From positions 36,500,528 to 36,564,527 of the forward strand of contig CAIIXF020000012.1 of NCBI GenBank assembly GCA_903813345.2: a stretch of 64,000 nucleotides of DNA, in the 5' to 3' direction. This stretch comes from Owenia fusiformis. Its lineage: Eukaryota > Annelida > Polychaeta > Sabellida > Oweniidae. The notes under the pieces are model-generated. The model ran no database searches. It was not told where the DNA came from and was given only the letters and a program-made list of their open reading frames with translations. The translations under genes and the position numbers were made by a program. Shown here piece by piece: positions 1 through 64,000 of the stretch (positions within the stretch are counted from its first letter, which is position 1; each line of letters begins with the position of its first letter).

Positions 1-660
1 AGATGGCCGCCAAAATGTAAGATGGCCGCTGAAAAGTAAATCAGCTATAGAACTTCTTACCATGTAACATGTGTGAACATTTGAAGTAAATCCATTTGGT
101 TTTTGTGAAATCGCGATGACAAGATTTATCTTAAAGCTTCCAAGACAGCCACCAGAATGCAAGATGGCCGTTGAAAGGTTAGTCACCTCTAGAACTTCTT
201 ACAATGTAACATGTCTGAAAATTTGAAGTAAATCCATCCGGTGGTTTTCCTGGAATCGTGATGACAAGAAAGTGAGACTTCAGAATGCCACCTTGTCTAA
301 TCCCATTTTAGTGACTTTTACCCCTGTTTATATCAATATAAAAGGTAGCATGTAACCTACCATGTAACTTGTGTAAAAATGTCAAGCAAATCAGTAAAGT
401 GGTTTTCCTAGAATCACAATGACAAGATTTATCCCAAATCTTTCATGATGGCCACCAGAATGCAAGATGGCCACCGAAAAAATAATGAGGTCTAGGACTT
501 TTTACCATATAACATATGTGAACATTTGAAGTACATCTGTTGATTCAAGTGGTTTTTCTGGAATCGCGATGACAATATTTATCAAAAAAAAATCCAAGAT
601 GGCCACCAGAATGCAATTGGCCGCTGAAAAGTTTGTGACGATCCTGCTCGTCATTTTCTA
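1..660. repeat. Degenerate tandem repeat with gatggccgcc motif, left block
   Basis: Four or so imperfect units of about 145-150 bp, each with TCTAGAACTTCTTACCATGT, a stretch TTTGAAGTAAATCCAT, GGTTTTCCTGGAATCG, and a GATGGCCRCC pair. The same family recurs at 10780-11240 in the same orientation. No coding potential. Confidence 0.8.
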
Positions 661-1318
661 TATTTATATCATTTCTCCTTACCTGGTACCTTGATCTTGC
701 TTGGAGTTGAGAGAATCACGTATAACTACTTTGTATTGAGCTTCAAATTCACGAAACTGTTTTGATTTTAAATTTGTTTACATTTTTCATGGAGGCCGCC
801 ATTTTGGATGGTCATGTGACTAGGAAATTATCTCATTAATATTTTTGATTTTCTGTCATATAAAGAGCACTTTTAAAGCTTAACTGGAACGTAACATGTT
901 CTTATGATGTTATCAATCATGTATTTTGATGTTGCAAACATATTGTTATATGTTTAGACTTTAATGTATAAAAATGTTTTGTTTGAGTTTCGAGATTAAC
1001 TTGCACACTCTGAAATTGTGGACAGCCTTTGATAGTTTGGGAAATCAGCTGTTTTCGTAATCAAGAATCGTTTTGAAGCCTAGAAAATCGCTTTGAAGTC
1101 AAAGATGTGTTTCTAAAGAAGGCAAACATGCCCGGGATGACGACAAAGCTCTTTGAAAACTGGGTGAGATATATTACTGTATAATTTTGGTGATTTCACT
1201 GGCTGTTTACAATATTATTTAGCCGTAATAATTTTGCTGATTCTGATCTCATCTTTGGATTGTCTTTCTATTCATGTAGACGGAATATAATTTAGTCATT
1301 TACGAATAAAGATAGTAA
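661..1318. other. No gene seen
   Basis: AT-rich single-copy-looking DNA between the repeat block and the left end of the 8.8-kb inverted-repeat element. The last five bases (AGTAA, 1314-1318) are the apparent target duplication of that element. Confidence 0.5.
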
Positions 1319-2327
1319 AACAGGATCTTAAGAGGTTCTGGACAAATCATTTGATTCTGGACTTGTCATATTTTTTTTTCAACGAAATCACATCCAAGGG
1401 TTGAATTTTTATTAGCTATTTAGGGAGTGAGTCCTGCCTAGTATTAACTTCAATAAAAAAGTTAAAATAGAACCCTATTTGAGAGTCAATCTAATACTTA
1501 CATTACATTGATAAATTAAGGCAAATCCTGAAATATTTTTAAAGTGCATTTTTTTATGAAATATTATCCAGCAAGTATTTAGATGAAACGGTCTTATTTA
1601 AATACAAATCATAACATGATGATATTTTTCATTAAACATTTTTCAATGAAATTCAATTGAAGGGTCAAGATAAAACGAGCTAATTTAGGTGAAAACCCTT
1701 ACATGATGATGTGTTTTCATAACTTCTTTCATAAAATTCCATCAAGGGGTGAAGATAAAATTATCGAATTTAAGTGATTAAGGATCACGAGGATATGTTT
1801 TCTTTGATATTTTCTATGAAATCCCATCCAATGGTCAAGGTAAAATTTTTATTTTTATTTGGTATTAGGTCACGTCTTCGAAAGATCCATATAAGGCCCA
1901 TTGAACCATATAGGAACGTCATTTTGAATGTCACGTGATAGATCCATATAAGGCTTTTAGAACCATGTATGGAAAGATGAGGGGAAGCCCCTGACACCTG
2001 TTTCACGAATTATCCGAACGTTGTTCGCATCATTTCGGTTTTTATGCACTTCATTATTGTACCGAAGTTTGCCGATTCGATTCGTCGTATTTCGGAATCC
2101 TGGTGACAATTTTATACTCCATTGGAGTATTTTTGACCTACTTCTTATGACGGAAATTCCCGAACCTTGTTCGGATTAATCCGGATTTTCTGACCTACTT
2201 TATCTACCGAGATTTCACGAGTTAACATTCGTCTCATTCCGGAATCCTGGTGACAATTTTATACTCCAATTTTGCCCTACTTATTATATCTTGACAACAA
2301 GCAAATCAAAAAGTTCGACATGAACGG

Positions 2328-2400
2328 GTCTCGATCAACTAACCTAGACAATGGAAGCCAGGCACGCTAACCATGAGACCAACGAGCTACCGATATGAAA
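2328..2400 (-). repeat. tRNA-like module in left arm
   Basis: On the minus strand: TAGCTCGTTGG then TGGTCTCATGGTTAGCGTGC, resembling the A-box/D-arm of a tRNA, and GATCGAGACC as a weak B box. Too degenerate for a tRNA gene. Best read as a tRNA-derived SINE remnant carried by the larger element. A second B-box-like GGTTCGTATCC lies nearby at 2530-2541 on the + strand. Confidence 0.35.
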
Positions 2401-2696
2401 GAACAAAAGTATTATATATTTATACCGAGCGTCAATTCAAAATGATCCTCACTTAAATACGACTCGTCAGTTGTATCCAGAATAGTAGAACGCCTATGGC
2501 GCTAGTGAATAACCAAGTCCCAGGTGAGTGGTTCGTATCCCTCCGTGATATACTATTTTTGTTTTATTAAATACGACAGAAGGTGTAGGTTGAAAACAAG
2601 ACGTTAGTTTGTTTCAAAACAGTTTGGAAACATTAATCTCTGATAATTTAAGGTTTTCCACTCCTGAAGGGCCTCTAGATCTATGAAATTCATTAA

Positions 2697-3215
2697 TCAA
2701 GACAATGTAAAATTTTTAGATATATGTAATACGTTTTCATACTTTAGCCTGTGGAATCAACTAAATATTACATTTTGGATTTCATTGATATCCTGTCATA
2801 GTCCTAATTCTTTTTGAAACATTATTTTTTCAACACTGATACAAATTTCCCTGACATTTCCCTGACATATCTACCGTTTCAAAATTCCCGGTCATCTTTG
2901 GCCCTTTTGACCTAATTTTAAAATTACCTGACATTTCCAGCACTTGGAAAATCAAGTAAGTCAATTTCCCTGACATTTCCAGGTGTGTACGAACCCTGGA
3001 AATATCCCAATGGCTCGCCCTATGAATCGCTAGCACAGATTGGATTGATTAGTGTTTCAAAATGGTGGACGAAGTGTTTGATTAGATAATTTACATATTA
3101 AGCTTCTGAAAGGGGCAACAAGGCCTGTACATAGAAAATTCGAAATTATTTACATTTTCTGAATTTTTAGGGCAACATTTGGCATAACATCTTTTTTTAT
3201 ACATTTTTTCTTAAA
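2697..3215. other. No gene seen
   Basis: AT-rich interior of the 8.8-kb element. It contains a short cluster of CCTGACATTTCC motifs (about 2850-2985) but no coding signal. Confidence 0.5.
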
Positions 3216-3740
3216 ATGTATGGATAAACAATAAAATTTCAGCATTAAGCAGTGCAAATTCAGTTCAAAGCTTCTATTAAGGGAGTCCAACTTATGGATT
3301 TTGAAAATCCGACTCGTTTAAAGAAGAATATCAGCAGCTTAAATCATACAAAATGGATGGAGGGGGGGGGGTAGGCGATTTCTGCAAATGTATGGATAAA
3401 CAATAAAATTTCAGCATTAAGCAGTGCAAATTCAGTTCAAAGCTTCTATAAAGGGAGTCCAACTTATAGATTTTGAAATTCCGACTCGTTTAAAGAAGAA
3501 TATCAGCAGCTTAAATCATACAAAATGGATGGAGGGGGGGGGGGGGGGGGTAGGCGATTTCTGCAAATGTATGGATAAACAATAAAATTTCAGCATTAAG
3601 CAGTGCAAATTCAGTTCAAAGCTTCTATAAAGGGAGTCCAACTTATAGATTTTGAAAATCCGACTCGTTTAAAGAAGAATATCAGCAGCTTAAATCATAC
3701 AAAATGGATGGAGGGGGGGGGGGGTAGGCGATTTCTGCAA
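3216..3740 (+). repeat. Three tandem copies of a 170-180-bp unit with G-runs
   Basis: Units start at about 3216, 3386 and 3566 with ATGTATGGATAAACAATAAA and end in an uninterrupted G-run of 10, 17 and 12 bases before TAGGCGATTTCTGCAA. Apart from the G-run they are nearly identical, so the expansion is recent or homogenised. The reading frame through the third copy is accidental. Confidence 0.9.
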
Positions 3741-3895
3741 GAAAACTCAACAAATTTGGAAGATTTATTTTTTTCAAGATATTTACAACTGAATTGCCAA
3801 ATGAATAGGCGCAGTGCATGGCAAAATATGTAAGGTCTTCTAGTATTTTTTTGAACTGATACGCTTCTAAGATATGAGATCTATTATAAAAGGTG

Positions 3896-3915
3896 CATCA
3901 TCATCATCATCATCA
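3896..3915 (+). repeat. (ATC)n microsatellite
   Basis: Six or so perfect ATC/CAT repeats. Confidence 0.9.
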
Positions 3916-3998
3916 ACGTGCAAAAGTCAATGTTTTGCTATAAATCAGGCAACAATGGTCTTCACGACCTGTAATAAATAGGTATGAGGGGCGTTATC

Positions 3999-4791
3999 AG
4001 AGAATTTTCGTTATAAGTTTTTTAAAAACTGATACGTATACTTATACTTATAAACCCAATAAACAAGGTGTTTCATAATTTCCTAATTCGTCGGGAAATA
4101 TCTCCTAGGACGGTAATAAAAGGGCCAATGGCATACCATCCATACCCCCTTGATGTAAAGCATGTTTAGTTGTGTCATATGTGTTTTCTAGAATCAAATA
4201 GGCTGATATAGCACACGGGTTTTACAGATTTATCTACTCTCAAATATATTTTTTGTAGATGATCGTTTTGAATCACCTTGTAGAAATAACGAAGGGAAAA
4301 TTAGTTCAGCTAATGAATAAGTCGAGCTGTTTGATTGGATACTATGCCTATTCAGCCGATTAATTTAAATAAGCCATTCTGGTCAGTAGGTCCACACATA
4401 TACTATGCGGAGATCCAACTCTGTAAGTTTATAATCTGCGTATAAAGGCCCTTTTATACGTAAAAACTTAATAATTGACCTTATAATTTCATGAGAACTT
4501 TGAAATGATCGACTCGTTCGTGTAGTGATTCACTTTAAAGGGTCTTGTTTATTGTACACTACAAGGACCCGTCAACTAGCGTTTAGTTTATCGTGTTCAT
4601 AATTGACACTAGCAAAGGACATTGTATTCGCAGTCCCTAGTTGATGATGGAGCTTGACTATATCGGGAATAGTTATGCCCCACTTGGTACAGATTATGAA
4701 AATCAATTTGAATTGATTTTAGTTCGACAAGACCCTTTAAACTATAAGTATACGTATAAGTTTTTGATACAACTTATAACGAAAATTCTCT
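3999..4791. mobile_element. MITE, family shared with 50480 and 53813 (copy A)
   Basis: Terminal inverted repeats of about 50 bp: left AGAGAATTTTCGTTATAAG, right its complement ending ATAACGAAAATTCTCT, with inner CGTATACTTATACTTATA. Flanks GTTATC and ATTATC resemble a duplicated target. Internal AAGGTGTTTCATAAT and its inverse are shared with copies B and C, but copy A is clearly more diverged. No transposase. Confidence 0.7.
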
Positions 4792-5384
4792 ATTATCACA
4801 ACACTGACATTACTCACTTTTTAAAGTTGTTTCAATGCGTTATATGTAAATGGGCGTGTGGAAGGCCCGTGGGTGGCAATAAAATAACTCGAACTTCAAA
4901 TTAAAATATATATAAAATAGTATATTTCAAACTTCAATGTTCAAAATACAATGCTCTTTAATGTACAACATGAACTCTTACAACAACTACTGACAAGCCA
5001 ACACCCAATGCAAACTCAGCTACATGTGAGTTAGAAAGACCATATAAGGGAACAATAGATATATAAAACTGACACAGTTTGCATAGTTGAATAACTGGTT
5101 TCAAAAAAAGGTGAAAAGTGAACATGGTATTAAAAGAGTAAAACTGCAAACAACCTACTTATGGACCTGTTATATTGAGATGAATAGGGATTGATTAATA
5201 TGAACAGTAATAATATAAAATGTGAAAATGACCATGTTACATATACAAAAAATAACCCCATGTGAAATATCTATTCTTGTATTGCATTCTCGTTCACTGG
5301 ACATATTTTAATTTGCATTGCTATTAGATACATTTTAAGGGTGATATGAAAATTGAACCACGAAAACAGATGTACTTTAAGTTA
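4792..5384. other. No gene seen
   Basis: AT-rich; short frames only, none recognisable. Confidence 0.5.
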
Positions 5385-5475
5385 AAGGGAACTTCCTACC
5401 ATACCCGCCATGCTATATGACCCGAACGAGCCACCTTGTGGTGAGATTGGTAACTACCTGCTCGCATCTGCGTTA
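5385..5475 (-). repeat. Dispersed repeat, also at 57388-57486
   Basis: The minus strand carries AGGTGGCTCGTTCGGGTCA and a following ATGGCGGGTA and GTTCCCTTAA. The matching region at 57388-57486 is on the + strand with about 80% similarity by eye. Confidence 0.6.
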
Positions 5476-5559
5476 TTACGCAGAGACATAAACGTATACA
5501 CAAGGAAACTATAGGAGCTAACCTATTTTATCTCTGTATACATTTTAACTGTAATACAT

Positions 5560-5830
5560 CGTTACAAAAAAATACAAAATACCTGTATATTGATTTTTTG
5601 ACCTTGACCGATTCTTGAATTGAATCGAATTTGTCCAAAGGTCTTGAAACGTAAAATACCTAAATATTTATCTTTGACCTTGGGATGACCTTGTACAAGA
5701 AACATTAATGTTGACCTCGGTTCATCTAATCATAATTCGCCAAGGGCCATAGTATCATCAAACGCCAAATACCTAGACATTGATCGTTTACCTTTGAATG
5801 AACTTAACTCTGACCTTCGGAGACCAACTT
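5560..5830. repeat. Degenerate repeat rich in TGACCTT
   Basis: Imperfect units of about 80 bp with TTTGACCTTG, ATACCTAxATATT and AAGGTCTTGAAACG. A related block lies at 6350-6780. Such TGACCT-rich repeats are frequent in mollusc genomes (general knowledge). No coding frame. Confidence 0.6.
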
Positions 5831-6000
5831 ACTAAGGTTAAATGGTGTAGAATGAGATGTCCCGACAGACAGACAAAATGACAGACAGACCAAACATGCT
5901 TTTATAGTAGGTCTCGACATCTCCTTTTGCCCTCATACTTGATGGGCCAGTGAGCGTTCTACTAAGGTCAGATGTCAAAGTCATTCTAGGTTAAAGGCAG

Positions 6001-6347
6001 AATCAGATATATGTAGGTGACAAAATTACAAGCAACATGTACAATTGACGTACTTATCTATTCCTTACAATCTCAAATAAATATCTCACAAAATATTTAC
6101 GATATGTTAGAAATTGATGAAGTTATAATAGATTAAAAGTGCAAAATTGTAAATAATAAGTAACCATTCTTATAGAAGAAATATACAAAAGTCATTGTTG
6201 TAAACTCTTTAGTTTTCCTGAAATAAAGTGTGCAGTTTTGGGATTTTTAGATAATAGACATGAAAAGGAATGACGTAAGCCAGAAATATTCTAAAATTGA
6301 AACAATTTTTTTGTTAGACTGCTTGCTAGATCCGATTCTCTCTTTAA
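6001..6347 (+). repeat. Dispersed repeat, copy 1 (copy 2 in SLC17-like intron 5)
   Basis: Shares about 350 bp with 28974-29348 in the same orientation, including AAAATTACAAGCAA, TATTCCTTACAATCTCAAAT, AGTTTTCCTGAAATAA and ATAGACATGAAAAGGAATGA. It has no visible inverted ends or coding frame, so its class is unknown. Confidence 0.8.
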
Positions 6348-6349
6348 AT

Positions 6350-6780
6350 GTCAATATCTAGGTTTACGCGTTCTTTACCCTTGGTCTGAGATTCGACCCT
6401 TGATGAGGCATGATTAGGTGACCTGAAGTCAAGGTCATTCCTATGTAAAATATCAATATCTATGTATTTGGTGATTTAAAGTCCTTTCGGCTGCTGTGAC
6501 CCTTGGCAACCAACGATTAGGTGAACTGAGTTCAAGGCCAATGTAACTGGGTCAAGTTTGTTTCAAGATCAAAAATTAATATCTAAGTATTTGGCGTTGA
6601 AAGGACCTTGAGGGCTACAATGACCCTTGACGACACATGATTAGGTGACCTAAGGTCAAAGTCAATGTGTATTGGCCAACGTTATTTCAAGGTCACATCT
6701 AGGTACTAGTATCTGGCGTTTCACGAGGTTTCAACAAGTTCATCTCAATTCAAAAATCAGTCAAAGTCAAGTTATCAATA
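6350..6780. repeat. Degenerate repeat rich in AGGTCA / TGACCT, second block
   Basis: Four imperfect units of about 105 bp with GATTAGGTGACCT, AAGGTCA, TCAATATCTAxGTATTTGG and GGCTGCTGTGACCCTTG. Confidence 0.65.
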
Positions 6781-7519
6781 CAGGTATTTTGCATTTTATG
6801 GAGGCTGCTGCTATATGGGGACCCTTCGTGATCCACTCGAACATGTAGATTTCTAGTATTTGTAAAGATGTATACTTTCCATGAGCTCCTATCGTTGGAT
6901 TTAAATAAGGAGTATGATTTTAAAATTGGCTAGGTCGTGGTTAAGCAACAATAGTATGTTCGAAATACCGCTGTGTAATGCCCGGATCACATTTGCTGCG
7001 AGTATTTTGTTCAAAATTGAATACATTTCTGAACACAATACTCAATCGGCCGGGCGCCGTAGTGAAAATCGGAGCAAATGTGACATAAAACAATCGAATA
7101 ATACTGTATCAGTTTCACATTTACAGCGGTCAAAAGCATTCACAAAAAACGCCAGAGTTGGCAATCATATAAAATAAAACCAATCCCGCTGTGATTCAAA
7201 GAAATAACTAATTTACTGCATTGAGTTCAATGTTATAACCATGTCGATTTACATGAGTGTCCGATTCATTGTACCAAATTTAAACATTGACTGTTCTCCA
7301 GAAAGCAATAAGCTGACATATATCATATTTTACATTTTAATACAACTGAAAAGATAATAAATGTTTTAATATAAAGTTGACGTAGTTATAAATGTTTTCA
7401 GCGTAAAATCAAAGCACAACCATATAATTAAAAAAAAATTACGCTGGGATTCCAACTGGATACAACTGACGAGTTGTATTTAAGGTGGCCTAAAGTGCTG
7501 CTTATTTTTTCGTGAAGCC
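6781..7519. other. No gene seen
   Basis: Interior of the 8.8-kb element. 7440-7530 resembles parts of its arms (CTGGATACAACTGACGAG), suggesting an older nested copy. Confidence 0.45.
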
Positions 7520-8349
7520 ACTCAGTAAAATTACGATTTCTCTGCACCCTGATGTTCAATCAACATCATTCGAGTATCTATATGTTCCTGACACGTTCGG
7601 GCATCCGGTTATGACAACGTCTACCCAATGTTTGCACGAGAAATTGACGTAATTCATGACTGAAATCGGGAAGACAAAAATATGTGATATTCTTTCAGAA
7701 TTGTTTATAATAACTATTTACAAAAACGTTCCCGAGACACAATCCATTTAGGTAGGGTTTGTTTTAAAGTCGAAAAGCCCCAATAAGACAATACAAACCC
7801 AGATTAAACCCAGAAGAATGCAGATTTTATGTAATGATTTACGTTCATGTAAACAAGTAAAGTACATATAATCCCCATATAAAACACTGGCCTACGTGAC
7901 ATGTAAACACAGGTTCAAATAGAAATATAGAAAATTTTCAACATAGCATTTGCTTCCGTGTTCTGTATGCCCCTCTACCTGCTTAATAAGGCAATGTATC
8001 TTCAAATAAAACCTTAGCCAAGTAGATAAGGGTCTCTGGAACACTTTTGTATATAGTTTTCACGGCTTTGTATAAAAAACCTCCTACCTCATACCCACCT
8101 ACGTGGAACATGATACAGTCATTTAAGGGTTCAATTTTAATGATTATTAAATCTCAAAATAGCTCAAAGTATTAACATTTCTACAATTCCGGCTTTGTTT
8201 TATGACTAGACAGATGACAGATCCATAAATAAAGGCATGTGGATGCATTTTAATGTGTAATGATCCAAGGGCGCCCCGGGGGAATAAATAACCAACGACC
8301 GCGACCATAGGTCCAACAAGCCAGAAAAAGAAATTGAAAGAAAGTGTGC

Positions 8350-8405
8350 TAAATTCGATGCTCCGAGTGGGAATCGAACCCAGCTGGGATGTAGTAGCAA
8401 CTTGC
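8350..8405 (-). repeat. tRNA-like fragment with strong B box
   Basis: On the minus strand, TGGGTTCGATTCCCACTCGG is a perfect tRNA T-arm/B-box pattern, preceded by TGATAGCAAGTTGC as a possible D-arm. The distance is too short for a full tRNA cloverleaf, so I read it as a tRNA pseudogene or SINE head. Confidence 0.4.
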
Positions 8406-8984
8406 TATCAAGGATCGTTACAAATGCTTCTATAATTCATCATAAATTTAGATTTAATAGACTAAGATCTTTAAAATTGAACCCTTCAAAGACTGTATTA
8501 TGTCCCACGTACGTGAGTAGGTGGGTATGAGGTAGGAGGTTTTTTATACAAAGCCAGTTTTCACAAGCAATTTTATTCCCGGACGCCCAAACGTGTCAGG
8601 AACACATATATATTTGAATGATCTTGATTGGACATCAGGTTGCAGAGAAATCGTATTTTTACTGAGTGGATTATTGAATTTCATAGATCTAGAGGCCCTT
8701 CAGGAGTGGAAAACCTTAAATTATCAGAGATTAATGTTTCCAAACTGTTTTGAAACAAACTAACGTCTTGTTTTCAACCTACACCTTGCTCCTTTATGTC
8801 GTATTTAATAAAACAAAAATAGTATATCATGGAGGGATACGAACCACTCACCTGGGACTTGGTTATTCACTAGCGCCATAGGCGTTCTACTATTCTGGAT
8901 ACAACTGACGAGTCGTATTTAAGTGAGGATCATTTTGAATTGACGCTCGGTATAAATATATAATACTTTTGTTCTTTCATATCG

Positions 8985-9058
8985 GTAGCTCGTTGGTCTC
9001 ATGGTTAGCGTGCCTGGCTTCCATTGTCTATGTTAGTTGATCGAGACCCGTTCATGTC
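8985..9058 (+). repeat. tRNA-like module in right arm
   Basis: Mirror copy of the module at 2328-2400, with the same TAGCTCGTTGG and GATCGAGACC boxes. The anticodon arm does not fold cleanly, so this is not called a tRNA gene. Confidence 0.35.
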
Positions 9059-10092
9059 GAACTTTTTGATTTGCTTGTTGTCAAGATATAATAAGTAGGA
9101 CAAAATCCAGAAAAAGTAGATCAAAAATACTCCAATGGAGTATAAAATTGTCACCAGGATTCCGGAATGAGACGAATGTTAACTCGTGAAATCTCGGTAG
9201 ATAAAGTAGGTCAGAAAATCCGGATTAATCCGAACAAGGTTCGGGAATTTCCGTCATAAGAAGTAGGTCAAAAATACTCCTATGGAGTATAAAATTGTCA
9301 CCAGGATTCCGAAATACGATGAATCGAATCGGCAAACTTCGGTACAATAATGAAGTGCATAAAAACCGAAATGATCCGAACAACGTTCGGATAAAATCGT
9401 GAAACAGGTGTCAGGGGCTTCCCCTCATCTTTCCATACATGGTTCTAAAAGCCTTATATGGATCTATCACGTGACATTCAAAATGACGTTCCTATATGGT
9501 TCTATGGGCCTTATATGGATCTTTCGAAGACGTGACCTAATACCAAATAAAAATAAAAATTTTACCTTGACCATTGGATGGGATTTCATAGAAAATATCA
9601 TAGAAAACATATCCTCGTGATCCTTAATCACTTAAATTCGATAATTTTATCTTCACCCCTTGATGGAATTTTATAAAAGAAGTTATGAAAACACATCATC
9701 ATGTAAGGGTTTTCACCTAAATTAGCTCGTTTTATCTTGACCCTTCAATTGAATTTCATTGAAAAATGTTTAATGAAAAATATCATCATGTTATGATTTG
9801 TATTTAAATAAGACCGTTTCATCTAAATACTTGCTGGATAATATTTCATAAAAAAATGCACTTTAAAAATATTTCAGGATTTGCCTTAATTTATCAATGT
9901 AATGTAAGTATTAGATTGACTCTCAAATAGGGTTATATTTTAACTTTTTTTATTGAAATTAATACTAGGCAGGACTCACTCTCTAAATAGCTAATAAAAA
10001 TTCAACCCTTGGATGTGATTTCGTTGAAAAAAAAATATGACAAGTCCAGAATCAAATGATTTGTCCAGAACCTCTTAAGATCCTGTTAGTAA

Positions 10093-10340
10093 GTTATTTT
10101 AGCAGTTTATATCTTTTTCTGTTGGATCATTGGTGATCAGTGTGTCAAAACCAACCATTTACATGAATTAATCTACTTTGTCCACAATTGCTTCTGTCCA
10201 CATTTGGGTTTGTACACAGTTGTAATTTGTCCACTTTACAATTCCCAACCCCCTGAATGGAAGATACAGCCTTACCTTGAAGACACAGTTCCTTTTAACA
10301 AGTGATGTATGACCTGATATAGCAATTGAAATATCTGTCC
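10093..10340. other. No gene seen
   Basis: Right flank of the 8.8-kb element. Two short TTTGTCCACAATTG-like words foreshadow the repeat that follows. Confidence 0.4.
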
Positions 10341-10640
10341 CTCCCAAATCTGATTTTCACTGATACTAGGGGAAGTGCTGCCCAAATTTTTCTTAAGTTT
10401 GGACTTAGAATATTTTCCCCTCCCAAATCTGATTTTCACTCATACTAGGGGAAGTGCTGTGAAATCATATTTGTCCACAGCTGTCATTTGTCCACAATTG
10501 TACAATTACATTTTGCCCACAATTGTGAAATCACTTTTGTCCACAGTTGTCATTTGTCCACAATCGTGCAATTACACTTTGTCCACAATTGCGAAATCAT
10601 ACTTGTCCACAGTTGTCATTTGTCCACAATTAATCACACA
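10341..10640 (+). repeat. TTGTCCACAATTG tandem repeat
   Basis: CTCCCAAATCTGATTTTCAC is duplicated about 80 bp apart (10341, 10420). It is followed by alternating TTTGTCCACAGTTGTCATT and TTGTCCACAATTGTG words with a period near 80 bp to 10633. Both overlapping frames across it are repeat artefacts. Confidence 0.75.
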
Positions 10641-10779
10641 GTGAGTCTCCACCCCTTCCATAGAGCCTTATAAATGAGAACAAGACGGTAAGTGACATAT
10701 TCGGGGTTTTTGGTCCTAATAGAGCACGTTACCAATTCTATGATTTTTGTGGAAGCAGGACCAGAAACCTCACAAGTTA

Positions 10780-11240
10780 ATCATCTCTAGAACTTCTTAC
10801 CATGTAACATGTGTGTAAATTTGAAGTAAATCCATCTGGCGGTTTTCCTGGAATCGTGATGACAAGAATGTTAGACTTCAGATTGCCACCTTGTCCAACC
10901 CCGTTTTGGTGCCTTTGGCCCCTGTTTCTATCAATATGTATTCTATATATTTTTGGAGGAACATTTGAAGTACATCTGTTAAGTGGTTTTCCTGGAATCG
11001 CGATGACAATACTTATCTAAAAAATTCCAAGATGGCCGCCAGAATGCAAGATGGCCGCCGGAAAGTTAACTAGCTCTAGAACTTCTTACCATGTAATATG
11101 TGTGAAAATTTGAAGTAAATCCATTTAGTGGTTTTCCTGGAATCGTGATGACAAGAAAGTGAGACTTCAGAATGCCACCTTGTCTAACCCCATTTAGGTG
11201 CCTTTTGCCCCCGTTTCTATCAATATAAGAGGTGTTTTCT
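10780..11240. repeat. Degenerate tandem repeat with gatggccgcc motif, right block
   Basis: Same family and orientation as 1-660; the closest pair is about 180-350 with 11080-11230. The two blocks bracket the 8.8-kb element. Confidence 0.8.
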
Positions 11241-11555
11241 TTATGAGGGAAGTCTGTTCTATCAAACGGTACAATCATTTTTTGTGGGAAAGTACCAGAT
11301 AACAAAACTTGTTTTCAGAGGGACCAGATCAGGGACTATGAGGTGTTAATGATGTTATTCTTAAAAGGTAACGCCTTTTGATTACAAAGAGGTTTTGGAT
11401 TTTGAAAAATTAGTTAATCTTATTTCTGCTCTTAAGCTATAAGAGTGACATCATGCCCGAAACGATTGATGTAAATCTTCTTTGGATATTTTGCCTTAAA
11501 AATAAATAATAATTTGACGTTTGCTTATATCCTTCGTCGAGAAACATTTACTTAC

Positions 11556-11740
11556 AAATTCAATGCAGCAAAAGGTCCTCTTATATCAACTTTGAGTGTA
11601 AACTTTGTGTGGTTCGGCCACCTCATGACATCAGAGTTGATGTTGTATGTCAAGTCTATATATCTCCCCTGAGCGACGACCATCACTGAAGAGATTAGTA
11701 CAGCAGTACGGTAAATCACATTGTTATCTACGATACCCAT
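11556..11740 (-). CDS. First exon of a cyclase-family (isatin hydrolase-like) gene, partial
   Basis: Reading on the minus strand from ATG at 11740 (context AAAATGG), the product starts MGIVDNNVIYRTAVLISSVM, a signal-peptide-like hydrophobic stretch ending near VVAQG. It is followed by RYIDLTYNINSDVMRWPN, the N-terminal pattern of the cyclase/putative polyketide cyclase family (metal-dependent hydrolases including kynurenine formamidase and isatin hydrolase), and RGPFAALN. The frame runs into a consensus GTAAGT donor at 11555-11551, leaving two bases of a split codon. The expected next exon, with a His-Gly-Gly-Thr-His metal-binding motif, was not found between 1 and 11550. The gene may continue outside the window, or this is a stranded exon. 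The family call rests on about 35 residues recognised by eye. Confidence 0.55.
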
Positions 11741-13074
11741 TTTAACTATCAAGGCGGCTACACAGACTTGTTATTACAGAAGCAGATCTAGGTTAAACTG
11801 AGTTATATTTTTGAGGCTGGCACGTTGGTTAAGTGGATGAACCATTATTTAAGAACCAATCGTATCTTCTTCAAGCATGCAACCCTTAGAGAAACTAATG
11901 TCAATAGTTATCTGATTTAGTTATTGCTTTGGGGATGATCCTGAAGATTTTTGGGATAACAAAATAGAGTTTCCCTCGTAACGGATGCGCCAAAGTTCAA
12001 AGTTACTTATTTCTTCCGCATAGTTTTAGCCTTTTAGATGTTAATTATATATGTTATATTTAAGTTCTACTTTTAATATGTGTATATATTTAAGAGTACA
12101 CCAGTCATAAGGAAAACAAACCCCAACTATCCCGAAAAATGAGCACACTATGTAGACTGTGTGCTATACGAAGCGATGCGGGTGATATTTCACAAACTAA
12201 AACATGTCGGTTGCTCAATTATACCCATAGATGTGTACAGGATCCCTGATAAGGGAAATGTGTCAATAGGCCACGGCGTTTCATTCTATACGGACACATC
12301 AAGCAATAATACACTTTACAAGCAAAACATTGAAATTGCTGCTGTTAAACAGTTTAAACAACAATTATTCAATATCGGTGATCCTGATGACCTATCAATA
12401 CAAATTATATTTGCAATTTGAAAGTCAAAGGGTTTCCTTGCAATTTTACACAAAATGGGAAATATTGAAAGAAAATGTTGTACCTCTAAATAAGTGGCCT
12501 AAAGTAACGGATATCCACACCCCTTGTAGGAATAAACACATATCCGACAAATGTTTTAATTTTCAAAAGTCATGAACACATGAAGTTCATGACTTCCAAA
12601 ATTCAAAAATCATTTATATCGATTGGTCATTTGATCACCAATACTAAACAGTATATTAAAGCGGGAGTTTTAAATTTGTTGGCACTTGGCACTTTTGCTT
12701 TGGAAAAAGGATGGATTTTAGTGCATTGTTACAGAATGAAGTACACATTGACAAATTCCCTTTTATTTTACACAAAATGGGAAATATAGATCGAAAATGT
12801 TGTAGCTCTAAATAAATGGCGGGTTGAATATAATTGAGTACTCGACATGTCTTAGTTCATGAAATATCACGAATTCAAATTCAAAATTAACTGTTATACT
12901 AAAACAAGCACCGTGCGAATATGATATCTGCACAGCTTGCAAAGTCTCCATAGGGTGTATCTACGTGGAAATAAATGGTTGTTCCCTCACAAGCGATCAT
13001 TTCGCCAGCCTGAGAAGGTCAATCTAAACTGAAAAAAGTTGTAAGCAGGTTTAGCTCATACATGTACAAGGGCC
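11741..13074. other. No gene seen; one 65-bp direct duplication
   Basis: 12449-12505 and 12763-12820 share TTTTACACAAAATGGGAAAT and AAAATGTTGTA(C/G)CTCTAAAT. An 86-codon frame at 12161-12421 has no recognisable family features and no supporting splice context. Confidence 0.5.
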
Positions 13075-13076
13075 GA

Positions 13077-13709
13077 TCAAAATGTTTCTTACCGTTGGCT
13101 CTAGATTTTATAATAAAAGGAGTTGGATGCTCAAACTTTTACATAAGACAGGGTAGTAAGTTTGCTTGAGACTGTCTGAGTTTCATCTAAATTGATTCAT
13201 TGGTAGTGACACAGAGTCAACACATATTTTCAATGATTGAATTAGGTGGAGCGGCGTTTTTTATAAAGAATTGTGCCAAGCTGCAGTTTTGGAAATTTCT
13301 GGCACGAAGAAGTCTCATCTTTCAACAGACTGTAGTTTAATCATGTTTAATTAGTTTTTCTGCTATTATTCATTCTCATTCAAAATATTCAACCCAAGTT
13401 GCAATGCACTTCCGATATCTGTCCACTCGATCCAAAGACACATGTTTAAGGCCTTCGTATGAGAGGTTTGAAACGAGGTCGGTAAATTTCCAGAAGCACA
13501 ACTCGGCAGATATTTTATATATAACGCTGCTCCACCTAACTCTGTCATTGAAAATATGAATTGACTCTGTGTCACTACCAATAGACCAATTTATATGAAA
13601 CTCGTTTCAAGCAATCTAACTATCCTGTCTCATGTTAAAGTTTGAGCTTCCAACTCTTCTTATTATAAAATTGAGAGCCAACGGTAAGAAACTTTTTGAT
13701 CGGCCCTTG
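13077..13709. mobile_element. TA-flanked inverted-repeat element, Tc1/mariner-like
   Basis: CAAGGGCCGATCAAAATGTT at the left and its complement at 13690-13709 are each flanked by TA (13075-13076 and 13710-13711), the target duplication typical of Tc1/mariner. The inverted arms are about 230 bp. On the minus strand near 13373-13440, a short frame reads VDRYRKCIATWVEYFE then stop, resembling the C-terminal end of mariner transposases, so a degraded transposase tail may be present. This is inference from a short match. Confidence 0.65.
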
Positions 13710-13711
13710 TA

Positions 13712-14361
13712 CTTCAACATTTGATTTCTTCAGCATCAGGTTTTAATTATTCAATTTTTTAATTCAACTGTTATACCAGTATGCCATCTGCTACTTTGTT
13801 TCAAAGTCTGCTACTTCAATACTTTATTTGCCACCTTGGTTAAAGGTCAAATCTTCATGAAGCATGGAATATGTAAGAAATAGCCCAGATCTCAACTGCG
13901 TTGAACATACGGGTTCAATTAAATATGAAAGAAAGGGTAGAGGAATTAGTGAGAGAGCCTCTTGAAAAGAGATACAGTAATGATGTATTATTGAAGAATG
14001 TTAAGAAAAGTATTATGCAATTCTAGCACGCGTGACTACACCTTTTTAATCTTTAATTTTAATCTTAATTGAAATCATATCTATTGGGACTATATCACGC
14101 ATCGGCGGATGTACAATTATCGCTAACCGAAGCACAATTTGACCTTTGGATCTCTTGCTGGATTAGAGTGGTTACCATGCTAACTATTAACAATTAGCTG
14201 TATGTCTGCTGAATCATGTGATACAAAATTGAAATATCACGGGTAACTGCAGAATCAAATTGTCTTTGCAATGGGATATGACATATCATTTAAAATTAAG
14301 TACTTATTTCTGTAGAGGGGGTTGCTGTTGCTTTTGACACCCTGTATACGTAACGTACATG
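13712..14361. other. No gene seen
   Basis: AT-rich DNA between two TA-flanked elements; no frame of interest. Confidence 0.5.
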
Positions 14362-14363
14362 TA

Positions 14364-15185
14364 CACTCCCCTCCATAAGTTTGGCAACCTTTTTTCCCCC
14401 ATTGAACAACGTGTTGAAGCCTCTTTACGTTTGAATTTTTATTTACTTAACCGGCTATGGAATAACTTATAGTATTGATGGAAACGTAACTTGACTTTAT
14501 TTCCCATACCTCCAAATTTTCTCATTTTTTTCCTCAATTACAATAGGTCGAAAATTTATGATAAATTTGATGAATTTTTGAAAATCGTCATTCCCATGTT
14601 AACCAATGGGAAATGGAAGGTTCGGGGCAAATCAGAAATCAGGATATCTTTTTCAGTAAAAGATTCAGCAAAAAATATTTTTATAAAGAAAATTGAATTG
14701 TCTAACTTTTTTGAACACTAAGTGTTTAGTTTATTTGACGAATATTAGAGTAACAGTGCTTCAAAGTCATTTTTGGAAATAATTTTTCGCCTCCTGTGTT
14801 ATTCCAATGGGAGAGGTTTTTTGAAAAACAATTCTGACTTTAAAGCAAATTCAATTGCCTGCCTAACTCGTATTTTTTGCAAGGACTCGGATATATGGAT
14901 ATTCTGTCATATGACTTGCGGCAAACCTACCATTTCCCATTGGTTAACATGAGAATGTCGATTTTCAAAAATTCATCAAATTTATCGTCAATTTTCGACT
15001 TATTGTAATTGAGGATGAAAAAATTGAGAAAATTTGGAGGTATTGGAATTGGAGTCAAATAACGTTTCCATCAATAGTATAAGTATTTTCATCGCAGGTT
15101 AAGTAAATAAAAATTCAAAGGTAAAGAGGCTTTAACACGTAGTTCAATGGGGGAAAAAAGGTTGCAAAACTTATGGAGGGGAGTG
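14364..15185. mobile_element. TA-flanked inverted-repeat element with CACTCCCCTCC ends
   Basis: The left end CACTCCCCTCCATAAGTTT and its complement at the right are each flanked by TA. The arms are about 300 bp and contain CCCATGTTAACCAATGGGAA, a sequence shared with the element at 63021-63787. A 76-codon frame in the left arm is not a transposase. Confidence 0.75.
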
Positions 15186-16379
15186 TATGTTTGTAAGTAA
15201 AGTGTAAGTTAGGGATTAAAATCATGTTTCGATACATCTATATATATTCACTTGTAAACTACCTTCTATGAATCCTGCACGAATACTGAAGGCTGGATTC
15301 ATTTGTAAAGTATCTTTCATATGAACCTAGTTCAACGTCGTTAAACTCAATAACGGCGTTCTTTATTATTAGGAATTTTCTTGGGGCCATTATTGAGTTT
15401 AACCTCCTTACTATTCTTTCCTTTGATGCAAGTTCTGAATCCATCGAAACTGTAACGACCCTCACTCTGCATGGTAAGTGCAAAAGGTATTGGTAGCGTT
15501 AAAGGGTTGATGAGTGAGTGGAAGAATCGTCACATTATTACCGGGTCCGTGTTATGATTGTTTATGCTCTCGAGGGTTTTACAGACATGACTGGTTGAAT
15601 GGCAAAATGGCTGAATATGTCGCACTGCGACATAAAACATACACCTAACTGACAAAACAGATGATTTAGTTTAAATATAAATGAAAACATGATTATGGGT
15701 TTATTTACAATATGATTACAAAGTGAGTATAGTAATTATGACAATAACACACATAGTGTGGAAATATGTATATATATGAATTAAAGTTCTGATATTGTGA
15801 CACATGGATGATATATGGTGCAGCGTTACTCAATGGCAACGGGTACCCATATTCAAGGATTATGCACAAAGGTGGATCGTTATGCAACTAAGATCCCTGA
15901 AATGTGGTTACGATAATATACATAGTATTTCCTATCAAGTACAATACATACTCAAGTAAGATTACATAATTACCAAGAATCTGATACTGCAATTACACAT
16001 TATTGAGCTCATATTCACAAATCCTACATTAACTACACATATAACATACAATACTTTCATCTGGGAGAGTGTGTGACACAACTGGTGACCAAATAAACAT
16101 ACATAGTAATATGTATTACCATGACTTTGCAACAACCTTTGACAATGAGAACAACAACTGGCACCTTGGAGTGTACGACATGACGCAAAGAACCGAATTA
16201 CAACCACTGACAAAATGTAAGACCGACTAAAAATATCAACGTAACATTACGTATTCACAAGCTTGGGTGAAACATACCAAATAATGACTATAACAATAAC
16301 TTGTACATTTAATTCAACATACCAATTAGTGATAACAATGTTTACATGACTGCTCATTATGCAACATGCTAGGAAAATT
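15186..16379. other. No gene seen; a short gaatcctgcacgaatcctgaaggc repeat at 15265-15330
   Basis: The 15265-15330 stretch (GAATCCTGCACGAATACTGA, GGATTCATTTGTAAAG) recurs in tandem at 26575-26765. The rest is AT-rich without recognisable genes. Confidence 0.5.
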
Positions 16380-16680
16380 AATGTCATATAACATGTGGGT
16401 GCAATCACATGACATGGATATACATGTCACGCAACAAGTGGGCGCCTGCTATGAAACATGCCGACGCGTACTACATGACATATGGGTGCAATTACACATC
16501 ATGTGGGTACATGCTATGTAACAAGTGGGTGCATGTTATGTAGTAAGTGATCAATCATGAACATGAGTAAAACTGTATACCCAAGTTGGTAGTAGTACAT
16601 CACCAACTTATAATATTCCATGACACAACATAAGGGTGGGTGCAACAACTTGTATTCCCTTTGGTAATATTGGGTGCAAC
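16380..16680. repeat. Degenerate short repeat of acatgtgggtgca
   Basis: Words such as ACATGTGGGTGCAAT, ACAAGTGGG(T/C)GC and CATGACATATGGGTGCAATT recur every 30-60 bp. Low-order repeat, no coding. Confidence 0.55.
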
Positions 16681-16993
16681 AAATTGTATCTCCCTAGGGT
16701 GGCTTTGGGGAAAGCCATACATGCATACAGTATATAAATTATAGTACGACCTTAACGCAACGATACAATAAAACCGACACTCCAACCATCGATAAACAAT
16801 AGAACAGTTCAAGTTCAAAACTAGTATCAGGCTAGACCATAAACTAGGGTTCCATTAGGGTTTAACTCAACACCATCATCTATCTGATACTAACTGTTGC
16901 CCAACAGTAAGACTTGAACTCCATAAGCCAACTATATACAAGCGAGACATTACGTAACATACAACTGCACAGGGTAGTTTGCAGTGTACCAAA

Positions 16994-17072
16994 ACATGAT
17001 CAATTTGGGTATTGATCATCAACAATGAGGTGAACTGACATGATCAAACTGGGTATTGATCATCAACAATGC
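16994..17072 (+). repeat. Tandem duplication of a 46-bp word
   Basis: ACATGATCAA(T/A)(T/C)TGGGTATTG plus ATCATCAACAATG occurs twice back to back. The unit includes the small palindrome TTGATCATCAA-like centre. Confidence 0.7.
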
Positions 17073-18031
17073 AAACCAAATCTAGGTCAAATAATTCCCA
17101 TATGCTTTTTAGCATTAACAAGTCAAATCCAAATCCAAATGTAATACTTGCCAATTTGTCACACTCGATATACATAGAGTGCACACAGCTTGAAATGAGG
17201 TGTAGGGTGTCCATCCACATGAGGTATTTGCATCAGCATATGAGTGGTTGGTGGTTGGTGGTATATGTAGTTCGCCATTTGACAGACGTGCTGACATTTG
17301 CAAGTGATGCGGGAGGGGTGAACCTCAAACTTCAAGCCTGATTCGGGGGTCAGACTTCGTGCAAATCCTGTTGTAATCACCTCATGTGGACGGACGACTT
17401 ACTGGTGTAAATCGTGAGACAGTTTAGACACCTCGACGGTCAACAATAGCGACATTTTGAGTGAAGATAGCGGAGCAAATCACGAATGATTTACTCGAAA
17501 AACATAAGATGGCTACCTGTCTTCTGCGCACGCGCAGCGCCTTACATAAATTACGAACTTATGTAAATCCACAAAAACGGCCATAACTTCGCCAATACGG
17601 GACCGATTGCTAAGTTTAAACTACCTATAGAGAGCTTAATTTACGTATTATGTGCATATCCTACTAGATTAATTGTAAAACATAGTAAACAGGGTGAAAT
17701 TTAGACCAGAAAACTACGACAGTAACCTTGACCTTTTTACGTCAAAAGTACGAACGGAACTAAGAATAGTTCGAGAATTACGCCAAAAGTACGAACGGGA
17801 GCAACAATATCCACAAATTACTAGAATAGGACACTTTAGTGGATAATAACGATCTAAACATGTATGTGAATATATAAACAACATTAAGTGAAACCCAACA
17901 GTGGTGAGACATCGAACTGACAGTACTGAATATCAGCAAACAAATAAGTAAATCTGTTGGGTTATCACAAAACCATTTTTCCGCGATAACGTGAAACTGA
18001 TACTTGACAATAATATAAAAACACATAACAT
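17073..18031. other. No gene seen
   Basis: Contains only short overlapping frames on both strands. A 146-codon minus frame (17778-18218) crosses into the inverted-repeat element and matches no family I recognise. Confidence 0.45.
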
Positions 18032-19310
18032 CACTGGGGAGTATCGTGATGCAACAACACCGTGTTGTTGCATCAAGATGGCCAGACTTCCGGTGATAGA
18101 TTTTCGTACGATATTTTGTTTCCCCAATTAAACCCATTTCTAGGACGAGTTGCTCAATAACCATACACGTGCAGTTAGCGCACGATCTATATTTAAAGAA
18201 ACTGTCATTAGTATACATGTACCATCACCAAGAAGCAATAAGTTCACGGTTTTAGTTTCTCACTATTGATGCAACAACGCCAAACCGAAGATGCAACAAC
18301 ACTCGTCTAGATTTGAGCAATGATGCAGCAACACCAATTAATAGTATAATTTCAGAAAACCATAAATCTCGAGAGGAACAGATTTTTAAATGCTACTACC
18401 TGTATTGCAACACCGTTACCCATCACCCATATTTGCGTTCTTCTCAAAGCATTAAAAATACACGTCCTGCGGGCGAAGATCCTTTATATGTATTTTCAAA
18501 AATTTATACTTTTAAATATTATAATGTACTGGACGTTGTTCTATAACATAGTTCAATTGCCTTTAACATGGCAAGCTTTAGTAACCCAATCTATTTTCAT
18601 AAACAACTGTTCCATAGCTTGATGACCCTGACTCCAGTTAGTATCATTCAAAATGGTGGACAAACATCTTTCGTTCTCGGTAAACATGATGAGCTATTGG
18701 AAATTATCTGTCATCCATCTGTGGAACAGTGATAAACTAGTAGATGTACGTTACAACTGTTTATCAAATTATAACTAAAACAGTTTAACTGTGACATTCG
18801 TGAGCTTATGTTGATGGGATGATTGCTTCATCTATGATATAATATGATATGATTCTTTATTTCCTCCAATTTGGAGAGCCAACGTTTAAAAACGTCTAAT
18901 TGACTTTATTAGAGAGGCCGTTTAGCTACACGTTTAATGGAAATCTTGCACGACGCACATGTAGAATTATTGCTCTCTTTGGATTCCTTCTCTCCGACTG
19001 AGTAAAAAGGTAAACAAAAGTGATAAGATTAAGGGCCCAAAAAGGTAAATTGATAGGGGTACAGTTATCCCAGATATCCCGGGTCCTCGGGAAATATCAT
19101 ATTGTCTCTCGGAATAAAACCAATATTGAATCCCTCTCAGTAAATAACCTTTATATAATAGCATTGTATAACTGCAATATCATTAAACCAACACTCATCC
19201 TATACAACTCTTGAGAACGATGTACAACTCCTGGATAGCGTAAACTCCCAAGCAGCGTACACAACTCTTCAACTTGATATATGACATCATACTTTGGATG
19301 GGATAACAAA

Positions 19311-19675
19311 GGATATACAATATACAATTGTAGACCTCTCTTGAGGTCAACTGGCAAAATTGTATACCGATACTGTAATCCTTGAAAGTTCGGAGGTCGA
19401 GATCAACAGTACTCTCAGGGTTTACTGTTGAGGTATACACTTTGGCCAGTTGACCGAATAGAGAGGTTAACAATTGTTTGTTAGTCCGAAGAATATAATA
19501 ATTTTAAGGATATAATATACAATTGTAGACCTCTCTTAAGGTCAACTGGCAAAATTGTATACCGATACTGTAAACCTTGAAAGTACTGTTGATCAAGACC
19601 AGAGGTCGAGGACACTTTTGCCAGTTGACCGAAAAGATAGGTTAACAATTGTTCTGTTAGTCCGAGTAAACTAAT
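19311..19675 (+). repeat. Two direct copies of a 190-bp unit with internal inverted arms
   Basis: Copies at 19311-19500 and 19508-19675 share TACAATTGTAGACCTCTCTT, GGTCAACTGGCAAAATTGTA and GTTAACAATTGTT. Inside each copy, GGTCAACTGGCAAAA faces TTTTGGCCAGTTGACC, so each unit could fold into a hairpin. Confidence 0.75.
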
Positions 19676-19967
19676 AATACACATATAGACGACAATAATC
19701 AATCGGCATGGCTTCATTTCACAACCTTTACTCCGAACCACGTTAGCAATATTTTTTTTAGAAAATCTGGAGACAGTGCAAATAGCTTAACTCTGTATTT
19801 GGCACATCACGGCGTTCTCGTTAGTGAATTAATGTTAATTTTTAGTTTCTTTTTGTATTTTTGCTATACTTGTCGCCCATTAAAGTCATTTTCATCAACG
19901 TTTACAAAATGTCCGTCTTCCATGTTTTTTTGTGACGTCATGAAACTTTAAATTTTTTCAGAAGTAG

Positions 19968-20125
19968 CGGTCAACAGTACCTAGTAGCGGTCAACAGTAC
20001 ATAATTTTGACCACTAATCACCCAATCAGAATCGAGTATTTCAGTTGAGGTACTAACAATACATTTTGTTGACCGCTCATCAACCAATTAGAATTGAGTA
20101 TTTCAATTGAGGTACTAACAACACA
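19968..20125 (+). repeat. Short direct repeats with ggtcaacagtac and gagtatttca
   Basis: GTAGCGGTCAACAGTAC occurs twice (19964-20000). An AGAATCGAGTATTTCAGTTG / AGAATTGAGTATTTCAATTG pair follows about 60 bp apart, each ending GAGGTACTAACAA. Confidence 0.7.
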
Positions 20126-21042
20126 AAAAGACTGATATCTGTTGTCTTTCCAAAATGGGAGCCAGGACTTGTATAGATGGCAGTTAACTACTAGGTTGTT
20201 CTCCACAACTGGCTCATTGGTTTATGTGTAAATATTGCTGTTTTGAAACTTCAAATTCTCTCTATATATCAAATAAATATCATATTTTCCTTCATCATTA
20301 TTTACAAACATGTTTTAAGATTCAAAATTAGAAGTTTTGGATATTTTCAATAAAATTTATTTTGGGAGATTTTTGTAACATTTTTTACATGTTAAAGTAT
20401 GCTATTAAACCTACTGAATTTTATGCCATCTATTGACAGTCCTGAAGGCCATTATATTAGTTATTTGTAAGCAATTTCCATACGGTAAATCAATTTAATT
20501 TAGAAAATGTATAATCTTTATTTTTCAGATACAATATCAATGAGATTGCCTCCCGGGGATTCTGTACTTTATTTAGTTGGCCTTGTATATCCTTTTAGCT
20601 TTGATATAGACAAAGAAACCAAACAAAATACGTTTCGTTCATGGACCACTGACTCACGCGTTTTATTCATGTCCCGACCTACACCTGTAAACAGAACATA
20701 AAACAGGTTCTCTTGTTGTTCAATGATACATTATATTGGCGTTTTTGCATCAGCACATTGGTGTTGTTGCATCATCGATAAGAAACAGAGTGGTGTTGTT
20801 GCATCAATAGTGAGGAATTAAAACCACGAATTAATCGCTTCTTGATGATGCTACATGTTTTCCAATGACAGTTTTTTAAAATATAGACCATGCGCTAACT
20901 GCATGTGTATGATTATTGAGCAACTCGTCCAAGAAATGGGTGTAAATTGGGAAAACAAAACATCGTACGAAAATCTATCACCGGAAGTTTGGCCATCTTG
21001 ATGCAACAACACGGTGTTGTTGCATCACGATACCCCCCAGTG

Positions 21043-21628
21043 ACACAATATTTTTGTGTTAAATGTTCATTTATATGAGTAAAATGAGGCTACACTTACC
21101 AATCTCTAAAGTGACATTTCCGCATGTCCGTCATTGTGTCTGTTCCTCTGAGTGTCCCGGATCGTAAAATTAAACTACCAGCGAAACGAAATTGTTGTCA
21201 AATAGATTGATAATTATTATCGCGATTACTCGGGATAAAAAGATCAATTTTGAGGATAACAGGTATTTTTGATTAACTTATATAGCGCGTGTATACACGC
21301 AAAATAGTTATTAATTGCAAACCCACTGTTCGTTAATGCAGTGCCGTGATGACGGTTAATTCCTGAAACGATTTGCAATTTCGATGTTACCGAAACTGAC
21401 CGACATTTCCGTCATATTCCAAACCTGTCTCCAATATTTTCGTTATTATGCATCAATAGGGTCTAAGGGGGATACGGGACGGGGTGTATGTGTTTATAAG
21501 GTATGTATGCATGTTTGAATCACATTCTTTGTGTAATATTGCCATGTTTTCAGGGTTTAATTTATTCTGCTTGTCGAAACCTGCTGAACGATTAAATTAA
21601 CGCATCAAAGGCAAAATGGTCATGGAGG
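21043..21628. other. No gene seen
   Basis: Single-copy-looking DNA without a recognisable frame. Confidence 0.45.
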
Positions 21629-21734
21629 TTAGACCTAGCCGGGCTAGCTATGGCCAATAGGGTACCTCTAGCAAACTGAAAACAATCTGCTTCTCCATTG
21701 ACTCCTATGTTAAATCACTTACACATTGCATTTT

Positions 21735-23555
21735 TTCTGTAAGATTGTTGACAATCTGCAATCTGAATTGCAATCTGTTCTATACTTCTCTCTCAATGTT
21801 ACAATGTGCAGATTGTTGCAATGTGTGCAATCTGCAATCTGGATTGTACAATCTGTTTTATACTTCTCTCAGAATGGCCAACAATCTTAACAATGTTAGC
21901 AATGTTGCAATGTGCAGATTGTTGCAATGTGTGCAATCTGCAATCTGGATTGTACAATCTGTTTTATACTTCTCTCAGAATGACCAACAATCTTAACAAT
22001 GTTAGCAATGTTGCAATATGCAGATTGTTGCAATGTGCGCAAACTGCAATCTGGATTGTGCAATCTGTTTTATACTTCTCCTTTCAGAATGACCAACAAT
22101 CTTAACAATGTTAGCAATGTTGCAATGTGCACATTGTTGCAATGTGTGCAAACTGCAATCTGGATTGTGCAATCTGTTTTATACTTCTCCTTTCAGAATG
22201 ACCAACAATCTTAACAATGTTAGCAATGTTGCAATGTGCACATTGTTGCAATGTGTGCAATCTGCAATCTGGATTGTACAATCTGTTTTATACTTCTCTC
22301 AGAATGACCAACAATCTTAACAATGTTAGCAATGTTGCAATGTGCAGATTGTTGCAAAGTGTGCAATCTGCAATCTAGATTGTGCAATCTGTTTTATACT
22401 TCTCCCCTCAGAATGACCAACAATCTTAACAATGTTAGCAATGTTGCAATGTGCAGATTGTTGCAATGTTGCAATGTGCAGATTGTTGCAATGTGTGCAA
22501 ACTGCAATCTGGATTGTACAATCTGATTTGTACTTCTCCCCTCAGAATGGTCAACAATCTTAACAATGTTAGCAATGTTGCAATGTGAAGATTGTTGCAC
22601 AATTGATATGTGCAAACTGCAATCTGGATTGTACAATCTGTTTTGTACTTCTCGTCTCAAAATGGCCAACAATCTTAACAATCTTAGAAATGTTGCAATG
22701 TACAGATTGTTGCAATATGTGCAAACTGCAATCTGGATTGTACAATCTGTTTTATACTTCTCTTAGAATGGCCAACAATCTTAACAATGTTAGCAATGTT
22801 GCAATGTACAGATTGTTGCAATGTGTGCAAACTGCAATCTGGATTGTACAATCTGTTATATACTTCTCCCCTCAGGATGGTCAACAATCTTAACAATGTT
22901 AGCAATGTTGCAATGTACAGATTGTTGCAATGTACAGATTGTTGCAATGTGTGCAAACTGCAATCTGGATTGTACAATCTGTTTTATACTTCTCCTTTCA
23001 GAATGGCCAACAATCTTAACAATGTTAGCAATGTTGCAATGTGCACATTGTTGCAAAATGTGCAAACTGCAATCTGGATTGTACAATCTGTTTTATACTT
23101 CTCCCCTTAGAATGGTCAACAATCTCAATAAACAATCTTAACAATCTAAGCAATGTTGCAATGTGCAGATTGTTGCAATGTGTGCAAACTGCAATCTAGA
23201 TTGTACAATCTGTTTTATACTTCTCCCCTCAGAATGGTCAACAATCTTAACAATGTTAGCAATGTGCAGATTGTTGCAATGTGTGCAAACTGCAATCTGG
23301 ATTGTGCAATCTGTTTTTACTTCTCGTCTCAAAATGGTCAACAATCTCAACAATCTTAGCAATGTTGCAATGTGCAGATTGTTGCAATGTGTGCAATCTG
23401 CAATCTGGATTGTGCAATCTGTTTTATACTTCTCTCAGAATGGTCAACAATCTTAACAATGTTGCAATGTGCAGATTGTTGCAATGTGTGCAATCTGCAA
23501 TCTGGATTGTGCAATCTGTTTTATACTTCTCTCAGAAAGGCCAACAATCTTACTC
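21735..23555 (+). repeat. Minisatellite, 106-109-bp unit, about 17 copies
   Basis: Unit: CAACAATCTTAACAATGTT, AGCAATGTTGCAATGTGCAG, ATTGTTGCAATGTGTGCAA, CTGCAATCTGGATTGTACAA, TCTGTTTTATACTTCTC, TCAGAATGG. Successive starts at 21885, 21991, 22100, 22209 and 22315 give periods of 106, 109, 109 and 106; the 3-bp change is CTC/CTCCTT before TCAGAATG. Many small frames across it are period artefacts. Related units lie inverted at 26030-26515. Confidence 0.95.
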
Positions 23556-25284
23556 ACAGTACTGCTTTTATTAATATTCCAAAAGAATTAACTTATTTTA
23601 ATAGTATTTTTAACTATTGTATTTCTAGGGAAGTTATTGTATCGTAATGGATGGCTGTGGGTTTTGAGTTCTATGATGGTCCAAAGGCTCAATCCAAGAG
23701 AGACCTTATTAATTAAATCTATAATCTTCTTTTGTCTTATAGCTTTTCACAATTGTAAACAACAAAAGGCTGAAGACGGAGATACAAGATGTCATCGATT
23801 TTAGATTGATTTGTAGTTTTGACCAGATCAGAGTGCACTCACCTGCTTTCAGTAAAGGGTTAAATCATAATTGACCAGGCAATCGTTGGTAACACTTTTA
23901 TTTTTTGATGGACAATGACCATTGTTAGAACACACATTTCAAAAGTTGAAACCAATTTGATTTCCAGTGAATAATTTGGATTCAGATGTCATCTTGAAAA
24001 TAGAATAGGCCTAAATGGATTCCCCTCTCAAAGGATATCAAAGACTAGAGATGAGTTTAAAGTAATTAACTTTTGAAAATCTTTTCGGATGGGATTTCTA
24101 TTTTCTAAAATAATATGCTTTATTTCATAATACAAGATACTTTTTTAAAGACCAATCGCAAATCTTGTTAGCGCAAAATTAATGAATATAATTTTATGTA
24201 CATATATTTTTCATTGACGCACTTAATATTTAGTGAACAATTTCTGCATTTTAAACTTTCACATAATTTCCACAATGATTGAATTATAGTGATACATTTA
24301 TTAGTTATCACATAACAATGATAAATATAGTACTTTGCAGAATAGAAAGTTTAAAATGGAAATGTCTTATTGAAATGTGAAAACTGCATTGAGCAAGTGT
24401 AAAAAGCTCTAACATTGAAATAGCTGATAGATATTCTATCTTCCAGCATACTCATATGAGCAGAGATATAGAATTTCAAGCGGAAACATTAGGATAATCT
24501 GTTCTGTTTCATTTGTTTACTCCTGGACTATTTATGAAGTTTGGGGCATGGTTTACTCCAATTATACATAGCCAATTTGATGCATGCTAAATTATAACTA
24601 GGTCATAAGCATGTTCTGAGTAAACAAATGAATTGGATAATCTTCCATTAAGTATGTCATAGAAAGGTTAATTGAGTAAAAGTTGAATAATATCTTTATA
24701 ATATTTAGATTTTCATAATCTTCACATCTGAAATTATTAACAGAATATCATGTTTTTGCCAAAATTTTATTACATGATAAATCCAAACAGTTTGGGAAAA
24801 GTTTGGGAAAAGTTATCATTACATTGCATCCCATGTAATTATATTTTCAATATAAGAAATAAAATAAATCAGACTGAGATTTTTATGATTTATCTATAAT
24901 AACAATACAATGCGATACAATACAATCTCAGTTGCAAGTGGTGTTCCCGGTTGAGCACTGAATACCACATCTGACACTGTGAAGTAAAACACTGATTTCA
25001 ATGTCTGAATCAGAGCTTTCAAAGCATTTAGGAATCAGCTGTAATTCATGACAAAAACTGTTAAAATGAATTTTTTGAAATGTTGCTTTATTTCATGGTC
25101 TTTATTGCAGCAATGGCATCATGCCTCTTAAATTGTTTGCTGTATGATGATAGGAATCGTGAAAGATATACTGTTTTTCCTGGATATGTTATAACCTTCA
25201 ACTAAGAAATATGAACATGTTTACATTGACTTCATTTCAACTAACACCTATGATATATGGATGAATCAAAGTTTGAATACATTT
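23556..25284. other. No gene seen
   Basis: AT-rich spacer between the inverted minisatellite arms. No coding frame and no obvious repeat structure beyond short A/T-rich words. Confidence 0.5.
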
Positions 25285-25289
25285 CACTG

Positions 25290-25619
25290 CAGGGGCGGAT
25301 CTGGGAAGCAACAAGGGGGGGGGGGCCCAAATTTCAGGTCAGAGAAAAAATTGTGGGCCCCTAAAACCCAAAAGTGGGCCCAAATCTTGAAATTTTGAGG
25401 CCCATTTTCTTCAAAATTTGGCCTGAAATTAAAAAATAAGGCCACAAAAGGCCCAATTATGACCAAAAAGGCCCACTTTTTGGACCTTAAGGCCTTTTTT
25501 GGCCCAACAATTTTTTTTGGGCCCACCCAAGGGGGGGGGGGGCGGGCCCCCAGCCCCCCCCCCCACCCAAGGGGGGGGGGCGGGCCCCCAGCCCCCCCCC
25601 CCCCCCTAATCCGCCAGTG
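25290..25619. mobile_element. 330-bp hAT-like MITE with C/G homopolymer core
   Basis: Starts CAGGGGCGGATC and ends TAATCCGCCAGTG; both sides carry CACTG (25285-25289 and 25620-25624), a perfect 5-bp target duplication. The core has paired G11-12 and C13-16 runs around GCGGGCCCCCAGCC. The proline/glycine frames on both strands are by-products. It shares end sequences with the element at 61164-62321. Five-bp duplications fit the hAT5 type; class inferred. Confidence 0.75.
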
Positions 25620-25624
25620 CACTG

Positions 25625-26029
25625 TAACTCCAACTGGCTCTGTATTGGCCATGTTAATTAATATTCATTATATTGAACAGTATTTAATTTATTCTTAATG
25701 AGCAGATATCACTTTGGGGAGAGACTGCACATGAAACAGCATCTCATTAACAACATATGATACGATGAAGCAAAGCATGGGGCTACATACAACTCTCCCA
25801 CTTCAAAAGAGAGAGTTCTTAATAAAAAATGAAAGTAATTAAAACTATATTTCAGCACGTTCATAATAAAATATTTAAAATTCTTGCACCAATCTTAAGC
25901 TGACTCCAATAGTGTACACATTATATTGCACATTATATTTGCTATTGAGTAACCATCTAAATAGTTTACTATTACAAAGATTGTGTATATCATATAATAA
26001 TATTAATTATTAACATTGCACAATCCACA
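25625..26029. other. No gene seen
   Basis: AT-rich; nothing recognised. Confidence 0.5.
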
Positions 26030-26515
26030 TTGCAACAATATTCATATTGCAACAATGTTAAGGTTATATTAGATTCTGAAAGTATAAACCATATTGCAAC
26101 AATCTGCACATTGCAACATTGCTAAGATTGTTAAGATTGTTTGCTATTCTGAGAGAAGTATAAAACAGATTGCAACAATCCAGATTGCAGATTGCACACA
26201 TTGCAACAATCTGCACATTGCAACATTGCTAAGATTGTTGCCATTCTGAGAGGAGATGTATAAACAGATTGTACAATCCAGATTGCAGATTGCAGCAATG
26301 TTATATTTCGCATTGTTAGATTGCAACAATCCAGATTGCAGATTGCACACATTGCAACAATCTGCACATTGCAACATTGCTAAGATTGTTGCCATTCTGA
26401 GAGGAGATGTATAGACAGATTGTACAATCCAGATTGCAGATTGCAACAATGTTATATTTCACATTGTCAGATTGCAATAATCCAGATTGCAGATTGCAAC
26501 AATGTTAACTTTCAG
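26030..26515 (-). repeat. Inverted cluster of the 21735 minisatellite unit
   Basis: Four or so partial units on the minus strand with CAGATTGTTGCAATGTGTGC, CAATCTGGATTGTACAATCT and GCAACATTGCTAAGATTG (complement). They are more variable than the left cluster, and include duplicates 26140-26300 and 26330-26450. Confidence 0.85.
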
Positions 26516-26574
26516 TAAAATTATGTCAGATAAGAAACGAGGCCCGAGCTAGGTCTAATGTTGTTGGACTAATA

Positions 26575-26765
26575 TGAACCCTGCTTGAATCCTGGCTACG
26601 GGATTCATTTGTAAACATTACCTTCTGTATATGAATCATGCACGAATCCTGAAGGCTGGTTTCATTTGTCACTACCTTCCAAATGAATCCTGCATGATTC
26701 CCAAAAGATATGGTTAATTTGTAAAGAGCGAATCCTGTATGAATCCTGGGTGCAGATATCATACG
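26575..26765 (+). repeat. gaatcctg(c/g) short tandem repeat
   Basis: Three or four imperfect copies of GAATCCTGxxxGAATCCTG, GGCTGGTTTCATTTGT and ACCTTC. One copy is found at 15265-15330. Lies about 260 bp upstream of the SLC17-like start codon; no regulatory role can be claimed. Confidence 0.6.
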
Positions 26766-27023
26766 TTTAGGAACAAATAATTCAGAAAACGACAGAACCG
26801 ACCTGACTGCTATAAACGGACCCGGATTAATCATATACCCGTATGGCCTCGGATTTTGTAAACATGATAATACCATTTCATTGACCTTATTTCACACACG
26901 GCCAATGAGAGTATATCATTAAAAGACACTTGTAGATATTAAGTAAATTATTAAACAATTACCACTAGTGTTTCAAACACGGCACACCAAAACATTAGTT
27001 TTAGCACATACAACACTGACGGA
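26766..27023 (+). promoter_or_regulatory. Region upstream of the SLC17-like start (promoter not resolved)
   Basis: Must contain at least part of the 5' UTR and possibly the promoter. I see no convincing TATA box or initiator; an upstream non-coding exon is possible. Confidence 0.3.
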
Positions 27024-27060
27024 ATGGATCGCAGAATCACGGGAGTACACGCGGCAAACG
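27024..27060 (+). CDS. SLC17-like exon 1 (start codon)
   Basis: Encodes [12 protein letters not shown] and the first base of Asp13, and ends at a consensus GTAAGT donor. The N-terminus is short (about 20 residues before TM1). I see no acidic dileucine lysosomal motif like that of vertebrate sialin. The start codon has purines at -3 and +4. Moderately sure: this small exon rests on splice-phase agreement and codon context, not on family similarity. Confidence 0.72.
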
Positions 27061-30000
27061 GTAAGTTTAGGTTACCAACTCATCTTTTCCTGCAACTATA
27101 ATAGATTATATACACATAGCTTGGCATGATACTTGAAATGTATATCACATTCTTGGCAATTAGAACAGATACTATCCTTTCTATATTCTTTATATAGATG
27201 AATGGTTAATAAATGGATACTTGTGGAAATGGGACACCCTTGATCTTGTGTGAAAACTCCAACTAGTATAATTGAACATTTCTGGTGCTAGTATTCAAAT
27301 GAAGTCGGTAATTATGCAAATGTTGATCTTGTGAAAAACATTACAAAACGTTTTTGGTTTAATTTTATTTTTTAATGATATTGTGCAATTTCTTTAGATA
27401 TACAATATACATGGGAAGAACTTATGCTACTCATGGTCGATTAATTTTACTAGCATATCTTGCATGCTAGTCATATTAAAGTCGTGTTGTCATTGTCAAC
27501 CTTCTTCAAATTATCGTACATAAGCCGCCCTTGCTTAATGAGTGGCTTCACGAAAAACTAAGCCAGCACTAAACAGAAATCATATAGCCATGGACTACAA
27601 CCCTTTATGCTAATTCCGGTGGGTCATTTTCTAAAGAAATAGTTGAATATGTTTTTTGCTGTACTGTACCTTTCCCACTTGAACAACATTGTGATTTTCA
27701 ACAACTTACTATTTTATGCTAGTTACGTTTATTCACCAAAATGAACACCATTTACTTTAAATTGCCTTATTGAAAATGTGTTTTTATGAACTTTATTCAG
27801 TATATATCAAACACAGTGCACAGTACAGTGAAACATTCATGTTGTACCTTTCAGATATACCATACTGGAGATCATATCGCCTATCGCTTGCGATCATCAG
27901 TTTCATCGGCTTCATCTTTGTGTATGTTGTCCGAACCAATTTTTCCATCGCTATGATATGCATGGTCAAACGCCCATTTAGGAACCCTACGAGTGCAATG
28001 AACGAAACAAAACCAAAAATAGGAAATAACACACGTTTTACAGAAATCGACATTGGAGATGAAGCATGTAGCCTTGTAACACAAATCAACGATTATACGG
28101 TATGATATGTAAAGTGATTGGTGATAAATTACTCTCAGAATTGAAAATATGGGATTAAAGTCCCGGGACAAAAATTGAAAAATTTGGTGGCCTTTTGACA
28201 AAACACAACCAGATAATAAACGGAGTTATCGATATGATTTGTAGCATGGGGAGTTTGAATGGGATCGACGGCTGCAGGGATTGTTGCTCAGTTCATTTTT
28301 CTATGGATATGTCGTGACGCAACTTCCGGCTGGCATAATGGCTGACAAATTTGGCGGGAAAAGAGTGTTTGGTTTTGGAATGCTTGTTACAGTGGTTGCA
28401 ATGGTGCTCATTCCTATCGGCGCACGGTTCCACATCTCTATAGTATTCATCTGCCGAGTGCTAATGGGATTTGGTACAGTATGTTCGATTGTGTGATGAC
28501 ATGATTTTTTATCTTTACCTTGAATAACTTGTAGATATGTAATCCCAAAACCTCCTATTTTCTGGGGTATTTTCAAACACACCTTTTAACATTTTCACGA
28601 GACGTCTGTCTGAATGTTTTGTTACTGATTACCACCAGGGCGTAGTATTTCCTGCTATGCACTCGATGTGGGGGAAGTGGGCGCCACCATTAGAGCGAAG
28701 TAAATTAATGACATTTTGTTATTCTGGTAAGTTTCAATACGTATAAATATACACATCTTAGCATGAATGAATTCAGGGTTCTGAGGAAAATGCTTTTGGC
28801 GAAGGTGTATATAATGTACTATGATTTAAATTTTAGGTGTTAATATAGGAACAGTTCTTTCCCTGACAGTTTCTGGTTTACTGTGTCACACAGGAATAGA
28901 TGGAGGATGGCCATCCATCTTCTATGTGTCTGGTATACTATTTTGATTTTCAGATTTCCATATTTTAAGGCAAAATCAGATCTATGGGGGTGGTAAAATT
29001 ACAAGCAAAAGCAACATATACAATTGACCTACCAAGCTATTCCTTACAATCTCAAATACAAAATCTCCAAAAAGATCTTCGATATATTATAAATTGGTGA
29101 ATTTATGATGGATTAAAGGTGCAAAAATGGGTGTAAAATGTTTAAATTCTCCCAAACAATAAGAATGGTAACCATTCTTATAGAAAAATAATACATTATT
29201 GTAAAAATCTTTAGTTTTCCTGAAATAACGTGTGTACTTTGGGGATTTTTAGCAAATAGACATGAAAAGGAATGACACAAGCCAGAAATATTCTAAAATT
29301 GAAACAATTTTTTGTTTGGCTGCTCGCTATATCTGATTCTCTCTTTAATCTTTGATTTATTTTAAAATGAGCAATTTAAGATTGACATTGCACAAACAGC
29401 TACATTGTAGTAGATTTTTGGGCACTATCTGATTCGTCTACAATTTATAATCAGGTGGAGCGACATTTCTTTGGATACTGCTTTGGGCGTTTTTCGTATT
29501 TGATACACCACGTGACCATCCTAGAATCACGGATGTGGAGCGAGATTACATCGAGAGTTCAATTGGTCAAATATCAACAAAGAAGAGGAAATCTATTATA
29601 GTTCCTTGGCTAGAACTGTGGAAATCCAAACCACTGTGGGCGATAATAACGGCCCATGTTTGTAATAATTGGGGTGGTTACACCTTGTTGACAAGTTTAC
29701 CTACATACATGAGAGACGTCTTAAAGTTTCACATTCGATCAGTAAGATTTTATACTTTAAGGATTCATACTATTGTCAACATTTTTATTAAATGTATTGA
29801 AAAACGTTCCTGATAACTTTCTTTTTGATAATCATATTTGGTTATTCATAAACATTTAAGCATCGTTGTAGACAGTTTTATTTAAATAGCAATTATTTCT
29901 GATTTATGCCATGCTTAATTTAGCTATCACACTCTGGTGCTAAATAATGTAACCTATGATATAGAACTATAATGTATTTTTTGTTCTACAGAATGGCTTT

Positions 30001-33000
30001 CTCTCAGCGCTTCCCTACATATGTATGTGGCTTTTCTTTATACTTGGTGGCCAAGTGGCTGACCATTTACGTAAAAAACAAAAACTTTCAACGGAAGCAA
30101 CCAGGAAGCTTTTCCAAACAATAGGTATATAAAAACATTAGATTATACGTTATTCTGTACTTTTATGTTTAGTAAAATCGTTGCTGATATATAGTGAATA
30201 ATTTTCTATTTACCACTGATTTCATTGTGCTCTCCGATCAGGAAAAACGAATAAAACGATATTGTGATCAACATTTTTCATTATCCCAGAAAGTAATCCC
30301 CCGAATGTTTCAGTCAAGAAAATGTACTGATTTTTGTTACGTGCCAACTATTTTATATTAAATGAGCAACGGTGTATACGATATTTGTTACGATTAGCAC
30401 ACTGTCATTTTTTAAAAACTACATCTAAATACATATCCATACGGCGTTTTCACTCAAGGGACCTGCTAAGGGTCCGTAGTCAGGGGAAGGTTTTGGGGCT
30501 TCGAGCGAAATCCCCATTTGGCCAAAATATCTTTCAAAACCATGCAGGGTTTCACGATTTTGAGCACTTTTCAAGTGATTTTGGGCCACAATTGTCAAAT
30601 TTGAGCCCACTGGAATTGTTTAAAACTGACATGCCTTGGCAAAAGTTGATTTCGGGCCTGTGCTGTATTGTATACATATATATATATTTATACAGTGTAA
30701 CCGAATAGAATAATGTGGTTCTAGTAAAGCTCAGGGATTTACGAAAAAGACCGACCCCTAAGACCGACTCTACCGACCACCGACTGGTCGGTGTTTTCCA
30801 CTGGTAGCATAGATGACATAGGTTTAATCAAAATTGGGTTAGGCTGACAAGTCAATGCACTATCATCTAGTGCAAAATTTAACATAACGGTTTTGTATGT
30901 TGTTTGTAAACCACTATACATTTAACATTTATGTTTTAGCTTTTTTGGGGGCAGCCATTTTCATGCTCGCCACTGGATTTATGAATTGCGAGAGGCGCTA
31001 TCTTGCTGTCGCATTTCTCACGATAGGGGTCACTCTTCAAGGGGCAGGAGCATCTGGCTTTGTCGTCAACCATGTAGACATAGCCCCGATGTTAGTTACA
31101 ATTAGGATTCATTAACATTGCCAAGATTAAAAAAACAGCAACTCCACGGAGTAGCAAATCTCACCGAACAATTCGTAAAATATCATTTGAGTTATCAAAG
31201 ATTACGTTCCATTTTTACGAAAAATGGCAGCCAATTTGAAAATCAGCCGCCATTTTGAAAATCTTTCTCAGAGAGCTACTGTGTCTCTGGGCATCAGCAT
31301 ATACAATTTGAACAAAATCCATGCACTGCTATTTGAGTTATCAAACATTACATTTTTACAAAAAATGGCGGCAATTTTAAAATTCAGATGCCATCTTGAA
31401 AATTCTTTGTCATACAGAGGAACTTTGTCTCTAGGCATCATCATATGAATTTTGATCCAAATCCGTTCACTGGTATTTGAGTTAAAGATCACGTTTTTAC
31501 GAAAAATGGCTGCCATTTTGATATTTAGCAGCCATTCTAAAAATATTTTCTTCAATAGGCCATTTTGAAATTCAGCCGTCTTCTTGAAACCTCTTTCTTG
31601 AACAAATCTACTTTTAACGTAGGCATCATCATATAAAATTCGAACCAAATCCGTTCACTGGTATTTGAGTTATCAAAGATTACATTTTTTTTACAAAATA
31701 TGGCCGCCATTTTGATATTTAGCATCCATTTTGAAAATGTCTTCTTCAGCGTAGCTCCCTTGTTTCTAGGCATCAGCATATAACCTAATCAGTCAACTAG
31801 TATTTGAACGGAATCCGTTCACTGGTATTTGAGTTTTCAAAGATTACGCGTTTTTTGTGAAGAATTTTGATAATATTGATTATATTAAGGAGCAATTTTG
31901 AAATCTCTTCTTCGGCGTACATGTAGCTCCTTTGTCCCTAGGCATCAGCATATAAAATTTGAACCAAATCCGTCAACTAGATATAGTATTTCAGTTATCA
32001 AAGATTATATTATACGAAAAATGGCGGCCATTTTTAATTAAGCGGCTATATTGAAAATTCCTTCTCAGGCAGAGGTTCTACCCCCATAAGGCATAAGCCT
32101 ATAGAATCAAATCCGTCAACCGGTATTTGTGTTATCGCCCGGACAAACGGACAGACGGACAGACGGACAAATGGACAGACGGACCACTTTCCTAATATCC
32201 GCGAACTTTGTTCGGTGGGATATTAGGTTTTTATTGATGCAATTCACTATTCTTTGATCTCAAACTTATTTTGAGTATCAGATTTTACGAGCAACTAGAA
32301 TATTTTGGGCTGATTGTTATGTTTATTTTCTAAAATCCACTCAGTGAATAGTTTATTAGAGGAAAACTTGAGTTTTACAAATATGAAATGTGTTAATGTC
32401 TCTCTAAATGTGGTGGTTGCTTTTAAGGATCATTTCACAGAATTTGGGCATTCAAATAATCACCAAATGACAGTATAACGTAGATTTTTTGAGAGATCTG
32501 ACTATCCACAAATATTTGCCTGAATTTCATTTTCATTATTCAATTGTTTAGTCATCTTTATTCAGGTATGCCGGTGTGTTATATGGCATAACTAACACTG
32601 CAGGAACACTTTCTGGCATATTCTCTCCAATGGTTGTTGGTGTAATAGCTCCAAATGTAAGTAAATGCAAGCGACACTTTCTGGCATATTCTCTCCAATG
32701 GTTGTTGGCGTAATAGCTCCAAATGTAAGTAAATGCAAGCGACACTTTCTGGCATATTCTCTCCAATGGTTGTTGGCGTAATAGCTCCAAATGTAAGTTA
32801 ATGCAAGCGACACTTTCTGGCATATTCTCTCCAATGGTTGTTGGCGTAATAGCTCCAAATGTAAGTAAATGCAAGCGACACTTTCTGGCATATTCTCTCC
32901 AATGGTTGTTGGTGTAATAGCTCCAAATGTAAGTAAATACAAGCGACACTTTCTGGCATATTCTCTCCAATGGTTGTTGGCGTAATAGCTCCAAATGTAA

Positions 33001-36000
33001 GTAAATGCAAGCGACACTTTCTGGCATATTCTCTCCAATGGTTGTTGGCGTAATAGCTCCAAATGTAAGTAAATGCAAGCGACACTTTCTGGCATATTAT
33101 CTCCAATGGTTGTTGGCGTAATAGCTCCAAATGTAAGTAAATGCAAGCGACACTTTCTGACATATTCTCTCCAATGGTTGTTGGTGTAATAGCTCCAAAT
33201 GTAAGTAAATGCAAGCGACACATTCTGGCATATTCTCTCCAATGGTTGTTGGTGTAATAGCTCCAAATGTAAGTAAATGCAAGCGACACTTTCTGGCATA
33301 TTCTCTCCAATGGTTGTTGGTGTAATAGCTCCAAATGTAAGTAAATGCAAGCGACACTTTCTGGCATATTCTCTCCAATGGTTGTTGGCGTAATAGCTCC
33401 AAATGTAAGTAAATGCAAGCGACACTTCCTGGCATATTCTCTCCAATGGTTGTTGGTGTAATAGCTCCAAATGTAAGTAAATGCAAGCGACACTTTCTGG
33501 CATATTCTCTCCAATGGTTGTTGGTGTAATAGCTCCAAATGTAAGTAAATGCAAGCGACACTTTCTGGTATATTCTCTCCAATGGTTGTTGGTGTAATAG
33601 CTCCAAATGTAAGTAAATGCAAGCGACACTTTCTGGCATATTCTCTCCAATGGTTGTTGGTGTAATAGCTCCAAATGTAAGTAAATGCAAGCGACACTTT
33701 CTGGCATATTCTCTCCAATGGTTGTTGGTGTAATAGCTCCAAATGTAAGTAAATGCAAGCGACACTTTCTGGCATATTCTCTCCAATGGTTGTTGGTGTA
33801 ATAGCTCCAAATGTAAGTAAATGCAAGCGACACTTTCTGGCATATTCTCTCCAATGGTTGTTGGTGTAATAGCTCCAAATGTAAGTAAATGCAAGCGACA
33901 CTTTCTGGCATATTCTCTCCAATGGTTGTTGGTGTAATAGCTCCAAATGTAAGTAAATGCAAGCGACACTTTCTGGCATATTCTCTCGAATGGTTGTTGG
34001 TGTAATAGCTCCAAATGTAAGTAAATGCAAGCGACACTTTCTGGCATATTCTCTCCTATGGTTGTTGGCGTAATAGCTCCAAATGTAAGTAAATGCAAGC
34101 GACACATTCTGGCATATTCTCTCGAATGGTTGTTGGTGTAATAGCTCCAAATGTAAGTAAATGCAAGCGACACTTTCTGGCATATTCTCTCGAATGGTTG
34201 TTGGTGTAATAGCTCCAAATGTAAGTAAATGCAAGCGACACTTTCTGGCATATTCTCTCCAATGGTTGTTGGCGTAATAGCTCCAAATGTAAGTAAATGC
34301 AAGCGACACTTTCTGGCATATTCTCTCCAATGGTTGTTGGTGTAATAGCTCCAAATGTAAGTAAATGCAAGCGACACTTTCTGACATATTCTCTCCAATG
34401 GTTGTTGGTGTAATAGCTCCAAATGTAAGTAAATGCAAGCGACACTTTCTGGCATATTCTCTCCAATGGTTGTTGGTGTAATAGCTCCAAATGTAAGTAA
34501 ATACAAGCGACACATTCTGGCATATTCTCTCCAATGGTTGTTGGCGTAATAGCTCCAAATGTAAGTAAATGCAAGCGACACTTTCTGGCATATTCTCTCC
34601 AATGGTTGTTGGTGTAATAGCTCCAAATGTAAGTAAATGCAAGCGACACTTTCTGGCATATTCTCTCCAATGGTTGTTGGCGTAATAGCTCCAAATGTAA
34701 GTAAATGCAAGCGACACTTTCTGGCATATTCTCTCCCATGGTTGTTGGTGTAATAGCTCCAAATGTAAGTAAATGCAAGCGACACTTTCTGGCATATTCT
34801 CTCCAATGGTTGTTGGTGTAATAGCTCCAAATGTAAGTAAATGCAAGCGACACTTTCTGGCATATTCTCTCCAATTGTTGTTGGTGTAATAGCTCCAAAT
34901 GTAAGTAAATGCAAGCGACACTTTCTGGCTTATTCTCTCCAATGGTTGTTGGTGTAATAGCTCCAAATGTAAGTAAATGCAAGCGACACTTTCTGGCATA
35001 TTCTCTCGAATGGTTGTTGGTGTAATAGCTCCAAATGTAAGTAAATGCAAGCGACACTTTCTGGCATATTCTCTCCCATGGTTGTTGGCGTAATAGCTCC
35101 AAATGTAAGTAAATGCAAGCGACACTTTCTGGCATATTCTCTCCAATGGTTGTTGGTGTAATAGCTCCAAATGTAAGTAAATGCAAGCGACACTTTCTGG
35201 CATATTCTCTCCAATGGTTGTTGGTGTAATAGCTCCAAATGTAAGTAAATGCAAGCGACACTTTCTGGCATATTCTCTCGAATGGTTGTTGGTGTAATAG
35301 CTCCAAATGTAAGTAAATGCAAGCGACACTTTCTGGCATATTCTCTCCAATGGTTGTTGGTGTAATAGCTCCAAATGTAAGTAAATGCAAGCGACACTTT
35401 CTGGCATATTATCTCCAATGGTTGTTGGCGTAATAGCTCCAAATGTAAGTAAATGCAAGCGACACTTTCTGGCATATTCTCTCCAATGGTTGTTGGTGTA
35501 ATAGCTCCAAATGTAAGTAAATGCAAGCGACACTTTCTGGCATATTCTCTCCAATGGTTGTTGGTGTAATAGCTCCAAATGTAAGTAAATGCAAGCGACA
35601 CTTTCTGGCATATTCTCTCCAATGGTTGTTGGTGTAATAGCTCCAAATGTAAGTAAATGCAAGCGACACTTTCTGACATATTCTCTCCAATGGTTGTTGG
35701 TGTAATAGCTCCAAATGTAAGTAAATGCAAGCGACACTTTCTGGCATATTCTCTCCAATGGTTGTTGGTGTAATAGCTCCAAATGTAAGTAAATGCAAGA
35801 TACACTTTCTGGCATATTCTCTCCAATGGTTGTTGGTGTAATAGCTCCAAACGTAAGTAAATGCAAGCGACACTTTCTGGCATATTCTCTCCAATGGTTG
35901 TTGTCGTAATAGCTCCAAATGTAAGTAAATGCAAGCGACACTTTCTGGCATATTCTCTCCAATGGTTGTTGGTGTAATAGCTCCAAATGTAAGTAAATGC

Positions 36001-39000
36001 AAGCGACACTTTCTGGCATATTCTCTCCAATGGTTGTTGGCGTAATAGCTCCAAATGTAAGTAAATGCAAGCGACACTTTCTGGCATATTCTCTCCAATG
36101 GTTGTTGGTGTAATAGCTCCAAATGTAAGTAAATGCAAGCGACACTTTCTGGCATATTCTCTCCAATGGTTGTTGGCGTAATAGCTCCAAATGTAAGTAA
36201 ATGCAAGCGACACTTTCTGGCATATTCTCTCCAATGGTTGTTGGTGTAATAGCTCCAAATGTAAGTAAATGCAAGCGACACTTTCTGGCATATTCTCTCC
36301 AATGGTTGTTGGTGTAATAGCTCCAAATGTAAGTAAATGCAAGCGACACTTTCTGGCATATTCTCTCCAATGGTTGTTTGTGTAATAGCTCCAAATGTAA
36401 GTAAATGCAAGCGACACTTTCTGGCATATTCTCTCCTATGGTTGTTGGCGTAATAGCTCCAAATGTAAGTAAATGCAAGCGACACTTTCTGGCATATTCT
36501 CTCTAATTGTTGTTGGTGTAATAGCTCCAAATGTAAGTAAATGCAAGCGACACTTTCTGGCATATTCTCTCCAATGGTTGTTGGTGTAATAGCTCCAAAT
36601 GTAAGTAAATGCAAGCGACACTTTCTGGCATATTCTCTCCAATGGTTGTTGGTGTAATAGCTCCAAATGTAAGTAAATGCAAGCGACACTTTCTGGCATA
36701 TTCTCTCCAATGGTTGTTGGTGTAATAGCTCCAAATGTAAGTAAATGCAAGCGACACTTTCTGGCATATTCTCTCCAATGGTTGTTGGTGTAATAGCTCC
36801 AAATGTAAGTAAATGCAAGCGACACTTTCTGGCATATTCTCTCCAATGGTTGTTGGTGTAATAGCTCCAAATGTAAGTAAATGCAAGCGACACTTTCTGG
36901 CATATTCTCTCCAATGGTTATTGGTGTAATAGCTCCAAATGTAAGTAAATGCAAGCGACACTTTCTGGCATATTCTCTCCAATGGTTGTTGGTGTAATAG
37001 CTCCAAATGTAAGTAAATGCAAGCGACACTTTCTGGCATATTCTCTCGAATGGTTGTTGGCGTAATAGCTCCAACTGTAAGTAAATGCAAGCGACACTTT
37101 CTGGCATATTCTCTCCAATGGTTGTTGGTGTAATAGCTCCAAATGTAAGTAAATGCAAGCGACACTTTCTGGCATATTCTCTCCAATGGTTGTTGGTGTA
37201 ATAGCTACAAATGTAAGTAAATGCAAGCGACACTTTCTGGCATATTCTCTCCAATGGTTGTTGGTGTAATAGCTCCAAATGTAAGTAAATGCAAGCGACA
37301 CTTTCTGGCATATTCTCTCCAATGGTTGTTGGTGTAATAGCTCCAAATGTAAGTAAATGCAAGCGACACTTTCTGGCATATTCTCTCCAATGGTTGTTGG
37401 TGTAATAGCTCCAAATGTAAGTAAATGCAAGCGACACTTTCTGGCATATTCTCTCCAATGGTTGTTGGTGTAATAGCTCCAAATGTAGGTAAATGCAAGC
37501 GACACTTTCTGGCATATTCTCTCCAATGGTTGTTGGCGTAATAGCTCCAAATGTAAGTAAATGCAAGCGACACTTTCTGGCATATTCTCTCCAATGGTTG
37601 TTGGTGTAATAGCTCCAAATGTAAGTAAATGCAAGCGACACTTCCTGGCATATTCTCTCCAATGGTTGTTGGTGTAATAGCTCCAAATGTAAGTAAATGC
37701 AAGCGACACTTTCTGGCATATTCTCTCCAATGGTTGTTGGTGTAATAGCTCCAAATGTAAGTAAATGCAAGCGACACTTTCTGGTATATTCTCTCCAATG
37801 GTTGTTGGTGTAATAGCTCCAAATGTAAGTAAATGCAAGCGACACTTTCTGGCATATTCTCTCCAATGGTTGTTGGTGTAATAGCTCCAAATGTAAGTAA
37901 ATGCAAGCGACACTTTCTGGCATATTCTCTCCAATGGTTGTTGGTGTAATAGCTCCAAATGTAAGTAAATGCAAGCGACACTTTCTGGCATATTCTCTCC
38001 AATGGTTGTTGGTGTAATAGCTCCTAATGTAAGTAAATGCAAGCGACACTTTCTGGCATATTCTCTCAAATGGTTGTTGGTGTAATAGCTCCAAATGTAA
38101 GTAAATGCAAGCGACACTTTCTGGCATATTCTCTCCAATGGTTGTTGGTGTAATAGCTCCAAATGTAAGTAAATGCAAGCGACACTTTCTGGCATATTCT
38201 CTCCAATGGTTGTTGGTGTAATAGCTCCAAATGTAAGTAAATGCAAGCGACACTTTCTGGCATATTCTCTCCAATGGTTGTTGGTGTAATAGCTCCAAAT
38301 GTAAGAAAATGCAAGCGACACTTTCTGGCATATTCTCACCCATGGTTGTTGGCGTAATAGCTCCAAATGTAAGTAAATGCAAGCGACACTTTCTGGCATA
38401 TTCTCTCCAATGGTTGTTGGTGTAATAGCTCCAAATGTAAGTAAATGCAAGCGACACTTTCTGGCATATTCTCTCCAATGGTTGTTGGTGTAATAGCTCC
38501 AAATGTAAGTAAATGCAAGCGACACTTTCTGGCATATTCTCTCCAATGGTTGTTGGTGTAATAGCTCCAAATGTAAGTAAATGCAAGCGACACTTTCTGG
38601 CATATTCTCTCGAATGGTTGTTGGTGTAATAGCTCCAAATGTAAGTAAATGCAAGCGACACTTTCTGGCATATTCTCTCCAATGGTTGTTGGTGTAATAG
38701 CTCCAAATGTAAGTAAATGCAAGCGACACTTTCTGGCATATTCTCTCCAATGGTTGTTGGTGTAATAGCTCCATATGTAAGTAAATGCAAGCGACACTTT
38801 CTGGCATATTCTCTCCAATGGTTGTTGGTGTAATAGCTCCAAATGTAAGTAAATGCAAGCGACACTTTCTGGCATATTCTCTCCAATGGTTGTTGGCGTA
38901 ATAGCTCCAAATGTAAGTAAATGCAAGCGACACTTTCTGGCATATTCTCTCCAATGGTTGTTGGTGTAATAGCTCCAAATGTAAGTAAATACAAGCGACA

Positions 39001-42000
39001 CATTCTGGCATATTCTCTCCAATGGTTGTTGGTGTAATAGCTCCAAATGTAAGTAAATGCAAGCGACACTTTCTGGCATATTCTCTCCAATGGTTGTTGG
39101 TGTAATAGCTCCAAATGTAAGTAAATGCAAGCGACACTTTCTGGCATATTCTCACCCATGGTTGTTGGCGTAATAGCTCCAAATGTAAGTAAATGCAAGC
39201 GACACTTTCTGGCATATTCTCTCCAATGGTTGTTGGCGTAATAGCTCCAAATGTAAGTAAATGCAAGCGACACTTTCTGGCATATTCTCTCCAATGGTTG
39301 TTGGTGTAATAGCTCCAAATGTAAGTAAATGCAAGCGACACTTTCTGGCATATTCTCTCCAATGGTTGTTGGCGTAATAGCTCCAAATGTAAGTAAATGC
39401 AAGCGACACTTTCTGACATATTCTCTCCAATTGTTGTTGGTGTAATAGCTCCAAATGTAAGTAAATGCAAGCGACACTTTCTGACATATTCTCTCCAATT
39501 GTTGTTGGTGTAATAGCTCCAAATGTAAGTAAATGCAAGCGACACTTTCTGGCATATTCTCTCCAATGGTTGTTGGTGTAATAGCTCCAAATGTAAGTAA
39601 ATGCAAGCGACACTTTCTGGTATATTCTCTCCAATGGTTGTTGGCGTAATAGCTCCAAATGTAAGTAAATGCAAGCGACACTTTCTGGCATATTCTCTCC
39701 AATGGTTGTTGGCGTAATAGCTCCAAATGTAAGTAAATGCAAGCGACACTTTCTGGCATATTCTCTCCAATGGTTGTTGGTGTAATAGCTCCAAATGTAA
39801 GTAAATGCAAGCGACACTTTCTGGCATAATCTCTCCAATGGTTGTTGGTGTAATAGCTCCAAATGTAAGTAAATGCAAGCGTCACTTTCTGGCATATTCT
39901 CTCCTATGGTTGTTGGCGTAATAGCTCCAAATGTAAGTAAATGCAAGCGACACTTTCTGGCATATTCTCTCCAATGGTTGTTGGTGTAATAGCTCCAAAT
40001 GTAAGTAAATGCAAGCGACGCATTCTGGCATATTCTCTCTAATTGTTGTTGGTGTAATAGCTCCAAATGTAAGTAAATGCAAGCGACACTTTCTGGTATA
40101 TTCTCTCCAATGGTTGTTGGTGTAATAGCTCCAAATGTAAGTAAATGCAAGCGACACTTTCTGACATATTCTCTCCAATGGTTGTTGGTGTAATAGCTCC
40201 AAATGTAAGTAAATGCAAGCGACACTTTCTGGCATATTCTCTCCAATGGTTGTTGGCGTAATAGCTCCAAATGTAAGTAAATGCAAGCGACACTTTCTGG
40301 CATATTCTCTCCAATGGTTGTTGGTGTAATAGCTCCAAATGTAAGTAAATGCAAGCGACACTTTCTGGCATAATCTCTCCAATGGTTGTTGGTGTAATAG
40401 CTCCAAATGTAAGTAAATGCAAGCGTCACTTTCTGGCATATTCTCTCCTATGGTTGTTGGTGTAATAGCTCCAAATGTAAGTAAATGCAAGCGACACTTT
40501 CTGGCATATTCTCTCCAATGGTTGTTGGTGTAATAGCTCCAAATGTAAGTAAATGCAAGCGACACTTTCTGGCATATTCTCTCCAATGGTTGTTGGTGTA
40601 ATAGCTCCAAATGTAAGTAAATGCAAGCGACACTTTCTGGTATATTCTCTCCAATGGTTGTTGGCGTAATAGCTCCAAATGTAAGTAAATGCAAGCGACA
40701 CTTTCTGGCATATTCTCTCCAATGGTTGTTGGTGTAATAGCTCCAAATGTAAGTAAATGCAAGCGACACTTTCTGGCATATTCTCTCTAATTGTTGTTGG
40801 TGTAATAGCTCCAAATGTAGGTAAATGCAAGCGACACTTTCTGGCATATTCTCTCCAATGGTTGTTGGTGTAATAGCTCCAAATGTAAGTAAATGCAAGC
40901 GACACTTTCTGGCATATTCTCTCCAATGGTTGTTGGTGTAATAGCTACAAATGTAAGTAAATGCAAGCGACACTTTCTGGCATATTCTCTCCAATGGTTG
41001 TTGGCGTAATAGCTCCAAATGTAAGTAAATGCAAGCGACACTTTCTGGCATATTCTCTCCAATGGTTATTGGTGTAATAGCTCCAAATGTAAGTAAATGC
41101 AAGCGACACTTTCTGGCATATTCTCTCCAATGGTTGTTGGCGTAATAGCTCCAAATGTAAGTAAATGCAAGCGACACTTTCTGGCATATTCTCTCCAATG
41201 GTTATTGGTGTAATAGCTCCAAATGTAAGTAAATGCAAGCGACACTTTCTGGCATATTCTCTCCAATGGTTGTTGGTGTAATAGCTCCAAATGTAAGTAA
41301 ATGCAAGCGACACTTTCTGGCATATTCTCTCCAATGGTTGTTGGCGTAATAGCTCCAACTGTAAATAAATGCAAGCGACACTTTCTGGCATATTCTCTCC
41401 AATGGTTGTTGGTGTAATAGCTCCAAATGTAAGTAAATGCAAGCGACACTTTCTGGCATATTCTCTCGAATGGTTGTTGGTGTAATAGCTCCAAATGTAA
41501 GTAAATGCAAGCGACACTTTCTGGCATATTCTCTCCAATGGTTGTTGGTGTAATAGCTCCAAATGTAAGTAAATGCAAGCGACACTTTCTGGCATATTCT
41601 CTCCAATGGTTGTTGGTGTAATAGCTCCAAATGTAAGTAAATGCAAGCGACACTTTCTGGCATATTCTCTCCAATGGTTGTTGGCGTAATAGCTCCAAAT
41701 GTAAGTAAATGCAAGCGACACTTTCTGGCATATTCTCTCCAATGGTTGTTGGCGTAATAGCTCCAAATGTAAGTAAATGCAAGCGACACTTTCTGAAATA
41801 TTCTCTCCAATGGTTGTTGGCGTAATAGCTCCAAATGTAAGTAAATACAAGCGACACTTTCTGACATATTCTCTCCAATGGTTGTTGGCGTAATAGCTCC
41901 ATATGTAAGTAAATGCAAGCGACACTTTCTGGAATATTCTCTCCAATGGTTGTTGGCGTAATAGCTCCAAATGTAAGTAAATGCAAGCGACACTTTCTGG

Positions 42001-45000
42001 CATATTCTCTCCAATGGTTGTTGGTGTAATAGCTCCAAATGTAAGTAAATGCAAGCGACACTTTCTGGAATATTCTCTCCAATGGTTGTTGGTGTAATAG
42101 CTCCAAATGTAAGTAAATGCAAGCGAAACTTTCTGGCATATTCTCTCCAATGGTTGTTGGCGTAATAGCTCCAAATGTAAGTAAATGCAAGCGACACTTT
42201 CTGGCATATTCTCTCCAATGGTTGTTGGTGTAATAGCTCCAAATGTAAGTAAATGCAAGCGACACATTCTGGCATATTCTCTCTAATTGTTGTTGGTGTA
42301 ATAGCTCCAAATGTAAGTAAATGCAAGCGACACTTTCTGGCATATTCTCTCCAATGGTTGTTGGTGTAATAGCTCCAAATGTAAGTAAATGCAAGCGACA
42401 CTTTCTGGCATATTCTCTCCAATGGTTGTTGGTGTAATAGCTCCAAATGTAAGTAAATGCAAGCGACACTTTCTGGCATATTCTCTCCAATGGTTGTTGG
42501 CGTAATAGCTCCAAATGTAAGTAAATGCAAGCGACACTTTCTGGCATATTATCTCCAATGGTTGTTGGCGTAATAGCTCCAAATGTAAGTAAATGCAAGC
42601 GACACTTTCTGACATATTCTCTCCAATGGTTGTTGGTGTAATAGCTCCAAATGTAAGTAAATGCAAGCGACACATTCTGGCATATTCTCTCCAATGGTTG
42701 TTGGTGTAATAGCTCCAAATGTAAGTAAATGCAAGCGACACTTTCTGGCATATTCTCTCCAATGGTTGTTGGTGTAATAGCTCCAAATGTAAGTAAATGC
42801 AAGCGACACTTTCTGGCATATTCTCTCCAATGGTTGTTGGTGTAATAACTCTAAATGTAAGTAAATGCAAGCGACACTTTCTGGCATATTCTCTCCAATG
42901 GTTGTTGGTGTAATAGCTCCAAATGTAAGTAAATGCAAGCGACACTTTCTGGCATATTCTCTCCAATGGTTGTTGGTGTAATAGCTCCAAATGTAAGTAA
43001 ATGCAAGCGACACTTTCTGAAATATTCTCTAAAATGGCTATTGTGGGTGATAGCTTAAAATGTAAGTACATATTATAATCAACACTTTCTGGCATTTTCT
43101 CACCAATGATTGTTCGGGAAGCATCGGAGTAACACATCGACTCATACCTATAAAATAGGACACATACGTAGGTTAAACAACTTCTCAGCAAATATCAGAA
43201 AATGTCAAAATGTCACCCGAAGTTTTTCACAAAGATGTAAAATGTAAAATACTATATGTGAAATATAACAAAGTATATTTGGGTTAAACCTCATCATTGT
43301 TACACATTGGTTGAGTTATGATTGCTATGACTACACATGTATTCATTGGTATCAATAATTGAAAAAATCATGGATTAAAGATCATTAATTTTAATAATAA
43401 CATTTATTGTCAACGAAGTCACAAATCCGCCAAGACACTAATTTTGAAATAATCACAGTTTCCACATAATTTGAGTCAATTGAAAAACAAGAGCTTGAGT
43501 TAAGTGAAACCAACGGCGAACGTAATACCCGGAACGTTCGCAAATTGATGTTCGTTTTTTTACCGCATCCGATTTGAATTAGCCAATTAACATGGAATGC
43601 ACACTACAATTATTTTGCCATAGGCTGTAATGTTAACTTCCAATGTCCTCAAGTAAAACCAGATCGAATTTATGCTCAATCATCACCCTTACTTCAAAGC
43701 ACAATGTCTTATTTACCCAACCCGAGAAATATAATTAAAATCGGTACATTGATTTTTTTCTTGTCATGGTTTTATCTCCTCCACCCCGAAGAGCTCCATA
43801 GAATCACTCAAAATTAAGCAGTGTATAAATGCGCTGTTTTTCTGAAGTGAAAACGAAATGAACTTCAAGCTGCCCATATCAACTTGTTCCATCAACTTAC
43901 TGACTTAATGTGTCTGACCCCCCTTTGGACATAAAGTCCAGAGCTGAATATGTCAGCACATGTTGATGATTGGTAAGTAAAAACAAATGGCATCCCTTTG
44001 ACATAAAGTACAACTTATAACGTACACTGGCATGTAGCGGCCCTGATATCGATAAATTCTACACGCAATATAACCCGATTTTAGATGCTTGGTTAAAATG
44101 TAACAATCCACNNNNNNNNNNNNNNNNNNNNNNNGTATGAACACCAAATTATAACTTGCAACTAAGGAACGGCCCCAGTATTCAATACAGGGCCGTTACA
44201 AAAACTTTACACGAAAAAGCCTCGATATCCGGGCATTTACTCTTACACTGAACTGAAAATAGCATCGTCTAAACGTGTATGTCTTGGCTTCCGGGTAAGT
44301 TTATCAACATTTATACTCAATTGAAAGAGCAGTCGTGCTTATATCGTGTACCAGTTTGATTGTTTTATATGTGTGTGTATTTATAATATGATAGTCTAGT
44401 AATACCGTGTCGTTAGAACAAGTGCTAGATATCGAACTGATGACCTGAAATTAGATTATTGGACTGATCGCGCATCTGATATTAGATGATTAATTTGCAT
44501 TGAATCTGATATTAACTTGCAACCCAATACCACAGTAAATACCATGACTTTACATTAGAATGATAACACGGCCTCATATTCTAATTCATTATACGTCCAT
44601 TGCAGGCCAAAAATGTTTCAATGGGGATTTTGTAATGCACACGAGAATACATTCGATTCGTATATATTGACACCCCAGTTGTCCGAAACCCAGTTGTCCG
44701 AAACCCAATTCCCCGAAACCCAGTTGTCCGAAACCCATTACTCCGAAAAATAAAGTCATAATTTACCAGAGAAATGGGGGGGGGGGGGCGTAGCTTACTT
44801 AAGCTTACGTCAGTTTCATGCCATGTATTTGGCCAAATTAATGGCATGGACGCATTCTGATATTCATAGATCTCTCTCTCACTTTGAATTGCATCCATTG
44901 CATGGCGTTACCAGAATGGCAGGAACGGGAGATTTATTTTACATTGTGATTCTAAAAAAGGTTATTAAAACACAATATATATTACGGAACAGTTTATCTT

Positions 45001-48000
45001 ATCTTCTTTAATCTCTTTTATATAGGCAAAATAAAATGAAACATTTTGAAACAGATAAAATAAGTAATCGCATAGAACTTTAAGAATAAAACAGTATACA
45101 AATTACGTTGTCAAAATATTTCGTCGCATTTAATTTCTTAGTCTCAGTCTCTTATCAAATCGTAAAAGAATAAAACATTCTAAACTTAATCACTTGGGAT
45201 TTATGTTTCGGCATTCGTTTCAGGCATTTGTTTTTTATGTTCTTTTCCTGAAATGTATGTGTTTGACAATAATCAGAGAAAGTGAGTATACGTATAAATA
45301 TGCCACGCAAACAAACGGGTGTGACTTCAATTTCTTGTCTGTCTGAGGACGTATTGGGAACGAGGTAGAATTAAAGAATTCTTATGAACAAATGTATTGG
45401 ATAAGTTAATTTCTGATGGATCTGGATAAAATATATTTCAAAACTTTGTCAACACTAGATAACTTCATTTAGGCAGATATAGTATCTTGATATATTTGGC
45501 TATCATGCGTTTAAAATACGTTCCTAAAACTATGAAGACGTTGGGTGAGAAATATTGCTATTGTACGTTCGAAAAGTATTTGGTTGTATTTTGTAGTTCT
45601 CAAGTTACCCATGAACTTTCGTGGGCTAATTAACGTCTTGACTTAGCATATTTAGCCTAATTTTGCAATGATGTCAACGTGATTCAAATGTTATGCTGTC
45701 GTGATTCGCAGAGGTTGCAACAAGATTCGTTTTAAGAAATTGTATTTTTTGATAAGATCCCCTAATTTTCGGAGAACTTGGTTTCGGACAACTGGGTTTC
45801 GGAGAATTGAGTTTCGGACAACTGGGTCTCGGACAACTGGATTGACCCCTATGAGGGTTGATCATACATCAATTGAACATGGAGATTTTCCTGTACACTT
45901 CTCCCAAACATGTGGAATAGACTAGATGCGAGTAGAAATTATCTTGATTTATCCTATGCCAAGTAGGGTTTTAGGGAGATAAGTTGGTAAGATATATCCC
46001 GTATCCTGATTTTGAGGTTTCCATATCAAGAACCTTCATATCTCCCGTCATATCTCCCGCTTCGGTGCATATCTTCCCGCTTCGGGGCGTATCTTCCCGC
46101 ATCCAAAAAAGTGGAAATGCAATAAAATGACTTTGCATATGAATGATTTGTTTATTTTTTACACCTTGTACTACTGAAAACTCTACTTGGTATAGGATAA
46201 AGCAGTTATGTACGGTCGGTTTGGATATTGGGTTCATCCCTCGTGAGATATGCACATCTACTTTCTGTCCCTACGGTCCCTCAGGTAGATATGCATATCT
46301 CCCTCTGGAAAAACCCCATATCCAAAACCTCCGAGTACATAACCCTTATTTATCCCATGGTTAAAAGGATATAGATCGAATATCACGTGAAGATATAATT
46401 GATACGTGGATGAAGATAACATATTTTAGCAAACAATTCCCAAATCATCGAATATCACTTTTGAAACCATCGAATATCACTCTTTGAAAGGTGATATTCG
46501 ATGGTTTCAAAAGTGATATTCGATGGTTTCAAAAGTGATATTCGATGGTTTTGATTTTTTCAATTTTTTTTATTAATTCAGCAAAACGATTGTTTATGAA
46601 TACCTAGCAAGAGCTCAAAAAGTTCAATCATCTATGTATCTCAAAAAGACCTCAAAAACTGAGCTTGAATTAGAAATATGTCTTCTAAAATCTTCCTCGC
46701 CTGGACCTGATGGGATTCTACCATCACTTATTAAGTCTGTAAGACAGTTTTTAATTGATCCACTCTAGTATATATTTAACTTATCTTTTAAATCTGGTAT
46801 TTTCCCAGACGCCCTCAAATTGGCCAAAGTAACACCTGTATTTAAAAAAGGAGTCACTACAAATCCTTCGAACTATAGACCAATTTCAGTTTTATCGGTA
46901 TTTTCTAAATTGTTAGAAAAGCTCACGCACGCCAAACTCACTGGTTTTTTAGAACGTTTTGAAATTATTTTTACTTATCAATTTGGATTTCAGAAATTCA
47001 ACTCTACCTACATGGCCATTTTATATTTCATTGAACAAATTCGAAAATCAACTGATTTGGGGAAAACGAGCATTGGCATAACATTAGATTTTTCCAAGGC
47101 CTTTGACACAATTAATCATGACATTTTGATACAAAAACTTGAATATTATGGCATCAGAGGAATAGCTAAGTCCTGGTTTGAAAGTTATTTAAAAGACCGC
47201 AGACAATATGTCACCATTAACAATTATGAATCTAAACAATCATCTCTAAACTGTGGTGTTCCGCAGGGCTCGGTACTTGGACCACTATTATTTATTCTTT
47301 ACATAAATGATCTGCCTTTTGTTGACCCTAATCTAAAATTTATTATGTTTGCTGATGACACCAATCTTCTTGATAGTGATTATGATTTAAATGAACTTAT
47401 GACTAGAACTAATGCAAACTTGAATTCAATAGATGACTGGATAAAAGCAAACAAACTTTTACTTAATATTGGCAAAACCAATGCTATTCTATTTGGACCC
47501 AAAAAATCAAACAAATCTAAATCTCAAAATACGCAATGAGAACATAAATTTCCGGGATAAAATTGACTTTCTTGGAATTATTATTGATAAAAACTTGAAA
47601 TTTAAAGAGCACATAAAATCTATTGAAACAAAGATTTCTCGCGTCATTGGTTCTCTTTATCACATTAAACATCTACTTCAAATAGACAGTTTCAAAACAA
47701 TATACTACTCATTGATACACTCTTAATTAAATTATTGCAACATAATCTGGGGTAACACATTTAAATCATTTTATGATCGTCTACATAAACTGCAGAAACA
47801 ATTCTTAAGACTAGCTTTAAATAAGGATAGACTTTCTCACTCCGCTCCCTTATTTAAAGATCTTAACATATTAAATATTTTTGATGTCAACAGATATTGT
47901 ACTGGTCAGTTCATGTACAAAATCTTTAATAAGCACCCCAGTCTTCCAAAAAATCTATTTCAAGACTTGTTTGATATCAACATTAATATTCATCATCATT

Positions 48001-51000
48001 ACACAAGACAATTGCATTATTTTCATATCCCTAAATGCTCTAAACTTTCCCTTCACTATCTAGGTCCTAATCTTTGGAATGCTCTACCCCATGATATTAA
48101 AAAATGCTCCACTCTAAATATTTTCAAATCTTCATATAAAAAACTACTCATCTAACGATAATGTATAATACCAATATCATACTATACTGTTGATTTTATA
48201 CTGATACCTGATTTTTGTAACATTTTTACATTGTACATCCTTAGATTAATTGTTAATACCATTTTTATATACCTACATGTAACATAATATAAGTATTTTC
48301 TTTTATATGTAGTCTAGATGTCATTTTAATGATTTCTGTTAGACCGCAACATATACCCACTAGGGTGTCTAGCGGCTTGTTTTTATAGTGTATATTATAT
48401 AAGAACTATGAAATAAATTGAATTGAATTGAATTGAATTATATATTTATTATATATTTTTATTTTTTGGGATCTTGTTTTTACGGCGTTCGCATTAAATA
48501 CAAACCACTCTGTTACGTCACGTATATGACGTTCGTTGAATTATCGCAATCAAAATGTCAGACGAAATGGAATTTCCATTGCAATTTATCTGACTATTCA
48601 ATGTTCGCTGGATAATAATTCCCAATGGGATAAACGGACAATCCTATAGTTTTTCAAAAATATCACTTATATCCACTCATGGATATCAGTATCTTCACTC
48701 ATTCGCTGCGCTCACTCGCGAAGATATCAATATCCACTCATGGATATAAGTGATATTTTTTCAGAGCCATAGGATATTCCTATATTATTCCATAGTTAGC
48801 ATGATATCCATAGGATAACATGTCAAAATAAAAACGGTATTTTTGAAATCAGTGGTAAAATATGATATTTTTGGCAAATTTTCACTTAACCATAGCATAC
48901 GGTGTTTTAGCCATGACATGCGGCGTCGTATGCCATGGTTTATGGATTTTTGCTACTTCAGACTCAAAACGAGCCTAAGTGTCAATATCGCCGTATCGTT
49001 TGGAAAATTCGTTTTAAATCACTTAATTCCCGAAGATTCTGATGATGACTTTAACTATGGAATATAAAGAACATCCTATGATTTACTCGTGATATGATTT
49101 TAATCCACTCATGGATGTTGATATCTGCACTCTCTCGCTACGCTCACTCGTGCAGATATCATATCCATTCGTGGATAAAAATCATATCACTCATAAATCA
49201 CTGGATATCCTCTATTTAAGATGTGATATTCGATAGTTTAAAAGTGATATTCGATGGTTTGTAAATTGTTTGCTAAAATATGATATCTTGATCCACATAT
49301 CAAATATATCATCATGTGATATTCGATCTATATCCTCCTTGCAACCATGGGATAAAGCTTTACGTCCCGCTCCAAGCGGGCAGATATAGTATATCTGCCC
49401 GCTACGTCATAATCGCCGCTTGCATATTTGTTCATAATTTGTAACGTTCGCGGAATGACTGTAAACGGCAATGGAGAAAACACAGACAATCCGGGTCTGT
49501 AGTTAAAAAAAGGGAAAGAGCATCCACTTTATCAATAAAAAATTCGAGAAAATAAATATGGGAATATTTGAGAGAACATGAAAATCCGCCCACGGCCAAG
49601 AAAACAAAACTGGACATGAATATTCTAAAATATTTCCACGATTTAACAATGTGAACCAGATGACCAAGATTGGTATGGGATAAACATATCCTATAGTCAG
49701 GATATTGGGATTATCCCTTGGCCAATATATAGGGGTTATGGTTATTTTATCCAAAACCTCCAAGTGCATAACTGTTGTATATAGTTTAGCATGATATGTA
49801 CTTCTTTCTGTAACTGGAATACGATTCTAATATACAAGCAGCACATACGTATTCCCGGGGAACCATAAATATTTTGTGTAGGGTGTGGACATTTTTCTTT
49901 TCATTTCTCTAAAATCAGATTATTCTCATAAAATTCATACAAAGTTGGGCCTAAGCCTCTATTTTCGTATTCTGCATGTTAAGATATTTATAATGTAAAA
50001 CCTAAGAGATAAATTCAATGTCTTCAGTTGAGAATAAGTATAAGGTAAATGTGTGAATTCTGCTTGTTGTTGCACTATTTTTATAATAAACAAGGTTCGA
50101 TACGCAACACTGAATAGACTGCAGTCATAGCTTAGTTGTAAAGAAAACAAAAGAAGTTGGGACGTGGTCATGCTTGAATACGATTTTAAATATATCGCCG
50201 TTTACATTTGTTGAAATCGGCCTGTATTAATTTCAACAGGTGATCGGTGTACAAGGGCATATATTTGAGTTATTGGTTTAACGATAAGTATGACCTATGA
50301 GTGGGCAACGTTTTACAAATGCATGAAACAAATACTCCAATGGCCTAATCTCAATTTTCCTGCATAAACTATTACATTGAAATGATGGTCATTTGCTCTC
50401 TAACTTCCGCACCGCATACGTAACTTCGTAACAATTCAATAAGCCAAGACAGGACCGCTATAATCGCTACATGCCAGTGAACGTATACTTATACTTATAA
50501 ATAAACGTACAAGGTGTTTCATAATGTGGGATTTTCGTCAGGAAAGATCTTCTCGGACTGTAATAAATAAAGGTCAAAGGGATGCCATTTGTACTTTCTT
50601 GAATTGTAGCATGTTTAGTTGATCCAAATGTGTTTGTCTAGAATAAAACAGGCTCATATATAGTACATATGTTATAGACCCATCTCTTCTCAAATTGACT
50701 TTTTGGAGACGCTCGTTATGAAACACCCTGTATGTCATTTGTTGAGCTACTGAATGGGTCGTTTCCAGGAATTGCTAGAACCTACTGGTTTGATTGGTTT
50801 TTCAAATCGATGGTTAAAGTATTTGATTGGATACTGTTCATACTCAGCCAATTAATTTTAAAAAATATTTGCGGTCAATTGTTCCACGCACATGTAGTTA
50901 AAGCTTTATACGGAGATCCAACTGTATACGTTTATCATCTACGTATTTATACCGTTTTGTAAGTTCATAGAACTTATACTGAGCATGAAAACATTGAAAT

Positions 51001-52376
51001 AATCAACTTGTTTATGTAATGACTCACTTTAAAGGATCATGTTTATAATACGCTACAACTACTAGAACACGGAAGCAAGCATTTAATTATAATGTGCATA
51101 ATCTACACGTGCAGATGACAGTGCATTCACAGTCTCTAGTTGATGGAGCTTTTCTATATCGGGAATAGTTATGTTCCATTAAGTACAATTTGAAATTGAT
51201 TTTAGTAAATATAATAGTTCAACATGACCCTTTAAAGTATACGTATACGTATAAGTTGTACTTTCACTTATGTGCGAAATCTCTCTTATATATCATATTT
51301 TCTATAGTTTAGTGAATTTCGATCACGAACTGTTCAGAAACAACAGTTAAAACGAAGATTGTCCGCGTCAGTTTTGATTGTGCTGCGTTGAAACCAATGG
51401 GGTTTTCTCATTTGCATAATCACGCGACATAGACGGTTATGGTTGATTTCCGAAGCAGGGTAACACACATTTCCAGAAAACACAATCGGCACTTAAATTA
51501 CATTTCCCTGTTTATTCTGTTCGTATCAACCCTTTTTTAAATGTCATATATTTAAGTTAATCAATTATGTAGCTAGTGATGTGAATGGATTGCAATGCAA
51601 TAGAGTAAAATAACCGCAAAACGGTACAGAAAAAGGTACCTAGGTCTGAGAAAACATACCCCTCTATACAACATTGTCTAATGAAGACCAAACAAAGCCC
51701 CGGATGTCGTGTCGTTTCTCGTTTCGTTTGGTACACAACTAAGCCCCGGGTATTAAACAAGCCCTTGGTGAAACGTTAGAAAGTGAAGAGATTCTATGCA
51801 TGCACCTGTCCATCCGGGTTTGAAAGGACACCATTATTATTGGTGCAATTGAAAATACTTGACGCATTGTGATGGACCAACTTTGGTCAATCAATTTAGT
51901 ATATTTTATCGCCCTACAAGTTACAAAGTACCTACAAGATAAGCTTGAATGACGTAGGTGCTTAGTCATCTGAAAACGAAATCTCTGATTTGAACATCTA
52001 CTAACCTTTCATGTTTATAATTATAAGGACTCATTCAAAATCATAGTACATCCCTTTTCATAAGTTTGGTAATAATAGGTTTTCAAGGATGACATCTCAA
52101 AATCTGGCAATATTTGAATCTTAGCTTTGTTCCAATGAGCATGATTTCATGACAATTTCCAAATTCAATTTTATTTTCCAGGGGACAGCTGCAGAATGGC
52201 GGACAGTGTTTTATATTTGTGCTGGGGTCTACATATTTGGACTTGCCGTATTCTTGATCCTCGCAAAAGGGGAGGTCCAACCGTGGGCCACAGCTAGCAG
52301 ATACACAGAAGAAAACTTTCCTATGGATGAACACATCCAAAAGCGCCTCGTTGATAAACAAGATAAAACAAGATAA
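27024..52376 (+). CDS. SLC17-family (sialin-like) anion transporter, ten coding exons
   Basis: Multi-pass MFS transporter of the SLC17 family, which contains lysosomal sialin, vesicular glutamate transporters and Na-phosphate cotransporters. Coding segments: 27024-27060, 27855-28099, 28245-28478, 28639-28726, 28837-28932, 29455-29741, 29992-30124, 30940-31090, 32566-32656, 52182-52376. All introns are GT-AG and the phases join without a stop, giving 518 residues, normal for the family. Seen: Arg39 in TM1 followed by [10 protein letters not shown]; the TM2 stretch [14 protein letters not shown] motif A as [12 protein letters not shown] (124-135); [18 protein letters not shown] (177-194); [16 protein letters not shown] (304-319); NHVDIAP near 416-422. 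The first lumenal loop has two N-glycosylation sequons (Asn62, Asn70). The TM7 sequence fits sialin better than VGLUTs. The start was chosen for the in-phase splice to exon 2 and a good context (G at -3 and +4). The substrate cannot be read from sequence. Odd: a 19.5-kb last intron holding a donor-site array, and Thr172 where a conserved Glu is expected. Confidence 0.93.
27855..28099 (+). CDS. SLC17-like exon 2 (TM1 and lumenal loop)
   Basis: Residues 13-94, after a TTTCAG acceptor. Contains TM1 (about 22-48) with the family's conserved Arg (Arg39), then a lumenal loop with sequons at Asn62 and Asn70. The donor after Thr94 is GTATGA, a weaker site. A reading frame continuing upstream of 27855 is intronic, because its residues do not match the family. 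Confidence 0.92.
28245..28478 (+). CDS. SLC17-like exon 3 (TM2-TM4)
   Basis: Residues 95-172, phase 0 at both ends. HGEFEWD is the usual SLC17 entry into TM2. It is followed by TM2, MFS motif A (124-135), TM3 and the start of TM4 with Arg165. The acceptor is GTAG after a poor pyrimidine tract; the donor is GTATGT. The exon ends GFGT, where most relatives have a Glu before the next Gly. Confidence 0.93.
28639..28726 (+). CDS. SLC17-like exon 4 (TM4 end, cytosolic loop)
   Basis: Residues 173-201 plus one base. Encodes [20 protein letters not shown], the most diagnostic SLC17 stretch, including His180 (corresponding, as I recall, to His183 of human sialin). The acceptor is CCACCAG and the donor GTAAGT. 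Confidence 0.95.
28837..28932 (+). CDS. SLC17-like exon 5 (TM5)
   Basis: Residues 202-234, ending in [11 protein letters not shown], which matches the family pattern GWxxxFYxxG. TM5 is about 203-219. Acceptor TTTTAG, donor GTATAC. The following intron holds a dispersed repeat also seen at 6001-6347. Confidence 0.94.
28974..29348 (+). repeat. Dispersed repeat, copy 2, inside SLC17-like intron 5
   Basis: Same orientation and about 350 bp shared with 6001-6347. Fills most of this 522-bp intron, whose neighbours are 110 and 250 bp, so the insertion explains the intron's extra length. Confidence 0.8.
29455..29741 (+). CDS. SLC17-like exon 6 (TM6, cytosolic loop, TM7)
   Basis: Residues 234-329. 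TM6 is about 236-250, followed by [10 protein letters not shown] and an acidic, basic-rich cytosolic loop, then TM7 with [19 protein letters not shown] (301-319). VGLUTs have an Arg in this TM7 region; this protein has Asn, as in sialin-type members. The exon ends at phase 0 with a GTAAGA donor. Confidence 0.95.
29992..30124 (+). CDS. SLC17-like exon 7 (TM8)
   Basis: Residues 330-373 plus one base: NGFLSALPY opens TM8, followed by [11 protein letters not shown] and the start of TM9's approach (RKLFQTI). The acceptor CTACAG is clean; the donor is GTATAT. Confidence 0.94.
30940..31090 (+). CDS. SLC17-like exon 8 (TM9, TM10)
   Basis: Residues 374-422 plus two bases of Met423. Contains TM9, TM10 and [11 protein letters not shown], a family hallmark. 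Acceptor TTTTAG, donor GTTAGT. The 1.5-kb intron that follows carries the repeat block at 31200-32225. Confidence 0.94.
31200..32225. repeat. aaaatggcggcc repeat block with gacggaca tail, intron 8
   Basis: About six imperfect units of 140-190 bp with ACGAAAAATGGCGGCCATTT, TTGAAAAT, GGCATCAGCATATA and CCGTTCACTGGTATTTGAG. It ends in (GACGGACA)n at 32137-32185 and TTTGTTCGGTGGGATATTAG. Such units with a GACGGACA tail are common intergenic repeats in molluscs (general knowledge). The minus-strand frames are artefacts of it. Confidence 0.75.
32566..32656 (+). CDS. SLC17-like exon 9 (TM11), seed of the 68-bp array
   Basis: Completes Met423 and encodes [17 protein letters not shown] and [12 protein letters not shown] up to Asn454. 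Acceptor TTCAG, donor AAT|GTAAGTAAA. The last 51 bases of this exon plus the first 17 of the intron form unit 1 of the 153-copy array. Skipping this donor for any later one would read 18 more codons (starting VSKCKRHF) to a TAA, ending the protein at 472 residues without TM12. So only the first donor supports the full-length protein. Confidence 0.95.
32606..43117 (+). repeat. 68-bp tandem array of exon end plus splice donor (153 units)
   Basis: Units run from the ACACTTTCTGG of exon 9 (32606) through the exon end, GTAAGT and AAATGCAAGCG to the next ACACTTTCTGG. The last regular unit boundary is at 43010, and 10,404/68 is exactly 153, so no net indel has accumulated. A 72-bp degenerate unit (43010-43081) and a partial one (from 43082) follow. 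The commonest variant is GGT/GGC in the Val-Gly-Val codons, silent in the exon frame. Rarer variants are CGAATGG, CCTATGG and CTAATTG. I noticed only four altered donors (37485, 38301, 40817, 41361). There is no convincing 3' splice site inside a unit. The antisense strand of the consensus lacks stops in all frames. The array is the start of intron 9. Confidence 0.98.
43118..44667. other. Intron 9 after the array; no gene; 23-N assembly gap
   Basis: Ordinary AT-rich sequence. A run of 23 N (44112-44134) marks a small unresolved gap. No exon-like frame matching SLC17. Confidence 0.6.
44668..45850. mobile_element. 1.2-kb inverted-repeat element made of 15-bp end repeats
   Basis: The left end has CCCAGTTGTCCGAAA repeated about four times with variants (44673-44750). 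The right end (45768-45850) has the complement GGTTTCGGACAACTGG repeated four times. Spacing and order of variants match in mirror image. The interior (44750-45760) has a G13 run and no transposase. Confidence 0.7.
46010..46100. repeat. tatct(c/t)cccgc short repeat
   Basis: CATATCTCCCG(T/C) and GTATCTTCCCGC recur five times. Nearby, ATCCAAAACCTCCGAGT (46319) has a direct counterpart ATCCAAAACCTCCAAGT (49749). Confidence 0.5.
46587..48437 (+). pseudogene. 5'-truncated non-LTR retrotransposon, reverse transcriptase remnant
   Basis: Decayed LINE open reading frame of the jockey/CR1 type. From 46601 the frame reads toward [15 protein letters not shown], then TAG at 46766, then [62 protein letters not shown] and the catalytic FADD (47348-47359). 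A +1 frameshift falls near 47505-47540, then [18 protein letters not shown], a TAA at 47724, and [12 protein letters not shown] to a stop at 48155. The 3' UTR ends in (TTGAA)n at about 48412-48437, a simple-repeat tail used by several LINE clades. No endonuclease domain: the 5' part is missing. Orientation is the same as the host SLC17-like gene. Confidence 0.9.
48640..48778. repeat. Long hairpin, loop with cgctgcgctcactcgcg
   Basis: ATATCACTTATATCCACTCA and its partner ATATCCACTCATGGATATAA pair over about 55 bp on each side of a GC-rich loop (48697-48718). The arms also contain the small palindrome ATCCACTCATGGAT. Confidence 0.75.
49070..49210. repeat. Second long hairpin with a similar loop
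   Basis: GTGATATGATTTTAATCCAC and GATATCTGCAC on the left face GTGCAGATATCATATCC and AAAATCATATCAC on the right, around the loop TCTCTCGCTACGCTCACTC. The loop matches that of 48640-48778 in 13 of about 16 bases. Confidence 0.75.
49375..49403. repeat. Perfect 29-bp palindrome (14-bp arms)
   Basis: AGCGGGCAGATATA, one G, TATATCTGCCCGCT. GC-rich at the base in an AT-rich setting. Function unknown. Confidence 0.85.
49404..50479. other. No gene seen (intron 9)
   Basis: AT-rich, short frames only. Confidence 0.5.
50480..51286. mobile_element. MITE copy B, upstream of exon 10
   Basis: About 800 bp, close in sequence to copy C (53813-54671), same orientation. The right end GTGCGAAATCTCTCT is intact; the left end begins only at ACGTATACTTATACTTATA, so the outer left inverted repeat is lost. 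The frame starting YVIC-like at 50732 ([17 protein letters not shown]) also exists in copy C and is not a known protein. Confidence 0.75.
51287..52181. other. End of intron 9; no gene seen
   Basis: Ordinary sequence ending in the exon 10 acceptor tract. Nothing else recognised. Confidence 0.5.
52182..52376 (+). CDS. SLC17-like exon 10 (TM12, C-terminus, stop)
   Basis: Phase 0 after a pyrimidine-rich TTTTCCAG acceptor. Encodes [17 protein letters not shown], which matches the SLC17 pattern T..EW..VFY at the start of TM12, then a hydrophilic tail ending KTR and TAA. It is separated from exon 9 by 19,525 bp. The family match is strong, so the wide spacing is real in this assembly rather than a wrong exon. 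Confidence 0.93.
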   Translation, partial: GTAAEWRTVFYICAGVYIFGLAVFLILAKGEVQPWATASRYTEENFPMDEHIQKRLVDKQDKTR

Positions 52377-52620
52377 ACAACTCGAACTGATAACGAATGA
52401 GGAATGACCAATCTAGAAAACCACAATCAAAAGCATGATTGATTTAAAAACTGAAAATTTTTTGTCATGAGCCTATGCGAAAGAGGTTATTCTTTGAAAT
52501 AATTGTCAAGTTTATTTCACAAGCCTATGCGAAAGAGGTTATTCTTTGAAGGTCAGATAAAGAAATATATCATATATTTTCACCCGGTCATTCTAAAACT
52601 GAATAAAACAGGTTAAATTA
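52377..52620 (+). promoter_or_regulatory. Likely SLC17-like 3' UTR with AATAAA at 52602
   Basis: AATAAA at 52602-52607 is the first canonical polyadenylation hexamer after the stop, giving a 3' UTR of about 250 bp. The UTR contains a 29-bp exact direct repeat (52470-52498 and 52522-52550, core GCCTATGCGAAAGAGG), spaced 52 bp apart. Confidence 0.5.
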
Positions 52621-52902
52621 ACGAAAGTTCCATATTTCCATATTTTCACAATTGTACATGATATGTTCATACAGATACAATATCATGAAAAATCTGGTAT
52701 CATTGGTATCATATGAATACGAAAAAACTGATAATCATATTGAAAACATGAAATTGGATGCTAGTTCATCTTTGGTTTTATTTTTTTTCTTTAAACCTTG
52801 AGATATGAGTAAATACATTTGAGTTATTCAATAATTCTTATAACACAATCGTACTATCGACCCATTGGAAGTTATTTATATGCTTGTGATGTAATCACTT
52901 AA

Positions 52903-53659
52903 TAGGGAGGTTAAGATTAGCGTAAAATATACGTGTACCTATCCCTATTCGTATGTTTGTTACGGATGCGTATAGGTAATGCGTATTGCAAAATGAGTTT
53001 AAGATTAACGTAAAAAGCTACGAAACCGTATGCTACAATCTATGATAAAAATGACATCCTAATTATAGAATGAAAACCATGCGATGGCTTATATGGTATA
53101 TACCAGTACATGTCACCTCCAAGAATGTTATATACTTCAGAGAGAGTGTGGTGTAGCTACTGTAGTTGGGAGGGGGTGTTGCTTGTGGGCCCCCTAATAA
53201 GACAGTGACTTAAGGCGAAATGTTAAATTTCTAGCATGATCCAGCAATGAGAGTGATCAAAATAGTAAAGTTAAACAATTCAAACCACGAGAAAATGGCT
53301 GATTTCATGCATTTACAATAAGCAAAACTTATGAAGAATGTGTTAATTCAACAATTTCATGCATCATCACATGGCATCGTTTATCGCATCAATGAATGTG
53401 TTCGACCACTTAATTTCTATGCAGATCGAATGAGAAATGTTTGTTGTTACTATTTTAAAGTTTAATGTATGATTTTTGATCTAGAAATGACATAATTTGT
53501 TTGATAAAAACATACGTTTTCGAATTACCTATCTTTGGCCATTTATAGGTAATTACGTATCGTAAACCCTGTAACTTAGGTAAAATACCGCTTAGTGTAA
53601 TAACAAACTACGTATAGGTATAGGTAAATGGGTTATTTACGCTAATCTTAAACTCCCTA
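52903..53659. mobile_element. TA-flanked inverted-repeat MITE
   Basis: TA then GGGAGGTTAAGATTAGCGTA at the left; TTTACGCTAATCTTAAACTC and CC then TA at the right. Inner arms carry TATAGGTA words. Likely Tc1/mariner-type; no coding frame. Confidence 0.65.
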
Positions 53660-53812
53660 ATAACCCAATGTCAAACACTCAAGCAAATTGGCCTTTATAG
53701 CGTCAAAAAGACACTTGTTGTATTATTTTGACATTTGAAACTTGAAATGACCAACCTGACAGAAAAATGATATTTGACTTACAGTAAAGATACGATTTAC
53801 TGTTCACCTATT

Positions 53813-54671
53813 AGAGAGATTTCGCACCTAGTGAAAGTACAACTTATAACGTATACTTATACTTATAGGTAAACGTACAAGGTGTTTCATAATGTGAGCT
53901 TTTCGTCAGGAAAGATCTTCTCGGACTGTAATAAATACAGATCAAAAGGATGCCATTTGTACTTCCTTGAATTGTAGCATGTTTAGTTGATCCAAATGTG
54001 TTTGTCTAGAATAAAATAGGCTCATATAGTACATATGTTGTAGACCCATCACTTCTCATATTGACTTTTTGGAGATGCTCGTTATGAAACACCCTGTATG
54101 TCATATGTTGAGCTACTGAATGGGTCGTTTCCAGGAATTGCTAGAACCTACAGGTTTGATTGGTGTTTCACATTGATGGTTAAAGTATTTGATTGGATAC
54201 TGTTCCCACTCAGCCAATTAATCTTTAAAAATGCTTGCGGTCAATTGTTCCACACACATGTAGGCAAATCTTTATACGGTGATCCAACTTTATACGTTAT
54301 CATTTACGTAAATATACCGTTTTGTAAGTTCATTGAACTTATACTGATCATGAAAACATTGAAATAATCAACTTGTTTATGTAATGACTCACTTTAAAGA
54401 ATCATGACTCCCTTTAAAGGATCGTGTTTATAATACACTACAACTACAAGGACACGGAAGCAAGCATTTAATTATAATGTGCATAATCTACACATGCAGA
54501 TGACAGTGCATTCATAGTCTCTAGTTGATGGAGCTTTTCTATAACGGGAATAGTTATGTTCCATTAAGTACAATTTAAAATTGATTTTAGTAAATATAAT
54601 AGTTCGACATGACCCTTTAAACTATACGTATACGTGTAAGTTGTACTTTCACTTATGTGCGAAATCTCTCT
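53813..54671. mobile_element. MITE copy C, downstream of exon 10
   Basis: Complete copy: AGAGAGATTTCGCAC at the left, GTGCGAAATCTCTCT at the right, inner AAGTACAACTTATA and CGTATACTTATACTTATA inverted arms. ATT lies on both sides. Contains a small internal duplication (CCCTTTAAAGGAT) absent from copy B. Confidence 0.8.
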
Positions 54672-55711
54672 ATTGTTAATAGAAATGTCCTTATAGATGG
54701 CTAAAATTGAATACGAAAACATGTTTGGGTTTCATCATTGATTTCATTGTATCATAGCTATAGTGTCCATTGCTACACCTGAAAATTATTGAATTAATGA
54801 AAATGTTAACTATGCAATCGATCACAATAAATGTTACATATGAGATAAAACTAATTTATCAGATAGATTTTAAATATTAATATTTGTTTAAAATGACAGT
54901 GAAAAAGTATGAAGCGTACGAAGACAGATCAATTATGAGAATAAGACAAGCAAATAATCTTATAACACACAAGTGCAACTAATTGTTATTTTGGACTCGT
55001 ACATTTCATTAACGAAAGGTCCTGGATTGTGTTTTGATAGGACTAAGACAATTCGAAGGTAGGCTTATTATTAATACGGACTGAGTGAGGGAAGCATGTT
55101 TGTGAGCGATATGCCGCGCTACACAGGGGCCTCGCCTGAACCTAGATTTGGCGAGGCAAATCTAAATAGTCGAGGTAAAGTATTAATGACAATAATATGA
55201 GATGAATTATCATAAGACTACTCCCGTGCAATATTTGTATGTACGTTTGAGATCTCATGAAATCCTATTCGGTAATATTTAGAAAAAACTTGTTGACTAT
55301 GATCAATATTGATATTTTGATGTAGGCATATTTTTTACTAATTTTAAAAGGTCAATACTAACTGGCGTTTAATGTAGTTTTTAAAGTTTCATCAGATAAC
55401 TCTAGTTTTAGTACCATCACCCCTTTTTAATATTTGAAATTGAATTCTACAACGGCCATCGGAAATGTTGAAATTCTCAAGAAATAGTGCACTATGATTT
55501 GTTTATCACGTTAAAAGTTTATTTTTTGATGAAAGAAAAAATTGTTATTGTCGTCTTATTTCTTTTGGGACACCTTGTATATAAGCAAATTTGTTTTTGA
55601 TGATGGTTGGCGGGCTTTTCCGGTATACATGTAGATACAGTTCTAATCTTTCCGCAATGATTAATATTGACTAATATTTGATGTTTTAATGCAATTGCCT
55701 TTTTGAGCTAT
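54672..55711. other. No gene seen
   Basis: AT-rich, nothing recognised. Confidence 0.5.
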
Positions 55712-58700
55712 TAGACTGTGGACTACTCTGATAATTGTAACTTCTGCTTTTCATGGAAGGTCACACATTCCAACATATTTCAAACAGTCTGTATGATTAT
55801 GCTGGGCACTTTCTGGGTAGTTGGACTTCATGTAGGGGTGGCAGACGTCCCTCAGGCCAATTTATACCCCTACCCTAAGAAAACCTTGGGGGTACTTTAA
55901 TACCACCTAATAAAAAGAATACTAATGCATGTCATACATTCATAGTTTTTTAGTAGGCAGGGCATACCATGGTTAGTCAGTGCCAGAAATTTCCAATCTC
56001 TAACTTATATGGTTACCATGGAAACAGTATTTATATCTCAAAATCTTCTCAATTTGACCTCCTCCCAAATATGTCCCTTCGCTCTCAAAGTGAAATATTT
56101 GCAAATTTGTTAGGAATTTGTGGCTACCACTTTGTCAAAAGTTGTATAAATATGTATATAGTCACACTAAAGCACTAAAAAGTTGATATAATGCTCCAAT
56201 AAATCAATAATATTTATCAAATATAGTCACACACAACTACTTTTAGGGAAAAGTGGGCGTGGCACTTTTTGGTACTTGCGTAATTGTTGCAGCATTAAGC
56301 GAAAAATACATATTACACTAACAACAATTGACATTTAATTATCATCTACTAACATTGTGTAACATTGTAATATGTTCATTATCATTATTAGATACTTAAG
56401 ATATTTTATGTAAGTGTTATCATGAACCTTCCTTTTATCCCTATACCATAGAAGGTGGGCATCACCAATGGTGTCAAACTAACTTTTCTGTTTCATTTAT
56501 TTTTTACCATAGACAGGGGAAAAAGCTTTACTTGAAGAAGTGACCTCATTAGGTGCTATGTAGATGGATTGATACTAGTAGGTAGATGGCAGCACTTGTG
56601 CTAGTTGGGCTAGATACTAGTGTTTACCATTGACTTGACATATTTCACTTAGTCTATTGATTTACCATATTCATTCTGTTGGATTAAAGTAAACCTGCAT
56701 TTGCAATGAATTTGATGATGTTCAGATTGTGTTTGAAACTTAATGATAATCAGATTGTGTTTGAGACTGGATGTTGTTCAGATTGTGTATATACGAGCTT
56801 TAAAAGGACCACTGAAACAATAAGTCAATGTTTAAGATTCTTTAAAATTATGTCAATGAGAAATTAGCCTGTTAACCTATAGTTAAACTATACTTCAGCA
56901 AGATTTTAAAGCTATATAGCAAATCTCATCATTTGCAACTTCATTATTTGATAATTTAACCCATTATTCTTTATTGCTGATTAAAAATTGCAAGGCATTT
57001 AAATGACCTAGGGAAGCCAGTGATATGAATTGGCCTTATTCATTGATTTACAGTAAAATGGAATATTGTGAAGAACAAGAGAACTGTTCCACAGCTTCAC
57101 AGGAAATATGGGAGCAAAGTCAACAAGGGATGTGGGAAACTAGGCTGTTTACATAGAGAGATTTAGAACTCTCCAGGGAAGTGTCTCTATTTGGTATAAA
57201 ATACACAGGTCTATTCATGCATACCATTTTAAATATGAATCAAAATTAGTGATATCCATGTTTCTGGTGAAAGCATCAATTGAAAGAGACAAACATCCTA
57301 CTCTTATGGTATAAAATATAAGGAAGTTCGAAGCAGTAAAAAGGTATTACCATTTTAGATTTGATTGAATAAATTGAATCAGTGGCAATTACCCAAATGC
57401 GAGTAGGCAGTTACCAGTTTCACCACCAGGTGGCTGATTCGGGTCAATTAACATGGCAGGTATATAAGAAAGTTCCCTTAAACTTGAATATTATCAATTT
57501 AAGTGGCTCAATTTTCATATAACCCTTACGTGTCTGATACTTATACTCATGAAAATATATCCAGGAAAGCAAAATATTATCTGTCCACTTAAAGAAAAGA
57601 TATTTCATTTTTTGTGATTTTATAGCATGGGGTCTATGGGGAATCTCCCCGAGCTAGAAGTCACATTTTCAAAGAAAATTAATTTTTCAAAGTTGATAAA
57701 CACTTTTTAAAACCACATTTCTAAATGTAATTTTACATGTAGATTTCAAATATGATATTACTTTGACTGAATTTTGCATTTTTAATGACGTAAATCAAGA
57801 TTATTTCTACTCGCATCTGGGTTATTTTTAAATTTTGATATGTTAAAAGAGGCTCTGTTGGTTAGATGGGAGAATTAGCTGCATGTTAAAGGTGGCGTTT
57901 TGCTCAGTTTATAACAAAATTGATATTTAGCCCGAAACAGTAATAAATATTAAGCAAATATTTCATTCTATGGAGGGCAATACCTACGGGCTGTGGGCAA
58001 TACATATTGCAAAAATCATTGAAGGTGCAGTTGTCAGAATCCCCAGGCGGGCAATACGCAGGGCAATAAGGGATACATATTTTATATGCCAATAATTCAG
58101 GCAGCTGTGAAATACGCTATGGTATTTTTAGTCCCATGGTACTGAATTAGCCAATCAAATCACACGATTAATAGCAATGATGTAATAATTAGTGCTACTT
58201 CCATGAACACCCGTTTTGTAGAATAAGATTCTGATTCTCGTAAAAAAATGTGAAAATACAGGCACAAACAAAGTGCATTTCGAAACTCTGCTTTTGGATA
58301 TTGATAAATTGAATGATATTGGCTAAAAACTTCTGTCAGAATTGAAACAATTTTTTCTCAAGAAAAGTCAACATTTCAAAACAACAGCAATAGCTAGAAC
58401 TATCCTATTTAGATGTTTACTTGACAGTATGTAGAATTGGGGAATCCGGACAGAGAATATTAACAGAAGTAGAAAGATTGATAAAGAAAATGGAGTTTTA
58501 GTGTGGGAGGGGGGGGGGGGGCATGTAATTGTATACTTGTTTATGTAACAATCATTTCATAAAATTGATAAAAGGCATATTCTAGACAAGGATAGGCATT
58601 TGCCATCATAAACTATGAGGGATTATGACTCATAAACTCAACTACTGGTATGGACATTCGGGGTAGTAATATGGAACATACGTTATATGGAAACTGTAAC

Positions 58701-60778
58701 CTTATAAGATCTTGTCCAATTTCAGTCATACCTGATTATAAAGGACCATTTATGTTACAGCATCAGGGCATATTACGTATAGTATTAAGTTACTTAGGTA
58801 TGAGTTATAAATTATGACTGTCATCATTTCTACTGTGCCAAAATCATTCAACCAATTTTAAAATGGAATATGAGAACAAGATTTCTTATTTTAGGTTATA
58901 TTCATATGTCTAATAATAATTGATATTAAACATATTTACTTTTATTGTTCTTATACACTAAACAGATTTGTTTAGATATTATTTTTAGTTTCAACATAAC
59001 AAACCACTATCCATATTGAAGGAATCGCTGAAGGTACAGCATTTTGGAAATGTGTATTGCGAAATACTAAAAGGAGTTATACCCGTACCTTGTTAACCAT
59101 GAGTCAATGAATGCATCATATAATATCTGCAAAATGATGCACTATGCAATTCATACATGGAATGATTTATTTTGCCATATTAGAATCAAGTATTATCTTT
59201 AATCCATTTGATAGATCAGGCATTACCTGATGTTGATGTATTGATAATAGAATCAGTTAGTCAATTGTGAGACACCATTTGTTTGAGAAAATAAGAAATC
59301 TTAGTTATGTATTAAGGTAGGGCATAACATTTCACCTATCATTTATTCATGTTTACTACATCCCCTTTAATAGTTAGTATTACCTTCCCTTTTAAAGCGG
59401 AGTGAGATATCGTTGAAATGTGGCGCTCATGCACGATATATGAAAAAATTATCATACTCCATAGTTCCACTGTCATTTAAGCCCGATTTGGTACAAATGT
59501 CAAAGCATAATGCCAACTCTAAAGTAGTTTAATTCAATGAAAATAAAAAATATCTAAATCGACAATTACCGTCCGCCATCTTAGATGCGAAGGTTACGGC
59601 CGTTGCCTTCGCTTGGTGCTGATCAGTGTCCTTGCTCTGGTACAAATTGTCATTGCCCTCTGTTTGTAACCCCTCCCTCCTTCTCGATTAAGGCCATGAA
59701 TATGAAGATGATTTAGAGGTATTATGAGAGATACTAGTGAAGGGTTGTTTTATGATAAATGAGTTCATATAACTTAATCCAAGTCATAACAAGTATGCAA
59801 ATCACACCAGCATGAGATAACATCATACTCAAAGGATGGAACAGTCCATTTACTTTTCAATTGCATAAAATGGCTCTAACCCTGACAAATGTATTAATCA
59901 ATTTTAACTCATAGCTCTTGATCAATGGAACCATTCATATTCTAGGTACAAGTCAATGAATATGACTTTGACAAACTGAAAAGACTAAGGACCTCTAAAA
60001 GTCTAAAAGACTAAAAGTTAATTTGACCATTGATGACCTATGATAGGGAAAGGTCATGATAACACTTATATAAAATATTTAAAGTATCTAATAATGATAA
60101 TGAACATATTACAATGTTACACAATGTTAGTAGATGCTAATTAAATGTCAATTGTTATTAGTGTAATATGTATTTTTCATTTAATGCTGCAACAATTACA
60201 CAAGTACCAAAAAGTGCCACACCCACTTTTCCCTTAAAGCAGTTGTGTGTGACTACATGTGATAAATATTATTAATTTATGGGATCATTATATCAAGTTT
60301 TTAGTGCTTTAGTGTGAATACATACATATTAATTCAACTTTTGACAAAGTAGCAGCCACAAAATCCAAACAGATTTGCAAATATTTCACTTTGAGAACTA
60401 AAAGGACACATTTGGGACGGGGTCAAATTGAGACGATTGTGAGATATAAATACTGTTTCCATGGTAACCATATAAGTCAGAGATTGGAAATTTCTGGCAC
60501 TGACTAACCATGGCATGCCCTACCCACTATAAAACAATGAATATCTGATATGCATTAGTATTCTTTTTATTGGGTGGTATTAAAGTACCCCCAAGGTTTT
60601 GTTGGGGTAGGGGTATAAATTGGCCTGAGGGCCGTCTGCCACCCTTACATAAAGTCCAACTACCCAGAAAGTGTCCAGCATAATCATACAGATTGTTTGA
60701 AATATGTTGGTATGTGTGACCTTCCATGAAAAGCAGAATGCATTTCTAGAGCACTTCTACAGAATAGTCCACAGTCTA
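55712..60778. mobile_element. 5-kb foldback element with about 735-bp inverted arms
   Basis: Left arm 55712-56445 starts TAGACTGTGGACTA; right arm 60035-60778 is its inverse and ends TAGTCCACAGTCTA. TAT flanks both ends; alternatively the ends are TA plus GACTGTGG, as for Tc1/mariner. Arms are well conserved (CTTCCATGAAAAGCAGAA, ATTGGCCTGAGG, ACACAATGTTAGTAGATG) with scattered differences. The 3.6-kb interior shows no transposase, only a dispersed repeat at 57388-57486 and a G14 run at about 58507-58520. Confidence 0.75.
57388..57486 (+). repeat. Dispersed repeat, partner of 5385-5475
   Basis: AGGTGGCTGATTCGGGTCAA, ATGGCAGGTA and AGTTCCCTTAA match the minus strand of 5385-5475. Confidence 0.6.
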
Positions 60779-60879
60779 TATTGATCTTTTTGTTTTCTTA
60801 ATCTGATTTGTGTTGTCTAGTATGATATTAATTACACAAAATCTTCATATTGAGTCATAATGCCTAATGAAATCGAAAT

Positions 60880-61158
60880 CTTCCTGGGTTAAGCATTGAT
60901 GGGTTAAATGATTTGATCTTTTGGGATGCCATTTTAATTGCGAAGACCTAACTGGATCCTTAACTAGAACCCTATTCAAGAGTACATACATACATGTAGG
61001 GTATATCTTAATGGGTTATATGGTTTGCTAAGACCTAATTTGATCCTATACTTGAACCCTATTTTTTCATTTGTTTTATTCAGCAGATATATTACATATA
61101 TTTAATACAATATACTAATCAGCTTGATATCATTTTGAATTTCACGATTACATGTATA
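60880..61158 (+). repeat. Degenerate cttaatgggtt repeat, left part
   Basis: Units of about 110 bp with ATCTTAATGGGTTATATGGT, AAGACCTAA(T/C)TGGATCCT and AACCCTATT. The block resumes after the hAT-like insertion at 62322. Confidence 0.6.
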
Positions 61159-61163
61159 GGGTA

Positions 61164-62321
61164 CAGGGGCGGATCCAGGATTTCAGGTTAGGGGGTGCGC
61201 CTTGATTTTTGAATTTGAGGTCGATGGATGAACAAAGGAGGCTGGAGACCGACAAACACAAGGTCCCCGGGAATTTCGAGAATTTGAATGCCATTTGCTG
61301 CGATCTGATCATTTTAAATATTTTTAAATCATTGTACCGTAGAGGAGATAGGGGCATTCTCGGCCACGGGGCATTCCCGGACAAACCCTTGGTATCAGGT
61401 GAAAATCTGGGACAAAGTTAGAATTTTTACAATACATAGCACCACATCTATAATATGATGTGTCTAATACAAAGTTTCAATAAAGAAACCATATAAAACA
61501 AAGAATTATTGAAGATCGTCCGACAATGCCCCATGTCCGAGATTACCCCTTACCAAAAGATTGCGGATAATAAGCTTACATAACTGGTGGTACATGTACT
61601 ATCTAGACAAGTCGGAGGAACGTGTACGCAGAATGCGTATTGATCAAGATAAGTTCTTGAAACGTTTATTGCAAATGGACTGAAAAACTGGATCTGCAAT
61701 GAATTAAAAGTTTTATTTTTCTTAGATAACGCCAACATTCTATTCTATTATTGTTTTTGGTAAAATTATTTTCATCAACCTTCGGTTGAAATCGTTTTAA
61801 CTGAAATCTTAATTAAATTGAACATCCCAAACATATTAATGATAACGTGTGACATATCAGACGATGTTACATGTGTCCATTTTCATGATTCAAAAAGACG
61901 TAACACAATTTAATCATGACATCAATTTTGATTAATAAGCTATTGAAATGTGAATTTAATTGTTTTACCAAAGTGAAATTGGTCATCTATAGCGTCCGAG
62001 AAATAAAACAATTATATTTCATCAGAAAATTAGACTGTGCGATTTCAAAGATCAACGTTTCCATGGGCTTTCTAATTGAAAACCAATGTCGTTTCCAAGC
62101 AGTGCATTATTTTGCATCAGAGGCATTTTAATATTGAAGCAGTTTTTGAATTTACACCTTCAAAGTTCCAACGCTCTATTGTTGACATGTTATCGGTTTT
62201 TCACTTTCAAATGTCTCTGCTTGAATACATGTATTTTTCTTTGATATTAGTCTATCTAATATCTATGCCGGATTTTAGGGGGAGCGCGCGTCCCGCGCGC
62301 ACCCCCCTGTATCCGCCACTG
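61164..62321. mobile_element. 1.16-kb hAT-like element
   Basis: Starts CAGGGGCGGATCCAGGATTT and ends GTATCCGCCACTG, with GGGTA on both sides (61159-61163 and 62322-62326), a 5-bp target duplication. Near the right end GCGCGCGTCCCGCGCGC forms a palindrome. It interrupts the cttaatgggtt repeat. No transposase frame. Same end type and duplication length as 25290-25619. Confidence 0.75.
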
Positions 62322-62326
62322 GGGTA

Positions 62327-62620
62327 TATCTTAACGGGTTCAATGGTTTGTGAAGACCTAACTGCATGAATCCTAAACTGGAAATCTGCTCATGAGTACA
62401 AGTAAAAGGTTTATCTAAATGTACCCTTTGCAATCGTTCCACTTCACTTCTAAAAAGAGAGCTTCGTCTTCACTCTTTCAGTTTACAATAAAGCTCTTAT
62501 CTCACCGAGTCAATCAGAGTTCCTTGTCGTCGTAGTTCATAAGTAAACTCTGCGCGCAGAGAAATCTTAATGGGTTCAATTGTCTGATCTTGTAGGTTTT
62601 TTACTTTAATTGCAAAGAAC
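62327..62620 (+). repeat. Degenerate cttaatgggtt repeat, right part
   Basis: Continues the block interrupted at 61163: ATCTTAACGGGTTCAATGGT, GAAGACCTAACTG, later ATCTTAATGGGTTCAATTG. Confidence 0.55.
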
Positions 62621-63018
62621 TAAATGTTTTGAAATATAAAAACAAGCTTTATTTCTCAAAGTAAATGAACTTCGGAAAACGTATTCTTGGTAAATAGAGA
62701 TGGTAAGAATGATGAATAATTCATTGGTAAACATATACCATTTAAAGATTAATGTCATGGCCAACAACCATCTTCTAGACTAAACCGTATCTCATTTTAA
62801 ACGCAATTCATTGTAAAGTAATAAAGTTAAATATAACTAATGTTATTTACAATTTTCGGCAAATCAGTCAATCCTAACTCCATTGATCATTAGGTTCTGA
62901 CTAACTTTCAAGGAATGAACAAATCTAGATATATCCGTAGCAGTTCTACCCTTTGTCTCTTTATAAGATCTGTCTAATGAACTAAGATTTGACCTTTTTG
63001 TTTATTACCTCTATAATA
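62621..63018. other. No gene seen
   Basis: AT-rich, nothing recognised. Confidence 0.5.
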
Positions 63019-63020
63019 TA

Positions 63021-63787
63021 CTCCTCTTAAAAAAGTTAAGGATCAGTCTTTTTCCTCATGGGTTTACATGTTAAACTCTATGTATGTTTGAACTCTTATT
63101 TCCAAAGCCTGAAACGAAAGAAAACTGATAATGTAATTGAATATGTACCTTGACTCTATTCTCTATATTTCAGAAATTTTTCAATTCAATCTCTCCTTTA
63201 CAATATGTCAAAATTGATGTCAAACTTGAGGAATTTACAAAATTGGCAGAACCCATGTTAACCAATGGGAATGGTTGGGTTGCCAAAAAAGAAAAGTCAT
63301 ATAAAAATATCCATCCATTCAATTGCTTTCAAAAATGGAATTCAAATAGACAATTGAATTTGCTAACCTGTCTACAACAAAAAAATGATTTGTTTCTCAA
63401 GGTTTTACAAAGTTATGAGTCTCAAATGTCAAAATCATTTCTCATAAAACCTCTCATTGGAGTAACACAGGGGGTCAAAATGAGTTAAACGCTAATCCTC
63501 TATATCGGTAATTCTCACAAAGTAATTAAGCTTAACACCTTTTCCCATTGGTTAACATGGGTTCTGCCATTTTTTAAATTCCTCAACTTTGTCATCAATT
63601 TTTGACCTATTGTAATAAAGAGATTAAATTGAAAATTTCCAGCTGAAATATGGAGAATAGAGCCAGGGGGCCCAGGGTACATATCCATACATATTATCAG
63701 TCTTTGTTTCATTTCGGGCTTATAAAATAGAGAAGATACATGTAAACCTATGAGGAAAAAGACTGGTCGTTAAGCTTTTTTGAGGAG
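63021..63787. mobile_element. TA-flanked inverted-repeat element with CTCCTCTTAAAAAAG ends
   Basis: CTCCTCTTAAAAAAGTTAAG at the left and its near complement at the right are flanked by TA (63019-63020, 63788-63789). Inner arms carry CAGTCTTTTTCCTCAT and CCCATGTTAACCAATGGGAA, the latter shared with the element at 14364-15185, so the two belong to related families. The 112-codon frame in the middle is not a known protein. Confidence 0.7.
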
Positions 63788-63789
63788 TA

Positions 63790-64000
63790 TATACATGTAC
63801 AATATAATGTGAAAATAACTTTGTGCGAAAAAACAGTAGTATTTATACTTCAGTCACCCTGGTGATGTTTATGTTATCCTAGGTTGGCGTCAAAGAGGCT
63901 ATAGTAATGACAAACATTAAGCATAAACATATCGTTATCATATCATCGTGTTTTCCTGCTTTTTACTGTTAACTGTAATTGTTTCCCGATGGTCCTTGAC
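63790..64000. other. No gene seen
   Basis: Window end; nothing recognised. Confidence 0.4.

Follow-up and report, generated by a model that had tools for sequence, protein, structure and literature searches.

The last recognised intron of a predicted sialin-like SLC17 gene in Owenia fusiformis opens with a 10.4-kb array in which the end of the preceding coding exon, together with its 5' splice site, is repeated 153 times. The array lies in the stretch of 64,000 nucleotides that was analysed (the window; positions are counted from its first letter), and it is probably a very long representative of the junction-straddling minisatellites called mirages: a segment that was duplicated, expanded and homogenised, with its first donor in use and the whole near neutral. 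Arrays of this kind are already known from lancelets and from a human gene, and the present one is an extreme example.

Host gene and exon structure

A phmmer search with the joined exon translation returned sialin as the best solved relative (8dwi, E 3.6e-60) and VGLUT2 at E 7.1e-46 (8sbe). The similarity to sialin spans the C-terminal half, and the host is predicted to be a sialin-like SLC17 transporter gene, in agreement with the SLC17-like host named in an earlier note on this DNA. Matches to the MFS_1 family numbered 13, most of them within long open frames.

Nine coding exons were recognised, all on the forward (+) strand. Exon A (27863-27967) is a recognised coding core, based on translation and homology, with limits that are not fixed. 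The limits of exon B (28245-28478; acceptor GTAG, donor GTATGT), exon D (28837-28932; donor GTATAC) and exon E (29455-29741; donor GTAAGA) come from splice-site candidates, and exon D fits C and E in phase. Exon C (28639-28726; acceptor CAG, donor GTAAGT), exon F (29992-30124) and exon G (30940-31090), which encodes FLGAAIF...VNHVDIAP plus 2 nt and ends at a GTTAGT donor, were likewise recognised. Exon H (32566-32656; acceptor TTCAG/G, donor AAT/GTAAGT) fits G and I in phase and is the eighth and penultimate of the nine, so that the number 9 given to it in the earlier note was not confirmed. The last coding exon, I (52182-52376; acceptor TTCCAG/G, phase 0), ends with KTR and a stop.

Between these exon limits, intron H-I measures 19,525 bp (32657-52181, + strand), and the array occupies its first portion (32657-43009). 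Exons G, H and I join in phase, and the joined translation matches sialin. The authentic junction belongs to the outermost upstream unit: unit 1 is continuous with the remainder of exon H, whose last 51 nt form its coding part, and exon I follows in phase at 52182. Exon phase and position thus agree with the earlier claim that unit 1 is the functional exon end. Translation read through from exon H meets a stop after 48 codons, 18 beyond the exon end, at a TAA inside unit 2 and upstream of the second donor (32711-32713, + strand), so splicing from any donor further along would truncate the protein.

Structure and sequence of the array

The array consists of 153 head-to-tail units of 68 bp (32606-43009, + strand; 10,404 bp), a copy number taken from one assembly, and a unit-by-unit split found zero indels. 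Tandem Repeats Finder reported a single 68-bp array at 32606-43114 (154.5 copies, 97% matches, 0% indels, score 19939). Each unit combines the last 51 coding nt of exon H (17 codons) with the 17 intron nt GTAAGTAAATGCAAGCG, which are the GTAAGT donor and 11 more nt. This composition, and an array of about 153 copies and 10.4 kb, had been described in the earlier note, and both descriptions are borne out. The word ACACTTTCTGG, which it had put forward as a microhomology or slippage seed, is nothing more than the 11 bases with which the unit opens, and no word is shared in register between the sequence leading into unit 1 (GCAGGA) and the unit's own end (CAAGCG).

The interior is homogeneous. 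Any two of units 1-153 differ on average by 2.29%, 63 of the 153 are identical to the consensus, 46 distinct unit types occur, and unit 1 (32606-32673, + strand), with the authentic donor, is itself identical to the consensus. The far edge is divergent: unit 154 (43010-43081, + strand; 72 bp) is about 74% identical to unit 1 and has kept its GTAAGT (nhmmer E 6e-9), and the partial unit 155 (43082 to about 43119, + strand) is about 84% identical over 38 nt (E 1e-6). A run of 23 Ns lies about 1 kb downstream of the array.

The GT is kept in all units and the complete GTAAGT in 149 of 153. In the coding part, 9 distinct synonymous and 20 non-synonymous variants were found, against 42 and 111 possible ones, and the copies therefore look unconstrained there. 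Counted per site, distinct variants are nearly as frequent in GTAAGT (0.50; 0 at both GT positions) as in the exon part (0.57), which gives no clear sign of selection keeping GTAAGT.

Adjacent units were not more similar than units far apart. Across the 17 lags examined, unit-to-unit differences were 1.54 at lag 1 and 1.43-1.72 at the others, and this flat profile suggests long-range exchange along the array rather than local slippage alone. At lag 139 the difference was 1.00 (14 pairs), and a five-unit block with four variant units is repeated 139 units away; the best of 300 shuffles also reached four.

From these observations we infer the following history. A segment across the exon end and the donor would at first have been duplicated a few times, and units 154 and 155 would be the decayed remnants of this older set. 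A later expansion would have led to 153 copies, kept uniform through exchange and conversion along the array, from which the far edge would have been excluded. The most upstream copy would have remained the real exon end, and the spliceosome would be expected to join its donor to exon I, discarding the remaining 152 as part of the intron. The array would then be near neutral, with at most a low level of retention of 68-nt units, which would terminate at the stop codon of unit 2.

Similar arrays at other exon ends

The focal array is not isolated, and several per cent of the sampled exons carry smaller kin. In 167 other loci with 252 exon hits, 11 of 60 arrays straddled an exon end, at donors as well as acceptors, in SLC17 paralogs, kinases and one ABC gene. 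Arrays were called at a period of at least 15 and a score of at least 50, one of three threshold sets compared over the initial 127 loci; the two other sets gave 10 straddling arrays of 31 (3.25 expected) and 9 of 24 (2.79 expected) in those loci. A straddling array was found for 5 of the 154 control exon hits, roughly one in thirty. Of the control loci, the first 8 were taken from hit lists for ABC genes (7) and kinases (1), the next 80 were hand-picked kinase regions, mostly short hits, from among the 144 matches listed, and a later, also hand-picked set of 40 comprised 23 homeobox, 9 ABC and 8 kinase regions. The test excluded the focal gene, L041 (a copy of the 5' half of that gene), L036 (without a BLAST exon hit), L042 (at a contig end) and the Hox loci L131-L142.

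One of them is found in an SLC17 paralog on C1, where the homologous exon carries a donor array with a 34/35-bp unit that includes 16 coding nt and is repeated about 41 times. This array is independent of the focal one and is also decayed at its far end. Such decay is not universal: L027 and L028 show no clean gradient, and in L070 the functional copy is unlike three near-identical inner copies. An expectation that only donors would be affected, surplus donors being harmless in an intron, was not upheld, acceptor-straddling arrays (L001, L027, L028, L033, L043, L070 and L103) being at least as common. Several candidates were rejected by eye: in L034 the repeat begins 19 nt past the exon end, in L002 it ends about 8 nt short of the exon, and in L120 and L100 it is confined to the intron. 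Flagged repeats in L088, L094, L096 and L037 were left out of the count, as was a small acceptor-straddling repeat seen by eye in L104 and missed by the coordinate rule.

These counts bear on whether minisatellites arise preferentially at exon ends, as hot spots that might be due to R-loops or breaks at the splice junction, or whether random tandem duplications are simply tolerated there. The 11 straddling arrays exceed the 4.56 expected in the 167 loci under random birth (P ~0.004), under a crude model, set up once the first cases were already known, for loci that include several tandem paralogs and are not fully independent; the two independent arrays at the homologous donor of SLC17 paralogs also point to hot spots. 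Against this, the later 40 loci alone gave 1 straddling array with 0.43 expected (P 0.36), and none was found at the 23 homeobox exons of that set. A mechanism acting through the donor word itself was rejected, as runs of three GTAAGT at a spacing of 21-51 bp are only 1.09 times as frequent genome-wide as those of the reversed word (7095 vs 6536). Hot spots are on balance an unlikely explanation, though one that deserves some weight.

The wider reading would be that splice junctions of Owenia fusiformis are a recurrent birthplace of minisatellites, which attain lengths of 10 kb, swap sequence with the functional end of the exon and provide a reserve for the rewriting of exon ends and for new splice sites or introns. 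We hold this tentatively and think it rather doubtful. If it were true, mirages would be a general animal phenomenon and not a lancelet curiosity, and junction arrays would offer a possible route to exon-end change and intron gain. The presence of straddling arrays at several per cent of the sampled exons suggests that a class first seen in amphioxus is broader than had been thought.

Known junction arrays and donor choice

The original amphioxus Adh paper is reportedly that of Canestro et al., 2002. In later reports, mirages are described as minisatellite-like tandem duplications across exon-intron boundaries, both 5' and 3', in amphioxus Adh3, the globins BflGb6 and BflGb9, troponin C and PGBD5 (PMC3087553, PMC3902484), with homogenisation within the array from which the edges are excluded (PMC3087553). 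The focal array shares with them an authentic copy beside the duplicates, a homogenised interior and a divergent edge. Its unit spans the authentic junction with 51 nt of exon H and 17 nt of intron, and the functional copy, as identified from anatomy, lies at the edge with all others in the intron. The reported mirage units measure 10-72 bp (Adh3), 150-160 bp (BflGb6), 157 bp (BflGb9), and 60 and 108 bp (PGBD5), and two BflGb6 haplotypes are given as having 6 and 3 units, compared with 153 copies of 68 bp here. Mirages are also reported to be unstable in length. The amphioxus examples are from a cephalochordate, whereas the focal array is from a lophotrochozoan, as the Hox signatures of the assembly indicate.

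The human ABCA7 intron-18 VNTR, as reported, has a 25-bp unit in a C-rich region and includes the exon-18 donor, with alleles of 298-10,678 bp or about 12-427 units (PMC5954066). Like the focal array, it is a kilobase-sized tandem array at a donor site of a transporter gene, with the authentic donor included and a GT in each unit; the ABCA7 unit begins at the GT, while the focal unit begins within the exon, 51 nt before its end. Internal tandem repeats at exon-intron boundaries of human segmental duplications, reported to alter intron structure, resemble the focal array as minisatellite expansions at such a boundary, and differ in having an average 30-bp unit repeated 4 times and in varying between recent human paralogs (PMC2812944). 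The Rogers model, in which introns are created through tandem duplication of AG/GT-containing segments (cited in PMC3087553), also places splice signals in a tandem duplication, whereas the focal array multiplies an existing junction and no new intron was seen. Tandem repeats are also described in the first intron of an earthworm metallothionein, in a passage that does not state a splice-junction span (PMC12783039). A literature search found no mirage description beyond those cited. Of the earlier interpretation, the amplification of an exon end and 5' splice site stands; microhomology and an isolated case do not, nor does novelty, as mirages and the ABCA7 VNTR had already been described (PMC3087553, PMC3902484, PMC5954066), and the longest reported ABCA7 allele is slightly longer than the array, for which the earlier note had known of no described case of such length in a conserved gene.

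The same systems differ in what they suggest for splicing. Conceivably, though with a low probability, the array regulates or harms splicing: its 153 U1-type donors would compete and cause retention of one unit, protein truncation or a reduced expression dependent on copy number. The retention of GT in every unit and of GTAAGT in nearly all is consistent with this, as is ABCA7, whose VNTR was tested for effects on splicing, expression and disease risk: exon-19 skipping is reported to rise with VNTR length, longer VNTRs correlate with lower expression, and an isoform retaining one unit exists, at a level unchanged with VNTR size (PMC5954066). Against it stand the near-equal variation of GTAAGT and the exon part, the further exons of the same genome that bear such arrays, and the amphioxus mirages, which are reported not to disturb regular splicing (PMC3087553, PMC3902484), from Adh3 data and globin RT-PCR (PMC3087553). 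A near-neutral mirage is the preferred reading, but the ABCA7 effects mean that its neutrality may be wrong (PMC5954066). In either case the gene is an extreme natural test of donor choice, with 149 intact GTAAGT of which only the first gives the full protein. Accurate splicing would require the donor to be chosen by position and nothing else; inaccurate splicing should make expression vary with copy number, as has been reported for ABCA7 (PMC5954066).

Single location and assembly

A 33-mer across the junction, searched at up to 2 mismatches, had 153 matches in the whole assembly, all 153 of them within the array. An exact 38-mer made of the 3 bases before unit 1 and 35 of unit 1 occurred once only, and exons G and I had no further match above 74% and 65%, respectively; thus no second haplotype copy was seen. 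A search of the assembly for COX1, as the mark of a mitochondrial contig, gave no match. The absence of the junction elsewhere also argues against an assembly artefact, in which repeats were multiplied or scrambled and the true array is much shorter or otherwise ordered. The lack of spatial autocorrelation among units, the nearby Ns and the block recurring 139 units away, itself no more than the shuffle extreme, would fit such an artefact. The 46 unit types, the zero indels in 10.4 kb, the strong decay at one edge only and the differently built second array at the homologous exon of the paralog make it improbable. Many other tandem arrays lie within the 64-kb window, but the array can hardly belong to a dispersed satellite or a mobile element abutting the exon by chance, given that every match of the assembly to the junction 33-mer at up to 2 mismatches lies inside it and that its unit holds the host gene's own coding sequence.

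The repeat array and its host gene

The SLC17 transporter gene lies on the + strand of the window and has nine recognisable coding exons, here called A to I. Its assignment as SLC17-like in the earlier note was borne out: the exons of the C-terminal half, when joined, give matches to solved structures of sialin (8dwi, E 3.6e-60) and to vesicular glutamate transporters. The exon that carries the array, exon H (32566-32656, + strand), has the acceptor TTCAG/G and the donor AAT/GTAAGT, and both sites and the phase agree with the two neighbouring exons. That an exon of this gene carries the array stands; the number 9 given to it could not be confirmed, exon H being the eighth of the nine exons found. 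Exon I, the last coding exon, begins at 52182, so the intron between H and I is 19,525 bp long; the array fills more than half of it. Each of the remaining introns among exons B-H spans about 0.1-1.5 kb.

The array of 153 68-bp units and 10.4 kb is present in the sequence as had been described. TRF reported one 68-bp array in the window (32606-43114, indels 0%), and a unit-by-unit split gave 153 units, each exactly 68 bp, from 32606 to 43009, followed by a decayed unit of 72 bp and then a partial decayed unit. When units 2-153 were masked, a profile search of the window recovered unit 1 with an E-value of 7e-26 and both decayed copies at 6e-9 and 1e-6, and the only further match was at chance level (E 2.1). 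The units are very similar: 63 of the 153 are identical to the consensus, there are 46 distinct unit types, 132 of the 10,404 cells deviate from the consensus, and the pairwise difference among units 1-153 averages 2.29%. There is a run of 23 N at 44112-44134, about 1 kb beyond the array end, which may be a gap or a stretch that was withheld.

Growth of the array

Local slippage alone would be expected to make neighbouring units more alike, and adjacent units resemble each other no more than distant ones. Over the 17 lags examined, units differed by 1.54 at lag 1 and by 1.43-1.59 at lags 2-62, with 1.66 at lag 80, 1.72 at lag 100 and 1.00 at lag 139 (14 pairs). A block of five units, four of them variant, is repeated 139 units away. 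Since 300 shuffles of the unit order also yielded four variant units at their most extreme, this recurrence is only suggestive. The array may instead have expanded from a few older copies through unequal exchange or conversion, which fits the uniform interior, the scattered variants and the decayed units at the far edge. A microhomology start, proposed earlier, found no support, as the sequence just ahead of unit 1 has no word in common with the unit end.

Expected consequences for splicing, and variation among the copies

GT is present in all 153 units and GTAAGT in 149. Translation through the first donor reaches a stop 18 codons beyond the end of exon H (32711-32713), within unit 2 and ahead of the second donor, so that the full protein can come from the first donor only; the first donor is probably the one in use. 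Distinct variants in the coding part were 9 synonymous and 20 non-synonymous, where the possible changes are 42:111. The exon part had 0.57 distinct variants per site, GTAAGT had 0.50, with none at its first two sites, and the remaining intron bases of the unit had 0.36. Nothing in these counts clearly suggests selection keeping the copies.

A single locus in the assembly

The assembly searched comprises 498.3 Mb in 525 contigs, twelve of which (C1-C12) are 32-62 Mb each and together about 477 Mb. Judged by homeobox signatures, the Hox cluster on C1 runs Post2, Lox2, Lox4, Antp, Lox5 (with its KLTGP tail), Scr, Dfd, Hox3, one gene with an unreadable signature, and lab; a further hit next to Post2 was likewise unreadable. 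The presence of Lox genes and Post2 is characteristic of a lophotrochozoan and not of a lancelet. A 33-mer across the unit junction, with up to 2 mismatches, had 153 matches assembly-wide, the same number as in the window. An exact 38-mer including three exon bases before unit 1 occurred once, and beyond their own locus exons G and I were matched at no more than 74% and 65% identity; a second haplotype copy was thus not seen. Between the array and the end of its 36.7-Mb contig there are about 163-173 kb.

Arrays at exon ends in other genes

Protein searches for SLC17 matched the last exons 44 times, a figure that includes the focal gene and parts of its own array, and the earlier exons 71 times. 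In L005, a paralog on contig C1, the exon homologous to exon H carries a separate donor array, where CTCACACCTAAT directly precedes GTAAGT; the 34/35-bp unit of this array includes 16 coding nt and is present in about 41 copies over 1.4 kb, with a decayed far end. Three further paralogs contain acceptor-straddling arrays (L033, 31 bp, about 8-10 copies; L028, 62 bp, about 7; L027, 32 bp, about 13), and another, L001, has an exon-start duplication (147 bp x 2). Since unit lengths and positions differ, the arrays in SLC17 paralogs look like independent events.

Two control sets were examined, the first with 88 loci and 103 ABC or kinase exon hits, the later with 40 loci and 51 hits (23 homeobox, the remainder ABC and kinase). 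By eye, donor arrays were found at L087 (54 bp x 3.9, 48 exon nt plus GTAAGT) and L176 (80 bp, at least 5 copies, reaching the edge of the fetched stretch), and acceptor arrays at L103 (51 bp x 4.8) and L043 (21 bp x 3, short). At L070 (C5:69021-70177) a single kinase exon, PAK-like by eye, has repeats straddling both of its junctions: an array at the acceptor (86 bp x 3.8) and a duplication at the donor (71 bp x 2). In total, donors are straddled in the focal gene, L005, L070, L087 and L176, and acceptors in L001, L027, L028, L033, L043, L070 and L103.

The recurrence of junction-straddling arrays in this genome is firm. With the focal array left out, and counting arrays of period 15 or more and score 50 or more, 11 of 60 straddled an exon end (167 loci, 252 exon hits), where 4.56 would be expected if units were born randomly outside exon interiors (P ~0.004). 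By set, these were 5 of 23 for SLC17 (expected 2.26, P 0.06), 5 of 30 for the first control set (1.87, P 0.03) and 1 of 7 for the later set (0.43, P 0.36); 5 of the 154 exon hits in the two control sets together had at least one straddling array. The excess is only suggestive, because the model takes exon hits as exons and was built after cases had been seen, and because tandem paralogs are among the loci. Evidence against a special role for the donor word comes from a genome-wide count, in which three successive GTAAGT separated by 15-45 bases occurred 7095 times and the backward pattern 6536 times.

Relation to known cases

The focal array is a very large example of an already known kind. 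The earlier note knew of no described splice-donor minisatellite of this length inside a conserved gene; lancelet mirages and a human ABCA7 VNTR are earlier cases of the kind (PMC3087553, PMC3902484, PMC5954066). Amphioxus mirages are tandem repeats of variable unit length across exon-intron boundaries, 5' and 3'; their interiors are homogenised with the edges excluded, regular splicing is indicated by data on Adh3 and by globin RT-PCR, and the authors proposed that new introns can originate from mirages (PMC3087553). More lancelet mirages were reported in Adh, troponin C and PGBD5 (PMC3902484). The VNTR in ABCA7 intron 18 is built of 25-bp units that each start with the two-base donor of exon 18, with alleles of 298 to 10,678 bp; an isoform retaining one unit exists and is unaffected by VNTR size, and a longer VNTR goes with more exon 19 skipping and lower expression (PMC5954066). 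Boundary minisatellites have also been described for human segmental duplications (PMC2812944). Beyond lancelets and humans, no junction-spanning minisatellites were found among the papers listed in searches of open-access literature, which largely left out subscription papers. What is new is the size reached in coding-derived units, the finding that an SLC17 paralog carries an apparently independent array at the homologous donor, and the repeated occurrence of junction-straddling arrays within a lophotrochozoan genome.

Other repeats around the gene

A second copy of exons A-D (L041, C12:36489600-36493600), in the same orientation and with 94-100% amino-acid identity, lies beyond the left window edge, some 38.3 kb upstream of them. 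No near-identical second exon E was among the matches listed in the protein search, so this copy looks like a partial recent duplication. The last exon is flanked by a direct repeat of about 0.8 kb (50480-51286 and 53848-54671, 92% identical), probably an interspersed element, with a third, older relative at about 4034-4762 (68%). In the array-bearing intron, inverted arms 1 kb apart (44674-44752 and 45763-45840), each made of five copies of CCCAGTTGTCCGAAA, a 15-bp tandem repeat, resemble a small element whose terminal inverted repeats are themselves built of repeats. A 1.76-kb array of ~109-bp units (21794-23552) lies upstream of the recognised exons, with a shorter, inverted relative 2.5 kb away (26090-26514), and the left part of the window contains a 1.4-kb inverted repeat (1319-2698 and 8669-10087, 96% identical).
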